A DNA stretch of 40,290 nucleotides from the NCBI GenBank assembly GCA_031279285.1, contig JAITIR010000023.1, positions 1-40,290 of the forward strand, read 5' to 3'. A program made the translations under genes and the position numbers. The notes below the pieces were generated by a model. The model saw only the letters and a program-made list of their open reading frames with translations. It was not told the origin of the DNA and made no database searches. This document shows positions 1 to 40,290 of this stretch, piece by piece. The DNA is from Spirochaetaceae bacterium (GTDB lineage: Bacteria > Spirochaetota > Spirochaetia > Treponematales > Breznakiellaceae). How positions within the stretch are numbered: position 1 is the stretch's first letter; each line of letters begins with the position of its first letter.

Positions 1-15
1 CAAAACGGGGTGTGC

Positions 16-534
16 ATGGAAAGCGGCAGTGCAAAACGCCGGAACATCCGGAAAGAAGACGCCCGGTATAAACCCTATGTACTCAAGCGTTTAACCGATG
101 ATGAGCCTTACGAAAAAAGGGAGCCCGCGGCGGCTGTCATTACCGAAAAACAGGTAAAGGACGATATTTTCAGAAATATCGAAATGATCTTTTGCTCCCG
201 TTCCCATCCGACCCTGGCGGATTTTAACGGGTATGAGGATGTGGAGAATTCCGTATTGGGGTACGGCATCTCCGATTATTGCGGAAAGGTCTGCGGGGAT
301 GAGGACAGGGAATTCCTGCTGGAGCATATAAAGAAGCAAATTCGGGATTTTGAGCCCCGTTTAGACCCGGATTCGATTGAGGTGGAATTTACCAACCCCG
401 ATGTAGCCATGCGTTCCCTCCTGGAACTGCGTATATCGGGCCGTATCGCCGTAGAGCAGGTGAACGAGGAGATGCTTTTTATTTCCCGGCTGGATCTGGA
501 GACAGGAAACGCAAGTCTGAGTTATGTGAGCTAG
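16..534 (+). CDS. tssE: T6SS baseplate wedge protein TssE (gp25-like)
   Basis: About 172 residues. TssE is the gp25-like wedge component of the T6SS baseplate, a cytoplasmic complex from which the contractile sheath polymerises. The central and C-terminal parts carry family hallmarks: SVLGYGISDY near residues 79-88, then FEPRL near 112-116, and a C-terminal beta segment (SGRIAVEQVNEEMLF). A basic/acidic N-terminal extension of about 45 residues precedes the domain. The frame is open to the left edge, so the true start could lie upstream. The ATG at 16 is chosen over the GTG at 10 because of the G-rich stretch at 7-10. It is the only apparently intact baseplate wedge gene here; tssF immediately downstream survives only as a stub. 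Confidence 0.85.
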   Translation: MESGSAKRRNIRKEDARYKPYVLKRLTDDEPYEKREPAAAVITEKQVKDDIFRNIEMIFCSRSHPTLADFNGYEDVENSVLGYGISDYCGKVCGDEDREFLLEHIKKQIRDFEPRLDPDSIEVEFTNPDVAMRSLLELRISGRIAVEQVNEEMLFISRLDLETGNASLSYVS

Positions 535-546
535 GAGTCTTTTGCA

Positions 547-588
547 ATGGAACTGCTGGATTATTATCGTGATAATCTTACCTATTGA
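547..588 (+). pseudogene. tssF: 13-codon 5' remnant of tssF
   Basis: A GGAG ribosome site at 534-537 is followed by ATG at 547 and the peptide MELLDYYRDNLTY, ending in TGA at 586. TssF proteins typically begin with an acidic residue, then LL-x-YY-x-x-x-L-x-Y/F, so this matches the extreme N-terminus of TssF in the gene order expected after tssE. Everything after codon 13 is missing. The match is short; its position directly behind tssE, with an appropriate ribosome site, is what makes it persuasive. Intact tssF and tssG must exist elsewhere if the system works. Confidence 0.6.
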
Positions 589-659
589 CAGTAAATTACC
601 AATAAGCGTAAGATCGTTCTATATGAAAAACGCCGCCGTTTGTAAAAAAGGAGTTGTTG

Positions 660-788
660 GTGATCGATGCCGAAACGTTGGCTGTAGTTCTTGAAGGGAA
701 AGATCCCGCGGGTCAAAACCTTGAATACGATCCCCTGTACATGGAAATGGACTCCCTGGCGCTGAATGTCCCCGACAGCTTTATTTAG
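660..788 (+). pseudogene. tssA: 5' remnant of tssA (ImpA N-terminal segment)
   Basis: An AAGGAG site at 648-653 precedes an open frame usable from TTG 654/657 or GTG 660. It reads VIDAETLAVVLEGKDPAGQN and then LEYDPLYMEMDSLAL before stopping at 786-788. TssA proteins open with 'ISxDNPxGEDLxYDPxFxxLE', and the PAGQNLEYDP core matches this ImpA_N signature. Full TssA proteins are several hundred residues long, so this is a stub. A 12-codon open run (reading RKIVLYEKRRRL) ending in TAA at 643-645 just before its ribosome site may be the tail of another deleted gene, but I cannot name it. Confidence 0.65.
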
Positions 789-798
789 GAGGTTTAGA

Positions 799-1044
799 AT
801 GGCTTCGAGTAACAGCGGTCAAAAGTTTATCGCTAAAAACCGGGCGCACCGGGTTCAGAACCGGGATTTTTCCCGGATGGCGGGCCCCCTGTGCGTAGAC
901 GGGGTCATCACCATGACCCCGGCGATAAACAAGCTGGCCAAGGGCAGGCCCACGGCCTGTCTGGGCAGCATAGTGGCAGGGGTCAGTCCCGTCGGTATCC
1001 CGATGTCCGCCGCGGTCTTGCTTTGTCCCAATGTCATTGTATAG
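799..1044 (+). CDS. Chimera: TssB N-terminus fused to truncated PAAR protein
   Basis: 81 residues, with AGGAGGT at 787-793 and ATG at 799. Residues 4-17 (SNSGQKFIAKNRAHRVQ region) match the conserved N-terminus of the T6SS sheath protein TssB (SSQKFIARNRAPRVQ type). From about residue 28 the protein switches to the second half of a PAAR protein (MAGPLCVDGVITMT to the end) and aligns with residues 40-96 of the intact PAAR at 2869-3159. The sheath part of TssB and the first half of PAAR are missing, so neither function is likely. The junction, about 848-876, is flanked by ACCGGG repeats (839, 848, 860) and a CCGGG/CCCGG inverted pair. The frame is open and could be translated, but I regard it as a deletion product. 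Confidence 0.7.
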   Translation: MASSNSGQKFIAKNRAHRVQNRDFSRMAGPLCVDGVITMTPAINKLAKGRPTACLGSIVAGVSPVGIPMSAAVLLCPNVIV

Positions 1045-1053
1045 GAGATGGGT

Positions 1054-2268
1054 ATGGCGGGAAACACCAACTCCATGATGATGTACCTTGCGGGGGGAGC
1101 CTGCGCCGACTTTATTCCTTGGGACCTGACGCTGGAAGAGGGTTTCTCCCGGCTTTACCGGGGGGAGTTGACGGTCCTCTCCGAAACAAAGCACGGCATG
1201 GAGGATCTTTCCGGCCTATTGGACAAAGGGATTTCCCTGACTATGACCCAAAAGGCAGGGCTTGACACGGATGTTCTGCGGACTCGTTATCTCCACGGGA
1301 TCGTGACGGAGGTCAGAAGCGCCGGGGTGTTCAGCAACGGCAAGGCAAAGGACTGTTACAGTTATGTCCTGGTTATTGAACCGGAGCTTGCCCGGCTCAG
1401 GTTTACCCGCCTGACCGCGCCTTACTACCGGATGAATCCCCTGAGCATTTTTGAGGCTATTTTGAACAAGTACAAGCTCACGGCCCGTATAGAGCAGGGT
1501 TTTGTTTCCCGCGCCAAATACGGCGGAAACCTGCTTTTTGATCAATCGGAGACATCGGACATGGACTTTTTAACGGGCATAGCGGGGATCTACGGCATTT
1601 CCCTGGTCTTTACCCATCAAAAAAAACCGCCCAATACCCTGGGTGTTACGGACTTGTACTTTTCCGACGGCGGGAAATTCCCCCGTTCCGACATAAGCTA
1701 TTCCGATAAACGGGAAGAGCCGCCTGTCGAGAATTTTGTTTTTCTCGGCGCCTCCGGGAACGCCTGGAAAATGGACCGCTGGACCATGACCGAAACCATC
1801 GGGTTTGAGGGGAATAGACTCGGCGCTTCCTATCCCAACGTCAACTACGGATCCGACGAATGGAAATGGGGAAAAACCGGGGCGGGAGACAGGTATGCAA
1901 ACTACGGCCGTCTTTTCCACAGCTATGAGCCGCAGACGGCGCATGACGAGGTGGATAGGGACATTAAGCTGATCTTGGAAGTCCGGCGCCGGGTCGCGGA
2001 GCAGGCCAAAGCCCGGTGGACCGCGGAGGCGGCGAACCTGGTCCTACGACCCGGCCTTATCCTGGAATTGCGGCATTTTTACGGCATGAAGGACCGGGAA
2101 CTTATCACTGCCCTGGTTACAGGGATCACCCTGCATCATCGGGCGCGGTGGCCCGAGAATTTGGCGGTACGAATGGAAGAAGCCGGGGAGGAAATGACCC
2201 AGGTGGGCGCCGACTGTATGGACTGGGGCAGCAGCGCGGAAAAGCGGTTTTGCCCGAACCAGCAATAA
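1054..2268 (+). CDS. gp27-like hub half of VgrG (T6SS spike base)
   Basis: 404 residues, starting at ATG 1054, which has better spacing from the AGGAG at 1043-1047 than the ATG at 1048. It resembles the N-terminal gp27/phage GPD part of VgrG: an early barrel with a HGIVTEV turn (about residue 90), a central segment with an SDMDFLTGIAGIYGISL motif (about 170-188), and a late barrel where the chain rises to a HFYG region and ends with ITGITLHHRARWPENLAVRM. Canonical VgrG continues into a gp5 OB-fold and beta-helix; this chain stops just after the hub. The gp5-like part occurs as a separate gene at 3185 and as a decayed copy just downstream. It would form the trimeric hub between Hcp tube and spike. 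A natural split, as in phage T4 gp27/gp5, or an old frameshift are both possible. Confidence 0.72.
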   Translation: MAGNTNSMMMYLAGGACADFIPWDLTLEEGFSRLYRGELTVLSETKHGMEDLSGLLDKGISLTMTQKAGLDTDVLRTRYLHGIVTEVRSAGVFSNGKAKDCYSYVLVIEPELARLRFTRLTAPYYRMNPLSIFEAILNKYKLTARIEQGFVSRAKYGGNLLFDQSETSDMDFLTGIAGIYGISLVFTHQKKPPNTLGVTDLYFSDGGKFPRSDISYSDKREEPPVENFVFLGASGNAWKMDRWTMTETIGFEGNRLGASYPNVNYGSDEWKWGKTGAGDRYANYGRLFHSYEPQTAHDEVDRDIKLILEVRRRVAEQAKARWTAEAANLVLRPGLILELRHFYGMKDRELITALVTGITLHHRARWPENLAVRMEEAGEEMTQVGADCMDWGSSAEKRFCPNQQ

Positions 2269-2302
2269 AGGGCGGCATAAAAATAGTAATGGTCTTCCTT
2301 GC

Positions 2303-2824
2303 CTTATTGTTCAAATTGTTATGCCCTTGGGCGGCACGGATTCGGGATTGTTCCGTTTCCCCCGGGTGGGAGAAAAGGTGTTGGTAGGGACTGAAGAAGG
2401 TAGGAATTATCTTATGAGATACATACCTATTTATACATAGAGCAGTCAAAATTTTCAAACGACAGGTATGTCCCAATACGATGGCCGGGGGGAGGTACTT
2501 TGTTACCGGCAGACCGGGAAAAGGAAAGCGCCGCCGAAGGAGAAACATTCGGAAATAGGCTTTTACCACAAGCAGACATCCTGGAAGGCGGCCAAAGATG
2601 AGCAGTCTAATTATGCCGATAACCAGGATGAGACAGGAGCGTATATCTATCCCAAAATCGATCGGATAAATATCCGCTCCGACCAGCCCGGCGGCCTCCT
2701 CTCCCTTTCCGCGTTTCGGGCTTTCGGCAACCTGATGCCCGCCGGGGAGCAGGTGGTTTCCACCCCGCCTGGACCGGCGGCCAACGGTTACAAACGGTGG
2801 AAGCCCCCGGAATGGGGGGCTTGA
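2303..2824 (+). pseudogene. Decayed gp5-like spike fused to the tail of a DUF6931-like gene
   Basis: One reading frame from about 2303 to the stop at 2822 is interrupted by an in-frame TAG at 2438. Its first part (IVMPLGGTDSGLFRFPRVGE) aligns with the OB-fold of the intact spike at 3185 (LVMPLGGAESGLYRSPKVGE). The next part (GEVLCYRQTGKRK to YPKIDRINIRS) aligns with that spike's segment around residues 110-170. It then switches abruptly to pieces of the downstream DUF6931-like protein: GGLLSLSAFRAFGNL and TPPGPAANG joined to YKRWKPPE. In the intact copy (6325-7533) the last two pieces are separated by about 80 residues, each bordered by AACGGC, which fits a short-homology deletion. An open frame from ATG 2468 remains but has no good ribosome site. 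Confidence 0.75.
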
Positions 2825-2868
2825 AGAAAAAGGTGGAACGCTATACTCTTGAGAACAAGGAGGTCTAA

Positions 2869-3159
2869 ATGCCTACGCCCGTAGCGACTATTACCAATTT
2901 AACTGCCACCGGGGACGTGATCACCGGACCCGGCGCTCCTACGATTCTGTACAAGGGCCTTCCGGCGGCCTGCATGGGGGACCTTGTCGCGGGGCCTATG
3001 TGCGTAACCGGTGCCATCACCATGACCACCGCGATAACTAACCTGTACATGGGCCGGCCCGTGTCAAACCTGGGTAGCATGGTGGTGGGGGTAAGCCCTA
3101 TCGGAATCCCCATGTCCACCGCGTTGGCGGTTTGCACCAACATAAATATCATCGTGTAA
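2869..3159 (+). CDS. PAAR-motif spike-tip protein
   Basis: 96 residues, with AAGGAGG at 2858-2864 and ATG at 2869. The sequence shows the PAAR pattern: a polar start, GDVITGPGAPTILYKGLPAA (a gly-rich turn plus the PAA element), then CMGDLVAGPMC and a second half of short beta strands (TTAITNLYMGRPVSNLGS) ending in hydrophobic INIIV. PAAR proteins cap the VgrG/gp5 needle as a sharp cone and often recruit effectors. The cysteine and histidine placement is not the classic zinc site, so metal binding is uncertain. The gene lies 25 bp before the spike gene and probably caps it. The chimera at 799-1044 carries a second, truncated copy. Confidence 0.8.
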   Translation: MPTPVATITNLTATGDVITGPGAPTILYKGLPAACMGDLVAGPMCVTGAITMTTAITNLYMGRPVSNLGSMVVGVSPIGIPMSTALAVCTNINIIV

Positions 3160-3184
3160 GGGATAAAGATAGCGGAGGCATAGC

Positions 3185-4813
3185 ATGGACTTAAAAGAAA
3201 TGGTGGTTACCCGGGCCTGCACCGGAAGTAATCCTTATGTGTTCTATGTCAGGAACCCCGCAGGGGGCGATGATCTGGACGTAAAGCTGGTAATGCCCCT
3301 GGGCGGCGCCGAGTCGGGACTGTACCGGTCCCCAAAGGTGGGCGAATCCGTCTTGGTGGGGATTCACGCGCCGGGCAATTCCGTCAGCATGACCCGGTAT
3401 CTTTTGGGGTATTTGCCGGACAATTCGGCGGACAACGCGTTTGAGCGCGTCGGCGTGGACGCCGGAGCGAACAGCGTCAGCCCAAAAATGAAGGACCTGA
3501 TAAACGAATCCGGCGAGGTCTTCCGGTATAGACAGACAGGAAAAAACAGGGACCACGACGAGGAGGATCCCTATTCGGAGATAGGCTTTTACCAAAGGCC
3601 CAGCCAATGGAGGGTCAATTCCGACGACCAGAAGGACTATGCCGCCGCTCCCGGCGGCTACCCGGAAATCGATCAGATAAACATCCACTCAACCGGGGAC
3701 ATCCACGAAAGCGCGGTGAACCACCACCGTATCGAGGCCAAACGGCTGGAGATTTTGGCGGACTGCGGGGGGGTGAACACCGACGGCTGGCGCCCCTTTG
3801 GGGACACAGTCGGGGATGATTCCAGCCTCTACGCGGGGGACGCCCATATACGGAGCCACAACCGGCTTATCCTCAAAGCCGGGCAGGAGATACGCCTTCA
3901 GGTGGGCCGTTCCGCCATCATTATCAGCGACGACGGCATCACCATCACCTCGAAAAAGGCCAAAAAAGGCCCGGCCATTCCCTGGGACACGGTGATAAAC
4001 CTGACCCCCCGGGACGGGGTCGTCATGTTCGGCCAGAACGTCAACATAGGGGCCGCCTACAACTTCTCCCTCCAGGAAAGTGCGGGTGGGGCCGTTTCCA
4101 GCCTGGGGGGTGTGATGCGCCTTTCCGCCCGGGATCTCCTGGCTCAGTCCTACTGCAAGACGGGCTACCAGGCCAACATGGCGGACTTTATCAAACTCTA
4201 TACCGCCACGGCAAATGGCATGGCCGGGCAGGGGGATGTTCCTTCCTATACCTCGCTACTGCCCTCCCTTGTGGGAGCCTTTTCTTCCATTAATTGGGGC
4301 TACTACTCCTCCACCTCCAACTATTCCGACCCCGCCGGGGACTACGCCGCCTACTGCGGGATTCTCCTACAGATTTTAAGCCTCACCTACACCAGCCTGG
4401 ACCTGGGCATGAGCGGGGAACAGCGGCAGAATGGGGGCCGGGATGCGTTTAACGCCGCGGCCCTGGCGGATCAGCAGGAGAAGGTTCAGGAGATGCTAAA
4501 GTACATTAACGACGCGGGGGACCCCACCCGGGCCATTCACAACAGCTTTATGCACCTGACCTCCTCCGCGGACGCGGTGTTGAGCGGCTTTGACAACGAG
4601 CGGCTTTCGGTGAACACCATCGACAGCACCGTCCCCACGGCGGGGACCAACGCTTCCCTTATCTCCAAGGAGACCGCCCGGTTGCAGCAGAAAAATTCCG
4701 CGGAAACGAGCCTTCGGGAGTTCCTTAAGAACCAAAAGAGCCGCATTGACGCGGGGGCCCTGTGGTCCCTGGGAATGGACGTTAGATTTCTGAACAAACT
4801 AAAGGAGTTGTAG
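3185..4813 (+). CDS. gp5-like spike protein with C-terminal extension
   Basis: 542 residues, with a GGAGG-containing site at 3173-3177 and ATG at 3185. Residues about 1-85 look like the OB-fold of gp5/VgrG (LVMPLGGAESGLYRSPKVGE, VLVGI). A region with a GEVFRYRQTGKN stretch and EIDQINIHS leads into short repeated beta-strand elements typical of a spike beta-helix (about 170-290: INIHSTGDIHESAVNHH, RLILKAGQEIRLQVG, AIIISDDGITITS, GVVMFGQNVNIGA). The last ~240 residues are predominantly helical and unlike a canonical VgrG; they could be a cargo or binding extension. There is no gp27 hub domain, which is supplied by the separate gene at 1054. No catalytic motif is recognised in the C-terminal part. 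Confidence 0.72.
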   Translation: MDLKEMVVTRACTGSNPYVFYVRNPAGGDDLDVKLVMPLGGAESGLYRSPKVGESVLVGIHAPGNSVSMTRYLLGYLPDNSADNAFERVGVDAGANSVSPKMKDLINESGEVFRYRQTGKNRDHDEEDPYSEIGFYQRPSQWRVNSDDQKDYAAAPGGYPEIDQINIHSTGDIHESAVNHHRIEAKRLEILADCGGVNTDGWRPFGDTVGDDSSLYAGDAHIRSHNRLILKAGQEIRLQVGRSAIIISDDGITITSKKAKKGPAIPWDTVINLTPRDGVVMFGQNVNIGAAYNFSLQESAGGAVSSLGGVMRLSARDLLAQSYCKTGYQANMADFIKLYTATANGMAGQGDVPSYTSLLPSLVGAFSSINWGYYSSTSNYSDPAGDYAAYCGILLQILSLTYTSLDLGMSGEQRQNGGRDAFNAAALADQQEKVQEMLKYINDAGDPTRAIHNSFMHLTSSADAVLSGFDNERLSVNTIDSTVPTAGTNASLISKETARLQQKNSAETSLREFLKNQKSRIDAGALWSLGMDVRFLNKLKEL

Positions 4814-4814
4814 G

Positions 4815-6311
4815 ATGAACCAAAATGACAAAGACTATGTAAAAGATCAGATAAACACCGCTATAGATGGAGATTTCTCGGACAAGGCTGCCGAGGCGGT
4901 AAACAATGCTATAAGCAATGCCGGCATTCCGGAGAAGGCAGCCGCCGAGGTAAGCAAAGCTGTAGGCGATGCCAAGAGCGATCTGGATACCGCCACGACC
5001 GCCGCCAAGGACGCCTACACCAGCTTAGTGGGCTCCAACGGTACGGCTGACAGCCCTGCCGAGGGTAGCGTGTTAGACAAAGCTGTAGCGGTCAAGGACG
5101 CTCTGGATGGAGAGGATGGAGACGAAGGGCTAGTAGCGAAGGGAGAAACGGTACAGGAGGCTCTGGATGGAGACGAAGGGCTAGTAGCGAAGGGAAAAAC
5201 GGTACAGGAGGCTCTGGATGGAGACGAAGGGCTAGTAGCGAGGGGAGAAACGGTACAGGAGGCTCTGGATGGAGACGAAGGGCTAGTAGCGAGGGGAAAA
5301 ACGGTACAGGAGGCTCTGGATGGAGACGAAGGGCTAGTAGCGAAGGGAAAAACGGTACAGGAGGCTCTGGATGGAAACGAAGGGCTAGTAGCGAAGGGAA
5401 AAACGGTACAGGAGGCTCTGGATGGAACCGGCGGGCTTGTAGAGCAAGCGAAAGACGCCAAGGAGGCGCTGGGTACCGCCACGGAATATGCCGGAACGGC
5501 CGGGATTAGTCTGAAGGAGGCCGCCGACGATGCCAAGTCCGCCTACACCAACTTAGTGGGCTCCAACGGCTCGCCTACCGATCCTGACACAGACAGCGCG
5601 TTAGGGAAAGCTGTAGCGGTCAAGAACGCTCTGGATGGAGAGGATGGAGACGAAGGGCTAGTAGCGAGGGGAGAAACGGTACAGGAGGCTCTGGATGGAA
5701 CCGGCGGGCTTGTAAAGCAAGCGAAAGACGCCAAGGAAGCGCTGGATACCGCCACGACCAACGCCAGAAATGCCGAGAAAACTCTGGAAGAGGATATAGA
5801 CGACGCCAAAAAACTCTTGAATCAATTGGAAGCCTATATACCTTCTGGCGCGACTCTGAAGGAAACTATAGACAGCCAGATAGCAGCTTATATAACAGGC
5901 GACCTTGCCGAAAATGACGGCCTGATACAGACCGCTATCAACAGCGTCAAGGAATCTCTTTTGATAGCGCTAGCGGAAACGCAAAATCTCGCCACCAAAG
6001 CCGCCGACAACGCCGCCCTAGCGCTGAATAAAGCAACGCCTGGGTACAGCTTCTATGTTGCTCCGAATGTGAATAGTGTAACCGCGATAAAAGCAGGGTT
6101 TACTCTTTTGAATGTTGGCACATACGGTTTTAACAACACCGGAGTGGGGGAGAATCTTACATTGGCCATCGCTAATGGTGCGGTGAGTTTCACGAAGAAT
6201 AGCACAACATTTTCCACTATTAGGGCTGAAGTAAATAGAGAGAGGGCGAGTGGTGCAAGTCTTTTAGGGGCACTATTAACTACTGGTATGGGTACTATAT
6301 TTCATTCTTAA
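4815..6311 (+). CDS. Repeat-rich helical protein between spike and DUF6931 genes (possible cargo or fibre)
   Basis: 498 residues; the ATG is one base after the spike stop, so translation is probably coupled. Residues 1-100 are Ala/Lys/Glu/Asp-rich and helical. Residues about 102-220 consist of 17-residue units GDEGLVAKGKTVQEALD, seven in a row with the last divergent. A second block repeats the larger unit (LVGSNG..., KAVAVK.ALDGEDGDEG...) near 240-310. Residues about 310-400 are again helical. The last ~85 residues (from GYSFYVAP) form a distinct, Gly/Asn/Thr-rich domain ending in an ALLTTGMGTIF segment. Its position inside the spike cassette suggests secreted cargo or a trimeric fibre attached to the needle. 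I recognise no enzyme motif and no adjacent immunity gene. Confidence 0.6.
   Translation: MNQNDKDYVKDQINTAIDGDFSDKAAEAVNNAISNAGIPEKAAAEVSKAVGDAKSDLDTATTAAKDAYTSLVGSNGTADSPAEGSVLDKAVAVKDALDGEDGDEGLVAKGETVQEALDGDEGLVAKGKTVQEALDGDEGLVARGETVQEALDGDEGLVARGKTVQEALDGDEGLVAKGKTVQEALDGNEGLVAKGKTVQEALDGTGGLVEQAKDAKEALGTATEYAGTAGISLKEAADDAKSAYTNLVGSNGSPTDPDTDSALGKAVAVKNALDGEDGDEGLVARGETVQEALDGTGGLVKQAKDAKEALDTATTNARNAEKTLEEDIDDAKKLLNQLEAYIPSGATLKETIDSQIAAYITGDLAENDGLIQTAINSVKESLLIALAETQNLATKAADNAALALNKATPGYSFYVAPNVNSVTAIKAGFTLLNVGTYGFNNTGVGENLTLAIANGAVSFTKNSTTFSTIRAEVNRERASGASLLGALLTTGMGTIFHS
5118..5474 (+). repeat. 51-bp tandem repeat array (7 units)
   Basis: Seven consecutive 51-bp units start at 5118, 5169, 5220, 5271, 5322, 5373 and 5424. 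Units 1-6 differ only at a few positions (aag/agg, gaa/aaa, gac/aac), and the seventh is divergent. Each encodes 17 residues in frame, so unit gain or loss would lengthen or shorten the helical stalk without a frameshift. The near identity suggests recent expansion by slippage or unequal recombination. Confidence 0.95.
5646..5747 (+). repeat. Second copy of the 51-bp repeat (2 units)
   Basis: One near-identical unit (5646-5696) and one divergent unit (5697-5747) recur after a second LVGSNG-type segment. The whole stretch from about 5008 to 5474 and that from about 5536 to 5747 are therefore a larger duplication, in which the first copy later expanded its 51-bp core. Confidence 0.9.
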
Positions 6312-6324
6312 AAGGAGCCCTATC

Positions 6325-7533
6325 ATGGCGGATAAACTTGACTGGCTGGGAAGACACCTCGTCCTTATACGGCATATCACCGTGGCGGACGCGGTTTCCC
6401 TGGAGGCGTATAAGGTCCCCCCTGACCTGGAGGACCTGTTTGCGGGGGCAGGCTCCGCGGAGGAGATGGCCTTTAAGCTGGCGGCGCGGGGAAAGCACAA
6501 AAACGCCTGCGAACTGCTGGCCTACATAGCCCACCGCCGGGCCGCGGTCTGGTGGGGCTACCGGTGCGTGTGCTCGGTGAACGAAGAACTACGGTTAAAC
6601 CCCCCGGAGGACATTGATTATGAAAAGCCCCCGGAGCCGCCCCCCCTCCCTGACTATTTTAACATCGAGGTCCCCAAGCCGGACCCGGCTCTGGCCGCGG
6701 CCATGGACGCAGCCCTGGCCGGGGCGCAGGGGGACGCGGCCCTGGCCGCGGCCAGGGCGGACCCGGCCATGAAGGACTATGTGGCTGAGGGGGTGGAGCG
6801 GGCTTTCCGGGCCTTTGAGGAGGCCAACGGGGTCCACCCTATGGCGTTGCTCAAAACCCTGGGGGAGCGCATGAAGCGGGACCCCTACGCCATAAGCCCG
6901 GACTCCCCCATCTTCCGCATGGAAAAGGAGATGCACGAAAAACTGGATCCCATAAGGGGGCAGGTCATCGCGGAGGTAAAAGAGGCCCATGCCGCGGTAG
7001 GCATCGCCAGCCCCCTGATCAAGAACCCCAAGTTGGAGGCCCACAAACAGAAGCTCAGTGGCAACGCCTTGGACGCGGTGTACCGCTGGGTGGCCGCGCC
7101 GGACGGGCCCAACGCCCAGAAGTGCCTGGACGCTGGGAACGCGTGTCCCGACGAGCCCGGCGGGGTACTATCCCTTTCCGCGTTCTGGGCCTTCGGCAAC
7201 CTGGCCCCACAGTTGGACCAGGTCATTCCCACCCCGCCGGGGCTTGCCGCAAACGGCATTGATAAGGTACTGTTGTTGTGCGCCGTCAAGCGGGGGGGAA
7301 CCCGGAAGATTCTGGAACGCTACGAACACTACTTTAACCTGGGGTTGGAGGTCCTCACCGGGTCGGACAATTGGGAGGACAGCCTGGCTGCCGTGGTTCC
7401 GCCCCACAGGGAGGCGTCCGGACCGGCCCCGGAAAACGTGGGCGCGGCAGGCCCCCCTGAGCCGGAGGAGCCCCCTCAAAACAACGGCGGCTATAAGCGC
7501 TGGAAGCCTCCGGAACCGGAACCGGAGGCGTAA
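6325..7533 (+). CDS. DUF6931-like T6SS-associated protein
   Basis: 402 residues, with AAGGAG at 6312-6317 and ATG at 6325. An N-terminal helical region holds the block CELLAYIAHRRAAVWWGYRC (about 62-81). The C-terminal half holds ALDAVYRWVAAPDGPNAQ followed by GGVLSLSAFWAFGNLAPQ and a TPPGLAANG turn. These blocks match my memory of the DUF6931 family seen in T6SS loci: a helical domain with an 'R-x-A-V-WW' core, a W-V-x-x-P segment and a wholly polar C-terminal tail. An Ala/Pro-rich linker joins the halves, and the tail is Pro/Glu-rich, ending KRWKPPEPEPEA. The role is unknown; chaperone or loading adaptor for the upstream repeat protein is an inference from gene order. Pieces of a paralogue lie in the pseudogene at 2303-2824. 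Confidence 0.6.
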   Translation: MADKLDWLGRHLVLIRHITVADAVSLEAYKVPPDLEDLFAGAGSAEEMAFKLAARGKHKNACELLAYIAHRRAAVWWGYRCVCSVNEELRLNPPEDIDYEKPPEPPPLPDYFNIEVPKPDPALAAAMDAALAGAQGDAALAAARADPAMKDYVAEGVERAFRAFEEANGVHPMALLKTLGERMKRDPYAISPDSPIFRMEKEMHEKLDPIRGQVIAEVKEAHAAVGIASPLIKNPKLEAHKQKLSGNALDAVYRWVAAPDGPNAQKCLDAGNACPDEPGGVLSLSAFWAFGNLAPQLDQVIPTPPGLAANGIDKVLLLCAVKRGGTRKILERYEHYFNLGLEVLTGSDNWEDSLAAVVPPHREASGPAPENVGAAGPPEPEEPPQNNGGYKRWKPPEPEPEA

Positions 7534-7542
7534 GGAAAAAGG

Positions 7543-8178
7543 ATGCGGAAAAGTATGACACAAAAGGCTTCGCGGGGTTTGCTCTTGCTCTTGCTTCTGT
7601 TTCCGGGGGCGCTGCTCCCCGCCGCGTTTGCGGGCTGCGCCGCCCAGCGCAGGGTGGTGGTGGGCCTTTCAGTGGATCTGGAGGATCGCTATGCCATATA
7701 TCCTTCCATAGAATTTGACGCGGTGGCGCTTACCGAGGAGGAAACGAATCAGATCAAAAGCGGCGGGGTGGACGCGTATTTTGCCCCCGGCGGTTCCCTG
7801 CGGAAACGCGTTGATCCCTTTACCGTGTATTTTTCCCAGGAAGAGACCCGGCCCGCGGTCCTGCCCTTCCGGTCGGCCTATTGGGACCGGTGGCTCAAGA
7901 AAAAGCCCGTGACGCTGGCGCTCATCGCGGATCTGCCCCATTCGCCGGATATGCCCGAGGAGGACCCCCGGGTCCTCTATATCGATCTCAAAAAGGACGG
8001 GCTTTTCTGTAGGCCGGTGTTTGTGGAAATCGAGCCGCAAAAGATCAGCCGGGTGTATGATCTGCCCCGGGATCCCAGGACCAATCTCCCCGCGGACAAC
8101 CGGAGGCCGGACAACCGGAGGCCGGCGCTCAGAATCCACGACAACCCGGAAAGCCCGGAGGCCCTGGAGGACGATTAA
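7543..8178 (+). CDS. tssJ: T6SS outer-membrane lipoprotein TssJ
   Basis: 211 residues. A basic start, a run of seven leucines (13-19) and AFAGC with Cys32 form a lipoprotein signal. The mature part begins with a strand (RRVVVGLSVDLEDRYAIYPSIEFDAVAL) as in TssJ beta-sandwich lipoproteins, and the body is about the usual size. TssJ anchors the TssL-TssM membrane complex to the outer membrane. It sits directly before tssK, tssL and tssM in the usual order. The C-terminal tail is polar and contains a 15-bp tandem duplication (8094-8108 and 8109-8123) giving DNRRPDNRRP. Sequence identity to classic TssJ is low, so the assignment relies partly on position. ATG 7555 is an alternative start. Confidence 0.75.
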   Translation: MRKSMTQKASRGLLLLLLLFPGALLPAAFAGCAAQRRVVVGLSVDLEDRYAIYPSIEFDAVALTEEETNQIKSGGVDAYFAPGGSLRKRVDPFTVYFSQEETRPAVLPFRSAYWDRWLKKKPVTLALIADLPHSPDMPEEDPRVLYIDLKKDGLFCRPVFVEIEPQKISRVYDLPRDPRTNLPADNRRPDNRRPALRIHDNPESPEALEDD

Positions 8179-8199
8179 ATTACTATACGAGGGTAAGCT

Positions 8200-9579
8200 A
8201 TGCGTTTTGAAGAACTATTGCATTGGAACGACGGGCAGTTTTTACAGCCCCATCATTTTCAGTATCAACAGCGGATAGCATCGGGATACGCCCGGCTTAA
8301 CCGTTCTTTTTTCCTGCCCTATTCCTACGGGCTTCTGGATTTTGAGCTTGACCAGGAGGCTCTGAAGGGAGGGTGGGTGTCGGTTAAGCGTTTTTCCGCG
8401 GTCATGGAGGACGGCCTGGAGCTTTCCATGCCGGGGAACTGTATTCTCAAGCCTCTGGATCTCGGTGGGGCTCTCAGGCAAAACCCTGCGGGGCTTACTG
8501 TCTACGCGGCCGTTCCCCGGTGGTCCGAATTTGAGGCGAACCTTGCGGGCGAGGATTCTTCCCAGGAAAAGAAGTTCTACATGGCGGAAAAAAAGCGGGT
8601 CCGTGACGAAAATTCCGGGGACAATGAAATAACCCTCGTTACCCGCCGGATCAACGCCCGGCTGGTAACGGAGCGGGACAACACCAACGATATGCAGATC
8701 CTCCCCATCCTCAAACTGACGGTACTAACGAGGGATGTGCGGCAGAGCCTGGTGGAGGTCGATGAAAAGTACATCCCCCCCTTTATGATGCTTACCGTGG
8801 ACGATCCCCTTTTTGCCATGGCCGCCGCGCTTATAACGGATATACGCCGTTGCCGGGACAAACAGCAAGACACCCTGACCACCAGGCTGGACGGCGTCGG
8901 GGACTTTTCCCGCGGCGAAGCCTTTGACGACGCCCGCTCCCTCTTTTTGCTGCGGACATTGAACTATTACGATATCCGGCTTTCTTCCCTGCTGGTGGAC
9001 GGGTTTATCACACCCTTTGCGCTGTATCTGGAACTGGCCTCGTTCCTGGCGGAGCTCATGGCCTTTAATCCGAAAAACGGAATCCGGGAGATCCGGCGCT
9101 ACGATCACGACGACCGCCTGCCGGTGTTTGCCGAACTTTTTAAGGATATACGCTCCTTCATCAGAAGCGAAGGCGGGGCAGGGTATATTAAGCTCAACTT
9201 TACCCCCGTCGAGGGAGAGGGTTGCCTCTTCGCCGCCATTAAAACCGAGGATATAGCCGATGTTGACGAGATGTACCTGGCGGTAAGCTCCGGCGCGGAA
9301 GCGGAGGAAGTCGTCAGGGCCCTGGAGCAGGGGGACACCTTTAAGCTGATCAACCCCAAGTCAAAGTCCCTGCGGATCCGGGGAATGAAGCTGGTCGGGA
9401 TGCGCTATCCCCCCCGGTTTTTGCCGGTGCTGGACGGCACACTGTGGTTCCGGCTGGACCTTGAGGAATCCGCAAAGGTCTGGCGGGATATGTGCGAAGA
9501 AAAGGGTATGATGATAGACTATGCGCCGGGCCTCTTTCCGGGCCTTGAAACATCGCTCTTTATAACCATCGTGGAATAG
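8200..9579 (+). CDS. tssK: T6SS baseplate-membrane connector TssK
   Basis: 459 residues, close to the family length. The N-terminus LLHWNDGQFLQPHHFQYQQR contains the TssK signature W-x-x-G-x-F-L-x-P-H-H-F-Q. The shoulder region includes FMMLTVDDPLFAMAAALITD, and the end (LPVLDGTLWFRLDLEES) is the usual receptor-like head. TssK trimers bind the TssE/F/G wedges and dock the baseplate onto TssL and TssM. It lies 21 bp after tssJ and 10 bp before tssL, in one operon. No truncation or odd codon use is seen. Confidence 0.93.
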   Translation: MRFEELLHWNDGQFLQPHHFQYQQRIASGYARLNRSFFLPYSYGLLDFELDQEALKGGWVSVKRFSAVMEDGLELSMPGNCILKPLDLGGALRQNPAGLTVYAAVPRWSEFEANLAGEDSSQEKKFYMAEKKRVRDENSGDNEITLVTRRINARLVTERDNTNDMQILPILKLTVLTRDVRQSLVEVDEKYIPPFMMLTVDDPLFAMAAALITDIRRCRDKQQDTLTTRLDGVGDFSRGEAFDDARSLFLLRTLNYYDIRLSSLLVDGFITPFALYLELASFLAELMAFNPKNGIREIRRYDHDDRLPVFAELFKDIRSFIRSEGGAGYIKLNFTPVEGEGCLFAAIKTEDIADVDEMYLAVSSGAEAEEVVRALEQGDTFKLINPKSKSLRIRGMKLVGMRYPPRFLPVLDGTLWFRLDLEESAKVWRDMCEEKGMMIDYAPGLFPGLETSLFITIVE

Positions 9580-9589
9580 GAGGCCCTCC

Positions 9590-10300
9590 ATGAACGCTCC
9601 CGCAAACCTAGAAGAACTGTGCTGCCCTGTTTTTATCTGCTTCTGCAATTACTGGCAGTTGAACCAGACGGGGTTTCCCCCCTCACCGGAAAAATTCCGG
9701 GAGGATATTGAAGCCTCCCTGGGGGACGCCAAACTGAAAGCCTCGGCGGATCCCGCGCTGATCCGGGAATATGAACGTATAGAACGGCCCCTGGTTTTTT
9801 TTATCGACTTTATGGTCAAGGAGGGGAGCTTTCCCTTTAGCAGGGAGTGGCGGGAACTGGGCAGGAACTACAACGAGCTTTCCGGGGATGAAAAGTTTTT
9901 CAACCTCCTCTCCGATGCCCTCCGGGACAGCAAGGACCCGCATACCTTCGCCCTCTTTTATACCATGCTGGGACTGGGCTTTGAGGGGGCCTACGCGCGG
10001 GATCGGAGGTTTATCGAAAAAACCATGAAGGAATGCGAGGCCCGTTTCCCTGCGGAGCTTGATATCCGGGAAGAGCCCATTGTCGAAGTCGACACGGAAA
10101 AACGGATCGCCGGCTCAAGGCGGGTCCGGGCGCGGCGGCCCCTGCGTATGGCCCTTGTTTTTTCCTTCCTCTTTTTGATTTTTTCCCTTGCCGTTAATTT
10201 TGCCGTCTTTTTCAAAACGACTCTCCATTTCCGGGAAACCCTGTCCGGCGCCGCCGCCCAGGTCCGGGAAATTCAAACCGTCCCCTATGAGGTTCCATAA
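9590..10300 (+). CDS. tssL: T6SS inner-membrane protein TssL (DotU family)
   Basis: 236 residues, with AGGAGG at 9579-9584 and ATG at 9590. The cytoplasmic helical domain has DotU features: PVFICFCNYWQLNQTG at the start, REDIEASLGDAK, and LFYTMLGLGFEGAYARD (the DotU 'cLxLGFeGrYr' element). A single C-terminal transmembrane segment covers about residues 187-208, with a short periplasmic tail, the tail-anchored topology typical of TssL. No peptidoglycan-binding OmpA domain is fused. Its stop overlaps the tssM start (TAATG), so translation is coupled. Confidence 0.92.
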   Translation: MNAPANLEELCCPVFICFCNYWQLNQTGFPPSPEKFREDIEASLGDAKLKASADPALIREYERIERPLVFFIDFMVKEGSFPFSREWRELGRNYNELSGDEKFFNLLSDALRDSKDPHTFALFYTMLGLGFEGAYARDRRFIEKTMKECEARFPAELDIREEPIVEVDTEKRIAGSRRVRARRPLRMALVFSFLFLIFSLAVNFAVFFKTTLHFRETLSGAAAQVREIQTVPYEVP

Positions 10301-13300
10301 TGCCCCCCCAATCTTTCGCCTTTATTCAAAACGGCGTCAATCTGATACAAACCAGCACAATAGCCAAGGTCGTTGTGGCTATTGTGCTGCTCCTCCTGTT
10401 CGTTATGGTGGTTCTGCCCCTCATAGGAAAGGCCCGGCGGAAGCGGATCAAAGCAAAGGAATCCCGGGACATCCTCAAGGACCTGATGGTCTGGCGCCAT
10501 GTGGCCCGGCTTGCCCAGGGCGGGGAGGATCACAACAAAGCCAAGGAAGAACTTTCGGACAACATCGTCAAAATAAACGATCTTCTCAAACAGGGCTTTG
10601 ACCTCGCCTCCCTCCACGGTAGGGGGCTCTACGGGGTGCCCTGGTTTATGCTTCTGGGGGAGCCCGGCTCGGGAAAATCGGCCCTGCTCCGGGAGAGCGA
10701 GCTGGAACTGATTCCCTCGACGGAGGAGGAGAAGGCCGACCCGGACGACAAAAGCCTCCCCGTAAGGTTTTGGCTTGGTGGAAAGGCGGTGGTCTGCGAT
10801 GTAAGCGGCAGGGTTTTTTTTGACCGCTGGCTTGAGGGCAGCAGCGCGGAATGGACCCATATCATCAAACAGATCTGCCGCAGACACTACCGCAAGCCCC
10901 TGGACGGCGTCATCCTAACCATTCCCGCGGACGCGCTTTTGGCGGACAGCGGGGATCTGACCCGCAAAAAAGCCACCCTCATGGCAAACGAACTGGCCCA
11001 CCTGCTGGACTCAAGCGGTATGCGCCTACCCTGTTATGTGGTGGTAACCAAGCTCGACATGGTAAACGGCTTCCGGGAATATGCCCTGGGCCTTTCCGGG
11101 GAGCTACGGCGCCAGATCCTGGGCTATGAAAATAAAGGCGCCGCGTACCGGGTGGAGGATTTTAAGAAGTTCTGGGCCGTCCTGCTTTCCCGGCTCCGTT
11201 CGGGCCGCAAGAAAAGCATGGATTCCCGGGAACTACAGATCCGCCTTTCCGACGCGTCCAACCGGATGGATATAACGGGAAAGTTGTTTTTGTTCCCCGA
11301 AAATTTTGACGGCCTGTACCGCAATCTTCATATTTACCTTGAAGCCCTGTTCAGCGAAGACACCTTCCACGGAACCAAGGACACGGTTTTCGACGGGCTT
11401 TTCTTTACCAGTTCCGCGGATTCGGGCGTTTCTTTTAGCCCGGACCTTGCGGCGCTGGCGGGCAAAGCCGCCGACGACTTTATTTTAAGCGATGCAAAGC
11501 CGCCGGTGTTCCAGTCCTATTTTGTCCGGGATATGCTACAGAAGTATGTTTTTAACCCCTCCCCACACGCCGTCTTTGTCAGAAAGGAAGCTTTCAGCCG
11601 GGCGATACCCCTTCTCGGCCTCTGCGGGGTTTTGGCGGTCGCCGCCTTTATCAGCCTCTACTCCGCGCTTTTCAGAGCCGATGAACTTGCCCGATCCTTG
11701 GCCCAGGCCACCAACTATTACCAGTCCCTGAGTTCCGCGCTGCGGGAACGGGGCGCGGGCCCCCCTCTGATCATAAAAAACCAGGACAATACCTTTGCGG
11801 TTAATAACAACCCCGGCCCCCAAAACAACGGATCTTCTCCGGTGCTGTTCTACTACAACGCCCTGTCCTATAGAAACGCCAATCTGACCCCCCCTCTGGG
11901 TTTTCGCCTGGCGGATCTGCTGGTGTTTCGGGAAGCCAACATGGGCCGCCGGGACCGGGTTTTTATCACCAACCAGCTCTACGGGAGCCTTGTCAGAACC
12001 CCCCTCATAAGAAACGTGGGCTCCAAACTGGTCGATCAGTCCTTTAAGACCCCGGTCCTTAACCGGGAATTGCGTTCCGTCATTGAATCCTTTACCCGGC
12101 TTGACGAGCTGAGCCAGGATGATTTTCAGCGGATATTCCGGTCCAACCAGTACAACGCCGAAGCCATGACTAGCTATCTTCTGCCGGATATTTCCAACGA
12201 TTCCAGGTCCCTGCTCAACAGTTTTCTCCCCCGGTATGACCGGCGCTACACCTTCTCCGAAGAAGCCGCCTATGTCTACTCCGACGATTTCCTCCAGGCC
12301 AAGGACGCGGCGTTGCGGATCATCCTCTCCGCCTGGCAACGCCTCTCGGTGTATCCCGATTCCCTGTACGGCAAAATAAAAACCCTGGTCTCCCTGTCCC
12401 AGAATATCGTTACCAATTACGGACGGATCACAGCGCTCCTGCGCCGCTCCGCTGACGCGGCGTCCCTGCGGGACGTGCAAAACCTGGTTACCGAGTGGAA
12501 GGATTTGACCCAGACCCAAAACACCCTTATCGCCCGGGGCAGGCAGTTCTTTGAGGATATAAAAAACGAGATGCTCCGGGTCAATATACCCCTGGGCTTT
12601 AACGGGGACGGGGGAGGCGACCCCTTCGGCAACAACCTGATAAACGACTATCTGTTCAACGAACTGGTCATCACTTACGCGGTAAAGGATTACACGAATT
12701 ATTTTAAAAAGGACATGGACTTTGTCAGGGCGAAAGGCGCCGGAAGCCTGATCGCTGTTACGGGGACTGTCAGCGCCCTGGAGCGCGAGTTTTCCGGCGA
12801 TCTGGAGCGGGAACTTGAAACACTCCGGGCCGGCGCCGCGAGCCTTAAAAACAACGAACTCCTGTCCGGAAAAATGACCGAAGAGCCGGATTCGCAGTCC
12901 CTTTTTATGGTGGTGGAAAAAATATTGACTCTGGCCGGGGCGGTGGACATACCGGATCCGGCGCGGCTGCGGAATGCCGCCGCTGTGGATTGGATGAGCG
13001 GCCAATATGACATTGTCGCCGCCTTTGACAATTACGAAGCCTATGTTAAGCCCTTCCTGGAAAATGAAAAGGTTTCCGGCCTTATCCGTAACGGCAGGAT
13101 CGTCCTGGCGGCCCAGGCCTATCTTAACCGCGCTATTGTTTTAAGCGCCGAATACGACTTCCTCTCCAGCTCCGCCGAAACCATAAGCGCCATGATAGCC
13201 TCCCGGTCGGAAACGGAAGGCCAGGAAATTTTTTCCCTCTCCGGCAGGGCGATTCAAAGCGCGCTGGGGGGGCTGGTGTACAACCGGGGCTACGATCCGG

Positions 13301-14652
13301 GAATAGTCAAGGATATAACCGACGGCATCGCTGCGTATAACGATCTCTTTACCAACTATGCAAACCTGACCGAACCGCCGAAATTCTTGCAGAACCGTGA
13401 CGGGAGCATCTACCAGACCGACGCTTTCAGCGGCTACCTCGGTTTGTACCTCAACTATTGGGGGAATTATCCCGATAACGCCTACGTTCCTTCCCCGTCC
13501 TGGCGGGAATACCGGGCGCGGATAAACCAAACAAAGCCCTATCAGATCAATTCGGTCCTCCAGTCCCTTTACAGCGAATGTTCCGGCATAGTAAACGATG
13601 TCAACGATATCGTGTTGTCTGAGGTGTTAAAGCGGGAAAAAGCCGACTCCATCGCGTCCCTGGGCGACCGGATAAAACTGCTTTCCGCCTTTCTCAGCGC
13701 CGACGCGGATCGTATGCTCACCGCCTGGGGCAGGCTGCCCGCGGACGCTGAACCGGCCTTTAAGCATATCCGGGCCCTGCCCCTGGACGAAATTAAAGAA
13801 ACCTACATGACTGTCTATTCGGACACCCGGAATATCAGCATAGGCTGGTGGAACGATTTTATCATGGACGGAATCAACATCCTATCGAGAACCTTTTGCG
13901 ACCTAAAACTGGAGGCTTTTGCGGAGAAGCTGGAGAGCCTCAAGGTATTCCCCCTCCTTTCCGACGCCCCCCGGGATGAGACCCTGTCCCCCGCCGATCT
14001 GGAGGGCCTGACCCTGTTGCTGCAGGACATGGGGGCTGGTTATTTGCTGAAGCCGCCCGCCGAAGATCAGGACCCACTGGAACCGGCGCTGCGCCCCATC
14101 CTGTTCCGGGACGCCGCCGCCCGGGCTTGGGCGCAGACCGTCTACCAATTTGTCGCGGCCGCGGCGAACCGGGAGAAACCCCTCGCCTGGACTCTATCCC
14201 AACCGCCCATTGATATTCAGGAGAGACTGTCCATGGAGGGCCGTCTGCTCGGAGTCAACCGTTTCCGGTACCTGGAAGTATCCGCCGCGGGAAAAAGCCC
14301 CCGGTTCTTTAACACCTATACAAACGAAAAGATCAGCCTGGCCGAAGGCGGCCCCGCGGACAGGGACATACGCTTTGGGTTTTACCGGGCCTCGTCGGAC
14401 CGGAGGCCAGCGGCGGCAATTGACCTGGACAAGCCCTGGTCGATCTTTGATATCTATTTGAGCAGAAATGTCATAAAAGGCGATCAGGATATTTTATATT
14501 TCCCCGTCTTCCTTGAGGATGAACAGGGGCAGTACGTGTATTTTACGGAAATTGATTTTAACGCCGACATTCCCAGTCCGGACCGCTGGTACACCGCGGC
14601 TACCTGGCCGAATCTGAGGATTACCGACGGCATGGTCACGGTAAGCCGCTAA
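10300..14652 (+). CDS. tssM: T6SS inner-membrane protein TssM (IcmF family)
   Basis: 1450 residues, slightly longer than many TssM proteins. Transmembrane helices lie at about 22-44 and 435-457. The cytoplasmic domain between them carries a Walker A motif GEPGSGKS (120-127) and continues as a GTPase-like fold (VVVTKLDMVNGF near 247-258). After the second helix comes a very large periplasmic region ending in a beta-rich C-terminal domain, which contacts TssJ. TssM with TssL and TssJ forms the trans-envelope channel through which the needle is fired. The presence of Walker A suggests nucleotide binding is kept. It is the last gene of the operon; a hairpin follows the stop. Confidence 0.95.
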   Translation: MPPQSFAFIQNGVNLIQTSTIAKVVVAIVLLLLFVMVVLPLIGKARRKRIKAKESRDILKDLMVWRHVARLAQGGEDHNKAKEELSDNIVKINDLLKQGFDLASLHGRGLYGVPWFMLLGEPGSGKSALLRESELELIPSTEEEKADPDDKSLPVRFWLGGKAVVCDVSGRVFFDRWLEGSSAEWTHIIKQICRRHYRKPLDGVILTIPADALLADSGDLTRKKATLMANELAHLLDSSGMRLPCYVVVTKLDMVNGFREYALGLSGELRRQILGYENKGAAYRVEDFKKFWAVLLSRLRSGRKKSMDSRELQIRLSDASNRMDITGKLFLFPENFDGLYRNLHIYLEALFSEDTFHGTKDTVFDGLFFTSSADSGVSFSPDLAALAGKAADDFILSDAKPPVFQSYFVRDMLQKYVFNPSPHAVFVRKEAFSRAIPLLGLCGVLAVAAFISLYSALFRADELARSLAQATNYYQSLSSALRERGAGPPLIIKNQDNTFAVNNNPGPQNNGSSPVLFYYNALSYRNANLTPPLGFRLADLLVFREANMGRRDRVFITNQLYGSLVRTPLIRNVGSKLVDQSFKTPVLNRELRSVIESFTRLDELSQDDFQRIFRSNQYNAEAMTSYLLPDISNDSRSLLNSFLPRYDRRYTFSEEAAYVYSDDFLQAKDAALRIILSAWQRLSVYPDSLYGKIKTLVSLSQNIVTNYGRITALLRRSADAASLRDVQNLVTEWKDLTQTQNTLIARGRQFFEDIKNEMLRVNIPLGFNGDGGGDPFGNNLINDYLFNELVITYAVKDYTNYFKKDMDFVRAKGAGSLIAVTGTVSALEREFSGDLERELETLRAGAASLKNNELLSGKMTEEPDSQSLFMVVEKILTLAGAVDIPDPARLRNAAAVDWMSGQYDIVAAFDNYEAYVKPFLENEKVSGLIRNGRIVLAAQAYLNRAIVLSAEYDFLSSSAETISAMIASRSETEGQEIFSLSGRAIQSALGGLVYNRGYDPGIVKDITDGIAAYNDLFTNYANLTEPPKFLQNRDGSIYQTDAFSGYLGLYLNYWGNYPDNAYVPSPSWREYRARINQTKPYQINSVLQSLYSECSGIVNDVNDIVLSEVLKREKADSIASLGDRIKLLSAFLSADADRMLTAWGRLPADAEPAFKHIRALPLDEIKETYMTVYSDTRNISIGWWNDFIMDGINILSRTFCDLKLEAFAEKLESLKVFPLLSDAPRDETLSPADLEGLTLLLQDMGAGYLLKPPAEDQDPLEPALRPILFRDAAARAWAQTVYQFVAAAANREKPLAWTLSQPPIDIQERLSMEGRLLGVNRFRYLEVSAAGKSPRFFNTYTNEKISLAEGGPADRDIRFGFYRASSDRRPAAAIDLDKPWSIFDIYLSRNVIKGDQDILYFPVFLEDEQGQYVYFTEIDFNADIPSPDRWYTAATWPNLRITDGMVTVSR

Positions 14653-14704
14653 GGGAGTCCGCTCCGGTTTGGCAGGGCGGAGGCCGGCTCCGCCTTCCAC
14701 TCCC
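14653..14704 (+). terminator. Nested hairpin after tssM (weak terminator candidate)
   Basis: Outer arms GGGAGT (14653-14658) and ACTCCC (14699-14704) enclose an inner 7-bp stem (14676-14682 with 14688-14694). There is no clear T-tract, so it may be a rho-dependent end or an mRNA-stabilising structure. The next 150 bp to the carbonic anhydrase stop contain nothing else I can name. Confidence 0.35.
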
Positions 14705-14853
14705 TAGTGTCCGGGCAGCGCCGTCAAACACCGCCGCCCCTTCCCAGGCTCTTGCCCCCCGCGGTCCGGGAGAGAAGATAACCCTTCTCCGATAATACCG
14801 CTCAGTTTTGTCGTTCAACTCGTGGGGTAGTCGAGGATGCGGGAGTGATGTTG

Positions 14854-15729
14854 TCATTCCTCGTTCTTTGCAAGGTAAACTGGCCGCCCGTACCGGTTTT
14901 GAACCGGGCGCTTGTTCCCGCGGTACAAGGCCCGGAAAGCCTCGATCTGGTGAGGCGACATTTCTACGGGCTCCAGGGAAATGCTCCATTTAACCCCTTC
15001 CGTGCAGGGCGGCGTGGTCAGGGACCCGTCGTAGCGGCACATTTCGCGGCTGCCGGTGAACAACTCCGCCAGATCTATCTTCGGCTCCAAGGATCCTTCC
15101 CCACCAATCTCCCCGGGTAGATTTTCAAAGATCTCCCCCAGGGTTTCGTTGCGTGCCCCTTCGGTTATCATCATCCCTATAACAGCGAGATTGCCCCGGG
15201 CATCCTTGTGGACCAGATGCAATTCCATGGCAAAGGATACTCCGTCAAAGAGATGTTCGCTGGGCGCGTGGAAGTGGAATTGCTGCAACTCGTAGGATTC
15301 GCCGTCAAGAACAATGGTGTTGCCCGCGGCGGCGGGGAGTAGTTCAATGGTATGGCCGTTGTTTTCCATTTTGAAGGGGGTTTTGCGGTAGGCTATAAGC
15401 GGCTTAACCAGGTCGCCGTCCGGGATTAGTTCCGCGGTAAGGATGTCAATCGGGGATTGGGCTTTTCCGTCCCGGGCTGTCGCGTAGGCGCTGTCCAGGG
15501 CGTACCAATACTCAGGCCCGGTGTCCCCTTCGTAGCTCCAATGGGGCGTTGTTCCCGCCGGGGGACGGGGGCTTGCGGTCCGGGCCGCGGCGGCGCAGGC
15601 AACCATGACACACAGGGTCAGCCCCAGTACCGCAGTCAGGAGGAACGCCGAAAAAAGCCGTTTCCCGTAGCGCCGGTATGCCGGGCGGTTTATGGCGGAA
15701 AAATCTCTGTCTATCATAGACAACATCAT
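14854..15729 (-). CDS. Alpha-type carbonic anhydrase, exported (probable lipoprotein)
   Basis: 291 residues (about 287 from the in-frame ATG at 15717). An N-terminal hydrophobic segment (about 25-45) ends MVAC at Cys45, a relaxed lipobox of the spirochaete kind; plain cleavage is also possible. The mature domain shows the alpha-carbonic-anhydrase order: HWSYEG, QSPIDI, NNGHTIEL (His126, proton-shuttle region), FHFHAPSEH with zinc ligands His152 and His154, ELHLVH with the third ligand His171, and SLTTPPCTEGVKWSI near the end. All zinc ligands are present, so the enzyme should interconvert CO2 and bicarbonate in the periplasm or on the surface. It is transcribed towards tssM and probably single. 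No good Shine-Dalgarno was seen. Confidence 0.92.
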   Translation of the reverse strand: MMLSMIDRDFSAINRPAYRRYGKRLFSAFLLTAVLGLTLCVMVACAAAARTASPRPPAGTTPHWSYEGDTGPEYWYALDSAYATARDGKAQSPIDILTAELIPDGDLVKPLIAYRKTPFKMENNGHTIELLPAAAGNTIVLDGESYELQQFHFHAPSEHLFDGVSFAMELHLVHKDARGNLAVIGMMITEGARNETLGEIFENLPGEIGGEGSLEPKIDLAELFTGSREMCRYDGSLTTPPCTEGVKWSISLEPVEMSPHQIEAFRALYRGNKRPVQNRYGRPVYLAKNEE

Positions 15730-15802
15730 ACATCTAATTTCCCGGATTAAACAAGGGCGGGACAGTGCCCTTCAACAGGGGGCTGGTTTTGGAAAAACCC
15801 AC

Positions 15803-15831
15803 TTGATTTATTGAATAATTAAAGATAAACT
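15803..15831 (+). promoter_or_regulatory. Candidate sigma-70 promoter of the collagen-like lipoprotein
   Basis: TTGATT at 15803-15808, a 17-bp AT-rich spacer and TAAACT at 15826-15831 give a plausible promoter about 45 bp upstream of the ATG at 15877. It sits in the divergent gap with the carbonic anhydrase gene. Confidence 0.45.
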
Positions 15832-15876
15832 ACAGTATATTAAGCTGTCGGCTTTTTTATAAAAAGGGGATGAATT

Positions 15877-16515
15877 ATGAGATATATTGTGGGCTGTCTT
15901 GTCCTTTCTGTTTTCCTGTCGGCGGGTTTTGCTGCCTGCAAATCTCCCGTAGGTCCGCAGGGCGAACAGGGTCCGCAGGGCGAACGCGGATTGGACGGCG
16001 ACCAGGGACCCGCCGGGTTCTTCAAACTATATGACAATAACGATCATTTGATCGGGTATGTCCTGGGCGCGACGGTGGTGAACGACGTCCATGGCCTCTA
16101 CATCATGGCGTCTCATCAAAATAAATTATACCATCTCCTGTTATCGTGGGATGGAAACATACTGAACGATGATTCTAGAGGCGCTAATTTGTACTATGCC
16201 GCAGATAACGGCCAGGGAACTCCCTATGGAATAGATACCGGGATACCCTACCGCGTCTTTGGACATTCATGGAATGGCGGCAGTTATGATCCCAATAATC
16301 CTTCCATGTACACCTTCACAACCTATTCAGCTTCCGGGATGGGAGGAGGGACTTCTATCGACAACCCTCAAAGCCATAGAATCTCTGATTCTGACTCGCT
16401 TTATACAAACGGCGATTACTCCGGCACGTTTTACGAGCTCATAAAAATCAACTGGACGGATATAGGCTTAACAGAAAAACCGGTGGCGCCGCTCATACTT
16501 AAGCCATCGCCGTAA
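15877..16515 (+). CDS. Lipoprotein with short collagen-like triplet segment
   Basis: 212 residues. A signal peptide ends GFAAC with Cys21. Residues about 26-47 contain six or seven Gly-x-y triplets (GPQGEQGPQGERGLDGDQGP), a short collagen-like stalk at the lipid-anchored end. The rest (about 48-212) is a Tyr/Asn/Gly-rich globular domain of unknown family that may be surface displayed. The ribosome site is the AAGGGGA stretch at 15862-15868. Single gene; the neighbour downstream is convergent. A role in surface attachment is an inference only. Confidence 0.75.
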   Translation: MRYIVGCLVLSVFLSAGFAACKSPVGPQGEQGPQGERGLDGDQGPAGFFKLYDNNDHLIGYVLGATVVNDVHGLYIMASHQNKLYHLLLSWDGNILNDDSRGANLYYAADNGQGTPYGIDTGIPYRVFGHSWNGGSYDPNNPSMYTFTTYSASGMGGGTSIDNPQSHRISDSDSLYTNGDYSGTFYELIKINWTDIGLTEKPVAPLILKPSP

Positions 16516-16550
16516 GTGGAGGCGCCTTGCCGCTCAATCGGGTAGCGCTC

Positions 16551-17327
16551 TTAGAAGCGGTACTGTATCCCTAGGGCGGGGGACAGGGTCACGGCGTCCC
16601 GGTCGTTCAGACCCCCGCATTCAAGAGCGGCCTTGAGGACAAAGAAATTAAAGAAGTAATCAAATTCCGCTTTGAGGCTCAAGTACTCCAGGGATTGCTC
16701 CGCGTTGAAGGCCAATTCCCAATAAAATTGATCCTGCGCGTAATTGACGGCGAATTCCACGCCGTCAAAAGCGGCGTCCGGGGCGGCAATAAACTTTGCC
16801 GCTGCTTTAAACCCCAGCCAGAAGGGGGCAACATAGGCTGCCGTTACATCAATGCCAAAAAGGGTGTCTTCCGCAGCCTGTAGGGAGTAGCGTATGGGCG
16901 AACCCAGGGCAAAGGAAACATCCCCCCCCGGGAGAAACAGGCCGTAGCCCAACTCGGGCTTTACCGTGCCCAGGCTCTGGCCGCCGCCCTTGTCCGGGTT
17001 AAAGCGGAATTCATTTTCATTATGGGCGGCGAGCAGGAACTCTGAAAAGGAACCCAGTGGCAGATGGATGGCGGCTTTTTCGTCGGCATAGAAGAACTGG
17101 GGGAAGAAATCGATGAGGGTGAAGGTGTATTCCGCCCCCGCATGGAGATCAAAACGCCCAAAGCTCCGTTCATATTCAAGAGCGGGGGTAAGAAAATAGT
17201 CCTTCTCATCCGCCAGCACATCGGAGTTGCCGGCATACAAACCTGCCCACAGGCCGACGGCGTCCGCCATAACGTATCTGCCAGGAAATAAAGAAAAGAA
17301 CAGAAAAAACCAAAGGCATTTTTGCAT
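16551..17327 (-). CDS. Outer-membrane beta-barrel-like protein
   Basis: 258 residues from the ATG at 17327, preferred over an in-frame upstream start because GAGGTG lies 7 bp before it. A signal peptide (MQKCLWFFLFFSLFPG..., cleaved near VMADA) precedes alternating-hydrophobicity strands such as YSLQAAEDTLFGIDVTAAYV and FYWELAFNAEQSLEYLSLKAEFDYFF. The chain ends LGIQYRF with a terminal Phe, the usual beta-barrel assembly signature. It is probably a small outer-membrane channel or structural protein. No specific family is recognised, and it is probably monocistronic. Confidence 0.65.
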   Translation of the reverse strand: MQKCLWFFLFFSLFPGRYVMADAVGLWAGLYAGNSDVLADEKDYFLTPALEYERSFGRFDLHAGAEYTFTLIDFFPQFFYADEKAAIHLPLGSFSEFLLAAHNENEFRFNPDKGGGQSLGTVKPELGYGLFLPGGDVSFALGSPIRYSLQAAEDTLFGIDVTAAYVAPFWLGFKAAAKFIAAPDAAFDGVEFAVNYAQDQFYWELAFNAEQSLEYLSLKAEFDYFFNFFVLKAALECGGLNDRDAVTLSPALGIQYRF

Positions 17328-17393
17328 GGATTTCACCTCTGGATCAGTATACAATTATGAAAATTGACTGTAAAGTAAGTAAGGATAGAATCA

Positions 17394-17690
17394 ATGGAAA
17401 TTGTTAAAAGCCCAACGGAAAGCAAAATCACCCTTTGTGTTAAAGGAAAACTCAGCGCCGCCGCAGTTCCGGAGTTCAAAGCGGCGGTGGAGGAAGCCTT
17501 GGGAGAGTCCCAGACTCTCGTGCTGGACTTTAAGGATCTTGACTACATGGCGTCCGCGGGACTGCGGGTATTGGTGTCGGTGCGGAAACGCTTGAGCGGC
17601 GGCGGCTCCCTGACTCTGATCAATATCCGCAGCAAGGTGAGGGAAGTTTTTGAAGTAACTGGCCTGGACGAGGTCTTTACTATACGGTGA
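17394..17690 (+). CDS. STAS-domain anti-sigma-factor antagonist (SpoIIAA-like)
   Basis: 98 residues, a complete STAS domain: an N-terminal strand pair (KITLCVKGKLSAAAVPEF), LVLDFKDLDYMASAGLRVL with phosphorylatable Ser54 in the conserved DxxxxxSAGLxxL setting, and a C-terminal helix (VREVFEVTGLDEVFTI). Proteins of this kind bind an anti-sigma kinase (RsbW/SpoIIAB type) when unphosphorylated and free a sigma factor. No kinase or phosphatase partner lies next door. The ribosome site is AAGG at 17381-17384, ten bases before the ATG. It is divergent to the barrel gene. Confidence 0.9.
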   Translation: MEIVKSPTESKITLCVKGKLSAAAVPEFKAAVEEALGESQTLVLDFKDLDYMASAGLRVLVSVRKRLSGGGSLTLINIRSKVREVFEVTGLDEVFTIR

Positions 17691-18000
17691 CAAGACCGCG
17701 GCCGGGCGCGGGTTAACGGGAGACATTGTATGACGGTGTATAATAAATGCCGGGAGGCTCTGGACGTTACCGCTTGGCCCGGCAAGATGACGTGCCGGAT
17801 ATAATTACCCTGTTGGTTAGGAACTGTATATAAATAAAATGCACGGCATTTCATTCTGTCTTGGGGTTTAATACCCCGCCCTTTAGGGCAGTTAGAATTA
17901 GTAAATACTCACGAAAAATGGTAGCAAACCCCCATATTATAAATTTCCACAGCCGATCGAACCTACGCGCAACCCGATACAGCGCTTAAGATGCCGCGTA
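17691..18000. other. Gene-poor spacer after the STAS gene
   Basis: No reading frame with a ribosome site or recognisable product was found on either strand in these 310 bp. There is no tRNA-like cloverleaf or T-tract terminator. Composition falls towards AT-rich between 17800 and 17960. Confidence 0.5.
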
Positions 18001-18030
18001 GTAAACAAGTTTGCACGCAAACTTGTTTAC
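18001..18030. repeat. Perfect 14-bp inverted repeat (2-nt loop)
   Basis: GTAAACAAGTTTGC at 18001-18014 is followed by AC and its exact reverse complement at 18017-18030. No T-tract follows, so it is more like an operator, a dispersed repeat or a cruciform than a terminator. A short open frame (17991-18242) runs through it but looks spurious. Confidence 0.85.
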
Positions 18031-18144
18031 GCTCTTACTGCGCGGAGGCTTACTTCTGCGCGGGTTCTTACAAACTGTCCGTTTTGGGCGAGTCACATGC
18101 GGAAATGCTTGTTGACAAAAAGGCCCCAAAAATAAATAATCAAC

Positions 18145-18374
18145 TGAGGCTGTTCCAAAACTTCAGTTTTGGGGAGACAAGCTCTGCAATGTCGGCAACC
18201 TCTAAAAAACGCAGTTTTGTGGTTTTAGCTTATGGCATTTAAGCCACAAAAACTGCAAGAGCCGGCGGCTCCGCCAGCGGCTCCAGACTGTTCCATCGAA
18301 CCGAAGGTTCGTACCGTGACCCGGCTATGCCGGGGCCGTTTAGCGCACACTTGATTAGTTTTGGAACAGGCTCA
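18145..18374. mobile_element. 230-bp inverted-repeat-bounded element (MITE-like)
   Basis: Ends at 18145-18162 (TGAGGCTGTTCCAAAACT) and 18357-18374 are inverted repeats matching at 17 of 18 positions. The interior is dense in hairpins: CCAAAACT/AGTTTTGG (18155-18172), a GCAGTTTTGTGG/CCACAAAAACTGC pair around a 'GGCATTT' loop, a GAACC/GGTTC hairpin and CCCGGC-TAT-GCCGGG. It carries no gene. A small non-autonomous transposable element or a dispersed intergenic repeat fits; I could not see a target duplication. Confidence 0.5.
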
Positions 18375-18422
18375 ACTGGTTGTGGGCTCCGGTTGGACAG
18401 GCTCTGTCTTTGGTAATTTAGA

Positions 18423-19934
18423 ATGTTAGAGCGTATCGATCCTGATAAATTCCATACGCTGATTGAAATCAGCATGTTGATCAATTCGGATTATTCCGAT
18501 GTTCACGGACTTTTGACCGAGATCATCGAATCGGCATTGCGGCTTTGCGATGCCGCCTCCGCCTGCCTCCTGCTACTGGATGACAGGGAGAACAAGATGT
18601 TTTTCGAAGTGGTGAGCGGCTTTTCGAACGGAGGGCGGCCTGAGCAGCAGAGCGTAGAGATCGGCGAAGGGATAGCCGGCTGGGTTGCCCGCCACAACAA
18701 ACCGATCATCATCAACGATACGGACAACTCCGAGTACCGTCTTGCCGCCGTTTTTGAACAGAGTGGCTTCATGGCAAAGACAATCATAGCGGTTCCGATG
18801 CAGGCGAAGGATCGTTGCATCGGAGTTCTGGAAGTAATCAACAAAAAAAACTCGGCTCAATTTTCCGGTGAAGATCTTGAATGGCTGGAAATATTCGCGA
18901 ATCAGGCGGCCCTGGCTCTGCAAAACGCGCAGAATTATGAAAAAGTACGGAGTAAGGCCGATATCCTACAGGAGCAGCTTGAAACGAGCGGCGCGTTCCA
19001 TACGTTAATCGCGAAAAGCCCTGTGATGAAGGAAAAACTTGCCGTGATAGACCGCCTCGCCGCAACCGATTCCGCCGTCCTGATACTGGGGGAAAGCGGT
19101 GTGGGCAAGGAACTTGCCGCCGAACAGATACACCTGCGAAGCCCACGCAAGGCCGGACCCTTCGTGAGGGTGAACTGCGCCGCGCTGCTGTCCGGCCTTG
19201 CCGAAAGTGAACTGTTTGGCCACGTGAAGGGCGCGTTTACAGGCGCGGTCAGTAACCGCAAGGGACGTTTCGAAGTGGCGGACGGCGGCACGATATTTCT
19301 TGACGAGGTGGGGGATCTTCCGCTCGATCTACAGGCAAAGCTGCTGCGCGTGATTCAGCAGAAGACCTTTGAAAAAGTCGGCTCGGCAACGCAGCAGAGT
19401 ATCAATGTGCGGATACTTGCCGCTACGAACAAGGACATAGAGAAACTTGTTGCCGAGGAAAAATTCAGGAGCGATCTGTACTACAGGCTCAACGTACTGC
19501 CTATTTACGTGCCGCCACTCCGCCAGCGGAGCGAAGACATACCGGAGCTGGCCCGCTTCTTCCTTGAAAACTGTATGCGGGACATGAAAAAACGTTTTGA
19601 CGGGTTTTCGGAGGAGGCTATGCAGGCCCTGATTGCGTACTCCTGGCCTGGTAATGTCCGCGAGTTGGAAAATTGTGTACAGCGCGGCTGTGTTGCGGCC
19701 ACTGGGACGGTGATACGGAAGGAAGATATGTTTCCCGGCGGTGATTCCACGCTCAGGGCGGATGCAAAGACAGGCTCGCGGTCGCTCAAGGCGGCAACTG
19801 ACGCTTTCAAAGTACATTTTATCAAGGAAGTGCTGGCAGAGTACGGCTGGAATCAGACAAAAGCGGCGCGGGCACTTGACATACAGCGGACATATCTTGC
19901 TAAGATGATTCGAGACTTCAACATTGCCAGGTGA
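18423..19934 (+). CDS. Sigma-54-dependent activator, GAF-AAA+-Fis (NifA/FhlA type)
   Basis: 503 residues. An N-terminal GAF sensor domain occupies about 25-170 (GEGIAGWVARHNKPIIINDT; IAVPMQAKDRCIGVLEVINK). A linker helix leads to the AAA+ domain with Walker A GESGVGKE (223-230), the sigma-54 contact loop GAFTGA (270-275), Walker B TIFLDE (290-295) and WPGNVRELEN near 415. The C-terminal Fis-type helix-turn-helix is around 468-497 (WNQTKAARALDIQRTYLAKM). It should open sigma-54 promoters in response to a small ligand or signal bound by the GAF domain. All loop motifs are intact. The gene for the TPR protein follows within about 30 bp. The Shine-Dalgarno before the ATG is weak. Confidence 0.94.
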   Translation: MLERIDPDKFHTLIEISMLINSDYSDVHGLLTEIIESALRLCDAASACLLLLDDRENKMFFEVVSGFSNGGRPEQQSVEIGEGIAGWVARHNKPIIINDTDNSEYRLAAVFEQSGFMAKTIIAVPMQAKDRCIGVLEVINKKNSAQFSGEDLEWLEIFANQAALALQNAQNYEKVRSKADILQEQLETSGAFHTLIAKSPVMKEKLAVIDRLAATDSAVLILGESGVGKELAAEQIHLRSPRKAGPFVRVNCAALLSGLAESELFGHVKGAFTGAVSNRKGRFEVADGGTIFLDEVGDLPLDLQAKLLRVIQQKTFEKVGSATQQSINVRILAATNKDIEKLVAEEKFRSDLYYRLNVLPIYVPPLRQRSEDIPELARFFLENCMRDMKKRFDGFSEEAMQALIAYSWPGNVRELENCVQRGCVAATGTVIRKEDMFPGGDSTLRADAKTGSRSLKAATDAFKVHFIKEVLAEYGWNQTKAARALDIQRTYLAKMIRDFNIAR

Positions 19935-19965
19935 GGCAATTCTTATACATTGCCAGGGGTATTTC

Positions 19966-20757
19966 ATGGGAAAGAATGCAAAGAACGAAAAGAACGATAT
20001 TCATATTACAGACGATAGCGACAGCCTTTTTAGTTTTTTTGAAAAAAACCGTAAATTTTTATTGACATCTGTGATAGCGATCGCGGTTTTGCTGGCGGGG
20101 CTTATTGTCGTGTTGCTTGTACGGGATTTTATGCACAAGGACGCAACCGCCAGGCTGGATGTCCTTATTGAGCGGTACGATAGTATAAAGTACAGCCTCG
20201 CCGCCAACGCGGAGACTACGGACGAGGCAGAAACCGAGGCCGTTGAGTCAGCCGACAGCGGGGAAAGCGGAATTTCCGAAGACAGCGGCGAGCCGGCGGA
20301 AACCGCCGGCGGCAATATTCCGGCGTTGCTGGACGATCTGCGGGCGCTGGGAAAAAGCGCGTCAGGCTACCCTGCCGCGCGCGCGTGGTTCATGGCGGCC
20401 AACATTTACCATGAACGGAGGGAATGGCAGGAGGCACAGGAGGCGTGGCTTCTGGCGGCGGAAAAGGGCGGCTCTACACACCTGACCCCTGTATGCCTGT
20501 ACAATGCGGCGGTCGCGGCGGAAGCGTCCGGCGATACCGATTCGGCGCTGTCAAACTACCAAAAATCGCTCGGCTTTACGGACTTTCCCGCGGCGGCCCA
20601 CGCCCAGTTTTCCGTTGGCCGGCTTGAAGAAACAAAGGGCGACAACGAGGCTGCCATTGCCGCGTACCGCGCCGTGATAGAAAAATGGCCGTCGGATACG
20701 GGTTGGACGAACCTTGCCCATTCCCGCATCGTCGCGTTGGAGCTTAACGGGCAATGA
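19966..20757 (+). CDS. Membrane-anchored TPR protein
   Basis: 263 residues from the ATG at 19966 (AGGGG at 19953-19957), preferred over an upstream in-frame start at 19924 that overlaps the previous gene. A 30-residue cytoplasmic segment is followed by one transmembrane helix (about 31-52) and a Glu/Ser-rich linker. A TPR-like helical domain of about 150 residues follows, with ANIYHERREWQEAQEAWLLAA, YNAAVAAEASGDTDSALSNY and FSVGRLEETKGDNEAAIAAY. The topology is like YfgM/TPR_21 proteins that assist periplasmic folding, but identity is low. Its last codons overlap the start of the next gene (ATGA). Confidence 0.78.
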   Translation: MGKNAKNEKNDIHITDDSDSLFSFFEKNRKFLLTSVIAIAVLLAGLIVVLLVRDFMHKDATARLDVLIERYDSIKYSLAANAETTDEAETEAVESADSGESGISEDSGEPAETAGGNIPALLDDLRALGKSASGYPAARAWFMAANIYHERREWQEAQEAWLLAAEKGGSTHLTPVCLYNAAVAAEASGDTDSALSNYQKSLGFTDFPAAAHAQFSVGRLEETKGDNEAAIAAYRAVIEKWPSDTGWTNLAHSRIVALELNGQ

Positions 20758-22022
20758 AGATGTTGGGTGTGCGTATAGTTGTTTTGTCTCTGGTTAGCCT
20801 GGCCGTATCGTGCGGAATAGATGACAGCAAGTACCTTTCCCCCGCGTCACTGGTAAGTTCCACCCTGAACAGCAACGCGGTGGTACGGCTGCCGGACGGC
20901 AGTACGTTAACGATAGATTTTACTAACGGACAGATTCCCACGCTGGCAATACCCGGCGGCATGGATTTTGGCAGGGAGTACGAGATATACTATAAGATAT
21001 ACCTAAGCGACATCCTGATGGATACGGTAAACACGGACAGCGCGAGAGAGGACGTGAACCCCACACTTAGGACGGATTGGACGGCAATGTACAACTACAC
21101 TGTCGACTCAAACAACCTTTCGGGAGGGGTGGCTACCCTTTTTACCAACCGAAAGTACTATTCGTTGCAGGTAGGCTCATCCAACCGCGCCATACGTTCC
21201 GATGGAAACGGCGCCTTTGACCCTAAACCGGCCAGCCGCCTGTTTACTACAAGCGATGATCTTTTCAACTCTGACTACCTGACAAGCAGCTTTAACGCTG
21301 ATGTGGCGGCGGCAAAAAGCGGCGTAACACCTTCTTATGCCTACGCGTCAATGTATGTTGTTATAAGGGACTTTAACCCCCAAACATTGAACCCGGTCTA
21401 CAGTTCCATCACGTTTATAAATATATTTTTGCTGCCTTCGGGCACAAATTTGCAGAACATCCCGGTGACGGGGCTAACGGTCAGCCAGGTTCCCGGCCAG
21501 CCCCAGCCTACCGGTCCTGCCGTTAAACTGAGGGCCGCCGTTACACCGGACAACGCATCGGACAAGACCGTTGTTTGGTCGGTAGATGACGAGTCTGTCG
21601 CCGGTATATGGCCTTTAGCGGACAACAACGCGATTGTATACAGTAAACCCGGATCAAATTCGCCAAATGTAGATGTTACCGCCAAGACAACTGACGGCGG
21701 ATACTCCGACACTGAAACAGTTAAGCTGCACGGTATAGCAGCAACCGAAGTCAGATTAAATGAAACACAGCTTACCCTCTCTCTTAACGAAAATACCGTT
21801 AGCGGCATTTCTTACAAAAAAACGGAAACCTTGAAGGAAACCGTATCACCAGACAACGCCGACCAAAAAAAAGTTATCTGGGCGTCCAGCGATCCTGGTA
21901 TCGCAACCGTCAATGATAATGGTCTGGTAACGGCAGTTGCCTTAGGTACCGTAACGATAACGGCGACAACGACGGACGGCACTGAACGGATGAGAGCCTG
22001 TACCGTTACGGTTATCAACTAA
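20754..22022 (+). CDS. Lipoprotein with two Big2-type Ig-like domains
   Basis: 422 residues. The signal ends LAVSC with Cys20. An N-terminal domain (about 25-225) has no family I can name. Then come two bacterial Ig-like (Big2) domains: about 230-320 (VTGLTVSQVPGQ, AAVTPDNASDKTVVWSVDDE) and about 325-422 (ATEVRLNETQLTLSLNE, VSPDNADQKKVIWASSDPG, VTAVALGTVTITATTTDG). Big2 domains are common in surface adhesins and cell-wall proteins. Translationally coupled to the TPR gene; probably exported to the envelope surface. Confidence 0.85.
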   Translation: MKMLGVRIVVLSLVSLAVSCGIDDSKYLSPASLVSSTLNSNAVVRLPDGSTLTIDFTNGQIPTLAIPGGMDFGREYEIYYKIYLSDILMDTVNTDSAREDVNPTLRTDWTAMYNYTVDSNNLSGGVATLFTNRKYYSLQVGSSNRAIRSDGNGAFDPKPASRLFTTSDDLFNSDYLTSSFNADVAAAKSGVTPSYAYASMYVVIRDFNPQTLNPVYSSITFINIFLLPSGTNLQNIPVTGLTVSQVPGQPQPTGPAVKLRAAVTPDNASDKTVVWSVDDESVAGIWPLADNNAIVYSKPGSNSPNVDVTAKTTDGGYSDTETVKLHGIAATEVRLNETQLTLSLNENTVSGISYKKTETLKETVSPDNADQKKVIWASSDPGIATVNDNGLVTAVALGTVTITATTTDGTERMRACTVTVIN

Positions 22023-22026
22023 CGGC

Positions 22027-22067
22027 TAAAAAAATAGCGGTGCGTCTGGACGTTATGACCGCACCGC
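22027..22067 (-). terminator. Hairpin with T-tract on the minus strand
   Basis: Arms GCGGTGCG (22037-22044) and CGCACCGC (22060-22067) form an 8-bp stem. Read on the minus strand the stem is followed by TATTTTTTTAG, so it could end transcription from the PNPOx gene. On the plus strand it forms a hairpin 15 bp after the lipoprotein stop but lacks a T-tract. Confidence 0.5.
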
Positions 22068-22214
22068 CTTGGAGCCAAAGGTTTTACAGAAGTATCGTTA
22101 GATACCACTTTCCTCCCTATACTTTTTATCGGTTTGCAGAAAAATATCTGTAGACAAAAACGCCGCACGGTCAGGTAAAACCGCGCTTCCCAGCCTATGC
22201 TCGCAAACGTAGCG

Positions 22215-22377
22215 CTAGGGAAACGCTGATTAACTTGACGCTAATCGCGTTTCCCTAATGTATTTGCTCATTTCATTGCGCAAATGTGTCAACAAAGTTG
22301 ACATTCACGTTAAAGCAGCACCGATTGCGCCAACGTAGTTGGCGAATTCTCGATTGAATAAATCAGTGCTTCCCTAG
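22215..22377. mobile_element. 163-bp inverted-repeat-bounded element (MITE-like)
   Basis: Ends CTAGGGAAACGCTGATT (22215-22231) and its near-perfect reverse complement (22361-22377) match at 15 of 17 positions. Inside are further hairpins: AGGGAAACGC/GCGTTTCCCT (22217-22226, 22247-22256), TGTCAAC-AAA-GTTGACA (22287-22303) and CGCCAAC-GTA-GTTGGCG (22328-22344). No gene or ribosome site lies inside. It fills most of the gap between 22023 and the PNPOx stop. The ends differ from the element at 18145. Confidence 0.5.
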
Positions 22378-22395
22378 GTTCTGAAGTGAGAAATT

Positions 22396-22875
22396 CTAAC
22401 GTAACTTTCTTTCTTTGCCGGTAAACTCTCCCACAACCATTTTGTATACCGTTACATGCTCAAGGGTCTTTTCATCAAATCTGTAAACCTGATCTTTCCC
22501 GGTTTGATGTTTCATCAATTCATTTAAGCCGTTCATTTTTTCGTCCGCTGTGTCGACTATTACTATTTTTCCGGTACCGATAATGCTTTTGTACGCATAG
22601 CCGTACTCACAGGCTTTGTCTCCTTCGATCAAGGCCCCGTCGCAGTCGATCTCAAAACAGGCCGCTTTGTTTTTACTTACGATCTGTAGTTTTCGCCCTT
22701 TGTTAGCGCCGTGGAAATACAACGTTAAAGTATCATTTTCAAAAGAATAGCCATAATTCAATGGAACGATATACGGCTGATCGCTTTCGGACAACGCAAG
22801 CCTGCATACCTTGTTCTTGTCGATTATTTTGATTTTTTCGTTTATGTCCGTTATTTCCCTGTCTTTTCTTCGCAT
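22396..22875 (-). CDS. Pyridoxamine 5'-phosphate oxidase-like flavoprotein (NimA-like)
   Basis: 160 residues or slightly fewer. The ATG at 22875 is chosen because AGGAG lies 6 bp upstream; an in-frame GTG is at 22878. The PNPOx-like split barrel is recognisable: KVCRLALSESDQPYIVPLNYGYSFENDTLTLYFHGANKGRK, then KAACFEID, SIIGTGKIVIVDTADEK and VTVYKMVVGEFTGK. Such proteins bind FMN or a related flavin, and some Nim relatives are linked to nitroimidazole reduction. The real substrate is unknown. It is divergent to groEL, with a 284-bp gap. Confidence 0.85.
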   Translation of the reverse strand: MRRKDREITDINEKIKIIDKNKVCRLALSESDQPYIVPLNYGYSFENDTLTLYFHGANKGRKLQIVSKNKAACFEIDCDGALIEGDKACEYGYAYKSIIGTGKIVIVDTADEKMNGLNELMKHQTGKDQVYRFDEKTLEHVTVYKMVVGEFTGKERKLR

Positions 22876-23159
22876 CACATTCTCCTAAAAACAAGCCCCG
22901 CCACCATACCCTATTCTTTTGTAACCTGAGACGGGACAAAAAAGCATACCCTGAAAAAGCCGTTCGCGCAAATCCCATGCCTAACTCTGTATGTTGATGC
23001 AGGCCAGGGCTGGGCTTGACATTTCTTGGAAAAATGGGCATTGTATTTATAAAGCCGTCGTCTGGCGGCATATAATCAAAACAAGGCAAACCGTGTCCCA
23101 CGTTTGAAACTGTCCTGTTATCTGCGGGGGGCAGGGTTTAAAGAAGAGGAGTAAAAAAT

Positions 23160-24803
23160 ATGGCAAAACAGTTGTTGTTCAACGAAGAAGGACGCCGAAA
23201 ACTGTTGGCGGGGGTTGAGCAAATCTCCCGGGCGGTCAAAGTCACGCTAGGCCCCAAAGGGCGGAACGTACTTTTGGACAAGAAATTCGGCGCTCCCACG
23301 GTGACAAAGGACGGCGTTTCAGTCGCTAAAGAAGTGGAACTGGCGGACCCTTACGAGAATATGGGCGCGCAGCTCCTTAAAGAAGTGGCCACAAAAACAA
23401 ACGATGTGGCTGGCGACGGTACCACAACCGCTACAGTTTTGGCCTACGCGCTTGTAAAGAAGGGCCTGGAATCGGTTTCTGCGGGTATGACACCGATCGA
23501 ACTGAAACGCGGCATCGACAAAGCCGTTGAGATCGCGGTGGAAGAGATCAAAAAGAATTCAAAGGAGATCAAGGACAAGGAAGAAATCTCCAACGTTGCC
23601 TCAATTTCAGCGAATAACGACACTGAAATCGGCAAGACAATCGCGGACGCGATGGAGAAGGTCGGGAAAGATGGCGTAATCACTGTGGAAGAGTCCAAAA
23701 CGATGGAAACAAGCATCGAATTTGTCGAAGGGATGCAGTTTGATAGGGGATACATCTCCGCCTACTTTGTTACGGACCGCGACACGATGACGAGCGTATA
23801 CGAGGATGCCTACATCCTCATCCACGACAAAAAGATTTCATCGATGAAGGATATGCTGCCGCTGCTCGAAAAGGTTGTGCAGAGTGGCAAGCCGCTTCTC
23901 ATCATCGCGGAGGACGTGGACGGCGAGGCGCTCTCGACTCTCGTGCTGAACAGCCTGCGCGGAACGCTAAGAGCCTGTGCGGTTAAGGCTCCCGGTTTCG
24001 GCGACAGGCGCAAGGCCATGCTGGAAGACATCGCGATACTGACCGGCGGCACCGTCATCACGGAAGAGCTTGGCCTGAAACTTGAGAACACAGACATTTC
24101 ACAGCTCGGCAAGGCCAAGACGATCAAGATCGACAAAGACAACACGACCATCATCAACGGCGCGGGCAAGGACAAGGACATCAAGGACAGGATATCCCAG
24201 ATAAAGGCGCAGATCGCGGATACCACGTCGGAATATGACCGTGAAAAGCTACAGGAGCGGCTTGCCAAACTGGCCGGCGGCGTTGCTGTGATCAACGTGG
24301 GCGCGGCGACCGAGGTTGAGTTGAAAGAGAAGAAGCACCGGGTTGAGGACGCACTTTCCGCGACACGCGCCGCCATTGAGGAAGGCATCGTTCCTGGCGG
24401 TGGGCTTGCGTTGATTCAGGCGATACCGGCGTTGGAGAATGCCGATCTGAGCAAGTACACAAGGGACGAAGGGGTAGGCTTCCAGATCGTAAAGCGCGCA
24501 CTGGAAGAGCCTATGCGCCAGATTGCGGAAAACGCGGGCGTTGACGCGGGAATAATCGCGGACAAGGCAAAGCACGAGAAACCTGGCATTGGATTTGACG
24601 CGGCGAAAGAGGAATGGGTCGACATGGTAAAGGCCGGCATCACCGATCCGACAAAGGTTACCCGTTCAGCGTTACAGAACGCCGCTTCAATAGCGAGCCT
24701 TCTGCTTACTACCGAATGTGCCGTAACAGACATTCCTGAAAAGAAGGAAGCGCCGGCGATGCCTGGCGGCGGCATGGGCGGTATGGGCGGTATGGATTAC
24801 TAA
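23160..24803 (+). CDS. groEL: Chaperonin GroEL
   Basis: 547 residues, full length, with the ATP site [14 protein letters not shown] and [10 protein letters not shown], and the typical C-terminal GGM repeat ([12 protein letters not shown]). GroEL folds cytosolic proteins in a double ring with GroES. The ribosome site is AGAGGAG at 23145-23151. No groES precedes it, as is usual in treponemes, and no CIRCE element (TTAGCACTC-N9-GAGTGCTAA) was found in the 280 bp upstream. The upstream gap contains a TTGACA at 23018 but no convincing -10 partner. A strong hairpin follows the gene. Confidence 0.98.
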
Positions 24804-24823
24804 ACTCTGAACACCCTGTTAGG

Positions 24824-24860
24824 AATCGCGGCCTTGACTTTTTTGGCCGCGATTTTTTTA
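24824..24860 (+). terminator. Rho-independent terminator of groEL, overlapping the next coding region
   Basis: AATCGCGGCC (24824-24833) pairs exactly with GGCCGCGATT (24845-24854) across a TTGACTTTTTT loop, followed by TTTTTA. It is 20 bp past the groEL stop. It also lies inside the reading frame of the small Cys-rich protein, whose hydrophobic start it encodes. Confidence 0.9.
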
Positions 24861-25253
24861 TTTTTGTACCTTTCTTTTTTTTCAGAGCGCGGTGCAAACG
24901 ACATAGATACGGTGTCCAGTTGGAAGTCCGTGGGCATCCCCGAAGGCAAACGTGGGGATGCCCGCACATGCCCCATCTGCGCCGCGCGGTTCCAGCAGGG
25001 TGATAATGTTAAATCAAAAATTTTTCCGCCGAGTGGACGGGACTACAGGCTTTTACACATTTCCGGCTGCAAATACTGCCTCGGCGGGGAACGGAAACGG
25101 CTCTGCATAGTATGCGGTGCTGAGCTTTCCACGGATGACTACCTGGTGGCCCATATCCGGCAGCATCCCGTAAAACCGGATGTGCGGGTGCAGGGTTGTG
25201 TGCACTGCATGATGGGGGTAAAACACGATAAAAAGGTGAAAAAACTCAGGTGA
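24834..25253 (+). CDS. Small membrane protein with CxxC zinc-ribbon motifs
   Basis: 139 residues if started at TTG 24834, with AGGAA at 24821-24825 as ribosome site; no ATG exists in frame upstream of the domain. A hydrophobic segment (LTFLAAIFLFLYLSFF) is a likely membrane anchor, and the same open frame continues hydrophobic upstream to a stop at 24807. The soluble part has paired cysteines: CPIC, CKYC, CIVC and CVHC (about 43-130), a zinc-ribbon-like arrangement. It overlaps the PHP gene by four bases (GTGA), so the two are coupled. Because the terminator precedes the frame, expression may be through read-through or an internal promoter. Function unknown. Confidence 0.7.
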   Translation: MTFLAAIFLFLYLSFFSERGANDIDTVSSWKSVGIPEGKRGDARTCPICAARFQQGDNVKSKIFPPSGRDYRLLHISGCKYCLGGERKRLCIVCGAELSTDDYLVAHIRQHPVKPDVRVQGCVHCMMGVKHDKKVKKLR

Positions 25254-26113
25254 TAGACCTTCATACCCATTCGAACGCGTCCGACGGCAACTTCTCACCC
25301 TCGGAACTGGTACTCCAGGCCCATGCGGTAGGCATACACACGATGGCGCTTACCGATCATGACACGATAGACGGGATTCCAGAAGCGGAATCGGAAGCGG
25401 CCCGGCTTGGCGTCAACCTTATACCCGGCACAGAAATTGATATTAACTGGCAATACCGTGCCGGGGATCGCAGGCACAATCGTGAATTCCATCTGTTGGG
25501 GCTAGGGTTAAAAGCGCCGTCACCGAACTTTACCGGCATGTTGGCGGAGATCAAGATGGAACGGAAACGCCGCAACATACTGATGATCGGCAAGATGCGT
25601 GCGGCCGGCGTGGACGCGGATTACAGTGAACTCTGCGGTATGGTCGGCGGCGGCTGCATCGGCAGGCCGCATTTTGCCCAATACCTGATCAAACTGGGCA
25701 AGGTACGGAGCATACAGGCCGCTTTTGACCGCTTTTTGGGAAAAGGGAAGCCATTTTATATACAGAAAGCCGGCGCCGATTTTAGGCGGGCAGCCGCCGC
25801 GATACACGAATCTGGCGGGCTTGCCGTGCTTGCCCATCCGACTACATTGTACGTTTCTTGGGGCAGACTTCCCCTGATACTTGCCGAGTTGAAGAATCAG
25901 GGGCTGGACGGTATAGAGGCATGGCATCCGATAGCGACGGAACGTGCTTGCCTGCGGTTGGAGGAGATAGCCGGGAGGCTTGGCCTCCTTGTAACGGCGG
26001 GCAGCGATTTTCACGGTGAGAAACGCCCCGGCCGCCGCCTGGGCTACACAGGCGGTGGCCGTCCGATAGACGACTCATTTTTGGAGAGGGGAGGGCTGGC
26101 GGCCCATAATTAA
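25250..26113 (+). CDS. PHP-domain phosphoesterase (YciV/TrpH-like)
   Basis: 287 residues from GTG 25250. PHP metal-site motifs are all present: DLHTHSNASDG (3-13), LTDHDT (34-39), PGTEID (58-63), IGRPHFAQY near 136-144, LAHPTT (about 193-198) and GSDFHGEKRPGR near the C-terminus. These supply the His/Asp ligands of a trinuclear metal site, as in RNase AM / 3',5'-nucleotide phosphatases of the YciV group. Likely a phosphatase or nuclease acting on nucleotides or RNA. It is coupled by overlap to the Cys-rich membrane protein. This is the last GC-rich gene before the AT-rich block begins at about 26150. Confidence 0.9.
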   Translation: MIDLHTHSNASDGNFSPSELVLQAHAVGIHTMALTDHDTIDGIPEAESEAARLGVNLIPGTEIDINWQYRAGDRRHNREFHLLGLGLKAPSPNFTGMLAEIKMERKRRNILMIGKMRAAGVDADYSELCGMVGGGCIGRPHFAQYLIKLGKVRSIQAAFDRFLGKGKPFYIQKAGADFRRAAAAIHESGGLAVLAHPTTLYVSWGRLPLILAELKNQGLDGIEAWHPIATERACLRLEEIAGRLGLLVTAGSDFHGEKRPGRRLGYTGGGRPIDDSFLERGGLAAHN

Positions 26114-26159
26114 ACACGGGACGGGATGACCCATACGAACTTCAGATCGGCTCTCACCA

Positions 26160-27251
26160 TCAACTGTTCATCGAGATAGCATAAGGTATTTTTGATGTAA
26201 GTATTTTAACAGTCCTTAGCCAGTACTTGCTTTTACAAAACCGACTCACCTGTTCCGCGATTCTATTTTGATCAGCCATAGGCGCTATAGTGATGCTAAC
26301 TATGGGAAGATGACCCTCACAAATAATTGGTCTTGGGTCTTCAGGATTTTTTTCACGCAAAAAATCCCACATTGCGGAATGCAACTCTGATTGGTTACGA
26401 CAATTCGGCAATAAAACAGGCACACCTGGCATATTAGGATTGTTGCATATTTTTGTTAGATTTTTCTCTATGAGTCTTTCTCTTTTCGTAGAGTCTTTTA
26501 TGAAACCATGTTTTACAACAATAAATGGTATTTTTGTTCCATTTTTTAATGACTTAAATCTAATACATTCTGAAAGTTTATCGTCCGAATTTGAAAGTAT
26601 AACCCTAAATTCTTTTTCCTGACAAAATTGTGGAAGCTTAAATAACGGCACAAACCAACTTTCTTTCAACGAATTACCGTTACTTTTATTCTCATATTCC
26701 AGTAGTTGAAATACTATTTTTTGTCTGTCTCGTACAAACTGGCTTGTTTCCGTTAAAGGTTCTATCTCGTCATTTAGGTATATTACAGGAACAGCAACAC
26801 TTGTGACAATATGAAACTTTTTATTGAATTCATAATCTGCGTGGAGTACACTAAAACTTGATACTCTTCCTGTATATTTACTATCAAAATGAAAACCAAT
26901 GGAAGCCCCGCCATTGTTACAATATCCCCGCCATTGACTCAAGGTATCGCCTTCATCAGCACTCAAGCTAAAGGCAAAATTATCACTTTGATAATTTATC
27001 TCTTTAAGCTTTTCTTTACCAACAATCTTTTCCTCTGTAAGATCGTTTGAAAAAGGCAAACTGAAAAACCAGAGCGAATCATTTTCTAATAGGTTAAAAA
27101 GTGTTTCCATGGATGTATAATGGTATAGTTCTAGGGGGAAGAAAACCATCTTCTTGCCTTTTGGAGAATGAGCATAAATTTCCTCATTATGTTTTTCAAG
27201 AAAACTTTTTATTTTTTCTGCATTCCCTTTATTATTTAGTGAGATTGACAT
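26160..27251 (-). CDS. DUF2971 protein, third gene of the AT-rich operon
   Basis: 363 residues. The DUF2971 hallmarks are LYHYTSMETLFNLLENDSLW (42-61), FSLPFSND (63-70), and FSLSADEGDTLSQWRGYCN with GGASIGFHFDS (94-124). A later LPQFCQEKEFRVIL segment is the conserved Glu-Phe-Arg element. The family is widespread in mobile and defence-like neighbourhoods and has no settled activity that I know. The YHYT...S...EFR order resembles ADP-ribosyltransferase-like folds, which is an inference only. The start overlaps the end of the receiver-like gene by 20 bp, with a GTAGAGG ribosome site, so translation is coupled. Last gene of the operon. Confidence 0.78.
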   Translation of the reverse strand: MSISLNNKGNAEKIKSFLEKHNEEIYAHSPKGKKMVFFPLELYHYTSMETLFNLLENDSLWFFSLPFSNDLTEEKIVGKEKLKEINYQSDNFAFSLSADEGDTLSQWRGYCNNGGASIGFHFDSKYTGRVSSFSVLHADYEFNKKFHIVTSVAVPVIYLNDEIEPLTETSQFVRDRQKIVFQLLEYENKSNGNSLKESWFVPLFKLPQFCQEKEFRVILSNSDDKLSECIRFKSLKNGTKIPFIVVKHGFIKDSTKRERLIEKNLTKICNNPNMPGVPVLLPNCRNQSELHSAMWDFLREKNPEDPRPIICEGHLPIVSITIAPMADQNRIAEQVSRFCKSKYWLRTVKILTSKIPYAISMNS

Positions 27252-27879
27252 CCTCTACCCCTATACCAAAGAACTTTAAGAATTCTTTCTGTTCATCAGA
27301 ATCCTCCATTAGCAGTCTTTGTTCTCTAAAAAAAACAAATTCTTTATGACTTACTATAAAAGGCTTAATAGTCGGGTATAGATCAGGATTATACCAAGAA
27401 TAGATAAATATTTTGATATTTGACCTGTTTGATAATTCCTTAAGTATTTCATCCGTCAGGGTTTCTTTGGATTCAGTGCCCTCTCTATTAAGTCTGATAT
27501 CTACACCAATAACAACCGTATCTTTACTATCATTGTTTTGAATAATCTTATCAATAATTCTAACTACATCATCACAAGATGAATTATCTGGTAAATCATA
27601 CGGTTTTGTTGGGATAAGACTTTCTTTCTTTTTGTAATATTCATCTAATGTATCATCTCCTTTTTGTTCATAACAAAACTGATAAAATAAATTTGTAATA
27701 ATACCCTGTAGTTTATCAACAAAACCCTTTCTATCCGCCTCCGGTTCCTCTTCCCTATAATTATCACCAACAAGAATCATTTTGTTGCAAACATTATGCG
27801 TCCATAAAATATGGGAAAGAGAAACACTGATTTGTGTCAACCGGGAAATAGTATCATCAATCCAAATCATTGTTTTCAT
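27232..27879 (-). CDS. Receiver-like protein, second gene of the AT-rich operon
   Basis: 215 residues from ATG 27879, chosen because AGGAGG lies 8 bp upstream; an in-frame upstream start lacks one. The N-terminus MKTMIWIDDTISRL has the acidic pair (Asp8-Asp9) of a response-regulator beta-1 strand. VVIGVDIRLNREG (122-134) resembles a phosphoacceptor strand with Asp127, and IFIYSWYNPDLYP (157-169) a later strand with Ser161; a Lys follows at 179. The gap between Asp9 and Asp127 is far longer than in a normal receiver and would be an insert of about 60 helical residues. I read this as a divergent receiver-like fold with moderate doubt. No DNA-binding domain is present. The stop overlaps the DUF2971 start. 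Confidence 0.55.
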   Translation of the reverse strand: MKTMIWIDDTISRLTQISVSLSHILWTHNVCNKMILVGDNYREEEPEADRKGFVDKLQGIITNLFYQFCYEQKGDDTLDEYYKKKESLIPTKPYDLPDNSSCDDVVRIIDKIIQNNDSKDTVVIGVDIRLNREGTESKETLTDEILKELSNRSNIKIFIYSWYNPDLYPTIKPFIVSHKEFVFFREQRLLMEDSDEQKEFLKFFGIGVEDVNLTK

Positions 27880-27890
27880 TTTATATCCTC

Positions 27891-30800
27891 CTATGAATCG
27901 AATAACGGCAATGTGGAAACAAACCATAATTCCACTTTATCGAAGTAGTATCCAAAAAGCGTTTTAAGGCCATTCTGATAATTCTCATTTAATTCAGAAG
28001 ATGATTTATACTCAAACCATTTATTTTCACTGGTGCTTTTTTTACTGGTGTTTTTGCCGAAATCATCCTTATATGGATTGTTTTTGAGATATTTTGAGAT
28101 AGCAAGCAAACTCATGTGTCCATCAAAACAATCAAGAGTATCCGTAAGTCGTCTATAGATTTTTTCATTTTGCTGCTTATCGGTGTTGAGAATATTATTA
28201 TATACCGGATTTACCGGATTAATAATAATCAAATTCCTGCCATCACGCATAAATAAAACCCGATAGATCAACACGCCATAGCTTTTTATTGCGTCTTTTT
28301 CTCTTTCATTACAGTTGTTAATATCATATTCCCTGCATATTTTTGAAAACTGTTCTTTGATTTTTATCAATTTCTGTATCCGAGTCAGAAAATCAACATT
28401 TTCATGCCAATACTTTGCGCCTGTTAAAATAATATCAAATAAAATACACTTTAAATACTCTTTAACAAAAGAACCACATTTGCCCGAACGAATTAAAGAA
28501 TCTTTAATATCTGTAATATCAGATACTTCTGTAAAAGCCTTACACATCCTAACACGCTTGTCGTTTTCATCCCATATATCGCAAAATCTTTCTGCTTTCT
28601 GTGCAAAGCTATCCGTATTGTCAATATCAGCTTCTTCCAAGTATAATCGCGGTTTGTGATTATCATTTTGTTCATTTTCTTGATACAGTAATGACTGATT
28701 AAATATTTTTGCAATTTCATGGTTGATGTAATTTCTAAAAAGCAACCACACATATTTATCAAACGGACCATATTTATCAAATGCATCGGTTTTTTCTGCT
28801 TTATTCCAAATTACCGCGGATAATTGGTCGTCAGAAGTTGATGTATGGCTGACCGACTTTTCATGTCTAAGTACGGCATTTTCGGAGGCTGTCTTTGCGT
28901 GGGTCTGCATCAAATGACTGTTAAAGTCGTCTTTAAACATAGTTATGATTAGATTTCTGTATGTTAAAATATCACGCAAAACCAAAAATGGAATGACATT
29001 GCTCTTGGAAGAATCATTTTTAAAATCGAACCTGATATATAAATAAACATTCTCAATTTCTTCTTTATCAAACCGTATAATAACAAATGGTTTTTTAAAA
29101 GAGTTATTATCTGCTTCCTGATCAAATTTATCAGGCGTTTCAGAACCATCTTTATTCTCCGCCGTAATAACTACATAGCCGTCCTGTTTCAGGTTGCCAT
29201 GCATGGAACAATTTGAATTTTGTTTATATTCATCTTCCGATGCCATGATTATTCGTTGTTTAATAATGTATTTTGCATCTGACGGCGAATGAGGAGGATT
29301 TTCTCTAAAATCAACTGAAATAAAATCAAGATGATCCATATCAATTTTATCGGATTTATTTTGAACAACAATAGCAAGCCGCATTGTATTCTTTTCAATG
29401 TCGTATTTTTCACTAATTGTCCTCTTGATTCGTAACAATATTAGTTCATATTTTTTTAGAGTATTTTTCGTATTGTGTCCTTCAGTTTTTATTAAATCAA
29501 ATAGTTTTCTTTCAGTTGCACATAGGCCATTATTGGGCACTCCCGCCCAACTGAAATTCCATTCCCTGAACTTCGCAAAAGTTTGCAGAAAATAATTTGT
29601 ATTTGACTGAGTACCTTGCTCATTCGGCAATTTATAAATACCGTCAAAAATTAACCGCGTATTTTGAATAAATATCTCCATACAGAATTCTTTAAATATT
29701 TCTTTTTTCCAGGAATAACGCATATCAGAGTAATTTTTTTCTGAAGAAACTATTGCATCGAACAAAGGTAAAGATTTGCCTTTTTGGGGTTGTTTATTAT
29801 CATTTCGATTTAGAACATATTCGGTGCCATGAGAAAAAAGATGCTCCATCCATAACGAGCGCGTTTCATCGCCGCCACTATCAATTATATAGTGAATAAG
29901 GAAGGCATACTTATTCCAAAAATTTCTTATTATTGTTTTATCGTTAGAATTATGGTTTAGAATATATAGATATACACTTTTTATCACATGCTCTCTTAAT
30001 AAGTAGTTACTTCTCATATCAGACAACGACTCAAATAAAAAATCTTTTAGAAAAGTCAATATACTTTCAGACTCAGGACATTCACAGGTAAAAAGATGTT
30101 TTACGCTTTTGATAATTTCTTTGTACTCATTATTAATAACTTCATCTGATATAATCGCTTCAGACATACATATTAATAATTTATAAACCTCTTTTCTAAG
30201 TTCAAAATTGTATGACAAGAATGGCCGCGATATTACCTTTATTGCATTTTGAATCAACCATATCGTTTTTTCCGAACCCGTATTAACTTCTTCCATGGAC
30301 TCATAAGCAACTTTTACCAAAATTGATTCTTCATCATTGGCCTCAAACTCATCGCTTGTATTGAGAATAATATTGAGAAATTCTATTAGTGCTTTTTTAT
30401 AATCTTGGCCATATTTCTTAATAATTGTTTCAGCAGCATGATTTATAATAAAGCGCACAAATGCCTTATTCCCGCTATGTTTATTCATTTCTTTAGTAGT
30501 ATCAAACGAAATCGGTTTGTAATCATCCGTTTTCTTCTTCCAATAGTCCGCAAAAGTTTTTGTCGAACTTCGTTTTAATAAATATTTCGCTTCCTCTTCA
30601 AACTTGCAGCCAACACATGAATCGCCTTGAGTGCGCATATTGGAAATATGTATATTACAAAATGAAAGAAAATTGTTTTCCTGCCAGGCTACATAAGCCT
30701 CCTTTGATTTATCTGAAAGACGATTTATCAAACAAAAAACTTTCTCAAAAATATTTCTTTGTTTAGAGCCAATTGTGTAACTGTCTCTTTGTTCTTTTGG

Positions 30801-33800
30801 AAGAAGGGACAGCGATAAAGAATTGGCTCTTTGGAAACTCTCACCCGTGATAATCCCGTCATCTACAAAGTAAAATTTTACCGCAAATTTTTCGGAAAAC
30901 AATCGTTCAATTGTTTGATTAAGAGCATAGTGTTCACAAACAAAGTTTGATCGAAATTGTTTATGTACATTTATTGAGACAATTTCGGCAGCGCCATTGA
31001 AATAGTGAGCGTTTACCAGTTGAGAGAAACCCGCATTTGTATTATGTTCAGGCGCAAATATAATATTCAGAACAGGAGTGCCATTTTTTTCTTCCTGCCT
31101 TCTTTTAGTATCTTTTTCCCGTTCATCAGTCAACCATTTTATTACCAGTTGTTGAATTTTTGGCCTGGCAATATATTTTTGGGTATCAAAATAATACTGA
31201 TAATGGTTGGCTCCGCGGACAATATGTCCATAATACACACAATCCTTCAGCTCTTCAAATTTGACCTTTATACCGTCTAAATCCGATCCAGTTTCTTCTA
31301 TCGGCGACGCTTTATTTTCTGACGTCTCAATTTGATAAAATTGAAAAGCGGGAACCGTCGAAGTTCTGTCAGTTTCGATCAACGGGATTTCATCCCAAAC
31401 CTTATCTGGAAAACATTGTTTACAATTAATAGGTTTAGACCATGATGACATGGCGGAGAAAATATACGAGATTTTTTTGCAATCTTTCAATTCAACAAGT
31501 TTAGCGGTATCTACAGTTACCGTGCGGTTGCTTGTATCTATACTTTTCCATAGTTCATTCTCAATCGGTGTTATGTCATCAGGCATTGCCGTTGTCCCAT
31601 CATCTTTTATAGTAAACAAGTCCCCGTTAGGCGGTATCGGCAGCGTATGATGAGCGCTGGAAATGTTGATTTTATCCCGTATAAGAAAGACTGTATAATT
31701 GGCAGTGAGATGTGGGTATTCATTCTTTCGTTCTTTCGAGTATTGTGCCCACATTTTATCAAATGTTGTCAACGTAGAAGCAATAGGAACAATTTGGATA
31801 ACCGCGGTAGGTTTACCGGAATCCGAATTTTTACGCGTGCTATAAATCTGAATAGGAGTTTGGTCAGATTTTGATTCAGATTGAATATTGTATTGATATG
31901 AAGCGTAATATATATTAACGCCAGCTCTGTTCTTAAAATATTCAGTTAACATTTCATGCAGTGAAAACACTAAAGACTGCGAATAAGAAGCATACCCGTA
32001 AAACACAATATCCCTTTCCCCTTTTTCCGCGATCCTGGTTAATATACTTTCGCTTTCCAGTTTTCTAATAATATAAAAAGCTATTCTATTTGCGATAGAT
32101 GTCCTGTGGAATAAAAAGGACATTTCATAAAATGAATTTGCATGAACTTTGTTTCCCAAACGGACATGTATATTTCGAAATAAATAGCCTGGTTCTTCTT
32201 TTGAAGGTGAAACAAGGTCTTTATTTGCAATGTTCAAGATACTTTTGTAAAATTGTGGAAGTTTATCTTTGTTTTCAGGATACTCAAAAACGGTAAAAGG
32301 ACAAATCGGTATGGCTGTTTCCGGCATCGCAAGCATAGATCTATACAAAGCCAGAATATCGGAAGCGTTTCGGTAATGGGAAGAATCAAAACTCTTTTCA
32401 CCATGTTCCAGCGACATGATATACGCGTTTTGAACAACATGTCCAACGTTGTTACCTGCCAAAATTGCTTGATTTGGATAAATACTTTTTTCATTACTTT
32501 CACACGAGAAGAAAACCTGTAGGTTTGTCGGATAATCCAACAGACTTAAAGGAACGCTCACAGATTGAAGTGTATTAATGAATGATACAGGAAGATTCTC
32601 AAAATAAAATAACAAAGGATCATTATCTTGTGTCTTGTGAACAGACAAAGAGGCGGCCGCAAAAAAACCTTTTAGGAAAACTTCACAAATAGTCGGGTTT
32701 TTTAGTTTTTCAAAAAGTATCCTTTTTTCATCATTTTTAACATCGCACCAGTAAAGTGTTTTATGGTCTTTCTGTATTGGATTCAGTAAGTTTAACCAAA
32801 AGTTCTTAAAATCTTCTACAGTTTTTTTCTTATCTTCAAAACTTTTTATATCCCAGGAATAAAACTGACTGTCACTGCTTCTTAGTTTAACTGATTCATT
32901 TTCCCACATTTTGTTTGAAACTTTATAATCCAGGTATTTTGAAAAAGCCAGGTGATTTTCATTAAATGCATTATTGTTGGCTAATTGAACCAGATTTACT
33001 GGCCCCATTTTTTCATAATAATTTGTTGGTATTGTAAAATAAAAATGTGTACCGGGGATTGTGAAATTTTGTCCGTGCCGTTGTTCACCGGTAGAATTGG
33101 AAGCATAATAATTATTTTTGTTATTTGCTAATCTGTGTGCCGGATTGCTGATAATTTCTAAACAATGATAGTTACATTTTTTCAGTGTATGATAAAACAT
33201 TGTTAGTCCTATGTGGCCGGAAGAGTCTTTTTTCCGATAATTATACCACGCGTTAAGAACGGGAGCGGGAGAGTCGCTGAAATCACCAACAAGCTGATTT
33301 AATGATAAATTGACTTCAGGCCGATCAAAAACATTAATTTTATTTTCTGTTGTTAAAGTTTGCCTAAAAGTTTCTATGATGCCCATTTTCTCATTTAGGT
33401 CGCTAATCCGAACCGCTAAACACTCATCATTTTTATATATTTCTTTGAAGATGGAAATAAAGCACTCACGATTCTGCGAATGTTGGATGGCGTTTTGAAC
33501 AATTTGACGAATCCCTTCTCCCAGTTCCATGGCAAATTTCGAGGTTTCTTGAACAGTTTTCCTGATTTTTGCATTTGCTTCTTTTTCCGTGCATTTTCGT
33601 AAGTTGAGTAAATAGCTAAAAATTGAAAATGTAAAACGATCTGTATTTTTTGTGAAATTTAGAATATCAGGGATAAATTTCACGATTGCTTCTCTACCCA
33701 ATGTTAATATTTCGTTAATATCTTCAACTTTTTGTCTATCCGGATGGATCGCGGCAAATTGTATTAATAATCTTTGCCGGGCTTCATCCAATAACATATC

Positions 33801-34709
33801 GGCTATAGCTTCTCGAGGATCTTCTTTTCCCGCATCATTGAATGGCCGCGGATTATTGCTTTTTATTTTATATGAGAGTCCGTTTTTTATCGTACCAGAA
33901 TCTGCCATACCAGTTGTTTCAAAAACACGGGAATAATTATCAATTGTCTGATTATTGATGGCGGCTGGTCTTGTTAAATACAACAACGGAAATATCAGCA
34001 AATCCCTGTCACGTTCTCTGAATCCTAAAGCTTCAGCCTTGCCTCCGGAAGAACTGGCATATACAACTCCATTGTGTGTCTTCGTAATTAACCGTAAATA
34101 TTGTGAAGCTATTTTGTAAAGTGACACATCCGGATCAATATCATCTTCGGCAAAATAACAATTGACCCCTGTATGGGGAATTAAATATACACTAACTAAG
34201 CCTGAGAGTGCGTTTGGTGCAAAAACCGGGTGTTCATCATTTTTTAAGTGTGTTAAATTTAAGCTTTGTAAAAACAGTGCAAGAAAATGCAGATTGTCAA
34301 CATGCTTATATTCTTTTGTTACTTCGTCATAGTCAAACTGTACACGAATATGATAGTGCGGCCGCCGCATATTTTTTTTATTTATCTGCCAATTATTAAC
34401 AAATTGTACCAGAGATTGTTCCTCTTGCTCGATCCGGACCGGAGTGCGTGCGAAATGTCCAGGCCTCAAAGATACTTCCATCTTGTCATTGGGACCATTT
34501 GACCGGGTATTAAGACTGAAATTAAAAGCATCATCTAAATTGGCTTTTTTACAAATCTTTAAGAATGACTTTATGTTTTCACTTAACTCGTTTTCATTAA
34601 CTACATTTAAAATATTACTTTCAAAATATTCTATCGCTTCCGAACAGTGCGCATAACATTCGTGCCGATTGTTTACTTTAAATACAAGTACAATTTCCTC
34701 GTTTTTCAT
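27891..34709 (-). CDS. 2272-residue GHKL ATPase / tandem phosphoribosyltransferase-like protein
   Basis: Starts at ATG 34709 with AGGAG six bases upstream. Residues 1-380 have no family I recognise. About 385-540 look like a GHKL (Hsp90/histidine-kinase/MutL) ATPase: N-box GIRQIVQNAIQHSQN with Asn406, a weak G1 box at Asp437 (DLNEKMGI), and a lid/G2 GHIGLTMFYHTLKK at 498-511. About 845-1010 resembles a phosphoribosyltransferase: RLGNKVHANSFYEM, DIVFYGYASYSQSLVF, and a degenerate PRPP loop IVPIASTLTTF near 972-982. About 1180-1300 is a second one with a canonical PRPP loop FVDDGIITGES (1281-1291). CxxC pairs occur near 1095 and 1365. From about 1400 to the end it is long and helical. It is coupled to the receiver-like gene 11 bp downstream. 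A stress or conflict role is inferred. Confidence 0.8.
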   Translation of the reverse strand: MKNEEIVLVFKVNNRHECYAHCSEAIEYFESNILNVVNENELSENIKSFLKICKKANLDDAFNFSLNTRSNGPNDKMEVSLRPGHFARTPVRIEQEEQSLVQFVNNWQINKKNMRRPHYHIRVQFDYDEVTKEYKHVDNLHFLALFLQSLNLTHLKNDEHPVFAPNALSGLVSVYLIPHTGVNCYFAEDDIDPDVSLYKIASQYLRLITKTHNGVVYASSSGGKAEALGFRERDRDLLIFPLLYLTRPAAINNQTIDNYSRVFETTGMADSGTIKNGLSYKIKSNNPRPFNDAGKEDPREAIADMLLDEARQRLLIQFAAIHPDRQKVEDINEILTLGREAIVKFIPDILNFTKNTDRFTFSIFSYLLNLRKCTEKEANAKIRKTVQETSKFAMELGEGIRQIVQNAIQHSQNRECFISIFKEIYKNDECLAVRISDLNEKMGIIETFRQTLTTENKINVFDRPEVNLSLNQLVGDFSDSPAPVLNAWYNYRKKDSSGHIGLTMFYHTLKKCNYHCLEIISNPAHRLANNKNNYYASNSTGEQRHGQNFTIPGTHFYFTIPTNYYEKMGPVNLVQLANNNAFNENHLAFSKYLDYKVSNKMWENESVKLRSSDSQFYSWDIKSFEDKKKTVEDFKNFWLNLLNPIQKDHKTLYWCDVKNDEKRILFEKLKNPTICEVFLKGFFAAASLSVHKTQDNDPLLFYFENLPVSFINTLQSVSVPLSLLDYPTNLQVFFSCESNEKSIYPNQAILAGNNVGHVVQNAYIMSLEHGEKSFDSSHYRNASDILALYRSMLAMPETAIPICPFTVFEYPENKDKLPQFYKSILNIANKDLVSPSKEEPGYLFRNIHVRLGNKVHANSFYEMSFLFHRTSIANRIAFYIIRKLESESILTRIAEKGERDIVFYGYASYSQSLVFSLHEMLTEYFKNRAGVNIYYASYQYNIQSESKSDQTPIQIYSTRKNSDSGKPTAVIQIVPIASTLTTFDKMWAQYSKERKNEYPHLTANYTVFLIRDKINISSAHHTLPIPPNGDLFTIKDDGTTAMPDDITPIENELWKSIDTSNRTVTVDTAKLVELKDCKKISYIFSAMSSWSKPINCKQCFPDKVWDEIPLIETDRTSTVPAFQFYQIETSENKASPIEETGSDLDGIKVKFEELKDCVYYGHIVRGANHYQYYFDTQKYIARPKIQQLVIKWLTDEREKDTKRRQEEKNGTPVLNIIFAPEHNTNAGFSQLVNAHYFNGAAEIVSINVHKQFRSNFVCEHYALNQTIERLFSEKFAVKFYFVDDGIITGESFQRANSLSLSLLPKEQRDSYTIGSKQRNIFEKVFCLINRLSDKSKEAYVAWQENNFLSFCNIHISNMRTQGDSCVGCKFEEEAKYLLKRSSTKTFADYWKKKTDDYKPISFDTTKEMNKHSGNKAFVRFIINHAAETIIKKYGQDYKKALIEFLNIILNTSDEFEANDEESILVKVAYESMEEVNTGSEKTIWLIQNAIKVISRPFLSYNFELRKEVYKLLICMSEAIISDEVINNEYKEIIKSVKHLFTCECPESESILTFLKDFLFESLSDMRSNYLLREHVIKSVYLYILNHNSNDKTIIRNFWNKYAFLIHYIIDSGGDETRSLWMEHLFSHGTEYVLNRNDNKQPQKGKSLPLFDAIVSSEKNYSDMRYSWKKEIFKEFCMEIFIQNTRLIFDGIYKLPNEQGTQSNTNYFLQTFAKFREWNFSWAGVPNNGLCATERKLFDLIKTEGHNTKNTLKKYELILLRIKRTISEKYDIEKNTMRLAIVVQNKSDKIDMDHLDFISVDFRENPPHSPSDAKYIIKQRIIMASEDEYKQNSNCSMHGNLKQDGYVVITAENKDGSETPDKFDQEADNNSFKKPFVIIRFDKEEIENVYLYIRFDFKNDSSKSNVIPFLVLRDILTYRNLIITMFKDDFNSHLMQTHAKTASENAVLRHEKSVSHTSTSDDQLSAVIWNKAEKTDAFDKYGPFDKYVWLLFRNYINHEIAKIFNQSLLYQENEQNDNHKPRLYLEEADIDNTDSFAQKAERFCDIWDENDKRVRMCKAFTEVSDITDIKDSLIRSGKCGSFVKEYLKCILFDIILTGAKYWHENVDFLTRIQKLIKIKEQFSKICREYDINNCNEREKDAIKSYGVLIYRVLFMRDGRNLIIINPVNPVYNNILNTDKQQNEKIYRRLTDTLDCFDGHMSLLAISKYLKNNPYKDDFGKNTSKKSTSENKWFEYKSSSELNENYQNGLKTLFGYYFDKVELWFVSTLPLFDS

Positions 34710-34767
34710 AGGATCTCCTAAAAAAGTCTAAGATTTATCTTTGATTTAAGGAGTCTTTTCACGCTGT

Positions 34768-34908
34768 ATGCCTTTTGCATCTCATCGTATCGCCCAAGCC
34801 CTGGTTGCCACATCCGAAATAATACCACCGCCTCACTCTAAAATTGAAATTCGCGGTGTATTGCACTTTATGAATCGTATTCCGATGAAACATCTGTACC
34901 CATGCTAG
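34768..34908 (+). pseudogene. 46-codon open frame, possible transposase scrap
   Basis: ATG at 34768 to TAG at 34906; an AAGGAG lies 14 bp upstream, which is too far for comfort. The central phrase SKIEIRGVLHFMNR faintly resembles the 'E-x-R-x-V-I-x-F-L' N-terminal region of mariner/IS630-type transposases, but the match is too short to be firm. It may equally be random open sequence. Worth noting only because it sits at the edge of the AT-rich block. Confidence 0.2.
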
Positions 34909-35038
34909 AGTAGGAGGTTGTTCGCTATTATCTCGCATTTTTCCAGCTTATAACAGTTAATAAGTTTTGTAAAGATTGGTATATTACACGGATGCCTGCG
35001 ACTCTACTCCTGTGGTTTGGTACAGGCCGGCCTATCGA

Positions 35039-35068
35039 TTGACATTGTTAAATAACTCGGCATAGTAT
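35039..35068 (+). promoter_or_regulatory. Candidate sigma-70 promoter of the ABC importer operon
   Basis: TTGACA (35039-35044), an 18-bp spacer and TAGTAT (35063-35068) lie 40 bp before the ATG at 35109. A GGAGGG ribosome site is at 35100-35105. No Fur box or riboswitch fold was recognised around it. Confidence 0.55.
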
Positions 35069-35108
35069 TCTTGAGGGTGCTTATTCGCAGCATCGGTTTG
35101 GAGGGTTT

Positions 35109-36197
35109 ATGAAAAAACGATTTTTGGCGCTCGCGCTGCTGTTCGCGGGTGTTTTAACGGTAAACGCTGTAGGCAAGAAGGAAACGCCGCGTGAGGCTGC
35201 GGGGACGCTGATCTTTACCGACTCGGCAGGGAGGGCGGTTGAAATCCCTGAAAACATTACGCGGATTGTGCCGTCGGGGGCGCTGGCGCAGATGTTTCTA
35301 GCGGCAGTCGCGCCGGACATGATCTGCGCGATACCTTCGGCGTACGGTTCCTATGAGATGGGCTTCCTGCCGCCGTACTTCGCGGCGCTTCCCGTGGTGG
35401 GGCAGTTTTACGGGGCGGCCAACCTGAACCCGGAGGAGATTGCCAGGATAGGGCCGGACCTGGTTATCGACGTGGGTGAACCCAAGGATACGATAGCGGA
35501 GGACATGGATAACATTTCCGCCACGATCGGGATCCCAACAGTTCATATAACGGCGACATTGCGAACGACGCCGGAGGCTTTCCGCACGCTGGGCCGGCTG
35601 CTCGGCAGAACGGAGCAGGGCGGGCGGCTGGCACGTTTCTGCGAGAAGACGCTGGCGGCGGCTGACGAACTGATGGCCAAGGTCGGCAGCCGTAAAAAGT
35701 CCGTACTGTACTGTCAGGGTAAGGCCGGGCTCAACGTGCTTGCCCGCGGCACCTTCCACACCGAAATCCTTGACTGGATGACGGACAACAAGGCGGTGGT
35801 GGATAACCCGGCATCCAGGGGCAGCGGGAACGAGGCGAACTTTGAACAGATACTGCTCTGGGATCCCCAAGTGATACTGTTTGGACCAGGGAGCGTGTAC
35901 GGGGAGGCGGCAAATGACCTGGCCTGGCGGGAACTGCGGGCCGTAAAGAGCGGTGAGTACTACGAAATTCCGTCGGGGCCTTACAACTGGATGGGGTCGC
36001 CGCCCTCCATAAACCGCTACCTCGGCATGATCTGGCTTGGCAAGGTGCTGTACCCCCAGTACGCCGCCTACGACCTGTACGCGGAGACAGCGGAATACTA
36101 CCGCCTTTTCTACGACCACGATCTTACACGGGAACAGTTTGAAACGCTTACCCGTAACAGCCTCCCTGGAGGCGAAAACGGCGTAAGCGTTCGCTAA
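35109..36197 (+). CDS. Periplasmic iron-siderophore/cobalamin-type binding protein
   Basis: 362 residues. A signal peptide (basic start, hydrophobic core, cleavage after about residue 22; no lipobox Cys) precedes a class III binding-protein fold: TLIFTDSAGRAVEIPENITRIVPSG, an NPEEIARIGPDLVID strand-turn, and later EQILLWDPQVILFGPG. The long helix between lobes is expected. It delivers a metal chelate or corrinoid to the FecCD-type permease that follows immediately. The exact ligand cannot be told from sequence. Stop and permease start abut (TAAATG). Confidence 0.9.
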   Translation: MKKRFLALALLFAGVLTVNAVGKKETPREAAGTLIFTDSAGRAVEIPENITRIVPSGALAQMFLAAVAPDMICAIPSAYGSYEMGFLPPYFAALPVVGQFYGAANLNPEEIARIGPDLVIDVGEPKDTIAEDMDNISATIGIPTVHITATLRTTPEAFRTLGRLLGRTEQGGRLARFCEKTLAAADELMAKVGSRKKSVLYCQGKAGLNVLARGTFHTEILDWMTDNKAVVDNPASRGSGNEANFEQILLWDPQVILFGPGSVYGEAANDLAWRELRAVKSGEYYEIPSGPYNWMGSPPSINRYLGMIWLGKVLYPQYAAYDLYAETAEYYRLFYDHDLTREQFETLTRNSLPGGENGVSVR

Positions 36198-37202
36198 ATG
36201 ACGGAAAGGCTGCCGCGCTCCGGCCCCGGAATCGTCCTCGTTCTGGGTTTGCTGCTGATTGCCGCAACGCTGGCGTCCCTGTCGCTGGGACGCTACCCGA
36301 TTCCCGTTACAGCGCTCCTCTACCGCTTGCTGGGCCGCCCCTTCGACTCGGCGCGGATGGAGGCGGTGCTGATGAATGTGCGGCTTCCCCGCGTGATCAT
36401 GGCCTGCCTTGTGGGAAGCGCCCTGGCCACCGCGGGCGCGAGCTACCAGGGTGTGTTCCAGAATCCGCTCGCCGCGCCTGACATCTTGGGGGCCTCAAGC
36501 GGAGCGGCCACAGGAGCGACCCTCGCTATACTGCTCCGGCTGCCCGGCTACCTGATAACGGTCTTCGCATTCTGCGCCAGCCTCATAACGATAGCGATAG
36601 TGATGCTGGTGGGCGAGCGGGCGCGGGGCAAGAAGGTGATAGGGCTCGTTCTTGCCGGGCTGATGGTTTCGTCCATCCACAGCGCCGCCGGTTCATTCAT
36701 GAAGCTGGTAGCCGACCCGAACAACGTGCTGCCTGAAATCGTATACTGGCTGATGGGATCGCTGGCGAAGATAAGGCCGGGCGACGTGTCGTTTGTGCTG
36801 CTTCCTATGGCGCTTGGACTTGTCCCGCTACTGGTATTCCGCTGGAGGATAAACCTGCTCACGCTTGGCGAGGAGGAGGCGCAGTCCATGGGCGTAAACG
36901 TGCGCGGGATGAGGGCGCTTGTGATCGTCTGCGGGACTCTGGTTACCGCCGCCGCAGTTTCGGTGAGCGGCGTGATAGGCTGGGCCGGCCTCATCATCCC
37001 GCACCTTTCCCGTCGGCTTGTGGGTAACAACTACCAGGTTTTGATGCCTGTTTCGATGCTGACGGGAGCCCTGTTCCTCCTTTTAATCGACAACATTTCC
37101 CGCAACCTGTTTGCCACCGAGATACCGCTCGGTATCCTCACCTCTCTCGTAGGCGCTCCGTTTTTTCTGTGGCTATTGACACGGAGGGGAGAAATCTGGT
37201 GA
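36198..37202 (+). CDS. FecCD-family ABC permease
   Basis: 334 residues with about ten hydrophobic segments, the usual FecCD/BtuC size. Motifs include RLPRVIMACLVGSALATAGASYQG, NPLAAPDILGASSGA (the conserved 'NPLAxPxxLG' loop) and GLIIPHLSRRLVG near the end, the coupling region that contacts the ATPase. It forms the inner-membrane channel of the importer. The start ATG follows the binding-protein stop directly, and its stop TGA overlaps the ATPase start GTG. Confidence 0.94.
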   Translation: MTERLPRSGPGIVLVLGLLLIAATLASLSLGRYPIPVTALLYRLLGRPFDSARMEAVLMNVRLPRVIMACLVGSALATAGASYQGVFQNPLAAPDILGASSGAATGATLAILLRLPGYLITVFAFCASLITIAIVMLVGERARGKKVIGLVLAGLMVSSIHSAAGSFMKLVADPNNVLPEIVYWLMGSLAKIRPGDVSFVLLPMALGLVPLLVFRWRINLLTLGEEEAQSMGVNVRGMRALVIVCGTLVTAAAVSVSGVIGWAGLIIPHLSRRLVGNNYQVLMPVSMLTGALFLLLIDNISRNLFATEIPLGILTSLVGAPFFLWLLTRRGEIW

Positions 37203-37996
37203 GTGGGAACGGGAACGCCGTGCTGCTTGATGTCCGCAAACTCAATTTCTGGTACGGCGAGCGGCAAATACTGCGCGATATAGCCTTTTCCCTCGAAAAG
37301 GGTGAGTTTTTGGCGACGCTTGGGCCTAACGGAGTGGGGAAAAGCACGCTTTTCCGTTGCATACTGGGGATTGAAAGGCGTTATCAAGGCGAAATACTAC
37401 TTGATAATGAAGATATAAGGCGTAAAAATCCGCGTACAATGGCGAAAACAATAGCTTATGTGCCGCAGACGCACTATCCATCGTTCAACTATTCGGTGAT
37501 GGACATGGTTTTGATGGGTACCGCAGCTCAGGGCAGGGAATGGGCGAGCCCGAATACAAGGCAGAAACGGAACGCGGCGGAGGCGCTGGAACGGCTTGGT
37601 ATCGCGGACTTTGGCGGGCGGGATTTTGCCCGTTTAAGCGGAGGCGAACAGCAGTTGGTTCTGATAGCCCGCGCCCTAGCGCAGGAGGCCAGGCTCCTCG
37701 TGATGGATGAGCCCACCGCCAACCTGGACTACGGCAACCAGATACGTGTCCTCTCCCAGGTCAAGAACTTAAGCGCCCAAGGTTACAGCGTCATAATCAG
37801 CACGCACAACCCGGAACACGCCCTCTTGTTTGCCGGCATGGTTCTCGCGTTGCACAACGGAGGAATCGCCGCGTCCGGTCCTGCAGCCGGAGTCCTCAAT
37901 GCCGGCCTGATTCGCACCCTTTACGGCGTGGAGGCAAGGCTGCGGCGCGACGAGGACGGCAGGATAAGCTGTACACCGCTACTAAACTACAGGTAG
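37199..37996 (+). CDS. ABC transporter ATP-binding protein (FecE/BtuD type)
   Basis: 265 residues from GTG 37199, chosen because GGAGGGGAG lies 8 bp upstream and it overlaps the permease stop (GTGA); an in-frame GTG at 37169 is less likely. Walker A GPNGVGKST (about 44-52), the Q-loop (VPQTHYPSF), the signature LSGGEQQ (about 144-150), Walker B LLVMDEPTANLD and the switch His (ISTHNPEH) are all intact. It powers the importer. It ends 4 bp before the convergent ExbD stop. Confidence 0.95.
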   Translation: MSGNGNAVLLDVRKLNFWYGERQILRDIAFSLEKGEFLATLGPNGVGKSTLFRCILGIERRYQGEILLDNEDIRRKNPRTMAKTIAYVPQTHYPSFNYSVMDMVLMGTAAQGREWASPNTRQKRNAAEALERLGIADFGGRDFARLSGGEQQLVLIARALAQEARLLVMDEPTANLDYGNQIRVLSQVKNLSAQGYSVIISTHNPEHALLFAGMVLALHNGGIAASGPAAGVLNAGLIRTLYGVEARLRRDEDGRISCTPLLNYR

Positions 37997-38000
37997 GGGG

Positions 38001-38408
38001 CTACTCTGACGCTTCGTCTTTTACGACAAGGGAAACCAAACGGAATTCCAGGCTTTGAAGTATGCCCATAACCTTGTCAACATTCATATAGGGCGTGTTT
38101 TTGTCGGCTATGATATGTATTCTGGTATCCGGTTCACGCTGGTATATTTCATTGGCGGTATATTCGAGCGATTCAAGCGTCGCCGGGTTGCCGTCGATGA
38201 AAACGGAACCGGTATAGTTCACCCAAATCTCAAGGTTTTTTTTATCGCTGACTTTGAGAACGCTGCGCGCTTCGGGGTATTCGATATTTATTTCTTTGCG
38301 GTAGTTGATCAGCGCCACAAGCATAATGAATATTAAAAGCAAAAACGCAACATCCGAGGTAGCGTTTGTTGAAACATTCATTATGCTTTGCCTTCGTTTA
38401 ATTTTCAT
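38001..38408 (-). CDS. ExbD/TolR-family protein, copy 2
   Basis: 135 residues. A basic N-terminus, one transmembrane helix (about 17-39, SDVAFLLLIFIMLVALI) with the essential Asp19 for proton flow, and a periplasmic domain with EIWVNYTGSVFIDG and ADKNTPYMNVDKVMGIL, as in ExbD/TolR. It lies 10 bp after the first ExbD gene. Works with ExbB to drive an outer-membrane machine. No TonB or TolA gene follows in the window. Confidence 0.88.
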   Translation of the reverse strand: MKIKRRQSIMNVSTNATSDVAFLLLIFIMLVALINYRKEINIEYPEARSVLKVSDKKNLEIWVNYTGSVFIDGNPATLESLEYTANEIYQREPDTRIHIIADKNTPYMNVDKVMGILQSLEFRLVSLVVKDEASE

Positions 38409-38418
38409 TTTTGTGCGT

Positions 38419-38817
38419 TCAAGGCTCTTTCATTTTGAATGAGAACGAATTGACTTTCAGGCGGCCTGTGAGTTCTACGAATGAAACCACGGACTGCCAC
38501 GCGGCGTAGCCTGAAATCGTCAATAGAACGGCGGGGTCCGGCCTTTTAGCGAGGGCGGCCGCGATTCGTTCTTCCGCTTCCGTGAGGCTAACCGCGCGGC
38601 CTTCAAAAAGGACGGCCCCTTCCCCGTCAAGTTCAAACCTGAGTATGTCTTCTTTTAGAAGAACCCGCGTGCTGTTTTTTGCCGGCAAGCGCATCAAAAA
38701 ACCCTTGTTTATGTTAAAACCGGCTATAACAATGAAGTATATGATCAGCAGGAACGCCAGATCGCTCAAAACGGACCCGCTGTCAAAAACCCTTCTTTTT
38801 GTACGTTTAATCTTCAT
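38419..38817 (-). CDS. ExbD/TolR-family protein, copy 1
   Basis: 132 residues from ATG 38817 (an in-frame TTG at 38826 is less likely). A single helix with LSDLAFLLIIYFIVIAGF includes the conserved Asp. The periplasmic part has LRFELDGEGAVLFEGR and a C-terminal LTGRLKVNSFSFKM segment. The start overlaps the end of the ExbB gene by 11 bp, so the two are coupled. Two ExbD genes in a row suggest a heteromeric complex. Confidence 0.88.
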   Translation of the reverse strand: MKIKRTKRRVFDSGSVLSDLAFLLIIYFIVIAGFNINKGFLMRLPAKNSTRVLLKEDILRFELDGEGAVLFEGRAVSLTEAEERIAAALAKRPDPAVLLTISGYAAWQSVVSFVELTGRLKVNSFSFKMKEP

Positions 38818-39448
38818 CGGAAACAAGCTCCGATATTATTTTGGAAGATATTCTTTCAACTTCTCCGGCAAAGCGGTCAACAGCATGGGTTAAAAGCGAA
38901 CTTGCCACCATTGCCACTATCGCGATTACCAGTCCAAATACGGTGGTTATAAGCGCCTCGTAGATGCCGTTGGCGACTATCTGCGCGTTTACCTCCGTTG
39001 CCTCGGCTATAGACTTAAACGCGCCTATCATGCCGGATACCGTTCCCAAAAAGCCCGTGAGCGGTGAGAGGGCGCCGAGTGTGGTTAAATAGTCAAAACC
39101 GTTTTCAAGCGAATCTACGCAGGCCGCCGCTTCCGTTTCCGCGTTTTTTTCAAGCCGGTGTTCGGAAAGTTTCGGATACTCGTACAGCGTATACAGTATA
39201 CGCGCCCCCATTCTTCTTTTCCGCTTTTCGTTTAAAAATTCACGCGCCCCTGAAAAGTCGTTTTTCCGCAAAAAACCCGTCAACGCCTCTTTTATATCGT
39301 CCATGCGTAAATTACTGCGGATAAGAAAAACCGCCCTTTCCATAGCGATAGAAATTGTCGCGATAGAAAACGCCAAAAGCGGCCACATGAAAATACCGCC
39401 CATACTGAAAAAACTTAAAAGCGTCATGCCTGTTTCGCTGTTGTTCAT
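38807..39448 (-). CDS. ExbB/TolQ-family proton channel
   Basis: 213 residues. Three transmembrane segments: about 13-33 (GIFMWPLLAFSIATISIAMERAV region), about 129-150 (TLGALSPLTGFLGTVSGMIGAF) and about 170-195 (ALITTVFGLVIAIVAMVASS). The cytoplasmic loop lies between the first two. The LTGFLGTVSGMI and ALITTVFGLVIAI motifs are those of MotA/TolQ/ExbB. First of the channel genes after the DUF4198 gene. Confidence 0.93.
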   Translation of the reverse strand: MNNSETGMTLLSFFSMGGIFMWPLLAFSIATISIAMERAVFLIRSNLRMDDIKEALTGFLRKNDFSGAREFLNEKRKRRMGARILYTLYEYPKLSEHRLEKNAETEAAACVDSLENGFDYLTTLGALSPLTGFLGTVSGMIGAFKSIAEATEVNAQIVANGIYEALITTVFGLVIAIVAMVASSLLTHAVDRFAGEVERISSKIISELVSDED

Positions 39449-39472
39449 ACGGCCCCCTGTCCCGCGTCGGCG

Positions 39473-40279
39473 CTATTTATTGACGGTAAACGACACCCAC
39501 GAATTATACGATTCAGCATCATAGACGGGATTGTTTTTGACGTCTCCTGAGTACAAAGTTTTTACTATCCAAATATCTTTTGCGGCGGCTGAGTTAGGAA
39601 TATTTATTGTAATTAGTCCCGCCGCGTCCGTTTTAGCGTCCTTTACCGCCCATGCATCCTGGTCTTTTGGATTGTAATTCCTGTATGTCGCGGATACCGC
39701 CGCCCCGCTCAATGGCTGGCCGTGCAGTAAAACTTTGAATACGGCGCTTTTTCCGGCGGCAATATCCGCGGGGTTTGTTACCGGCGTTATTTCGAGCGGC
39801 AGTCCGAGCGGTTTGGCAAAAGAAGAGTCCTGCGATGTAGGATTAATGTATATCTTGCACCAGTCTTCGCTTATGTAAGTTTTGGTAACGGTAAGTCCCA
39901 GCGCTTTTATTGTCGCTTTGGTCGCTTCTTTGTTTCCCGATGTAGTAACGTTGGAAAAACGCGCCATGCTGTTAAGCAGAACCAAACAGGGCGCGCCGCC
40001 GGGCAGCGTAAACGACTGTGCCAGCACGTTAAGCGTCTGATTTGGGACGGTAGTTATTTTTACATCATTGAGCGTATTATTCTGCAACACGTAAAATCCG
40101 CCCGGACGCGGTATCCATTCACCTGCTATTAAATGGTGGGTGGAGTATGAATATACAGGAACTGTGTCTCCCGCCTTATAATCTTTTACATCGCCTATCG
40201 CGCCAAACCATTCATGCGCGGACAGCGCGCCGGATAAAAAAACGTTTAAAACAATAAACATAAAAATATTCTTTTTCAT
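39473..40279 (-). CDS. Exported DUF4198-like protein, possible metal-uptake accessory
   Basis: 268 residues. A signal peptide (MKKNIFMFIVLNVFLSGALSA) is followed at once by HEWFGAIGD, then YKAGDTVPVYSYSTHHLIAG. The early His-Glu-Trp and the C-terminal Ig-like part (GQPLSGAAVSATYRNY, TDAAGLITINIPN) match the DUF4198 family, often found near TonB/ExbB-type transport genes and associated with nickel or cobalt uptake. The likely place is the periplasm. The ATG is near the window's right edge, with GAG at 40288-40290 as the only visible ribosome-site trace. It is 24 bp upstream of exbB-like in the same direction. Confidence 0.75.
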   Translation of the reverse strand: MKKNIFMFIVLNVFLSGALSAHEWFGAIGDVKDYKAGDTVPVYSYSTHHLIAGEWIPRPGGFYVLQNNTLNDVKITTVPNQTLNVLAQSFTLPGGAPCLVLLNSMARFSNVTTSGNKEATKATIKALGLTVTKTYISEDWCKIYINPTSQDSSFAKPLGLPLEITPVTNPADIAAGKSAVFKVLLHGQPLSGAAVSATYRNYNPKDQDAWAVKDAKTDAAGLITINIPNSAAAKDIWIVKTLYSGDVKNNPVYDAESYNSWVSFTVNK

Positions 40280-40290
40280 TTTTAATTCTC

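Follow-up and report, generated by a model that had tools for sequence, protein, structure and literature searches.

We describe a three-gene operon of a Spirochaetaceae bacterium, which we read, with slightly better than even confidence, as a horizontally spread phosphorelay with an enzymatic output, its likeliest role being a conflict or abortive-infection type response. The analyzed stretch of DNA (the window) comprises 40,290 nucleotides. According to the list of its open reading frames and their translations, three consecutive ORFs on the minus strand encode a large protein, a receiver-like protein, and a DUF2971 protein (Table 1). For the receiver-like gene, the ATG at 27879 is a more likely start than the ORF boundary first called at 27927, because an AGGAGG site is found there and the resulting product of 215 amino acids begins where the products of the relatives begin. 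With this start, the large gene and the receiver-like gene are separated by 11 bp, whereas the receiver-like gene and the DUF2971 gene overlap by 20 bp. The GC content of the operon is 0.339, compared with 0.548 in the left flank and 0.530 in the right flank, and the flanking genes are ordinary chromosomal genes. Thus, two claims of a preliminary description of this DNA, namely that the three genes lie on one strand and overlap or are 11 bp apart, and that they are more AT-rich than both flanks, were confirmed.

Table 1. Features of the operon (window coordinates; aa, amino acid positions; domain assignments are predictions)
Feature	Position	Strand	Description	Basis
Large protein gene	27891..34709	-	2272 aa	ORF and translation
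GHKL-like ATPase domain	32985..33557	-	aa 385-575; N-box Q402/N406, D437, G2-like H499-x-G501-L, G3-like P552-G553-T	
First phosphoribosyltransferase-like domain	31335..32114	-	about aa 866-1125; degenerate PRPP loop	Model of L102 counterpart
Second phosphoribosyltransferase-like domain	30510..31277	-	aa 1145-1400; PRPP motif VDDGIITGES; Cys pair C1365/C1368	
PRPP-binding motif codons (DDGIITG)	30843..30863	-	aa 1283-1289	
C-terminal histidine-kinase module	27894..29312	-	aa 1800-2272; GAF-like stretch, DHp helices, CA fold	Alignment and structure search
H1955 codon	28845..28847	-	Candidate phosphoacceptor histidine	Alignment of relatives
Receiver-like gene	27232..27879	-	215 aa; ORF as first called 27232-27927	Acid pair, phosphoacceptor Asp, S/T, ribosome-binding site
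DUF2971 gene	26160..27251	-	363 aa; predicted ADP-ribosyltransferase-like effector	Pfam PF11185, AlphaFold2 model, DarT match, invariant residues

Relatives of the large protein were first reached by searching with DUF2971, after single-sequence searches had failed. Single-sequence tblastn searches of plasmids and phages yielded nothing useful (relaxing the E-value to 10 brought up two Arcobacter plasmids, whose match is unrelated, and nothing else), and the same was true for single-sequence searches of viral contigs and for searches of genome contigs with two joined fragments of the protein. The family alignment produced 116 pattern hits in the viral contigs, none of which was a relative, and no copy was found in the phages, plasmids, or viral contigs searched. 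Besides the window, 19 examined loci carry these three genes in identical order (13 plus 4, plus L200 and L213, the contig of the latter beginning inside the large gene). Homologues of the large protein standing alone or beside unrelated neighbours were looked for in the 11 genomes that were found by searches for the large protein not using DUF2971; in 10 of them, the receiver-like and DUF2971 genes adjoined in the order large protein, receiver-like protein, DUF2971. The recurrence of this order in genomes found independently of DUF2971 shows that the arrangement is not due to chance, and it agrees with the earlier proposal of a transferable, co-inherited unit with sensing, relaying, and effecting parts. 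In the eleventh genome (L196), the core of the large protein is fused to a metallophosphoesterase (PF00149, E = 3.9e-11) in place of the kinase module, and neither a REC gene nor a DUF2971 gene is adjacent. Furthermore, the pairwise distances of the three proteins were strongly correlated in a set consisting of the window and 18 loci, with L213 left out (Mantel r = 0.95, 0.97, and 0.93; 0 of 2000 permutations each).

The distribution of the operon is patchy. At order level, 194 genomes contained it twice, one of the two being its own genome, and it was found in neither of the two listed genomes of the same genus. At the level of its own phylum, 2 of 296 genomes were listed for the large protein, i.e. 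its own genome and G135; the latter was rejected as a chance match, with only 55 residues aligned and a protein that by eye is of another kind. The operon occurs across phyla in distant gut-type bacteria, and its GC content is lower than that of the flanks at 18 of 19 loci. It has probably moved horizontally between distant bacteria. The PHP gene to the left of the operon had a match in all 39 family genomes; in the 9 of these 39 stretches that were fetched, the right-hand neighbours of the operon were not beside the PHP gene, and an empty site was not revealed. DUF2971 often occurs where the large protein is missing, the latter being present at 13 of the best 80 of 237 DUF2971 loci. Among the DUF2971 loci, L097 carries a piece of the large protein, and no large protein was found in the genome of L100.

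The large protein does not match any family above the cut-off in Pfam, NCBIfam, or PADLOC, and this is true for the window copy as well as for its relatives, with the exception of the fused phosphoesterase of L196. From motifs and the AlphaFold2 model of a relative (L102), we predict an architecture in which a GHKL-like ATPase and two phosphoribosyltransferase (PRTase)-like domains are followed by a helical region and, at the C-terminus, a histidine-kinase module. The assignment of the N-terminal domain as a putative GHKL-like ATPase is based on motifs of the N-box, G2-like, and G3-like types: Q402, N406, D437, H499, G501, and P552 are invariant in 14 of 14 large proteins, and G553 is nearly so. 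Searches with this domain gave nothing significant in Pfam, in the PDB profile search, or with hhalign; the best Pfam match for a sub-segment of the protein was HATPase_c with a non-significant E-value of 0.084. The counterpart of the first PRTase-like domain in the L102 model has the fold expected for type I phosphoribosyltransferases and aligns with PRTases in VIA (Z up to 12.9, 138 residues, rmsd 3.2). In the second PRTase-like domain, the PRPP motif DDxI(I/V)(S/T)G is present in 18 of 18 proteins having the region, and the top PDB profile match was amidophosphoribosyltransferase, with a non-significant E-value of 0.15. PDB profile searches with the large-protein family did not give a significant PRTase, GHKL, or histidine-kinase match. 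Thus, the initial reading of a GHKL/PRTase protein has no significant Pfam match behind it, but its motifs are kept in the relatives and parts of it are backed by predicted structure. It was incomplete insofar as the second PRTase-like domain and the C-terminal module had been overlooked.

The C-terminal module is predicted to adopt a DHp-CA histidine-kinase fold. H1955 is invariant in 12 of 12 aligned sequences, and 19 of 19 proteins have a histidine at the corresponding position. With the AlphaFold2 model of L102, Foldseek retrieved 31 matches in the PDB with E <= 0.001, histidine kinases or phytochromes in nearly every case, and the CA fold following the DHp helices was recognized by VIA with a Z of about 11, a value for the protein of the relative rather than that of the window. 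The Asn of the CA N-box is present in L102, L096, and L200 and absent from most others, including the window copy, so that the module may be a phosphotransferase and not a kinase. This degeneration and the universal PRPP motif would also fit a large protein that makes a nucleotide with its PRTase domains, with the receiver-like protein as nucleotide sensor and the kinase module as a vestige. However, the retention of H1955 and of the receiver Asp in all aligned members argues for phosphotransfer, and we regard a vestigial module as distinctly improbable.

In the receiver-like protein, the receiver acid residue and the phosphoacceptor Asp are invariant in 19 of 19 proteins. The T/S residue was seen by eye in most of them, and no clear Lys is visible in the copy of the window. 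No family member matched Pfam Response_reg, and the match of the family profile to true receivers was weak (60% probability over 25 columns). A DNA-binding domain was not seen in the protein. The profile also matched a PDB chain named NF4 (E = 0.0076). Two further weak matches to the receiver query were dropped, i.e. L005 and L006, the latter by eye a protein resembling a type I restriction enzyme.

The third protein matches DUF2971 (PF11185) slightly above the Pfam cut-off (23.9 bits versus 22), and its AlphaFold2 model has a pLDDT of 82.2 and a pTM of 0.85. Among the matches listed by VIA, from which the structural neighbours of this model and of the L102 model were taken as families, DarT came first (best Z of 6.8, below the safe threshold), followed by Tpt1/KptA; DarT, Tpt1/KptA, and Rhs toxins made up most of the first 19 rows. 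Foldseek aligned the model with DarT at E = 0.047, and neither this value nor the Z of 6.8 is safe alone. We predict that the protein is an ADP-ribosyltransferase-like effector; its conserved residues include E212, E214, and H44. The candidate ADP-ribosyltransferase-like fold had been missed in the preliminary description.

Analysis of the neighbourhoods did not yield uniform results. L200 adjoins BrxA, BrxB, and BrxC (E = 2.6e-63, 6.2e-57, and 0, respectively) as well as a gene that we read as SIR2-like, L194 adjoins a type II methylase, and L195 and L213 by inspection adjoin recombinase genes. Most other loci are not in defence islands; these are raw counts over the loci examined. In PADLOC-DB 2023, the three proteins of the window had no match, and 14 large proteins gave three weak single-member matches (E = 0.0032 to 0.021). 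Among the 123 proteins encoded near the examined loci, GDP_Man_Dehyd and Epimerase were the commonest families, each with 6 members. Nine loci (L098, L101, L102, L104, L105, L106, L141, L193, and L196) were seen by inspection to lie next to polysaccharide or sugar-nucleotide genes, and Lachnospiraceae copies have sugar-nucleotide neighbours more often than defence genes. It is thus conceivable that the large protein monitors the level of a nucleotide or nucleotide sugar and adjusts neighbouring surface polysaccharide or glycosylation genes via the receiver and DUF2971, a physiological role with which the single copy in 14 of 15 genomes would also agree (one genome with pieces on two separate contigs being scored as having a single copy). 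However, L099, L194, L195, L200, L213, and the window by inspection have no sugar-type neighbours, the occurrence is patchy and crosses phyla, and polysaccharide clusters are also frequent insertion hot spots, so that we judge such a role to be rather unlikely. A possible role in defence is supported by the location of L200 beside brxABC and the SIR2-like gene, the patchiness, and the mobile neighbours, and it is weakened by the many sugar-nucleotide neighbours. The label "conflict system" given in the preliminary description stays a hypothesis: individual loci lie near brxABC, a DNA methylase, or recombinases, but the commonest neighbours are of the sugar-nucleotide and polysaccharide type, and the flanks of the window are ordinary.

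For HK-based conflict systems, Burroughs and Aravind (2020) reportedly suggested that histidine-kinase signalling acts as a threshold switch of the effectors; these systems may include relatives of this operon. PRTase domains handle nucleotide precursors, and the operon might instead answer DNA damage or nucleotide starvation with a toxin output, similar to a kinase-switched toxin-antitoxin module. A known example is CapK/CapS, in which an anti-sigma-factor-like kinase and its substrate, a STAS-like repressor, control immune loci and VapC toxin loci upon DNA damage (PMC13373217). Although the gating of an immune or toxin output is shared, CapK/CapS is not a His-Asp relay, and we consider a stress or damage response unlikely. 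Response_reg_2/HEF_HK (PF19192/PF19191) are two-component-like pairs linked to restriction-modification and, like the operon, combine a cytoplasmic GHKL/HK-like protein with an adjoining divergent receiver near defence genes; in contrast, the operon proteins match neither Pfam family, and PRTase and DUF2971 are not named for the known pair in the sections available (PMC8011034). DarT DNA ADP-ribosyltransferases (PDB 7yk3, 7omy), the top structural neighbours of the DUF2971 model, share only 9-15% identity with it in the aligned part, and the operon lacks the macrodomain antitoxin DarG. A sensor-controlled ADP-ribosyltransferase effector is also found in the anti-phage system CmdTAC, where a capsid protein acts through chaperone/antitoxin control; unlike the operon, it has no kinase or receiver in the account available (PMC11618068). 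In the accessible part of the DefensePredictor study, HATPase, REC, and PRTase appear as abbreviations among validated or predicted defence systems, and the likeness is by abbreviation alone (PMC13092281). Our literature searches found no description of this operon, and it may have been published elsewhere; DUF2971 came up in one of the papers searched.

In the cytoplasmic phosphorelay that we favour, the N-terminal ATPase and the two PRTase-like domains of the large protein would sense a nucleotide-type signal, which would alter the predicted DHp-CA module. Judging from residue conservation and the constant gene order, phosphate would then pass from His1955 to the receiver-like protein, at its Asp. 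This receiver, in which no DNA-binding domain was seen, would release or activate the DUF2971 enzyme. Going by its DarT-like model, the enzyme could modify nucleic acid or some other target in the cell and thereby stop growth or phage replication. The output looks modular, L196 having a metallophosphoesterase in the position of the kinase module. Only tentatively do we propose the more specific version, a new class of immune or stress signalling in bacteria. Here, the tandem PRTase domains of a single giant protein would couple nucleotide sensing or synthesis to a His-Asp phosphorelay by which an ADP-ribosyltransferase (DUF2971) is directly unleashed, and a fused metallophosphoesterase could take the place of the entire output cassette.

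If correct, this proposal would contribute a large protein family absent from the libraries searched, and the orphan family DUF2971 would gain a testable fold and activity. It would also reveal a phosphorelay with an enzyme instead of a promoter as its output and, if the operon is defensive, would link immunity to two-component signalling that acts outside transcription. The replacement of the kinase by a phosphoesterase in L196 would offer a ready way to separate the sensing core from the output. Taken together, the operon may represent a response to viruses or damage that has not yet been catalogued.

The three genes form a conserved unit. In the window, ORF and translation analyses bore out the preliminary description, which had placed three tightly spaced, AT-rich genes on one strand: all three are at the proposed positions on the minus strand, the large and middle genes are 11 bp apart, the middle and DUF2971 genes overlap by 20 bp, and the GC content is 0.339 versus 0.548 and 0.530 in the flanks. 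The start of the middle gene is more likely 27879. The left flank holds a chaperonin and a PHP gene, and the right flank iron-type ABC transporter and ExbB/D genes; the host genome has been assembled in part (1.54 Mb, 71.67% complete).

Single-sequence searches with the large protein yielded nothing in plasmids, phages, viral contigs or one genome-collection scan, and no relative was detected in phages, plasmids or viral contigs when the last were also searched with a family alignment. When a genome collection was scanned using an alignment of DUF2971, 237 relatives were obtained, and the best 80 of these were used for locus analysis. In 13 of these best 80 loci, all from Lachnospiraceae, Roseburia or Oscillospiraceae, local tblastn placed the large protein upstream of DUF2971, and the receiver-like gene lay between the two in 13 of 13. 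In one of them, L109, the large protein is encoded by two genes.

Because these 13 loci had been picked via DUF2971, whole genomes were searched with profiles that represented only the large protein. Matches were obtained in 8 of 397 genomes from the family of G303 (another genome), 2 of 348 from its phylum (one already known) and 2 of 194 from the window's own order (one being the window's own). The scan of 296 own-phylum genomes returned the window's own and one further match, which was dismissed as chance. Pooling all four draws, which may overlap, gave 11 distinct genomes; the profiles had been made from already-found members. In 10 of these 11, the receiver-like gene and then DUF2971 followed in the same order, in agreement with the proposed three-gene arrangement. 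The sole exception was L196, in which a calcineurin-like phosphoesterase (E 3.9e-11) is fused to the core and replaces the kinase module, and neither a receiver-like nor a DUF2971 gene lies beside it; this arrangement is an output swap. For the window and 18 loci, co-divergence was strong (Mantel r 0.95 for large-receiver, 0.97 for large-DUF2971 and 0.93 for receiver-DUF2971; 0 of 2000 permutations for each pair). In 18 of 19 loci the operon was poorer in GC than its flanks, and the window showed this most clearly.

Coordinates of features in the window and in loci from other genomes (L-numbers)
Locus	Coordinates	Strand	Feature
Window	27891-34709	minus	large protein, 2272 aa
Window	27232-27879	minus	receiver-like protein, 215 aa
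Window	26160-27251	minus	DUF2971 protein, 363 aa
Window	10300-14652		1450-aa ORF
L109	176-6260		large protein as two adjacent genes
L200	7687-13879		large protein as two adjacent genes
L196	1153-8028		core with C-terminal metallophosphoesterase instead of kinase module
L019	9989-11850		tandem DUF2971 genes, Vibrio plasmid; gene annotated AbaSI family restriction endonuclease nearby
L014	1551-4547		DUF2971 gene close to DNA-methylase-like and unnamed genes (translations by inspection)
L018	9929-14686		DUF2971 adjoining unrelated long unnamed protein, 1274 aa
L016	9160-12834		DUF2971 adjoining unrelated long unnamed protein, 916 aa
L213	8371-14879		beyond operon copy from the window's own family: resolvase-, integrase- and PIN-like genes, 746-aa protein (by eye)
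L095	10914-15784	same as operon	radical SAM-, NUDIX- and deaminase-like genes directly downstream of operon

The large protein is in none of the family libraries searched. In an alignment of 14 relatives, Q402, N406, D437, H499-x-G501 and P552 are invariant and the adjacent G553 is nearly always present; we take the order Q402/N406, D437, H499-x-G501, P552-G553 to be the GHKL N, G1, G2 and G3 boxes. No library searched confirmed the GHKL-like region. Folds could be assigned by prediction to the first PRTase domain and to the kinase module. The model of residues 774-1972 of the relative L102 (19 sequences, pLDDT 78.6, pTM 0.69) contains two PRTase-like domains, a helical stretch and a histidine-kinase module, in this order. 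Its first 209 residues match orotate and other phosphoribosyltransferases (Z up to 12.9), and the second domain carries the PRPP motif DDxI(I/V)(S/T)G in 18 of the 18 proteins having that region. For the kinase module, Foldseek returned 31 matches at E <= 0.001, nearly throughout histidine kinases or phytochromes.

The candidate phosphosites are conserved. A histidine equivalent to H1955 of the window copy occurs in 19 of 19 proteins, and L213 retains it (by eye). In L109 a separate gene encodes it, and in L200 it lies in the C-terminal half; the split points of these two large proteins differ, and both agree with domain boundaries. In most relatives the C-terminal CA domain lacks the N-box Asn, and therefore the C-terminal module could be a phosphotransferase rather than a kinase. 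The middle proteins retain an acid pair near the N-terminus and an invariant Asp within a hydrophobic strand, usually with T/S after the next strand. The receiver Lys is not evident in the window's middle protein, and library and profile comparisons of the middle proteins with true receivers were weak.

The predicted DUF2971 model (48 sequences, pLDDT 82.2, pTM 0.85) best matched DarT 7yk3 (Z 6.8, 149 residues, rmsd 4.0), followed by six more DarT entries and, below these, by Tpt1/KptA. The first fold that we read as different had a Z of 4.2 over 58 residues. Foldseek alone gave an E of 0.047, which is not significant. Invariant in the 48 sequences are D70, E73, Q106, W107, Y110, G115, Y158, K205, E212, E214 and R216, and H44 and Y45 are near-invariant. 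L018 and L016 suggest that DUF2971 has other partners too.

L200 is flanked by BrxA-BrxB-BrxC (E 2.6e-63, 6.2e-57 and 0) on one side and by SIR2-like and PDC-M54A-like (E 5.8e-14) genes on the other; a type II DNA methylase adjoins L194, and recombinase genes were seen by inspection near L195 and L213. Among 123 neighbouring proteins from 19 loci (L196 included, window and L213 excluded), PADLOC hits fell into 108 families, a raw count from these loci alone that is compatible with enrichment near defence genes or with none, and the commonest Pfam families were GDP-mannose dehydratase and epimerase, with 6 members each. Polysaccharide genes adjoin many Lachnospiraceae copies, and these sugar-nucleotide and polysaccharide neighbours count against a defence-type context.

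No description of the operon was found in the open papers searched, and it is a new variant assembled from known kinds of parts. We infer its signal, phosphate flow, effector chemistry and role: a phosphorelay acting on an ADP-ribosyltransferase has, in our judgement, an even chance of being the correct reading. Within this phosphorelay reading, defence may be the role of the operon, a question on which we are about evenly divided.

Follow-up and report, generated by a model that had tools for sequence, protein, structure and literature searches.

The window, a stretch of 40,290 nucleotides in a termite-gut spirochaete (Spirochaetaceae bacterium), carried a set of three genes on a DNA island of foreign appearance. 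The genes form an operon on the minus strand, with a giant gene first (27891..34709), then a receiver (REC) gene (27232..27879) and then a DUF2971 gene (26160..27251). The island (26114..35090, no strand assigned) had a GC content of 34% vs. about 55% in the genome, and its GC3 was 0.25–0.30 vs. 0.63–0.73 in four flanking genes. A PHP-domain gene lies on one side of the locus and an ABC transporter of the iron/B12 type on the other (names assigned by eye). Similarity between same-genus genomes and the window ended near 26.1 kb and at 35.0–35.2 kb, and the island was not found in the flanks of same-genus relatives, which supports horizontal acquisition and a reading of the genes as defence genes. 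The site is variable: in genome G004 the sequence runs from the PHP gene and, ~1.7 kb past it, enters a region matching the window at 38.7 kb. A search for an empty site yielded no clean two-flank example, G004 included, and direct repeats were looked for at the island ends and not found.

The giant gene was read from 34709 to 27891 and encodes a chain of 2272 residues, with a Shine-Dalgarno sequence (AGGAG) preceding the ATG. This agrees with the chain length given in a preliminary description of the locus, and the residues quoted there were all correct (N406, GHIGL at 498, IVPIASTLTT at 973–982, and VDDGIITGES at 1282–1291). A plus-strand reading of 27891..34709 was rejected, as the frame is full of stops. 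Searches of Pfam, NCBIfam, and PADLOC returned no meaningful domain match on the whole giant, and no family in these collections spans it. In the PDB, sequence searches found no match for the DUF2971 protein or for the giant, whether its core or its full length was used. The preliminary description had known of no system with this exact layout, and the searches made here found none either. All regions of the giant described below lie on the minus strand. The N-terminal region (residues 1–375; 33585..34709) matched no family, and a mid-to-C-terminal region (residues 1383–1740; 29490..30563), presumed by eye to be mostly helical, belonged to no known family. The region preceding the first GHKL domain looked STAS-like by eye in relatives.

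Residues 376–563 (33021..33584) are predicted to form a GHKL ATPase domain (GHKL #1), and this assignment is supported by motif conservation and by profile comparison. The N-box, G1, G2, and GT motifs occurred in order as N406, ISDLNEKMGI (with D437), GHIGL (498), and GTHFYF (553), and the motif set E/Q..xN..xH, D..GI, GL, GTHxxxxxP was kept in all four members having this region. The family alignment matched a Pfam-confirmed HATPase protein with an hhalign probability of 96% (E 1e-8), and Pfam placed HATPase_c on residues 396–439 of a cut segment of the window giant at E=0.21. An AF2 model of residues 330–610, made from a 2-sequence alignment, was unusable (pLDDT 36.8). The conserved motifs and the hhalign match support the GHKL region that had been proposed at Asn406.

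Two phosphoribosyltransferase (PRTase)-like regions in tandem had also been proposed. The second was supported by profile comparison and the first was not. Region 2 (residues 1155–1380; 30570..31247), which also contains C1365xxC1368, is a putative PRTase-like domain supported by its loop and by alignment. The loop FVDDGIITGES (VDDGIITGES at 30837–30866) fits the PRPP-loop pattern hhhh(D/E)(D/E)xxx(T/S)(G)x(T/S) and recurs, with variants, across nine relatives. Compared with bona fide PRTases, the family alignment of region 2 gave hhalign probabilities of 77–84% (E 7e-6 to 2e-5; the window row begins mid-segment in the alignment), and sub-threshold Pfam matches fell at the same spot in two relatives (PRTase_2, 0.11; Pribosyltran, 0.14). 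Region 1 (residues 841–1020; 31650..32189) is strongly conserved, but its PRTase identity could not be demonstrated. Its motif, PIxST.[ST]T, was present in seven of the eight members having the region (L032 has a variant), and the window version IVPIASTLTT (31764–31793) has no acidic pair. An eight-sequence profile of region 1 had no significant hhalign match to PRTases (probability about 0.1%); the term "tandem" is therefore unproven. An AF2 model of residues 841–1400 was unusable (pLDDT 37.1), and Foldseek returned no match to it at E<=0.001. A strand-helix order could be seen around both loops in this model and was given no weight.

The PRTase likeness could also have arisen by convergence of a loop motif on a different Rossmann-like fold, which would make this a GHKL/REC system without PRTase chemistry. 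The result for region 1 would fit this explanation, as would the low-confidence model and the moderate, loop-centred likeness of region 2 to PRTases (33–84 columns). However, the alignment of region 2 with the pooled PRTase set covered 84 columns, including the strand preceding the loop, and unrelated controls stayed below 1% in the same hhalign test. We consider convergence somewhat unlikely.

The C-terminus of the giant (residues 2081–2272; 27894..28469) is predicted to be a second GHKL domain of the histidine kinase (HK) type (GHKL #2). It matched HKs by hhalign (probability 96%, E 2e-9), and Pfam identified HATPase_c at the C-terminal GHKL of the L015 giant (E=6e-6). The N-box Asn of GHKL #2 was kept in L002, L015–L018, and L032 and lost in the window (ILTGAKY), L001, and L020. 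The preceding linker (residues 1907–2080; 28470..28991) may be DHp-like and carries RHEKSVSH at 1948. Several members had a His near the expected place, though in no single aligned column, and a conserved phospho-acceptor His column was not found in the giant, a point against the reading favored below.

The REC protein is 215 aa long from an ATG supported by a Shine-Dalgarno sequence; the ORF call gives 231 aa if started at 27927. The REC family profile matched response regulators in the PDB, and several REC proteins had Response_reg matches in Pfam. With positions chosen by eye, the beta-3 Asp and beta-4 Ser/Thr were identified in 9/9 REC proteins and the active-site Lys in 7/9; the window protein has DD, D127, and the Ser, with Arg at the expected Lys position. 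The giant family is rare: a search of Spirochaetota and Bacteroidota genomes, about 1,700 in all, yielded nine loci, and these come from two phyla only and mostly from MAGs. At every one of them (window, L001, L002, L015–L018, L020, and L032), the REC gene was directly downstream of the giant, and the genes further downstream varied. A further apparent match, G817 (E 4e-4, with an internal stop), was not counted as a member. Searches of phage, plasmid, and viral contigs with the giants found no relatives.

The DUF2971 protein of the window (363 aa) matched PF11185 at E=1e-4, with 23.9 bits against a Pfam cut-off of 22, and its L001 ortholog scored 24.8 bits. DUF2971 genes lie downstream in the window and in L001, and the family may resemble ADP-ribosyltransferases. 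PADLOC gave no match for the window protein, PDC-S31 included. Other loci had different candidate outputs: the L015 REC is fused to a Shedu SduA nuclease (Pfam 1.6e-13; PADLOC 1e-17), the L032 REC is fused to transmembrane (TM) helices, and genes of the metallo-beta-lactamase (MBL) fold occur at L015 and L020. Both REC fusions point to the receiver as the carrier of the signal.

Alternatively, the PRTase-like domains could make a nucleoside-like signal from PRPP, with this messenger activating the DUF2971 protein and the receiver acting as a regulator or in phosphate handling. The PRPP loop of region 2 is canonical in most members and matches PRTases, and the nearest sub-threshold Pfam match of L015 is PRTase_2 (PF15609), a family associated with Ter loci. 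In Ter systems, PRTases and HAD enzymes have been described as signal makers (PMC7824862), which is a further point for a messenger and a likeness in that PRTase-like domains occur in a conflict setting. The likeness goes no further in Pfam, where PRTase_2 was sub-threshold and found in one relative, and the scanned genes gave no reported match to HAD, TerB/TerD, or any other Ter partner. The loops of L015 (IATSKT) and L016 (IAKGNT) are degenerate, and the direct fusion of the receiver to nuclease or TM output also speaks against a messenger, which we regard as unlikely.

Several relatives lie beside known defence genes (Gabija, AbiH, TOTE, or type I R-M). L020 adjoins AbiH, GajA/GajB (7e-163, 7e-135), and PDC-S21, L032 adjoins a type I HsdM, and L017 adjoins a metallophosphoesterase of the PADLOC "Effector" class. 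A TOTE primase-helicase and a tyrosine recombinase lie in the vicinity of L015, and a resolvase lies in that of L001. Known-defence neighbours occurred at about four or five of the nine loci, a raw count with no background rate. The window locus itself is surrounded by housekeeping genes rather than a defence island, and no known defence genes were found in the region examined. Together with the pairing of an HK-type GHKL and a REC protein, and the position between the PHP-domain gene and the ABC transporter, this could indicate an ordinary or stress-response two-component-like regulator that happens to lie on an island. Against such a regulator, Pfam scans assigned no DNA-binding output to the nine REC proteins, a nuclease and TM helices are among the outputs, and relatives adjoin Gabija, AbiH, and R-M genes. 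We therefore hold a non-defence regulator to be quite improbable.

We favor, at a rough probability of 0.55, an undescribed and horizontally acquired defence module against phages or mobile elements, consisting of a GHKL/PRTase sensor, a receiver, and a swappable effector; distant relatives, which have swapped effectors, adjoin known virus-defence genes. The giant, a soluble protein, would sense infection, probably through its nucleotide-handling parts, the GHKL ATPase and the PRTase-like domain, the latter binding PRPP or a nucleotide. Its GHKL switch would signal, by conformational change or phosphoryl transfer, to the receiver encoded by the adjacent gene, and the receiver would turn on the effector, putatively the DUF2971 protein in the window. 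In relatives, the effectors may be the receiver-fused Shedu nuclease or TM helices and, less clearly, the adjacent MBL-fold protein. The more specific version, in which a cytosolic giant reads PRPP or nucleotide state as the infection signal and relays it through the receiver to interchangeable effectors, is possible but less likely than not. Several observations count against the defence reading: PADLOC 2.0.0 gave no HMM match for the giant or its window partners, only the relatives lie in defence islands, the giants of L017, L020, and L032 are without the N-terminal GHKL, and the L020 giant has no intact N-box anywhere. The Asn loss in GHKL #2 of the window and L001 also counts against this reading. 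The sensor-plus-nucleotide-effector machine of the preliminary description captured half of the picture. Its GHKL domain and its second PRTase-like region are supported, while the C-terminal HK-type ATPase, the receiver, the DUF2971 protein, the low-GC island, and the defence context of relatives point to a receiver-coupled defence module and not a self-contained machine.

If the defence reading is correct, the locus represents a rare, undescribed class of prokaryotic defence with a conserved core of giant switch and receiver and an exchangeable effector. Infection sensing through PRPP or nucleotide pools would become directly testable, and DUF2971, a family of unknown function, could be put to the test as an effector in defence. 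We know of no earlier case of a PRTase-like domain in a defence sensor. The locus would also be the second case, beside Detocs, of two-component logic in immunity. Detocs, reportedly presented by Rousset et al. in 2023, is said to be a defence operon of sensor kinase, receiver, and effector, with a PNP effector. The system is listed in PMC10952713, and what it shares with our operon is this logic. The sensor here is giant, PRTase-like, and cytosolic, the outputs are Shedu nuclease, TM, DUF2971, and MBL, and no PNP (PF01048) effector was matched among the Pfam-scanned operon genes.

Compared with two-component systems in general, our loci share the C-terminal HK-type GHKL and a REC protein in which Asp and Ser/Thr, and in most members Lys, were identified by eye. 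They differ in that no conserved DHp histidine was seen, no DNA-binding output was found, and full-length giants have two ATPase domains as well as PRTase-like domains. GHKL proteins paired with receiver-like genes are also known from the paraMORC-linked HEF_HK/Response_reg_2 family, in conflict loci near R-M genes (PMC8011034), and membership in this family would account for the same broad pairing. However, PF19191 and PF19192 had no Pfam match at E<=1 in the window, L001, and L002 proteins and the other giants, or at E<=0.5 in most other REC proteins, and the description of that family includes neither PRTase-like domains nor a C-terminal HK-type GHKL. We consider membership highly improbable. 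In VcSduA, a GHKL is joined to the Shedu nuclease within one chain (PMC12137116). The L015 receiver bears the same nuclease (SduA_C), but on a separate receiver protein and at one of nine loci, and the window has no Shedu. A DUF2971 gene in Rhizobium adjoins a PD-Lambda-4_A homologue (1.5e-242), and its protein matches the PADLOC candidate PDC-S31, which ties DUF2971 to defence outside the giant family. This arrangement resembles the window in placing DUF2971 beside a large sensor-like protein, but the large Rhizobium protein is a weak match to P-loop ATPases and not a GHKL/PRTase protein.

A receiver gene lay directly after the giant at all nine family loci, and the explanation that best fits this constant pair, given its swappable outputs and defence-gene surroundings, is a defence module, judging from sequence. 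In the window, the giant open reading frame runs from 34,709 down to 27,891 on the minus strand, encoding the 2272 amino acids claimed in the preliminary description, and its ATG is preceded by an AGGAG ribosome site. A short inverted repeat (AAGAT-TT-ATCTT, 34,730–34,741) just upstream of the start is a possible operator. About 12 bases separate the giant's stop from a minus-strand receiver-like gene of 215 aa, whose start at 27,879 was set by an AGGAGG site and whose end is overlapped by a DUF2971 gene (26,160–27,251; PF11185 above cut-off). The receiver family profile matched solved response regulators. With positions picked by eye, the receiver aspartate and Ser/Thr could be placed in 9/9 members and the lysine in 7/9; the window and L001 receivers carry Arg in its place.

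Two relatives came from a pattern-based search across 84,980 species genomes: L001, from a Treponema MAG (41% identity; same three genes, its giant truncated at the edge of the contig), and L002, from a Bacteroidetes MAG (26% identity). Six more (L015, L016, L017, L018, L020 and L032) emerged when genomes of Spirochaetota and Bacteroidota were searched with profiles. Because so few relatives were found in about 1,700 genomes searched in all, the family is, by these searches, rare and patchy; the samples partly overlapped and the profiles grew increasingly sensitive, so any rate drawn from them would be approximate. Plasmid, phage and viral collections searched with the giants yielded no relative. 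The family profile also reached a small stand-alone protein (L033, 4451–5362) that carries a GHKL domain and whose N-terminus looks STAS-like.

Curated family libraries gave the window giant no name, and HATPase_c scored only E = 0.21 on a cut segment of it. Every residue singled out previously was in place (Asn406; GHIGL at 498; IVPIASTLTT at 973–982; VDDGIITGES at 1282–1291). Residues 376–563 contain the GHKL motifs in order, as in all four members having that part; the region is absent from L017, L020 and L032. It aligned with a Pfam-confirmed HATPase GHKL protein (hhalign 96%, E 1e-8), a test not fully independent since that protein was first reached through the giant's own family profile, and with ordinary histidine kinases at only 47% over 20 columns. 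Region 1155–1380 bears a PRPP-loop motif in most members and matched phosphoribosyltransferases (PRTases) drawn from eight genomes at 77–84% (hhalign, E about 1e-5), against <1% for ATPase controls; the similarity is concentrated around the loop, and some PRTase subfamilies match less well. Region 841–1020 is well conserved, yet profile comparison with the same PRTase sets gave no match. The proposed GHKL ATPase at Asn406 and the second of two PRTase-like regions have support from these comparisons, and the first PRTase has none; the original observation is confirmed in part and its reading supported in part. The C-terminal 190 residues form a second GHKL domain of histidine kinase type (96%, E 2e-9; HATPase_c E 6e-6 in L015), its Asn retained in six relatives and missing from the window, L001 and L020. 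Several members have a candidate phospho-acceptor histidine, with no single aligned column across the family. Structure prediction on two pieces of the giant gave no usable model.

The giant would sense and the receiver would relay its signal, through phosphate or conformational contact. Bearing on this choice, the window giant has a second ATPase that appears inactive and a first that appears intact, and the family shares no fixed histidine. The signal sensed may be PRPP or a nucleotide bound by the PRTase-like domain; alternatively, that domain may make a messenger.

Downstream genes varied. In L015 the receiver carries a fused Shedu nuclease (Pfam 1.6e-13; PADLOC 1e-17) and in L032, by eye, fused membrane helices. 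The gene after the receiver encodes a metallo-beta-lactamase-fold protein in L015 and L020, a DUF2971 protein in the window and L001, and a small membrane protein (by eye) in L017. Several loci have known defence genes close by. In L020 (475–6563, Treponema-family MAG) a defence cluster adjoins the giant, comprising AbiH, a Gabija GajA/GajB pair and DUF4917 (PDC-S21). L017 has an upstream 1067-aa metallophosphoesterase (4918–8121) matching PADLOC 'Effector' and PDC-S60; L015 a TOTE-type primase-helicase and phage-type integrase (13,357–16,908) about 1.7 kb upstream; L001 a methyltransferase match and a resolvase nearby; and L032 an HsdM type I restriction-modification methylase. On the opposite side of the L032 giant, upstream, two genes (371 and 945 aa; 8975–12,931) had no match in Pfam or PADLOC. 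On Rhizobium sp. NZLR1 plasmid p2 (7929–12,686), a DUF2971 gene whose product matches PADLOC candidate PDC-S31 directly precedes a PD-Lambda-4_A homologue; as three other plasmid DUF2971 neighbourhoods held no clear defence gene by annotation, the association was seen in one of the four neighbourhoods.

The set probably represents a variant of receiver-coupled defence that has not been described before. Its logic would resemble that of Detocs in outline, and no PNP effector was found among the operon genes scanned with Pfam; by Pfam it is not a member of HEF_HK/Response_reg_2 (PMC8011034). Nor is it a Ter system, no Ter family having appeared among the genes scanned. VcSduA couples GHKL to Shedu in one chain (PMC12137116), whereas here the nuclease sits on the receiver, in one relative (L015). 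Searches of an open-access literature library turned up no description of the giant's layout. A figure legend in a 2026 machine-learning survey lists predicted systems that contain HATPase and REC domains (PMC13092281).

The window operon sits between housekeeping genes, outside any defence island. Its three genes have 34% GC, with GC3 of 0.25–0.30 against 0.63–0.73 in the four flanking genes measured. DNA similarity to same-genus genomes breaks off around 26.1 kb to one side and 35.0–35.2 kb to the other, so the set looks acquired. In same-genus contig L039 (G004:C241, 1472–3207), the sequence joins the region at window 38.7 kb about 1.7 kb past the PHP gene; island and ABC transporter genes are therefore both absent there.
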